Positions 1 through 20,294 of a stretch of 20,294 bases of DNA are shown here, piece after piece (positions within the stretch are counted from its first letter, which is position 1; each line of letters begins with the position of its first letter). Made by a program: the position numbers and the translations under genes. Source of the DNA: Nitrososphaerota archaeon. Lineage in GTDB: Archaea; Thermoproteota; Nitrososphaeria; Nitrososphaerales; UBA183. The stretch spans positions 1-20,294 of the forward strand of contig JAPCJN010000027.1 in the NCBI GenBank assembly GCA_027886925.1, read 5' to 3'. Under the pieces are notes generated by a model that worked only from the letters and a program-made list of their open reading frames with translations, did not search any database and was not told the origin of the DNA.

Positions 1-822
1 CGAACCATCGCTGCGCTTGAAAAGGACGTTAGGATACCCTTGTGGGTACTCGAAGTAGACATAGGAGCCGGATTGCATGGTGTTGGTGTTCGTTATCGGC
101 GTCAAAGCATTAGCGACTTGCTTTTGGCTGGGCACGGACGATGACGGTGATGATGGCGGTGAAGGTATCTTTATCGAACCCAGAATCACGCCCAGCCCTA
201 TGAGCGTGCCGAACCCGGCGACCGTCTTGGCGAAGGTCCTCCTCGAGTAATTCAGCTCTCTTCCCTCTCGCCTTCGCGCGGCGAGCGATCGGACATAGAC
301 CCTCCCAAACATGCCCAGGACCAACACCGACGTCTGCAGCCCGAGAAGCACGTCGAACGCGGCCAATCCGAAGAGGTAGGACGCAAAGTATGGAATCGAC
401 ATGTTGTACTGCGGGGCCGTGATGATGTCGCCCAGCTGCAGCACGATCCCAAGAAGGGCGCCGGCGAGGCTCGCAAGGTAGACTCTCTTCACGCCGTAAA
501 GGTTCATGGCGCCTAGCGAGACGTCGAGTATCACTATCACTACCAGCCCGACCGCGTGGGAGACCGCCAAGATCCAGAGTGAGCCGTCCGTCGCCAGGAG
601 GTAGACCCCGGCAACTGCCGAAAGCAGCATGGCGTACCCCATGTACCGCTGGATCCTTCCGAGTCGGGAGAGAGCCTCGTAGTGCCCAACGCCCTTCCCT
701 GGCCTGCTCTCGTGCTGCGAGGGATTGCCGTCGCCCTCCCTCTTTCGGATCTCTATCTTCGCGCCTTTGTAGGCTTCCCCGGCCTCGACCGAATAGTCGG
801 CGTCCGATGTGGTCGAGGTCAT
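1..822 (-). CDS. Polytopic Rieske-type iron-sulfur protein, C-terminus cut by window edge
   Basis: This frame is open from the window edge to an ATG at 822 (274 residues visible). The ATG overlaps the stop of the upstream heme-b gene as ATGA, which fixes the start. The protein has a charged N-terminus of about 58 residues. Hydrophobic segments follow at roughly 61-78, 83-101, 115-134 and 146-172, then a fifth at 200-217. Directly before the fifth is SRRTFAK (193-199), a twin-arginine motif. A Pro/Ser-rich linker (220-232) leads to a beta-rich start, YVYFEYPQGYPNVLFKRSDG, which resembles the opening strands of a Rieske fold. The CxH...CxxH cluster ligands would lie beyond the edge and are not seen, so Rieske identity is inference. 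In known polytopic Rieske proteins the last helix is inserted by Tat and the cluster sits outside the membrane. Partner: the adjacent di-heme b protein, probably in quinol oxidation or another electron-transfer step. Confidence 0.72.
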   Translation of the reverse strand, partial: MTSTTSDADYSVEAGEAYKGAKIEIRKREGDGNPSQHESRPGKGVGHYEALSRLGRIQRYMGYAMLLSAVAGVYLLATDGSLWILAVSHAVGLVVIVILDVSLGAMNLYGVKRVYLASLAGALLGIVLQLGDIITAPQYNMSIPYFASYLFGLAAFDVLLGLQTSVLVLGMFGRVYVRSLAARRREGRELNYSRRTFAKTVAGFGTLIGLGVILGSIKIPSPPSSPSSSVPSQKQVANALTPITNTNTMQSGSYVYFEYPQGYPNVLFKRSDGS

Positions 823-1322
823 TTCCTCATGGGCCTCGGAGTTCTCATCTTCCCGAAGTATTGGTAGGTCTTGAAGATGGCCAACGAAGTCGTCCCTGCA
901 AGGACGACCTCAGCGATCGCGAAAGGGACGTTTATCCCCGCCGCCGCCGAGTGTATCACCATCAAAGAAATCGCGCTGAGCGACAACGTGCCGTGGAAGT
1001 AGAGCGAGTCCCTGAACCTCTCGAGAAAAGCCGTCCCTGTGACCCAAACCACGAGTGCGAGAGAAGACGAGGCGTACCCCAGGGCTATCTCCACGTTTAT
1101 CGGGTACGAGATGAAGTAGGCAACATGCAGGACGAGGAAGAGCCCGCCCAGCGCGGCCACTAGGATGTGGGTCCGCCTCAGCAGTTCTAAGTTTCTGAAC
1201 CGTTTCAGGATCCTCTTCCTCAAGAGCATGAAAACCGCCGTTATGCTGATGAGGGCAAGCGCAATTAGGCCGAAGATGTCTCCCAAGACGAAGCTGGGGG
1301 CCTCGATGCTCAATTTTCGCAT
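819..1322 (-). CDS. Ferric-reductase-like / cytochrome b-type transmembrane heme protein
   Basis: A 167-residue membrane protein with about five hydrophobic segments. Two pairs of histidines are each spaced 14 residues apart. One pair spans a helix from RRTH to VLHV, the other a helix from YFHG to MVIH. This spacing matches bis-histidine ligation of two stacked b hemes in the ferric reductase-like/YedZ/NOX transmembrane superfamily. No FAD or NADPH domain is attached, so it looks like a stand-alone heme conduit. Its stop overlaps the start of the Rieske-type gene by four bases, so the two are almost certainly co-transcribed and may form one complex. The ATG at 1322 is the only plausible start before an in-frame stop at 1338. 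Substrate and direction of electron flow cannot be read from the sequence. Confidence 0.72.
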   Translation of the reverse strand: MRKLSIEAPSFVLGDIFGLIALALISITAVFMLLRKRILKRFRNLELLRRTHILVAALGGLFLVLHVAYFISYPINVEIALGYASSSLALVVWVTGTAFLERFRDSLYFHGTLSLSAISLMVIHSAAAGINVPFAIAEVVLAGTTSLAIFKTYQYFGKMRTPRPMRK

Positions 1323-1414
1323 GAAGAGCCGACCATGTCAATGATGACCACGTGGGTCGCCCGCACTTGCGCCAAGTTCATCGAGCACACGGAGTCGACT
1401 CTTCCGTCCCCATG

Positions 1415-1425
1415 CGCATATAATG
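1415..1425 (-). promoter_or_regulatory. Candidate TATA box for the heme-b/Rieske pair
   Basis: On the minus strand this reads ATTATATGC, close to an archaeal TATA box. It would place transcription start near 1394, giving a leader of about 70 bases before the ATG at 1322. The match is moderate, and the same bases also read TATA-like on the plus strand. Confidence 0.35.
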
Positions 1426-1474
1426 GGTTGTGGTGCAAGTCTCGATACTCCCGTTTTGAGCCTCTCGGGCGCGC

Positions 1475-1495
1475 GTGAAGTAAACCAAACTTCAC
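1475..1495. repeat. Perfect inverted repeat in the divergent intergenic region
   Basis: GTGAAGT at 1475-1481 and ACTTCAC at 1489-1495 are exact reverse complements separated by seven bases. The centre-to-centre distance is 14 bp. It lies between the divergent heme-b and cdvB genes, so it could be a dimeric-regulator operator. Coincidence is possible for 7-bp arms. Confidence 0.4.
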
Positions 1496-1550
1496 CACAA
1501 AATCAAACCTTGTTGTCAAGGTACGGTATGACCATGTCGCACGGTATCAT

Positions 1551-2216
1551 GTGCCGAGAGATTACGACATGAGTAAATTCGAGAAGAACTGGAAGCCGGC
1601 GGCGTCGTCTGGAAGCTTCGGACAAAAGACAAAGGAGACCATCAGGGGCCCAAGGCCTCTGAAGCCTCAGATTCAGAAGGCCACCGGCCAACTCAACCAA
1701 GAGATCCATCGCCTCGATGGCGCGTTGAACCGCATGAAACAGAGGGAGACTGCCATCTTCAAGAAGACCGTCACCGCGGTGCAGCATCACGACGAGGCGA
1801 CGAGCAAGGCGTATTCGAACGAGCTCGCCGAGGTCAAGAAGATGACCAAGATAGTCACCCAGTCGAAGATCGCGCTCGAACAAATAACCATGCGCCTGCA
1901 GACGGTCACAGAGTTTGGCGACTTCACTGCCGTTCTTGCGCCGGCCATCGGCGTGATAAAGAACGTGCGGACGTCCCTTGCAACGGCTTTGCCCGACGCC
2001 CAGGGCGCTCTTGGCGACATCGGCACGGAGCTGAGCACCATGATGACCGACGTGGGAGGGCTCACCGGAGCCAACTTCTTCATGGGCAGCGAGACGAGCG
2101 AGGAATCGGAGAAGATCATGGCAGAAGCGGCCGCCATCGCGGAGAAACGCATGGGCGAGTCCTTCCCAGAGGTCCCCTCTGCCTCGGACGAGTCCGTCTT
2201 CAGCGCCGGAAACTAG
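1551..2216 (+). CDS. cdvB: CdvB-family ESCRT-III-like protein (cell division/membrane remodelling)
   Basis: 221 residues from GTG 1551, or 215 from ATG 1569; neither has a decisive ribosome site, so the start is open. The sequence is mostly helical and charged. It has a basic N-terminus with KTKETIRGPRPLKPQI, a long helical hairpin region (about 40-125), and an acidic Ser/Glu-rich C-terminus. This is the layout of SNF7/ESCRT-III proteins such as archaeal CdvB, which polymerise on the inner membrane and are remodelled by the CdvC AAA ATPase. I see no winged-helix domain at the C-terminus and no clear proline-rich MIM2 motif, so it is likely one of the short CdvB paralogues common in Nitrososphaeria. 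cdvA and cdvC are not in the window. It is transcribed alone. Confidence 0.8.
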   Translation: MPRDYDMSKFEKNWKPAASSGSFGQKTKETIRGPRPLKPQIQKATGQLNQEIHRLDGALNRMKQRETAIFKKTVTAVQHHDEATSKAYSNELAEVKKMTKIVTQSKIALEQITMRLQTVTEFGDFTAVLAPAIGVIKNVRTSLATALPDAQGALGDIGTELSTMMTDVGGLTGANFFMGSETSEESEKIMAEAAAIAEKRMGESFPEVPSASDESVFSAGN

Positions 2217-2250
2217 GGTAGCTTCGGTCAGCAGAGTGCTAGAAGCTGGT

Positions 2251-2331
2251 CATCCGACCGCTTTCTTAGGCGGTCGGGTGGCACCTTCATCTTCCGACGA
2301 CCCCGAATCTCCCTCCATTCTTTCTTCTTTG
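2251..2331 (+). terminator. Hairpin plus T-rich tract after cdvB
   Basis: CATCCGACCGC (2251-2261) pairs with GCGGTCGGGTG (2270-2280) as an 11-bp stem with one G-T wobble and an eight-base loop. A pyrimidine/T-rich stretch follows at about 2314-2331 (ATTCTTTCTTCTTT). Archaeal termination relies mainly on T-rich tracts, so the tract may matter more than the hairpin. The stem also faces the 3' end of the convergent regulator gene and could separate both transcripts. Confidence 0.5.
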
Positions 2332-2342
2332 TTCGAGCCTGG

Positions 2343-3044
2343 CTACTTGGACGAGCTAGCGGTCCACAACAGCTCGAGGAACTGCATAAAGTGAATGGCG
2401 ACTGCGCTGCTCTCTGCCCATCCGCAGGCAGAGAGGTCCGGGAGACCTATCAGCGCAGTCTTGTCGTCGACGAGGAGGTCGAAGGCGACTATGTTCCCGG
2501 TTCTAGCTTCGACTCCTGCGAGAAGGTTCTTGGCGTCCACCTCATCCATGAGAATCCTGACCTTAACGCCGCGCGACACGGCGGCGCGGATCTCCTCGAG
2601 AAGAGGACCCGACCCCTCCAGCGTCCCTGAAGGACTCACGAGCATCATGTTGGAGCGTGCCCCCCGGATCATCTCCACGAGCTTCGAGAGGACCCTCTCC
2701 TTTCCGCGCAGCGTGTAGACGAGCTCCGCCTGCTCCGCTGGGGTCGCCATGTACATGGCCTCCAAAGACGCGAAGGTGACCTTGAGGCGTCCCTGGATTT
2801 CCTCGTAAATCGTGTTCGGCGCTCTTGCCCTGTAGACGGCAGGCCTCCGCCGGACCACCTCGACCCAGCCCAAGTCGTTGAGGCGTTTCAGCGCCTCGTA
2901 GGCGTTGGGATACGGCATTGACGCCTTGGATGCGACCTTCCTGGGATCGCTCGGCCCCAGCTCTACCAGGAAGACATAGCACCTCGCCTCATAGCCTGTG
3001 AGTCCTAGCTTTCTCAGCTCGCGCGAGAGTTCGTTTTCTTCCAT
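2343..3044 (-). CDS. TrmB-like transcriptional regulator
   Basis: 233 residues from ATG 3044. An upstream in-frame start at 3101 is unlikely because the TATA box (minus strand CTATATAA, about 3068-3075) would then lie inside the gene. From that box transcription should begin at about 3045, making ATG 3044 leaderless. The N-terminal part (about 5-75) is a winged helix-turn-helix of the TrmB type: ELRKLGLTGYEARCYVFLVE, then VASKASMPYPNAYEALKRL and a wing with VVRRRPAVYRA. The rest (about 100-225) resembles the TrmB C-terminal/PLD-like effector domain, with a stretch around GVKVRILMDEVDAKNLLAGV. TrmB proteins usually sense sugars or other metabolites; the ligand here is unknown. It is divergent from the GGR-family gene and shares its promoter region, so that operon and itself are the likely targets. 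Confidence 0.78.
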   Translation of the reverse strand: MEENELSRELRKLGLTGYEARCYVFLVELGPSDPRKVASKASMPYPNAYEALKRLNDLGWVEVVRRRPAVYRARAPNTIYEEIQGRLKVTFASLEAMYMATPAEQAELVYTLRGKERVLSKLVEMIRGARSNMMLVSPSGTLEGSGPLLEEIRAAVSRGVKVRILMDEVDAKNLLAGVEARTGNIVAFDLLVDDKTALIGLPDLSACGWAESSAVAIHFMQFLELLWTASSSK

Positions 3045-3066
3045 AGATGGCAAATATGCGGGAAGT

Positions 3067-3076
3067 CTTATATAGT
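3067..3076. promoter_or_regulatory. Shared, near-symmetric TATA element between regulator and GGR gene
   Basis: The plus strand reads CTTATATAG and the minus strand CTATATAAG, so the same bases give a good archaeal TATA box in both directions. On the minus strand it sits about 26 bp before ATG 3044 (leaderless). On the plus strand it would start RNA at about 3098, ahead of GGTG (3106-3109) and the TTG at 3115. A short palindrome, CCATAGATGG at 3041-3050, covers the regulator start and could be an autoregulatory site. Confidence 0.6.
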
Positions 3077-3114
3077 TATTAGTAGTCTTCGCAACTAACA
3101 ATTCTGGTGCGAAT

Positions 3115-4587
3115 TTGGTAGAATACGACTACGACGTGATAATCGCGGGAGGCGGCATGTCCGGCCTTCTCACAGCCTCGGCCATAGGGTCCTACTCCAA
3201 GGGGAGTGCGAGGGTCCTCGTGGTGGACAGGAACACTCCCGACGAGCCCGGGAAGAAGACGAACAACGGCTGGATCTGCGGCGACGCAGCGAGCAAGAAG
3301 AGCATCCAATTCATCGAGAAGAACATCGGGATCAAATACGATTACCCTGAACTCGAGCATCCCGTCAAGGGCATCTACGTCTATTCTCCCGACCACAAGA
3401 CGAAGGTGCTCTTCGAGGGCGAGGGTTTCATCCTCAACCGGAAGCTCATCCCTCGGAAGCAGGTGGCAGACGCCAAGGCGTTCGGCGTCGAGTTCAAGTT
3501 CGGCACGACAGCAGAAAAGCTCCTCGCCGAGGACGGCTACATCAGGGGGGTGGCCGGGCGAGACTCTGACGGCAACCCATTCAAGGCGACCGCGAAGATG
3601 GTCGTAGACTCGTCGGGCTCATCGTCAGTGCTCAGGAAGTTCTCCCCCATAGAGAGCTACATCGAAAGAGAGATCGATCCTGACGACATGGAGGCGACCG
3701 GCAGGTACCTCCTCGAGTTCGACCAAGGCGTCGAGGACGAGACCTACTTCACTCCTGAATACTGCCTCATCCATCTGGACCAGGTCATAGCTCCCGCTGG
3801 ATATGCCTGGGTGTTCCCCAAAGGGAAGAACAAGGTGAACATCGGCCTCGGCGTTTCAAAGTCCGGTCTCGACAGGAGGAACAAGAAGTTCGGGATGAAC
3901 GACAACCTCTCGACGCTCATCGACAAGTACGTCAACGACAACCCTTGCATCAAGAACAAGAGGCTCTCGACCAACCCGGACGACCAGGGGAACGCCAAGG
4001 GCAATTGGCAGGTCCCCGTGCGCAGGCAGAACGACTGCATGGTGGCCAACGGGTTCGCGTGCGTGGGCGACGCCGCGTGGCTGCCGAGGCCGCTGGACGC
4101 GGGCGGGATCGGGCCCTCCATGTATGCGAGCGTGATCCTCGGCAAGGTCGTCGCGCACGCGCTCGAGGCCAACGACGTGAGCCAGGAAGGGCTGTGGCCA
4201 TACAACCACGAGTACATGATGACCCACGGCTACCAGATGGCGTCATTCGAGGTCCTCAGGAGATACCTGCAGACGATCACCAACGAGCAGATCGATTTCG
4301 GGATGAAGCACTTCCTCACCGAGGAGGACATCAACGCCATCACAGAAAGGCGGCATCCGAGGTTCAAATCCATCCAGATGCTCAACCCAGTCCTCTTGAT
4401 GAGGGTGGCGAGCCAGATGGACCTTGCGAAGGGGCTGCGCTACACCGCAGACAAGAGCGAGGCGCTGGTAGAGCTCAACCAAAAGTACCCGGAGACTCCG
4501 AAGGGCTTCCCCGAGTGGAAGAAGCAGATCGTAAAGGAGATAGACGAGACCAAGACCCGCTTCAGCATGTCTGAAGCGGCAGCGTAA
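3115..4587 (+). CDS. Geranylgeranyl reductase family FAD flavoprotein
   Basis: 490 residues from TTG 3115. The first ATG would remove part of the FAD loop, and GGTG at 3106-3109 acts as a ribosome site five bases upstream. Residues 7-20 form the dinucleotide-binding strand and loop (VIIAGGGMSG). A second FAD motif, VGDAA, is at 317-321, followed by RPLDAGGIGPSM. The family's middle motif APAGYAWVFPKG is present. Archaeal members of this family saturate the geranylgeranyl chains of ether lipids, using ferredoxin or F420-type donors; relatives act on quinone side chains or pass electrons (FixC-like). The length is somewhat above the usual 390-450. The zinc-peptidase gene follows 21 bases downstream, so the two are probably one transcript. 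The polyprenyl synthase beyond the nuo genes suggests an isoprenoid theme. The exact substrate is not determined. Confidence 0.82.
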   Translation: MVEYDYDVIIAGGGMSGLLTASAIGSYSKGSARVLVVDRNTPDEPGKKTNNGWICGDAASKKSIQFIEKNIGIKYDYPELEHPVKGIYVYSPDHKTKVLFEGEGFILNRKLIPRKQVADAKAFGVEFKFGTTAEKLLAEDGYIRGVAGRDSDGNPFKATAKMVVDSSGSSSVLRKFSPIESYIEREIDPDDMEATGRYLLEFDQGVEDETYFTPEYCLIHLDQVIAPAGYAWVFPKGKNKVNIGLGVSKSGLDRRNKKFGMNDNLSTLIDKYVNDNPCIKNKRLSTNPDDQGNAKGNWQVPVRRQNDCMVANGFACVGDAAWLPRPLDAGGIGPSMYASVILGKVVAHALEANDVSQEGLWPYNHEYMMTHGYQMASFEVLRRYLQTITNEQIDFGMKHFLTEEDINAITERRHPRFKSIQMLNPVLLMRVASQMDLAKGLRYTADKSEALVELNQKYPETPKGFPEWKKQIVKEIDETKTRFSMSEAAA

Positions 4588-4608
4588 TAAGCCCGGTTCA
4601 CTTCATCG

Positions 4609-6276
4609 GTGGTCGCGCAATTGGTCTCAAAACCCCTCGACGACGAGATCGTCCAGCTCTGGAAGGAGCTGAGCCCTTCAGGCGCGTATACCGGTGGGTT
4701 CGAGGAATACGCGGGGAAGCTCTTCATACCGAGCGAGGAGAACATCAAGACAGCGCTGGAGAAGGTGAGGGCCCTGAGGAGGAGGACACAGAACGACCTG
4801 CAGGCGAAGGTCTTGGACAGCATCGAGGTGTCGCTCTCGTTCGACGAGCCGCAGCCCGTCCTCGACGAGATCGTCGGCTCCATCTTCAACCACCTCACGA
4901 AGGAGGGCGTTAACGAGGAGCACCTCTCCACGCTCATCTCTGACGCGATCAAGGCGATAGACGTCACGCAGAAGCGGTTCAGCAAGAAGACGGTGCCATC
5001 CGCGGTCAAGGCGCTGACGCTCTACAGGCTTGACGGGATTATAGAGATACTAGACGCGATAGAGAAACGGATCAAGGGCAAGGAGCTGAAGAAAGACTGC
5101 GAGAGGCTCAAGGAGCGCGCCAGGAAGTTCGTCTCCCTCTTCCAGCTCGAGGGGTTCGGGAAGGGGACTTTCGAAGAGGTCGAGAAGGTCTTCCAAAAGG
5201 CCAAGTTCGACCTTGGCAGGGAAAAGTTCTACCGGGTAGCCCTCGAGAACGGGATGGACTACTCGGAGACGCCGGAAGAGCTGGAGGAAAAGGCCCTTCA
5301 GTGGCTGAAGGACGAACTCCCTCGCTACAAGGACGTGACCAAGCGGCTCGCGAAAGAGTACAAGTGCAAGCCCACGCCGGAGGACGTCGAAAAGCACCTC
5401 GTCGACAGGACCCGGCTGAAGCCGAAAGACCTCCTGAGGGTGACCAACGCGATGAGGAAGGTCGTCCAAGAGTTCGTCAACGAAGACGTCGTGAAGATCA
5501 ACAAGAAATACAAGACGAAGGTCATCGAGACGCCCCCATACCTTTCCGGCATGCTACCTACAGGCGCGGCATCGTTCTTCGACACGTTCACCAAGAAGCC
5601 CTTCCAGCTTTACTTCCTGACGACCGACCCGAAGAGGGATCCTCCAAAGTCCGTCGCCCAGCTCATCGACCTGCTTGTCCACGAGGAGTATGGGCACTGC
5701 GTCAACCACTCGAACAGCGTCCTCCGTTTCGGCGGGCGCGCGAGCAGGTTGGAGCTCGTCGCCACCCTGCTCCAAGGTCCAATAACGGAGGGCCTCTCCT
5801 TCAACAGGGAGAGAGAGTTCCTTGAGGCGTCGATGAAGCTCGAGGGGAAGAAGTCGCTGACCAAGGCGGAGAAGGCCTACGTGGCCCAGCTCGAGAAGCA
5901 CGGCGGGCTTCGACTCGTCAACGCAGAGCTCGAATTCGAGACGAGGAAGTGGAGGCTCATCAGGTTCCTGAGGGTGATAGGAGACGTCCGCATCAACACC
6001 AACAAGCAGACCCTCTTCGAGTTCATAGACTGGGCGCACGCGAAGACCGGGGTGCCGAGGAGCAACGTCTACTACCAGCTCTTCCCGGCGCACGAGGGGA
6101 TGTTCCCAGGGTACGCGACCGCGTATGCGGTCGTGGGTGAGGAGATCCACGCCATCGAGGACACCATCCTCGACGACAAGGACCGGGTGAAGTTCTCAAC
6201 CTACTTGACCGGAGTGGGATTCCCTCCCCGGAGCCAATACAGGAAGATGCTGCAGGAATTCGCGGCGGCCCTGTAG
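4609..6276 (+). CDS. DUF885-like gluzincin metallopeptidase with HExxGH zinc motif
   Basis: 555 residues from GTG 4609; TTG 4621 is a possible alternative. No signal peptide or membrane segment is visible, so it is probably cytoplasmic. The N-terminal two thirds are helical and charged. The zinc site is HEEYGH at 358-363, with a likely third ligand Glu394 in GPITEGLSFNRE. A later block, PGYATAYAVVGEEI (from P500), resembles the conserved C-terminal helix of DUF885 carboxypeptidase-like enzymes. DUF885 proteins normally show HExxPGH and M3/M32 enzymes HExxH; here there are three residues between HE and H, as in dipeptidyl peptidase III (HExxGH). Family placement is therefore inference from the surrounding blocks. 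It probably cleaves peptides. It follows the GGR-family gene by 21 bases and precedes nuoH by 125. Confidence 0.65.
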   Translation: MVAQLVSKPLDDEIVQLWKELSPSGAYTGGFEEYAGKLFIPSEENIKTALEKVRALRRRTQNDLQAKVLDSIEVSLSFDEPQPVLDEIVGSIFNHLTKEGVNEEHLSTLISDAIKAIDVTQKRFSKKTVPSAVKALTLYRLDGIIEILDAIEKRIKGKELKKDCERLKERARKFVSLFQLEGFGKGTFEEVEKVFQKAKFDLGREKFYRVALENGMDYSETPEELEEKALQWLKDELPRYKDVTKRLAKEYKCKPTPEDVEKHLVDRTRLKPKDLLRVTNAMRKVVQEFVNEDVVKINKKYKTKVIETPPYLSGMLPTGAASFFDTFTKKPFQLYFLTTDPKRDPPKSVAQLIDLLVHEEYGHCVNHSNSVLRFGGRASRLELVATLLQGPITEGLSFNREREFLEASMKLEGKKSLTKAEKAYVAQLEKHGGLRLVNAELEFETRKWRLIRFLRVIGDVRINTNKQTLFEFIDWAHAKTGVPRSNVYYQLFPAHEGMFPGYATAYAVVGEEIHAIEDTILDDKDRVKFSTYLTGVGFPPRSQYRKMLQEFAAAL

Positions 6277-6401
6277 GCGAGAAAGAAAAGCAAACAGTCG
6301 TCCCCGAAATTCGAAAAAAGATTGGCGAATGTCAGGTCTCGCCTCGGAAGATTGAAATATGCTCGCCGAACGCGGCCCTCTCCAGAGAAGGCAGCGCGAG
6401 C
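6277..6401 (+). promoter_or_regulatory. Spacer before nuoH, possible internal promoter
   Basis: This 125-base spacer is the longest gap on the plus strand between 3115 and 15761. It is A-rich at its start. It holds a small hairpin (GGCGA 6324-6328 with TCGCC 6339-6343) and a weak TATA-like GAAATATGC at 6354-6362. That element would start RNA at about 6384, 18 bases before the nuoH GTG. Evidence for a separate nuo promoter is weak but plausible. Confidence 0.3.
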
Positions 6402-7598
6402 GTGCCCAAGCAGATAACCACCTTCGAGGATTTCGTACGCCACATCCTCAAACTGGTTTTCTGGGTCGTCCTGCTGACCCCCCTTTTCATCCTCCCGATC
6501 TACTACGTGTTCTACACTCTCTTCGGGGTCAGCTTCGTGGACTTCTTCGCCCTCTCGACAAAGCCCCAGCAGCTCATAGCGATGTTCATGTCGCTTACCA
6601 CGACGGAGCCCACGAAGACCTTCTTCGAGCTCTCCACCTTCCCGGGCTTCACGTTCGCGGCCCTGTTTTCCACTGTTTTCATGATATGGGTCGAGCGCAA
6701 GTTCATCGCGAAGGTCCAGCTGCGCGTCGGGCCCCAATACGCAGGAAGGTTCGAGGGGATATTCCAGAACTTCGCCGACCTCTTCAAGCTCCTCTTCAAG
6801 GAGATAATCGTTCCAAACCAGGTGGACAAGGCGATCTTCCTCTCCGTCCCGCTGGCCCTGATGTTCATCGCAGGCTCGCTCCTGGCGCTCCTCCCGCTAG
6901 GCCCTGGCACCGTCATCGCTGACCCGCCTATCGGGGCCATCCTCGTCTTCGCGATAGTGAGCTTCACGCCTCTGGTCGTGATGCTGGCTGGGTGGGCGAG
7001 CAACAACAAGTACTCTCTGCTCGGCTCCCTGAGGGCGCTTCACCAGATGGTCGCCTACGAGATCCCGATGATCCTCTCCGTGCTCGGGATCGTCGTCCTC
7101 TCGGGCTCCCTCGACCTCGTCAAAGTTGTCTACGCGCAGAGCAGCGTCTGGTTCATCGTCCTCCAGCCGCTCGGGGCGATCACGTTCTTCGTCTGCGTCC
7201 TCGCGGAGCTTGAACGCATCCCCTTCGACCTCCCGGAGGCGGACTCCGAGCTGGTCGCCGGCTGGCAGACGGAATACTCGGGGATGACTTTCGGGCTGTT
7301 CCAGTTCGCGACCTACATCAAGTTCTATGCGCTGTCGGGCATATTCACGACTTTCTTCCTCGGAGGCTGGTATGGGCCGGGGGTTCTACCTCCTGAAGCA
7401 TGGTTCGTCATCAAGACCTTCTTCGTGATGCTCGCAATGATGGTCCCCCGTGCGGTCATGCCGAGGATAAGGATAGACGCCCTCCTAAGGGGAGGATGGA
7501 CCAAGCTGATGGCTCTTTCCTTCCTCAACCTTTTCATCGCGCTCCTCATAGTGGCGCTCGGCCTCTACCAGATCGGCGCCGTCGTCGGAGGGACATAG
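6402..7598 (+). CDS. nuoH: Complex I membrane subunit NuoH (ND1-like)
   Basis: 398 residues from GTG 6402; no other start lies in frame nearby. NuoH forms the quinone chamber together with the peripheral arm. Diagnostic blocks are VERKFIAKVQLRVGPQYAG, then ADLFKLLFKE, QMVAYEIPM, ERIPFDLPEADSELVAGWQT with TEYSGM, and RIRIDALLRGGW near the C-terminus. The family is usually about 320-350 residues. The excess here is an N-terminal extension of about 60-70 residues with at least one additional membrane segment (about 16-42) before the canonical first helix. It is the first gene of the H-I-J-K-M-L-M-N operon; nuoI begins two bases after its stop. The genes nuoA-D, which normally precede H, are absent. 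Confidence 0.95.
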   Translation: MPKQITTFEDFVRHILKLVFWVVLLTPLFILPIYYVFYTLFGVSFVDFFALSTKPQQLIAMFMSLTTTEPTKTFFELSTFPGFTFAALFSTVFMIWVERKFIAKVQLRVGPQYAGRFEGIFQNFADLFKLLFKEIIVPNQVDKAIFLSVPLALMFIAGSLLALLPLGPGTVIADPPIGAILVFAIVSFTPLVVMLAGWASNNKYSLLGSLRALHQMVAYEIPMILSVLGIVVLSGSLDLVKVVYAQSSVWFIVLQPLGAITFFVCVLAELERIPFDLPEADSELVAGWQTEYSGMTFGLFQFATYIKFYALSGIFTTFFLGGWYGPGVLPPEAWFVIKTFFVMLAMMVPRAVMPRIRIDALLRGGWTKLMALSFLNLFIALLIVALGLYQIGAVVGGT

Positions 7599-7600
7599 GC

Positions 7601-8113
7601 ATGGGGACTCTCTCGAGCATCAAGGGCGCCTGGATCGCGACCTGGTCCGGCATACGGCACGCGTTCAAGCCGAGGATGACTCTCCGCTACCCAGACCAGA
7701 AGCTAGACCTCCAAGGCCCCGGGTACCATTTCGACCCCAGGAACGGCGTCGGTCTCCCCGGATTCAAGGGGAGGCACGTGCTGCGCGAAGACAAGTGCAC
7801 GGGATGCCAGCTATGCGCGATCGCCTGCGACGGCGTCGCCGTGGCCATCGAGATGCAGACCATGGTGAGGAACCGCCCGCAGAACAAGAAGAACTACTGG
7901 CCCGCGGTGGACTACGGCAGGTGCGTCTTCTGCGGGCTGTGCGTGGACGCATGTCCGTTCGACGCCCTCTCCATGACCAACGACTACGAGCTCTCGGCAT
8001 ATGACAAGGCCAGCCTGAAGTACACCCCCGACATGCTCATGATCCAACCGGCCGAGTACGGGAACGCCAAGGTCAAGTTCGACACCAAGAAGGGCGACGT
8101 CACCCATGGTTGA
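7601..8113 (+). CDS. nuoI: Complex I ferredoxin-like subunit NuoI (two 4Fe-4S clusters)
   Basis: 170 residues from ATG 7601, two bases after the nuoH stop; longer versions of this frame run through nuoH and are not credible. Two cluster motifs are visible: CTGCQLCAIAC and CVFCGLCVDACP, each C-x2-C-x2-C-x3-C. Only the second has the usual proline after the last cysteine. NuoI carries clusters N6a and N6b, which pass electrons from the peripheral arm towards N2 in NuoB and the quinone. A C-terminal tail of about 45 residues follows the second motif. The stop overlaps the nuoJ start (ATG 8106), so the two are likely translationally coupled. Confidence 0.95.
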   Translation: MGTLSSIKGAWIATWSGIRHAFKPRMTLRYPDQKLDLQGPGYHFDPRNGVGLPGFKGRHVLREDKCTGCQLCAIACDGVAVAIEMQTMVRNRPQNKKNYWPAVDYGRCVFCGLCVDACPFDALSMTNDYELSAYDKASLKYTPDMLMIQPAEYGNAKVKFDTKKGDVTHG

Positions 8114-8639
8114 CGCGACCGACGCGACGTTCATCGCGCTCTCGGTGGTCACGGTCGGCGGAGCGATCGCCGCGCTCGAGGCAAGGGAGGTGATTTACGG
8201 GGCCATCGGGCTCGCCGGGAGCTTCTTCGGCGTCGCGTCCCTGTTCTTCCTTCTCGACGCCGAGTTCGTGGCCGTCTTCCAGATCACGGTTTATGTGGGA
8301 GCCGTCGCCGTCCTCGTCCTTTTCACCGTCATGTTGGTGAGGGAAGGCCGGGGCGTCGGCAACTACACAGGACCCGCCGGGATCATCGCGTCGATGGTGA
8401 CGGTGCTGGCCCTGTTCGTCTCGCTCGCGTCGACCTTCTACGGGGGAGGCTTTTCGAGCTCGACCGAGCAGGGGGCCGCCCCGAGCTTCGTCGACATCGG
8501 GAAGCTCCTCAGCGGGCAGTTCGCCCCCGTTCTGGAGATACTCGCGCTCGTCCTCGCAGCGTCGGTGTTGGGGGCGCTGACTCTAGCGAAGGTGGAGCCG
8601 ACCGGGGATTCCCCCAGCAATGCAAGGGAGGAGCCTTAA
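8106..8639 (+). CDS. nuoJ: Complex I membrane subunit NuoJ (ND6-like)
   Basis: 177 residues with about five membrane helices, starting at ATG 8106 inside the end of nuoI. The ND6-type block AVFQITVYVGAVAVLVLFTVM (about 57-77) corresponds to the third helix with its pi-bulge. That helix links quinone chemistry to the central hydrophilic axis. A 20-residue polar loop (GGGFSSSTEQ and following) separates the last two helices. The length is ordinary for the family. nuoK begins six bases after its stop. Confidence 0.9.
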   Translation: MVDATDATFIALSVVTVGGAIAALEAREVIYGAIGLAGSFFGVASLFFLLDAEFVAVFQITVYVGAVAVLVLFTVMLVREGRGVGNYTGPAGIIASMVTVLALFVSLASTFYGGGFSSSTEQGAAPSFVDIGKLLSGQFAPVLEILALVLAASVLGALTLAKVEPTGDSPSNAREEP

Positions 8640-8645
8640 CGAGCA

Positions 8646-8954
8646 ATGGCGATAGCGCTCTCGGACTACCTCGTCGTCTCCGCGGTCCTCTTCGCCGTCG
8701 GGGTCTACGGCCTCGTAACAAAGAGAAACGCCATGAGGCTCGTCTTCTCGGTCGAGATACTCGTCAACGCGGCGACCATAAACTTCATCGCGTTCAACCG
8801 GTTCCTCTGGCCGGACGCGCTGGGACAGATGGCGGCGCTCTTCTCGATCGCGATAGCGGCGGGCGAAGCCGCCGTGATCCTTGCGATAATCGTCGTCGCC
8901 TACAGGATCCACGACAGCGTCGACGCGAGCGAACTGAAGAACCTAAAGGGGTAA
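8646..8954 (+). CDS. nuoK: Complex I membrane subunit NuoK (ND4L-like)
   Basis: 102 residues and three membrane helices, the normal size. The two conserved membrane glutamates of the E-channel are visible in VEILVNAATINF (helix 2) and IAAGEAAVILAIIV (helix 3). NuoK relays conformational or proton coupling from NuoJ/NuoH to the antiporter-like subunits. A 103-base gap, unusually wide for this operon, separates it from the first nuoM-type gene. Confidence 0.95.
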   Translation: MAIALSDYLVVSAVLFAVGVYGLVTKRNAMRLVFSVEILVNAATINFIAFNRFLWPDALGQMAALFSIAIAAGEAAVILAIIVVAYRIHDSVDASELKNLKG

Positions 8955-8962
8955 GCAGCGGT

Positions 8963-9064
8963 ATGCCAGAGACTCGAGTCCCGGGGCAGTTAGTGCGCGC
9001 GCTACAGCTCCACGACGACGATGACCGCTCGGCTCTGCGTGAAAGGGAGGGGATGACGTGCTGA
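8963..9064 (+). CDS. Possible small ORF between nuoK and nuoM1
   Basis: ATG 8963 opens a 33-codon frame, beginning MPETRVPGQLVRAL, that nearly fills the nuoK-nuoM1 gap and ends at TGA 9062-9064. Its end overlaps the nuoM1 GTG (9058) by seven bases, an arrangement seen in translational coupling. The peptide is hydrophilic with an acidic run (DDDD) and a Glu/Arg-rich end. I recognise no family, and codon quality is mediocre. It may simply be an untranslated spacer carrying the strong nuoM1 ribosome site, or a decayed remnant. Confidence 0.25.
   Translation: MPETRVPGQLVRALQLHDDDDRSALREREGMTC
9044..9060 (+). promoter_or_regulatory. Strong ribosome-binding site deciding the nuoM1 start
   Basis: AGGGAGGGGATGAC directly precedes GTG 9058. 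The GGAGG core matches the anti-Shine-Dalgarno end of 16S rRNA with good spacing. An in-frame stop at 9040-9042 excludes any earlier start. Confidence 0.65.
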
Positions 9065-10581
9065 CCGCGATACCTTTCGTCCTGCTGCAGGTCGTTATCG
9101 TCCCTCTCCTCGCCTCGCTGGTCACCTTCGCGGCGGCCGGGAGGCTGGGACGCCACGTCGGATGGATAGCGTTTGGCTCCTTCCTCTACGTCGCCCTCCT
9201 CCTGCTCACGGTCGGGGCGGGCCTCTACGACGGTGGACAGGGGGTCACTGAGACCTACACTTGGGCCCAGAGCGCAGGCCTGAGCTTCGGCTTCCTCGCA
9301 GACGACCTGAGCCTGCCCGTCGTCCTGGTGATCGCCATCGTCTGCGCCGCCGTCGCGGTCTATTCGATCCCCTACATGGAGCACAGGTTCGAGGCGCTCT
9401 ACGGGGGAGAGAGGAAGCAACAATACGGCGTCTACTACCTGAACTTCCAGCTTCTCGCCACGGGCGTCCTCGGAGTCGCCCTCTCGACGAACCTCATCGA
9501 GCTCTACCTTTTCACAGAGCTGATGCTGATCCCTTCCTTCTTCATCCTGAGCCTCTTCGGCTATTTCGACAGGGCAAGGATCGCCATAACGTACTTCATC
9601 TGGAACCAGCTTGGGGCGTTCGTCTTCCTCGTGGGGATACTCTTGGCATACGTCTCGACCGGGAGCTTCTCCATCTCCGCCCTATCGTCCCTGACAACCG
9701 GCGGCTCGTCGCTTCCATACTGGGTCTTCTTCCTGATAATGGCTGGCTGGTTCGTCAAGATGGGGGTCGTCGGACTCCACACCTGGCTCCCCTACTCGGA
9801 AGCCGAACCGCCTTCGTCGTTCGCGCCCGTGATGGCGACGGTCGTCGGGGTCGGCAACTACGTCTTCGCCCGGCTGCTGGTTCAGTACATGCCGACGATC
9901 TTCCAGGCTTTCAGCGTCCCCATCATGATCGTCGCTCTGCTGACGATGATATTCGGAGGCGCGATCACCCTCGTCCAGGACGACATCAAGTACCTGTTCG
10001 CCTGGTCGACGATGAGCCAGAACGCCTATTCGCTGCTGGGGATCGGGAGCCTGACCGTCCTCGGCGTCTCAGGCGGCGTCTTCTACTTCCTCAGCCACAT
10101 CATCGGGAAGTGCATCCTCTTCTCCATCGCTGGAATAATCCTGGTGCGGACCGGAACGCGAGACATGAGGCAGATGGGCGGGCTCGCCAGCAAGATGCCG
10201 CTGACAGCGAGCCTGTGCCTCATCGGGGCGCTCATCTTGTCGGCAGTCCCTCCGCTCAGCGGCTTCCAGGCCGAGTGGGTGATGTTCGTCGGGATATTCT
10301 ACCAGGGGGCATACGGCATGAACCTCAACCTCGTCATCGCACTGCTGGGGATGATCGCCACTCTCCTTACCGGCGCCTACACGTTCTGGCCGGTCAAGAG
10401 GATATTCTTCGGGACACTCCCTTCCCACCTCGAGTCCGTCACGGAGGCTCCCCTCATGATGACCCTTCCCCTCATCGCGCTCGCCGCCATCTCCATACTG
10501 ATCGGCATCTACCCCGACCTGGTCGCGAAGATGCTCATCGGCTTCGCAAACAGCCTCCCCGCTCTGAAGGGAGGGCTCTAG
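9058..10581 (+). CDS. nuoM: First NuoM-like antiporter subunit (extra pump, M1)
   Basis: 507 residues from GTG 9058, with about 14 membrane helices. This is a proton-pumping antiporter-like subunit in an unusual place, between nuoK and nuoL. Key residues are Glu154 in helix 5 (FTELMLIPSFF), Lys234 in helix 7 (FVKMGVVGLHTWLP), Lys351 in SHIIGKCILF, and Glu406 in helix 12 (LSGFQAEWVMF). The helix-12 Glu is typical of NuoM, whereas the helix-10 Lys is typical of NuoL, NuoN and MrpD. The usual helix-8 Lys of NuoM (LLKxxGYG) is absent: here the block reads MATVVGVGNYVFA. After LHTWLP the usual DAHxEAP is replaced by YSEAEPP. This copy is divergent and could also be called NuoM/MrpD-like. Its stop abuts the nuoL ATG. 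Confidence 0.88.
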   Translation: MLTAIPFVLLQVVIVPLLASLVTFAAAGRLGRHVGWIAFGSFLYVALLLLTVGAGLYDGGQGVTETYTWAQSAGLSFGFLADDLSLPVVLVIAIVCAAVAVYSIPYMEHRFEALYGGERKQQYGVYYLNFQLLATGVLGVALSTNLIELYLFTELMLIPSFFILSLFGYFDRARIAITYFIWNQLGAFVFLVGILLAYVSTGSFSISALSSLTTGGSSLPYWVFFLIMAGWFVKMGVVGLHTWLPYSEAEPPSSFAPVMATVVGVGNYVFARLLVQYMPTIFQAFSVPIMIVALLTMIFGGAITLVQDDIKYLFAWSTMSQNAYSLLGIGSLTVLGVSGGVFYFLSHIIGKCILFSIAGIILVRTGTRDMRQMGGLASKMPLTASLCLIGALILSAVPPLSGFQAEWVMFVGIFYQGAYGMNLNLVIALLGMIATLLTGAYTFWPVKRIFFGTLPSHLESVTEAPLMMTLPLIALAAISILIGIYPDLVAKMLIGFANSLPALKGGL

Positions 10582-12735
10582 ATGGCAGCGACAGCTTCGC
10601 TCCCCTCCATATACCTCTGGCTCGTCGTGATCTTCCCGTTCGCGGGCGCCCTGCTGACCCCGCTCCTCGCGAAGGCCGGGAAGAAGGTCAGGGACTACGG
10701 CGCCGTCCTGTTCTCCGGCCTCTCAGCGCTCTTCGCCGTGCTCCTGCTGATCCCGGTGCTCCAGGGAGACTCGATCTCCATCTACAACTCCGTGATCCCG
10801 ACCAGCGTCCCGTGGATCTCTGAGCTGGGGATCGACATGGGCGTCCTCTACGACCCATACACGATCATCATCGTCAACGTCATCGCGCTCGTGAGCCTGC
10901 TGATCATGGTCTACAGCCTGGACTACATGAAGGGCGAGCGCGGCCTCACGCGCTACTGGTTCTTCATGACCCTCTTCCTGGGGAACATGCAACTCATCGT
11001 CCTCTCGAACAATCTCCTGGTCCTCTACGTCGGGTGGGAGGGCGTGGGCCTTTGCAGCTACGCCCTGATAGGCTTCCACTACGACGATGACCCTGGCTCT
11101 TGGGTGGGGACGCCCGGCGAGAAAGCCCTCGGCCTCGAGCAGGCCTATTCCCCGTCACACGCCGGGATGAAGGCCTTCCTGATGACGAAGGTGGGCGACA
11201 TGGCGATGCTCATCGGGATCTTCATCGTCTTCATCTACGGGGGGACCTTCAGCTTCCAGTCGCTCGCCGCCAACAACGCGTGGGCGACCTCGCTCGCGAA
11301 CGCGGGACTGCTCGTGCCCACGGCGCTCCTGCTTTTCGGGGGCGCGATAGGCAAGTCCGCCCAGTTCCCTCTCCAGGAGTGGCTCCCCGACGCGATGGCC
11401 GGTCCCGCCCCCGTCTCCGCTTTGATCCACGCAGCGACGATGGTGAACGCGGGCGTGATCCTCGTCGCGAGGATCGCCCCGATCTTCTACTTCGCGCTCG
11501 AGGCCAACCCGGCGCTCATCCAGCCCTTCTTCCTCACCGTCGCGTGGATAGGCGCCTTCACTGCGTTCCTCGCCGCGACCCAGGGCATGGTGGGGTTCGA
11601 GCTGAAGAAGATCCTCGCCTACTCGACCGCGTCCCAGATAGGGTACATGATCATGGCCCTCGGAATCACGGGCCTCTCATCCGACTTTACGCAAGGGCTC
11701 TCCGCCGGGCTTTTCCACTTGATGAGCCAAGCCATCTTCAAGGCATGCCTGTTCATGGCCGCCGGCGTCCTCATTCATGTGACGGGCACGAAATACGTCA
11801 ACGGAATGGGCGGCCTCAGGACCAAGATGAAGCTCACGTTCGCCGTCTTCCTCATCGCGGCCGCGTCCTTGTCGGGCATACCTCCCTTCAGCGGGTTCTG
11901 GAGCAAAGACGCGGTCCTCACGACGGCCTGGGATGCGGGGCAGCTCGGCCTCTTCGCCGTCGGGGCGATAACAGCGGGGTTGACCGCCTTCTACACGTTC
12001 AGGATGTTCGGGCTCATCTTCTACGGGAAGGAGGAGGAGAAGGAGGGCGACCATCCCCCAGAGGGGCACCAGCCGCACGAGACCGGCCCCCTCGGGTGGG
12101 TCCCATACGCGATCCTCGGGGTGGCGACGGTCGTCATAGGGCTGCTCGCCCCGCTCCTCAACATCGAGGGGGCGCTCCAGGGCGCGGCGACGACCTACGT
12201 GCTGGGGCTCTTCCCCAACGCCGTCCTCCCGAGCGTCCCACCGGCGTTCTCTTTTGACGCAGTCCCTGCCGCGATAGCCCTGGCGTCGGTCTTGGCGGGG
12301 TCGGGTGCTGCCTACGTGATCTACATCGCCAGGAGGGTGGCGCCCTCCGCCATCGTGGGGGAGACGGGCTTCATGCACGGCCTCCATACCTTCCTTGTGA
12401 ACAGGTGGTATCTCAACGCGATCTATTACAAGGTCTTCGTCTACCCGCTAATCTCGTCGTCGCGTTGGCTGCTCGCCAACGTCGAGGTGAACGGGATCGA
12501 GCGGCTCAACTCCGCGACGGCGGCCCTCGGCGTCTACGTATCGAGGGCCGGGAACTGGATCGACTCCAGCGTGGTAGACGCCGTAGCCGTCGACGTCGCC
12601 ATCGACGGAGAGTCGATATCCCGCCTTCTGAGGAGGGTCCAGAACGGCGTCGTGGAGCGCTACGCCCTGATCTTCGCGATCGGCCTCGCCATGATCCTCG
12701 TGTTCTTCGTCTTTGCCGCAGGAGTCTTGGGTTAG
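10582..12735 (+). CDS. nuoL: Complex I antiporter subunit NuoL with extended lateral-helix region
   Basis: 717 residues from ATG 10582, directly after the nuoM1 stop. Key residues are Glu153 in helix 5 (YVGWEGVGLCSYALIGF), Lys258 in helix 7 (AIGKSAQFPLQEWLPDAM), Lys387 (AIFKACLF) and Lys442 (FWSKDAVL). The diagnostic HAATMV block is present. A polar loop rich in Glu and His lies near 481-500 (KEEEKEGDHPPEGH). After YYKVFVYP (615-622) come 68 residues before the last membrane helix starting VERYALIF (691). From memory, E. coli and alpha-proteobacterial NuoL have about 37-42 residues there, so this lateral-helix region is about 26-31 residues longer. NuoL sits distally and its lateral helix clamps the other pumps, so the extra length fits a fourth pump. 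Confidence 0.95.
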   Translation: MAATASLPSIYLWLVVIFPFAGALLTPLLAKAGKKVRDYGAVLFSGLSALFAVLLLIPVLQGDSISIYNSVIPTSVPWISELGIDMGVLYDPYTIIIVNVIALVSLLIMVYSLDYMKGERGLTRYWFFMTLFLGNMQLIVLSNNLLVLYVGWEGVGLCSYALIGFHYDDDPGSWVGTPGEKALGLEQAYSPSHAGMKAFLMTKVGDMAMLIGIFIVFIYGGTFSFQSLAANNAWATSLANAGLLVPTALLLFGGAIGKSAQFPLQEWLPDAMAGPAPVSALIHAATMVNAGVILVARIAPIFYFALEANPALIQPFFLTVAWIGAFTAFLAATQGMVGFELKKILAYSTASQIGYMIMALGITGLSSDFTQGLSAGLFHLMSQAIFKACLFMAAGVLIHVTGTKYVNGMGGLRTKMKLTFAVFLIAAASLSGIPPFSGFWSKDAVLTTAWDAGQLGLFAVGAITAGLTAFYTFRMFGLIFYGKEEEKEGDHPPEGHQPHETGPLGWVPYAILGVATVVIGLLAPLLNIEGALQGAATTYVLGLFPNAVLPSVPPAFSFDAVPAAIALASVLAGSGAAYVIYIARRVAPSAIVGETGFMHGLHTFLVNRWYLNAIYYKVFVYPLISSSRWLLANVEVNGIERLNSATAALGVYVSRAGNWIDSSVVDAVAVDVAIDGESISRLLRRVQNGVVERYALIFAIGLAMILVFFVFAAGVLG

Positions 12736-12738
12736 CGC

Positions 12739-14256
12739 ATGGTGAGCTTCACCCTCTCGCTGCTCATATTCCTGCCCCTCGCCGGCAGCGCCGTCACCTA
12801 CGCCGCGTCAAGCCTCGGCGGCGGGAGGAAGGTAGCTATCTACTCGGCCGTCGCGTTTTCGGTCGCGACCCTCCTGGTCTCGGGCTATGCGTTCTGGTCC
12901 GTCTACTCGAACACGCCGCCGCTCGGCCAGTACGCCCTGACGGAGAGCCACACGTGGATCGCGCTGCCGGGGTTCACCCTGCAGTTCCTGCTCGGGGTCG
13001 ATGGGCTGAGCGCCCCTCTAATCTTGGTCTCCTCGATCCTCGCCGTCCTTGCGATCGTGAGCTCAAAGGCCCTGATAGACAAGAACGAGCCGGCCTACTA
13101 TGCCCTGCTGCTCTTCGTGGAAGGGTCGATAATGGGCGCCTTCGCCTCTCTCAACCTTGTCGTCTTCTACGTCTTCTGGGAGCTGACCCTCATCCCGATC
13201 TTCTTCCTCATCGGGGTGTGGGGCGGGGACCGGAGGAAATACGCCGCGATGAAGTTCATCATCTTTACTTTCGCGGGCAGCGCGATAATGCTCCTCGGCT
13301 TCCTCGCGCTCTATCTGGGTGTCTCCCCCACGACGTTCGACATCCCTGACCTGGCCGGGAAGATCCCCGCAGGGCTCCAGTACCTTCCGCTCCTCGCCGT
13401 CTTCGTCGGGTTCGCCGTAGAGCTCCCCATCTTCCCCTTCCACAGCTGGCAGCCCGACGCCTACGAGCAAGCCCCCGCTCCCGTCAACGTGCTGTTGTCG
13501 GGCGTGCTCCCAAAGTTCGCCGGCTACGGGGTCATCCGCATCGGGATAGCACTCTTCCCTCAGGCGGCGTACCAGTACGCCTGGGCCTTCATCGCGGTCG
13601 CGATCGTCTCAATGTTCTACGGGGCGGTGGTCGCCCTTCTGCAAAACGACCTCAAGCGGATGTTCGCATACACGAGCATAAACCACATGGGGTTCGTCCT
13701 CTTCGGCGCCTTCGCCGCGGTCGCCTCGGGGAACCCGCTCGGGATCCAAGGCGCCATACTCCTGATGTTCACGCACGCGCTCTCCGTCGGCGCCCTCTTC
13801 ACGCTATCGGGGTTCATCGAGGTCCAGGCTGGGACTAGGAAGATTTCCCTCCTGGGCGGGTTGACGCAACGGATGCCTCGAACCGCGGCCCTCCTCGCGC
13901 TCGCGAGCGCCGCGGCCATCGGCATCCCTCCCTTCGCCAGCTTTCTGGCGGAGCTGCTGGTCATCTCGGCGGGAATCTCCGCTTATTCCTACACCGCGAT
14001 AACGGTCCTAGTCCCGGTGATCACGGGCGCCTACTTCCTTTGGATGCTCAAGAGGACGGTCTTCGACTCGCCGGCGGCGCAGGCGCCTGAAGGCGGAGTG
14101 CAGGCCCGTGACATCTCGAGGGCCGACGCCGGGGTGATAGTCCTCTACCTGGTGCCGTTGGTCCTCTTGACGGTCTTCTCGTTCCTGGTCCTTTCTCCCG
14201 CGGCGCCTGTGGCCCAGTGGACAGTCCACCTCGCGGCAGGAGGCGCGCACGCATGA
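12739..14256 (+). CDS. nuoM: Second NuoM antiporter subunit (M2)
   Basis: 505 residues from ATG 12739, in the standard L-M-N position. Key residues are Glu148 in helix 5 (FWELTLIPIFFLIGVWG), Lys259 in helix 8 (LLSGVLPKFAGYG) and Glu405 in helix 12 (FASFLAELLVIS). At the helix-7 position, where NuoM normally has Lys in an IKMP- or VKxP-type block before FHTW, this protein reads AVELPIFPFHSWQPDAYE, that is, Glu228. Apart from that it is the more orthodox NuoM, with HALSVGALF in helix 10. Three bases separate it from nuoL, and its stop overlaps the nuoN start as ATGA. Confidence 0.92.
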   Translation: MVSFTLSLLIFLPLAGSAVTYAASSLGGGRKVAIYSAVAFSVATLLVSGYAFWSVYSNTPPLGQYALTESHTWIALPGFTLQFLLGVDGLSAPLILVSSILAVLAIVSSKALIDKNEPAYYALLLFVEGSIMGAFASLNLVVFYVFWELTLIPIFFLIGVWGGDRRKYAAMKFIIFTFAGSAIMLLGFLALYLGVSPTTFDIPDLAGKIPAGLQYLPLLAVFVGFAVELPIFPFHSWQPDAYEQAPAPVNVLLSGVLPKFAGYGVIRIGIALFPQAAYQYAWAFIAVAIVSMFYGAVVALLQNDLKRMFAYTSINHMGFVLFGAFAAVASGNPLGIQGAILLMFTHALSVGALFTLSGFIEVQAGTRKISLLGGLTQRMPRTAALLALASAAAIGIPPFASFLAELLVISAGISAYSYTAITVLVPVITGAYFLWMLKRTVFDSPAAQAPEGGVQARDISRADAGVIVLYLVPLVLLTVFSFLVLSPAAPVAQWTVHLAAGGAHA

Positions 14257-15761
14257 CTCCTGACTACATCCTGATTGCCGTAGTAGCGCTCTCGTTCCCC
14301 GCTCTCGGGCTGCCGTTCCTGGGGCTGTCCGGCAAACGAGGGAACCTTCCCGGGTACTTGCTGGTCCTCGCCCTCCTCGTGGCCCTCGCATCCATCATCA
14401 TGAACGCGGCCTCAGGAAACCCGGGCTCTCCGTCGTTCGGCACCCTGCTGTCCTCCGACTCGCTCGGCGACCTGTTCGCAATGTTGACGTTGTTCGTCAC
14501 AATATTCGTGGCTGTTGCCTCCCTGACGCTCGTTTCTTTCCGCGGGGCCGCCACGACGAATTCCCCCTTCTACTATTCGCTACTCTCGTTCGCCGCGCTC
14601 GGGATGCTGCTGGTCTCGTACTCGGCAGACCTCCTCATGCTCTTCGTAGCGTGGGAACTCATGAGCATCCCGACCTATGCTCTAGCCGGGTTCCAGAAGG
14701 GCAGGGAAGAGTCGAACGAGGCCGCGGTGAAATACGCGGTCATCGGCGCGCTCTCGTCGGCGATCATACTCTATGCGATAAGCCTGACCTACGGACTCAC
14801 GGGGACCACCGAAATAGCCATCGCTGCAAAGTCCCTGGGTGCGCAGCTGTTCAACCCGGCCGCAGGCTTGGCCGTCCTCCTCTTCGTCGTCGGGTTCGGC
14901 TTCAAGATGTCTGTGGTCCCGTTCCACATGTGGGCGCCAGACGCCTACGAGGGTGCCCCGACCCCCATCGCGACGCTGTTCGCCGCCGGGACGAAGAAGG
15001 TAGGCTTCGTCGCCGCCATCAGGGTCGTCCTCGCCATCTCCACCGTCTACGCGATAACGCCTCAGGGTAGCCTCTTCACCATCCCCAACGTCCTTGCTGC
15101 GCTGGCGGTGTCGACGATGACGCTCGGCAACCTCGCCGCACTGACCCAGAAGAGCATCACTCGCCTGCTCGCCTATTCGAGCATAGCGCAGGTGGGCTAC
15201 ATCCTCATAGGCTTCGTGATCTACTCTTACGCACAGGGGAACTCGGCCTTCGCGCAGGAGGGAGTGCTCGGGATGACCGGAGCGCTCTTCCACATAGTCA
15301 ACCATTCGGTGATGAAGGGCGCCGCCTTTTTGGGCGCGGGCCTCATCATCCTGAAGCTGGGCACCGGAGACATCGCGGCTCTCAACGGTTTGGGGCGGCG
15401 CATGCCCGTCACGGCGTTCACGATGACGATCTCGTTCCTCGCGCTCGCTGGGATCCCGCCTCTGAGTGGCTTTTGGAGCAAGCTCCTCCTCTTCACTTCG
15501 GTCCTCAACGGGCCTTACGCTTGGCTAGCGGTGGCGGGCGTCGTGAACAGCGCCGTGAGCATGGGGTACTACGGCTGGATGGTGAAGCGCATGTACATGG
15601 ACGACCCCCCCGCCGCAGGCGATACGGCTCGCGTCATTGAGCCGACCTCGTTCGTCGTCGTCCTCGGGGTGCTGGTCGCGTTGATCGTGGCCTTCGGGGT
15701 CTTCCCTGGGCCTGTGATCTCGTTCGCCCAGAACTCGGTGCCTGCGCTGGCTGGGCCTTAG
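14253..15761 (+). CDS. nuoN: Complex I antiporter subunit NuoN (ND2-like)
   Basis: 502 residues from ATG 14253; the ATGA overlap with nuoM2 favours this over an upstream GTG at 14217. Key residues are Glu135 in helix 5 (FVAWELMSIPTYALAGF), Lys218 in helix 7 (GFKMSVVPFHMWAPDAYEG), the paired lysines of AAGTKKVGF in helix 8, Lys in NHSVMKGAAF, and Lys in SGFWSKLLLF (helix 12). NuoN is the antiporter-like subunit closest to the NuoK/J/A block. It is the last gene of the operon, and its stop is three bases from the convergent polyprenyl synthase stop. No separate terminator is visible in that gap. Confidence 0.95.
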   Translation: MTPDYILIAVVALSFPALGLPFLGLSGKRGNLPGYLLVLALLVALASIIMNAASGNPGSPSFGTLLSSDSLGDLFAMLTLFVTIFVAVASLTLVSFRGAATTNSPFYYSLLSFAALGMLLVSYSADLLMLFVAWELMSIPTYALAGFQKGREESNEAAVKYAVIGALSSAIILYAISLTYGLTGTTEIAIAAKSLGAQLFNPAAGLAVLLFVVGFGFKMSVVPFHMWAPDAYEGAPTPIATLFAAGTKKVGFVAAIRVVLAISTVYAITPQGSLFTIPNVLAALAVSTMTLGNLAALTQKSITRLLAYSSIAQVGYILIGFVIYSYAQGNSAFAQEGVLGMTGALFHIVNHSVMKGAAFLGAGLIILKLGTGDIAALNGLGRRMPVTAFTMTISFLALAGIPPLSGFWSKLLLFTSVLNGPYAWLAVAGVVNSAVSMGYYGWMVKRMYMDDPPAAGDTARVIEPTSFVVVLGVLVALIVAFGVFPGPVISFAQNSVPALAGP

Positions 15762-15764
15762 CCC

Positions 15765-16649
15765 CTAAAAGTCCCGCTTCACCGAAAAGTCCGTCAGCTC
15801 CCTCAGGAGCGAGGTGGCCGAGTTGTCTTCGAGCAGAGAGAGCAGCTCCTTCGCCTTCATTGCGTAAGCGTCCGTCATGGACTGCAGGCGGGCCAGAAGC
15901 ATGCTCTCGTCTCCCTTGCGCTTCAACGCCGCGGTTATCTTGTCCTCGTTGCCCCAGTCGAGCATGTCGTCGTGAATCTGGTACGCGATGCCCAGGTTTC
16001 TTCCGTACTCCGTGAGCGCCTCCAGCTTTTCCGCCGACGCCCCGCCCGCCAAGCCGCCTAGCCTGACCGCCGCCTCGAAGAGCGCCGCGGTCTTCTTCGA
16101 GATCACTTCGAGATACTCATCCCAGTCGAGCTTGTAGATCTCCGGGTCGATGGTGAGCTCCGCGTACTCGCCCTCGCACATGTTCATCGCCGCGTTGCTT
16201 ATCGTGGTCGCGACCCTCTTGTCTTTGTATCTTGCCGCGATCGCGAGTATCATCGCGAAGACAAAGTCCGCCGTCAGGAGAGAGGTGCTGTAGCCGTACC
16301 TCACGTGGAAGGCCGCCCGCCCTCTCCTCGACGCCTCCTGGTCGATGATGTCGTCGTGGATGATCGACTCGGCGTGCAGGAGCTCCACCGCCACGGCGGC
16401 GTCGAGCACCTTTTCGTCGTCTTCGCAACCTACGGACTCCGCGGCGAGGAGGAGCGCGAGAGGTCTTATCCGCTTCCCTCCCTCTAGCGCATATTTCAGA
16501 GGTCCATGAAAGCGCGAGTCTGAATATCTGCTAAGCTCTCTATCGATGGCGCCGTCGATCTTCTCGACATAACGCTTCGTCTGAACCTCTATTCTGTCGA
16601 GAAACTCCAGGTCTTTATTCGCCAAAAGTCCGGGACCGGTGCATTTCAA
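15765..16649 (-). CDS. Polyprenyl (probably geranylgeranyl/farnesyl-type) diphosphate synthase
   Basis: 294 residues from TTG 16649, or 286 from TTG 16625. The TATA element at 16661-16670 predicts RNA start near 16639, which favours the shorter form. Visible motifs are GGKRIRP (57-63), the first aspartate-rich motif HDDIIDQ (DD at 99-100), the second in QIHDDMLDW, and paired Gln/Lys regions between them. The enzyme condenses isopentenyl diphosphate with allylic diphosphates. Products of this family feed archaeal ether lipids and quinone tails; chain length cannot be set from sequence alone. It converges on nuoN with a three-base gap. With the GGR-family gene upstream of nuoH, it brackets the complex I genes with isoprenoid functions. 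Confidence 0.9.
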   Translation of the reverse strand: MKCTGPGLLANKDLEFLDRIEVQTKRYVEKIDGAIDRELSRYSDSRFHGPLKYALEGGKRIRPLALLLAAESVGCEDDEKVLDAAVAVELLHAESIIHDDIIDQEASRRGRAAFHVRYGYSTSLLTADFVFAMILAIAARYKDKRVATTISNAAMNMCEGEYAELTIDPEIYKLDWDEYLEVISKKTAALFEAAVRLGGLAGGASAEKLEALTEYGRNLGIAYQIHDDMLDWGNEDKITAALKRKGDESMLLARLQSMTDAYAMKAKELLSLLEDNSATSLLRELTDFSVKRDF

Positions 16650-16660
16650 GCCCCCGTGAC

Positions 16661-16674
16661 ATATATAATATTTT
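16661..16674. promoter_or_regulatory. Shared AT-rich TATA element, divergent promoter
   Basis: ATATATAATATTTT stands out from its GC-rich surroundings. On the plus strand ATATATAA is centred about 26 bp before GTG 16691, predicting a leaderless mRNA. On the minus strand ATTATATAT predicts RNA start near 16639 for the polyprenyl synthase. One element again serves both directions, as at 3067-3076. Confidence 0.6.
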
Positions 16675-16690
16675 AACGATTCCTATTGCC

Positions 16691-17404
16691 GTGCTAAGGT
16701 TCGAGCTGCACCAGCTTTACGTGCCTTCCTTGGACAGGTTCTTTCTCCCCCTCCCCAAACTCACGGGTGATCAGATTCGCTTCCTTGTAGAGCATCTGAA
16801 AGAGCGGGGGTTCAAAGTGAAACACCTCGGCCAGACCAGGTGGTCGGCTAAGAGGCGTTCTGACACGATAAGGCTCGACGGATCAAGGGGCTTAGCCAAG
16901 TCCAGCTCAGACCTTTTGGACTCGTTGGGTCCCGCCATCCCGCGGCTGTTGACGTTCCCCCGAGTGGGGCATCCCATTGGCGCGAGCGGCCTCTATTTTC
17001 AGGTGAAGACGTCTGGCAACTTCACAGAGATCCAGCTCTTCCCGAGACTGGAGTCTCTGACCACGTGGACGCGGCTGAGAGGGGACGGGCTGTGCGGCCT
17101 CACTCCTGACGAGGCTCTCGTCATCCGGCGTCTCCTGGAGGGGGGCGACGCCGACATAGAGTGCGTGTCGGCGACCCCTAGGCAAGGGTCGAAGCCTCGT
17201 CAGGTAGGAAGAAACCAGTATTACGCCTCAAGAATCTCCGCGCAGGATTTCCTTGCCTCTCTCAGGGACATCTCCTTGAATCCGGCCGGCGACGCGTATC
17301 TGCCGAGAGGCTCCGTGATAACTCTGACGCGGACCGCTGGGACGCGGCGAGCCAGTCCCAAGTTCGATGCGGACGAACTGGATGAATGGTGTTATCTGAA
17401 TTGA
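16691..17404 (+). CDS. Unrecognised conserved-looking protein
   Basis: 237 residues from GTG 16691, supported as a leaderless start by the TATA element 26 bp upstream. The protein is soluble, basic, and lacks signal peptide and membrane segments. The N-terminal part (MLRFELHQLYVPSLDRFFLP, then LTGDQIRFLVEHLKERGFKV) reads like a small alpha/beta domain. Residues about 95-120 have alternating hydrophobics typical of beta strands (GLYFQVKTSGNFTEIQLFP). A loop around 155-175 is rich in Arg, Gln and Lys. I cannot assign a family or function. It has good codon style and a plausible promoter, so it is likely real. It lies between the polyprenyl synthase (divergent) and tRNA-Glu. Confidence 0.65.
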   Translation: MLRFELHQLYVPSLDRFFLPLPKLTGDQIRFLVEHLKERGFKVKHLGQTRWSAKRRSDTIRLDGSRGLAKSSSDLLDSLGPAIPRLLTFPRVGHPIGASGLYFQVKTSGNFTEIQLFPRLESLTTWTRLRGDGLCGLTPDEALVIRRLLEGGDADIECVSATPRQGSKPRQVGRNQYYASRISAQDFLASLRDISLNPAGDAYLPRGSVITLTRTAGTRRASPKFDADELDEWCYLN

Positions 17405-17503
17405 CTTTCGGGGTCTTCTTACGCAAAACCTCTAATTGATGCCGCGGGAAGCCTCGCGCTACTGCCCCGGTAGTACAGCCCGGTCAAGTATGCCGGCCTT
17501 TCG

Positions 17504-17521
17504 AGCACAACAGGCAAAGAG
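17504..17521 (+). other. Archaeal tRNA intron (position 37/38)
   Basis: The 18-base intron has a short inner helix (GC...GC around ACAACAG). It forms the central 4-bp helix with the 5' exon (CTTT/AAAG), flanked by two 3-base bulges. This matches the geometry cut by archaeal splicing endonuclease after the second base of each bulge. Confidence 0.82.
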
Positions 17522-17543
17522 AGTCGGTGATCGCGGGTTCAAA

Positions 17544-17557
17544 TCCCGCCCGGGGCA
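17544..17557 (+). repeat. tRNA-Glu 3' end, left copy of a possible att repeat
   Basis: TCCCGCCCGGGGCA, the end of the T arm and acceptor strand, recurs exactly at 19893-19906. The last 12 bases also recur at 17644-17655. Integrases of archaeal elements often use tRNA 3' ends as attachment sites. Confidence 0.5.
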
Positions 17558-17643
17558 TCAGCTAATTAGCCTAGAATGTGCTCCGTTTTATCTAATAGGC
17601 CGGAAATGGGGGTCATTTTGGACAACTCCCTGGATGATTCCAG

Positions 17644-17658
17644 CCGCCCGGGGCACCT
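17644..17658 (+). repeat. Second copy of the tRNA-Glu 3'-end repeat
   Basis: CCGCCCGGGGCACCT matches 19895-19909 over all 15 bases and the tRNA-Glu end (17546-17557) over 12. It lies 87 bp past the tRNA and has no surrounding tRNA structure, so it is an orphan copy. Confidence 0.5.
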
Positions 17659-17795
17659 ATTTAGTGTGCCCAGAGTGGAAGCTCTGCAGAAGGCATGGAT
17701 TGTGGTTCCTCTTCGGCTGCCTGCGATGCGACGGAGACATCTTTTCGTACGGAGGGCTGTGAGCACCACCCTGAAGTTGTAGACGCCTCCTCCGC

Positions 17796-17817
17796 TCGAA
17801 TCCCGTCGGGCCCGCCA
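17796..17817 (+). repeat. tRNA 3'-end-like fragment with encoded CCA
   Basis: TCGAAT (T loop), CCCGT, CGGGCCC (acceptor strand), discriminator G and CCA follow each other as in a tRNA 3' end. The matching 5' T-stem strand and a GGGCCCG acceptor start are not found nearby. It therefore looks like a fragment, such as those left by integration at another tRNA gene. A related piece is at 20019-20042. Confidence 0.4.
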
Positions 17818-18069
17818 ACAATACCCCCCTAGTGTCGGATTCGAACTTCTTGGGCATGGTACAGGAAATTGAACATGATTCATATTCATGCCCTATCGGA
17901 CGTTTGAGAGTTGGAACCTGAGAGGCCCGCCGAAGAAATCCATTACGGAGACCGACTCATTGGCGTTATCAAGTCCATGAAGTGTGATCGGATTGGAGTC
18001 TTCCTCAGACACTCCGTCAGGGATCACGGTCGAAGAGGCGAGGTCGCCAATCCGAACATGGTCGCAGGG

Positions 18070-18480
18070 TTAACCCCTCACGGGGATGAGGGGAATCGCG
18101 GTGACCCCCACGCTTGTCTGGACCACCGAGCTCGTCAGGGTGCAGTTGGCGCACAGCTTGAGGACCAGGTTCATCTGCGCGGTCATCGTGAAGGTGGTCG
18201 CCGACGTCACGTTCTCCTCCAGCGTGAAATCCCCTCCTGCCCTGGAAGTCTGCGCCGAGAACGCGACGCTGTCGTATGTCCAGGAGACCGAGGAGCTCAC
18301 CACGCTCGGCCCGAGGGTCGGCGATAGCGCCACGGTGAACTCGTCTCCGGGATAGAGCGAGTTGTCGGGATTCGCCCTCACGAAGTTTACGGAAGACCCG
18401 AGGCAATTCCCGTAAGCGTCGCAAGACGCGTTCCCTCGAGCAAAGTTGGCCAGTGACGCTAGCATTAGGACGAGCAACAC
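18070..18480 (-). CDS. Small secreted or membrane-anchored protein, function unknown
   Basis: 136 residues if begun at GTG 18480. The N-terminus LLVLMLASLANFARG is a signal-peptide core. The hydrophobic stretch continues upstream in frame (VLAALSAVLL and before) to a TGA at 18520-18522, so the given start may truncate the true N-terminus. The mature part is Thr/Ser/Val-rich and predicted beta. It has four cysteines in two pairs (CDAYGNC and CANC) that could form disulfides outside the cell, and a YPGDEFTVALSPTLG block like an immunoglobulin-type strand pair. I cannot name a family. A TATA-like CTTTTATGA (18535-18543, minus) lies upstream. The last codons contain a 7-bp hairpin (18074-18093). 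Confidence 0.5.
   Translation of the reverse strand: MLLVLMLASLANFARGNASCDAYGNCLGSSVNFVRANPDNSLYPGDEFTVALSPTLGPSVVSSSVSWTYDSVAFSAQTSRAGGDFTLEENVTSATTFTMTAQMNLVLKLCANCTLTSSVVQTSVGVTAIPLIPVRG
18074..18093 (-). terminator. Hairpin over the 3' end of the secreted-protein gene
   Basis: CCCCTCA (18074-18080) and TGAGGGG (18087-18093) pair perfectly around a six-base loop, within the final codons on the minus strand. No T-tract follows closely, so a termination role is only a guess. Confidence 0.25.
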
Positions 18481-18608
18481 CGCGGACAGTGCCGCAAGTA
18501 CTGTTGGTCTCGATGTCCTTCAACAATGCACGCTCATAAAAGGCGCCGGCCCAATCCTCGTGCGACCGGGAGTCAATCTTGGCATGGACGTGCCCTTATC
18601 CAATGTAA

Positions 18609-19232
18609 TCATTTGACGTATTCCTCTCCACAATTGTTGCACTTGAAGGCATGTTTGTAGCGAGCCAAAGCCTGCTCGGGGTATACCGGCCTTAGATAGG
18701 TCGCGTCCTCAGAACCGCACTTGTCGCAGGTCCAAGTCAGCCTGTTGAATGAAAGCTCACCTCGAGTCACCGTCTCGTCTTCATATGTCCAGAAATCCTT
18801 CGCAACCACCTCCTCCTGCTTGGCAGTGACTTTAGAATACCGCTCAAGCTGCTCGGCGGCGCTTTTGAGAGACTGGATACGTATTTCAGTGTTATTGACC
18901 CGAGTAGAATTTTTGTCATAACTTTCGGTCGGCATGACCTCCTCGATGACGACATACCGTGATAGTTTTTCTTCAAGTTCTTTGACCTCCTTTCTCAGAG
19001 TCTTAGCGGCTTCTTCCAGTGTCACGGGCTCGAAGCGCCCTATCATTCCGGTCTGCTTGCTTTGGACGAAAAACGCTCGGCCTTCGGGCGTCTTTACCTC
19101 GAGCACGTAGTCAGAAAGCGTCTGATAGTAGATGGTCATTTCTTTCGCTTTCCTTGCCTTAGCCCTATCAACTTCCTGCAATACAAAGCTATGGTATTTG
19201 GCGGCCTCCTTCAGAAGACATTCCTTCCTCAC
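18609..19232 (-). CDS. Coiled-coil protein with C-terminal zinc ribbon, function unknown
   Basis: 207 residues from GTG 19232; an in-frame stop at 19266-19268 limits upstream starts, and ATG 19139 is a shorter alternative. A Lys/Glu-rich N-terminus leads into a small beta region (about 32-65, YYQTLSDYVLEVKTPEGRAF). A likely coiled coil follows at about 70-92 (LEEAAKTLRKEVKELEEKLS), then a second helix at about 118-140. The C-terminus has CDKCG and CNNCG about 29 residues apart, a treble-clef or zinc-ribbon-like pair. Base composition is lower in GC than in the nuo genes, consistent with a transferred region. Zinc ribbons of this kind occur in nucleic-acid-binding proteins, but I see nothing specific enough to assign a role. 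Confidence 0.6.
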   Translation of the reverse strand: MRKECLLKEAAKYHSFVLQEVDRAKARKAKEMTIYYQTLSDYVLEVKTPEGRAFFVQSKQTGMIGRFEPVTLEEAAKTLRKEVKELEEKLSRYVVIEEVMPTESYDKNSTRVNNTEIRIQSLKSAAEQLERYSKVTAKQEEVVAKDFWTYEDETVTRGELSFNRLTWTCDKCGSEDATYLRPVYPEQALARYKHAFKCNNCGEEYVK

Positions 19233-19364
19233 CTGATGGATTCCGGTGCTCTTGTCCTGTCCACACTAGTTGCAGAATGCACACATTAGGGTTGCATTTG
19301 CAGGGAACGAAGTCGTGGGGCGAGTCTGTCATGCTTTCAGGGCCTTTATCGAGTCTGCTAACAG

Positions 19365-19817
19365 TTGAGATTTGAGCAAACATTCAGGGCTTTCGTCGAA
19401 ATGTGCTTTTACGGCATTATCGGCGAATATGACTTTGGCACCACAACATTCCAACCTAAGTCTCTTCAAGGTCGGCCGAAGAGGAAACTCGCAGTGATTG
19501 CCTGTATGGACGCGAGGCTCGACCTTTTCAAGATGTTGGGGCTCGAAGAGGGCGACGCCCACATCATTCGAAATGCGGGCGGAATTGTCAATGACGATAT
19601 GATACGGTCGCTAATCATTTCTCAGCATCTCTTGGGAACAGAAGAAATTGTTCTTGTTCATCACACAGATTGCGGCATGCTCACCTTTGATGAGGTCGAC
19701 CTAAGACGAAGAGTCGAGTCTCAAGCTGGCAGCTCCTTCATCCCCGCGTTCCGCGCCGCCTTCTTGACTATCCTCCCAAAGTCGGCGTCGCCCAGCGGCC
19801 TGAGCCTGCTCCTGTAG
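19365..19817 (+). pseudogene. Beta-carbonic anhydrase with disrupted C-terminus
   Basis: The frame from TTG 19365 gives 150 residues. The core is a clear beta-class carbonic anhydrase: Cys47, Asp49 and Arg51 in CMDAR, then IIRNAGGIVNDDMIRSL, and His100 and Cys103 in HHTDCGM. These are the zinc ligands and the Asp-Arg dyad of the CO2-hydrating site. From about residue 122 (after RRRVESQAG) the sequence stops looking like the family, which should continue for some 40 residues with the dimer-forming C-terminal strands and helices. It becomes GC-rich, Ser/Pro/Leu-rich filler instead. The break, near 19721-19735, coincides with the end of a minus-strand integrase-like fragment. It is probably an inactivated or truncated gene, though a shortened product could be made. 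Confidence 0.6.
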
Positions 19818-19861
19818 CGGGGCGAGGTGTGAGGCACCCGCCCTCGGTGGGAAGAGGACAT
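19721..19861 (-). pseudogene. Possible tyrosine-recombinase (integrase) remnant
   Basis: A 46-codon frame, with ATG at 19861 and TGA at 19721-19723. It contains LRPLGDADFGRIVKKAARNA followed by GMKE. That pattern resembles the helix just before the catalytic HxxR box of archaeal XerA-type integrases, but the frame stops before any catalytic residue. It lies between the broken carbonic anhydrase and the right tRNA-Glu repeat, where an integrase remnant would be expected. The match is short and from memory, so the call is tentative. Confidence 0.3.
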
Positions 19862-19892
19862 CCCCTCTGAACCCACTATTACTATGCCCCAG

Positions 19893-19906
19893 TCCCGCCC
19901 GGGGCA
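19893..19906 (+). repeat. Right copy of the tRNA-Glu 3'-end repeat (possible attR)
   Basis: TCCCGCCCGGGGCA is identical to the tRNA-Glu 3' end at 17544-17557, giving a 2.35-kb interval. TGCCCC at 19885-19890 can pair with GGGGCA at 19901-19906 as a 6-bp hairpin. No complete tRNA surrounds this copy. Confidence 0.5.
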
Positions 19907-20018
19907 CCTTGATTCTTCCCCGTTTGACTTTTTGGGGCCAGATTTTGGTATTATTGGCGCGAACGCTCTTATTCCCGGGGTGATTGCCGTTTCGATTTCA
20001 GGTTCACTCTCATATGAA

Positions 20019-20042
20019 TTGGGTTCGAATCCTACCGGGCCC
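20019..20042 (+). repeat. tRNA T-arm/acceptor-like fragment
   Basis: TTGGG-TTCGAAT-CCTAC forms a T arm (four of five pairs, one a wobble), followed by CGGGCCC as an acceptor 3' strand. It shares TCGAATCC and CGGGCCC with the fragment at 17796-17813, differing at only three bases over 18. A partly matching 5' acceptor GGGCCAG occurs at 19935-19941 (six of seven pairs), but I cannot build a D arm or anticodon arm between them. It is a decayed tRNA or an integration scar. Confidence 0.4.
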
Positions 20043-20050
20043 TTTAGGTG

Positions 20051-20294
20051 TCAGGGCATCCAGGGAGGCTTGAACGTGCCCGCTTGCACCATGATTGCGA
20101 GCCAGTCGTCCCCAGCCCAATCGTCCGTGACCTTCCCGTTGGCTAGCTGGTAGAGGTCCACGCCATCCCAGCGAAGGTGCTTCCCGGTCGCGGGGATACC
20201 CAGGAGATTCCCCTTATGGGTCCCCTCGACCACGACCCTGACGACGACTGTGTCGCCCTGAGCGATGACCTCCTGCTCGGCTACATGAAGGTCG
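20051..20294 (-). CDS. SnoaL-like / ester cyclase-type protein, N-terminus beyond window
   Basis: The frame is open from the right edge to TGA at 20051-20053, with 81 residues visible. The C-terminal pattern fits SnoaL-like polyketide/ester cyclase proteins of the NTF2-like fold: VVVEGTHKGNLLGIPATGKH, then WDGVDLYQLANGKVTDDWAG and DDWLAIMVQAG. These are small alpha+beta barrels with variable hydrolase, isomerase or binding roles, so the substrate cannot be inferred. Codon style is again GC-rich, suggesting the host backbone resumes here. It lies just past the tRNA-like fragment at 20019-20042. Confidence 0.75.
   Translation of the reverse strand, partial: DLHVAEQEVIAQGDTVVVRVVVEGTHKGNLLGIPATGKHLRWDGVDLYQLANGKVTDDWAGDDWLAIMVQAGTFKPPWMP

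What the first reader, a model, noticed from the sequence alone, without database searches (positions are those of the whole stretch)
6402..15761. Complex I membrane arm with four pump subunits and a lengthened NuoL lateral-helix region
Seen: gene order H-I-J-K-M1-L-M2-N with two NuoM-type proteins, and 68 residues between YYKVFVYP and the last helix of NuoL. From memory, ordinary NuoL proteins have about 37-42 residues there. Known: modified complex I cassettes with a fourth pump and an enlarged lateral helix have been described in bacteria and on environmental archaeal fosmids. Inference: this operon encodes such an enzyme, possibly translocating more protons per electron pair or working reversibly at small redox spans. 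With no nuoEFG nearby, the donor may be ferredoxin or F420H2.
Basis: partly seen in the sequence, partly recalled or inferred. Interest (0 to 1): 0.8.

Follow-up and report, generated by a model that had tools for sequence, protein, structure and literature searches.

The report
Four-pump complex I, altered fourth pump
A soil archaeon carries a known kind of enlarged respiratory complex I with four pump subunits instead of three, but its added pump has lost an amino acid that related pumps need to work and another pump appears to have been exchanged with methanogen-type relatives, so this enzyme may not pump the extra proton usually assumed.

Summary
In detail: nuoH-I-J-K-M1-L-M2-N lies at 6402-15761, with two NuoM-type subunits and 71 residues in the NuoL lateral-helix region between landmarks, against 41 in E. 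coli and 42-46 in 34 of 39 archaeal rows with three pumps on the stretch. This is a 2M-type complex I, reported before in marine heterotrophic Thaumarchaeota (PMC7300363); the window probably belongs to acid-soil Gagatemarchaeaceae or kin. Two findings bear on 'more protons'. (1) In M2, the bacterial-type NuoM, the TM7 ion-pair lysine (E. coli K234) is glutamate (E228, GAG 13420-13422). Of 120 listed homologues, 40 (ranks 2-41) share it and 80 have lysine; other key residues stay. A related clade separately lost the TM8 lysine. TM7-lysine mutants of NuoM/ND4 lose activity (PMC3046159, PMC9802314). (2) M1 groups with the NuoM of Methanomethylicia-type complexes (100/100), while L and N do not; AU tests reject a common history: one pump subunit was exchanged between lineages. 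No nuoA-D hit lies in the window; NuoF and FrhB_FdhB_C families matched in 0 of 11 relative genomes. Verdict: new variant of a known kind.

The parts
6402..7598 (+). nuoH (398 aa), with about 84 residues before the Pfam NADHdh match begins
   Evidence: PF00146, 3.2e-101, residues 85-380
7601..8113 (+). nuoI (170 aa from ATG 7601), intein-free here
8106..8639 (+). nuoJ
   Evidence: PF00499, 1.8e-25
8646..8954 (+). nuoK
   Evidence: PF00420, 1.5e-25
9058..10581 (+). M1: archaeal-type NuoM, grouping with Methanomethylicia-type NuoM; ion pair E154/K234, TM11 K351 and TM12 E406 present; G at the TM8 lysine place, as (G or A) in the sampled archaeal M1 rows
10582..12735 (+). nuoL (717 aa) with lengthened lateral helix
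12418..12630 (+). lateral-helix region of NuoL between the landmarks NRWYLN and RRVQNG (residues 613-683, 71 residues; 25-30 more than in E. coli and most three-pump rows)
12739..14256 (+). M2: bacterial-type NuoM, the added pump subunit
13420..13422 (+). GAG codon for M2 residue E228, at the place of the TM7 ion-pair lysine (E. coli NuoM K234)
13513..13515 (+). AAG codon for M2 residue K259, the retained TM8 lysine (E. coli NuoM K265)
14253..15761 (+). nuoN; start overlaps the end of M2; E135, K218, a TM8 lysine and K410 present
3115..6276 (+). upstream neighbours: geranylgeranyl-reductase-like gene and DUF885-like gene (below Pfam's cut-off); same two genes before nuoH in L001, L004, L016, L022

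Best explanation
The operon encodes the membrane arm (with NuoI) of a 2M-type complex I of a Nitrososphaeria archaeon. It probably assembles as a four-antiporter arm strapped by a lateral helix about one subunit longer; nuoABCD must lie elsewhere. NuoL, M1 and NuoN keep charged residues of a proton-moving antiporter subunit. M1 was exchanged between this lineage and Methanomethylicia-type complexes (direction open). The added subunit M2 has a fixed Lys-to-Glu change in its TM7 gating ion pair, so it most likely no longer pumps by the standard ion-pair mechanism: it acts as a coupled, non-pumping or re-wired spacer, and the enzyme moves no more protons per electron pair than a three-pump enzyme. 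Shown from sequence: gene content, lengthened helix region, tree conflict of M1, the fixed K-to-E, a separate TM8 loss in a related clade. Inferred: assembly of all four, and what M2 does.
For: Gene content. Lateral helix: 71 residues against 42-46 in 34 of 39 rows with three pumps on the stretch; predicted helices 610-665 and 675-687 before the last TM in the window, 640-675 and 677-692 in the three-pump control L039. M1: 13 window-lineage plus 6 Methanomethylicia-type rows one clade at 100/100; a Nitrososphaeria-only M1 clade is 265 lnL worse, p-AU 1e-37; the same union is rejected for L (p 0.0007) and N (p 2e-42). Identity of the window to L152 (Methanomethylicia-type) and to L025 (marine four-pump): M1 53 and 40%, L 40 and 48%, N 34 and 44%. 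M2 TM7: E in the window and in 40 of 120 listed homologues (ranks 2-41), K in the other 80; K in 86 of 86 M1 rows and 58 of 61 M2/NuoM rows. TM8 K-to-A clade of 11 rows, separate origin, 100/99. In Paracoccus ND4 the Glu-Lys pair is essential and active variants stay coupled (PMC9802314, abstract and passages); E. coli K234 mutants lost function (PMC3046159, passages).
Against: M2 is otherwise well kept in the E228 clade (E148, H235, K259, H316, H346 41 of 41; E405 39 of 41), which suits a working rather than an idle subunit. If all modules work in series, a dead M2 should stall the enzyme, so re-wiring is as natural as loss. TM7 lysine is not universal in NuoN-type rows (T in 17 of 20 KN rows, E or D in 16 of 19 'other' rows), and E. 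coli NuoN K217A kept proton pumping (PMC13073174). The highest-scoring listed M2 homologue, P0121 (64% identity, 710 aa, internal repeat), has K. The lateral helix is predicted with low confidence (block pLDDT 36-56). A long helix does not prove a fourth pump: 5 of 39 three-pump rows have 72 residues, and 8 rows without an M1, among them bacterial L056 and L057, have 70-122. No complex was modelled.
Confidence: 0.45

Rival explanations
1. Ordinary 2M complex I: all four antiporter subunits pump, M2 uses E228 as a protonatable group in place of the lysine, and the enzyme moves one extra proton per two electrons, as hypothesised for other 2M enzymes.
For: Other key residues of M2 are kept in 41 of 41 (E405 in 39 of 41) rows; the operon and lateral helix match the 2M plan; the strict coupling of known enzymes (PMC9802314) suggests that a retained subunit is functional.
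Against: The TM7 Glu-Lys pair was found essential in NuoM/ND4 (PMC3046159; PMC9802314); a second sub-lineage lost the TM8 lysine of M2, which suggests relaxed demand on M2, though TM8 mutants are only partly impaired.
Confidence: 0.33
2. The M2 change is an acid-habitat adjustment (a reason for the change, compatible with the best explanation): with a large pH gradient a fifth proton would make the reaction unfavourable, so the added pump was tuned down while the arm kept its length.
For: The relatives L003, L016 and L037 come from soils of pH 5.0, 4.2 and 4.9 (PMC10640624 passages); both lysine losses are in this lineage (14 of 18 M2 rows) and in 0 of 24 M2 rows of my other archaeal four-pump groups.
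Against: Four of 18 window-lineage M2 rows keep both lysines (L003, L004, L021, L024), and L003 is from an acidic subsoil. The habitat of the window and of most relatives was not looked up; no comparison with pH was run.
Confidence: 0.15
3. M2 is not part of the same enzyme: a three-pump complex (M1, L, N) is made, and M2 is a leftover.
For: Three-pump relatives use just M1, L and N; long lateral helices occur with three pumps on the stretch (5 of 39 rows).
Against: M2 is present in 23 of 25 window-lineage loci, the other two (L017, L037) being cut off before it; in the E228 clade it is conserved at 66-87% identity with intact other key residues; the helix is longer in all 42 readable rows with four pump genes.
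Confidence: 0.05

Closest known systems
2M complex I, clade 2 (Chadwick et al. 2018; heterotrophic marine Thaumarchaeota, PMC7300363)
   Same: Second NuoM in the cassette, longer lateral helix, no EFG reported, order K-M1-L-M2-N; M2 of the window and of marine rows (L025, L030, L048, read as this group from their record titles) lie in one clade.
   Different: nuoABCD are not adjacent in the window lineage; M1 belongs to another NuoM lineage; M2 lacks the TM7 lysine, which is K in 7 of 7 rows of my HMT-like group.
   Same: NuoM before nuoL is of the M1 group; L and N group with the window's.
   Different: No M2 on the stretch, short lateral helix.
   Same: Its NuoM and the window-lineage M1 form one clade, 100/100.
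   Different: Three pumps on the stretch, other gene order, short lateral helix; L and N lie elsewhere in the trees.
Complex_I_3 of Candidatus Manganitrophaceae and the rhizobial green complex I (PMC9040806 passages)
   Same: Extra antiporter-like subunits; a 26-residue helix insertion in the first of the two.
   Different: Their extra or replacing subunits include MrpD-like ones; here both M1 and M2 are NuoM-like.

Membership tests
2M complex I (Chadwick et al. 2018, definition taken from citing papers and recall) | A second NuoM gene in the complex I cassette | tested here: met
   M1 and M2 in one clade with E. coli NuoM, 99/98
2M complex I (Chadwick et al. 2018, definition taken from citing papers and recall) | NuoL lateral-helix insertion of about 26 residues (length as told in PMC9040806) | tested here: met
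   71 residues against 41 in E. coli
2M complex I (Chadwick et al. 2018, definition taken from citing papers and recall) | Clade 2 placement with the marine heterotrophic Thaumarchaeota | tested here: inconclusive
   M2 of 42 four-pump rows one clade, support 1.0; L and N fit; M1 does not. The clade 2 label is from PMC7300363; the defining paper was not held.
2M complex I (Chadwick et al. 2018, definition taken from citing papers and recall) | Fourth subunit pumps an additional proton (a hypothesis, not strictly a defining feature) | not testable with these tools
   The TM7 lysine of M2 is missing, which argues against it
F420H2 dehydrogenase (Fpo) | FpoF-type F420-oxidising subunit | tested here: inconclusive
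   PF04432 in 0 of 11 relative genomes, which are drafts; the window's own genome is not held
NADH:quinone oxidoreductase with NuoEFG | NuoF 51 kDa subunit | tested here: inconclusive
   PF01512 in 0 of 11 relative genomes, which are drafts; not among the 20 window ORFs scanned; own genome not held
Mrp antiporter | Pump subunits grouping with MrpA or MrpD | tested here: not met
   M1 with all six Mrp-type rows rejected, p 7e-8; with MrpA-type p 1e-5, with MrpD-type p 0.053 (not quite rejected); M1 with NuoM 99/98. The Mrp rows were named by me from gene lengths and neighbourhood.

The most novel reading that the evidence does not exclude
In a whole clade of soil archaea the added antiporter subunit of a four-pump complex I has been turned, by one fixed charge-reversing change in its gating ion pair, into a module that passes the coupling signal without pumping (a natural gear-down), next to a pump subunit exchanged with methanogen-type relatives; complex I arms would then be modular, with subunits swappable and individually switchable without stalling the enzyme.
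Probability: 0.28. Interest if true: 0.8.

Novelty: new variant of a known kind. Interest (0 to 1): 0.6.

Why it matters
Whether every antiporter-like subunit of complex I must pump, and whether four-pump enzymes really move an extra proton, are open questions. A natural enzyme in which an otherwise intact added subunit carries a substitution at a residue found essential in NuoM/ND4, shared by the 41 sequences of its clade found here, with another core lysine lost in a related clade, gives a direct test: the clades with K, with E at TM7 and with A at TM8 are ready-made variants. The exchange of one pump subunit between distant lineages would show that the arm is more modular than its tight coupling suggests.

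Tried and rejected
Rejected: M1 as a stand-alone Mrp-type subunit (the MrpD-type pairing is only nearly rejected). Rejected: M2 as a pseudogene or sequencing error, because 41 sequences from several sources share E228 and keep the other key residues. Rejected: shared descent of the window-lineage M1 with the other Nitrososphaeria M1. Not decided: whether three-pump clusters of the A-B-C-D-H-I-J-K-M-L-N kind lost M2 and the insertion; all four-pump rows as one clade is not rejected for L (p 0.058) or N (p 0.213). Not decided: direction of the M1 exchange (window-lineage rows as one clade p 0.151). Weakened: a long lateral helix as proof of a fourth pump. L122, L123, L131, L133, L136 have 72 residues with three pumps on the stretch; PF00361 matches in their genomes G105, G214, G082, G177, G036 were 3, 3, 5 (two of these in one frame), 4 (one on another contig, 292-residue frame) and 5, so a distant fourth pump is possible in three of the five. 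Looked for a compensating basic residue between TM5 and TM7 in the E228 clade, at columns whose charge frequency differs by more than half: none seen. The fold search only confirmed the NuoL fold. The defining 2M paper was not held, so its content is taken from citing papers and recall. No complex of several subunits was modelled. A search for inteins with NuoI (10 of 38 papers listed) and one for Gagatemarchaeaceae or Nitrososphaeria with 2M/NuoM terms (15 of 39 listed) showed no title that describes these findings.
Full report
Observation. The window carries nuoH-I-J-K-M1-L-M2-N on the + strand at 6402-15761. nuoABCD gave no hit in the window. Upstream lie a geranylgeranyl-reductase-like and a weakly DUF885-like gene, shared by L001, L004, L016 and L022. 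None of 25 window-lineage loci shows an A-D hit, though several are cut at or before nuoH. In G003 nuoD lies about 55 kb from nuoL on the same contig, in G001 on another contig. L025, L030, L048 and L050 have ABCD directly before H.

Who it is. The nearest relatives by NuoL are Thaumarchaeota or unclassified archaeal MAGs. PMC10640624 (passages) counts palsa-1368 (L002) in Gagatemarchaeaceae and lists AcS1-27 (L016) and AcS4-109 (L037) under Gagatemarchaeum; SubAcS15-15 (L003) stands in the same table, its heading outside the passage that I saw. A find for 'Nuo' in that paper gave no occurrence. The window's own genome is not held, so the placement is an inference from its nuo proteins.

Lateral helix. 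On an alignment of 131 NuoL rows (125 distinct) the count between fixed landmarks was 71 in 49 rows and 41-48 in 66; 16 rows lie elsewhere. Of the 49, 41 have all four pump genes on the fetched stretch and 8 do not (L002, L017, L024, L027, L033, L034, L040, L042; short or cut loci). Rows with all four number 43: 41 have 71, L147 has 72, L021 has a broken frame. Rows with M1, L and N but no M2 on the stretch number 39: 34 have 42-46 and 5 have 72 (L122, L123, L131, L133, L136). Eight rows without an M1 have 70-122, among them the bacterial L056 and L057; L119 has 17. So the insertion goes with the fourth pump in these archaea but does not prove it; PMC9040806 reports insertions without extra pumps too (passages). 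AlphaFold2 models show helices 610-665 and 675-687 in the window and 640-675 and 677-692 in three-pump L039, with low confidence in the helix. Foldseek finds NuoL-type chains of solved complex I.

What M1 and M2 are. In a FastTree of 405 pump rows, M2 of 42 four-pump rows is one clade (support 1.0), joined with bacterial NuoM and 10 M2-like rows of other archaeal loci, while M1 groups with the NuoM of three-pump archaea. With six Mrp-type rows added, M1 and M2/NuoM form one clade at 99/98; M1 with all Mrp rows is rejected (p 7e-8), with MrpA-type too (p 1e-5), with MrpD-type only nearly (p 0.053). I take M2, between L and N, as the added subunit.

The M1 conflict. In careful trees (LG+C20+F+G4, PMSF) 13 window-lineage M1 rows and 6 Methanomethylicia-type rows form one clade at 100/100 on a branch of 1.12. 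Holding all Nitrososphaeria M1 together costs 265 lnL units (p-AU 1e-37); holding the Methanomethylicia-type with the other K-N-L-M rows costs 273 (p 8e-70). For NuoL (13 rows) and NuoN (11 rows) the window lineage is its own clade (100/100 each), and joining it with the Methanomethylicia-type rows is rejected (p 0.0007 and 2e-42). Pairwise identities agree. The groups were chosen after a first tree, so the p values are not those of a test named beforehand, but the differences are large. Direction is open (p 0.151). Long branches are flagged in these trees.

Key residues. Mapped on E. coli NuoM and NuoL, M1 has E154, K234, K351 and E406 in 120 of 120 listed near homologues and H347 in 117, with G (115) or A (5) at the TM8 lysine, as in the archaeal M1 rows. 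The window's NuoL has E153, D206, K258, K442 (Q383 in place of a histidine), NuoN E135, K218, K249, K410. M2 has E148, K259, H316, H346 and E405 but E228 at the TM7 lysine. Of the 120 M2 homologues listed (of 2631 found), ranks 2-41 have E at TM7 and the 79 lower ranks have K; rank 1, P0121, a 710-residue protein with an internal repeat and 64% identity, has K. In the loci, 3 of 18 window-lineage M2 rows have E at TM7, 11 have A at TM8 and 4 keep both; 24 of 24 rows of my other archaeal four-pump groups keep both. A careful M2 tree of 65 rows puts 18 E rows and 11 A rows in two separate clades (100/99 each) nested among rows with both lysines.

How it probably works. In the picture of PMC9271201 (abstract and passages) each antiporter subunit has a Glu/Asp-Lys ion pair, a central lysine and a distal residue, and opening of the pair is tied to proton transfer. 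In Paracoccus ND4 the pair and the distal Glu are essential, while TM8-lysine variants keep part of the activity, and active variants still pump four protons (PMC9802314, abstract and passages). K234 mutants of E. coli NuoM lost function (PMC3046159, passages). With two acidic residues at its place, M2 cannot form that pair. Since the subunit is kept, it most likely serves as a length- and coupling-preserving spacer or uses a re-wired path, so the extra-proton inference is doubtful for this enzyme while the 2M architecture stands. The variability of TM7 in NuoN-type rows and the kept pumping of E. coli NuoN K217A (PMC13073174, passages) leave room for a working M2.

Donor. NuoF (PF01512) and FrhB_FdhB_C (PF04432) matched in 0 of 11 window-lineage genomes each; these are drafts. 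Ferredoxin or another carrier is possible; nothing here decides it.

Known or new. The 2M plan is known; marine heterotrophic Thaumarchaeota are said to have clade 2 of it (PMC7300363, passages). In the searches, which cover open-licence papers only and were seen mostly as listings, I saw no report of the M2 lysine loss or the M1 exchange.

Noticed in passing
L001:4853-7576, L003:5476-7635, L004:4125-6068, and NuoI of L005, L006, L009, L011, L013, L015, L017, L018, L022, L029, L037, L047: NuoI of relatives carries inteins inside the second 4Fe-4S motif, at two sites (before the first and before the last cysteine of CVFCGLC). 14 of 17 window-lineage NuoI rows have at least one (4 have both), as has three-pump L047; the window, L008 and L016 have none. 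Pfam on 6 of these rows finds intein splicing, Hint or LAGLIDADG domains.
   Followed up: partly
L122, L123, L131, L133, L136 (NuoL C-termini): K-N-L-M clusters with three pumps on the stretch but a 72-residue lateral-helix region; by eye the extra stretch looks like a tandem copy of a helix unit of about 27 residues, so longer helices may have arisen more than once.
   Followed up: partly
L005 and L011 (one MAG, YP3.bin16); L014 and L020 (FK2_bin.173): Two four-pump complex I loci in one MAG: two genomes mixed in a bin, or two enzymes in one cell (two nuoD of this type in G005).
   Followed up: no
NuoN-type rows of L058-L071 and other 'other' loci; K-N-L-M loci: The TM7 lysine of NuoN-type subunits is E or D in 16 of 19 'other' rows and T in 17 of 20 K-N-L-M rows, so it is less fixed in NuoN than in NuoM.
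   Followed up: no
L147: A different four-pump cluster, order M-M-L...K-N, with a 72-residue NuoL helix region, possibly another independent origin.
   Followed up: no
window 15765-16649 (-), 2343-3101 (-), 19365-19817 (+): Polyprenyl synthetase, TrmB-type regulator and a short carbonic-anhydrase-like gene around the operon.
   Followed up: no
P0121: A 710-residue M2 homologue that appears to repeat an internal stretch; assembly error or real duplication.
   Followed up: no
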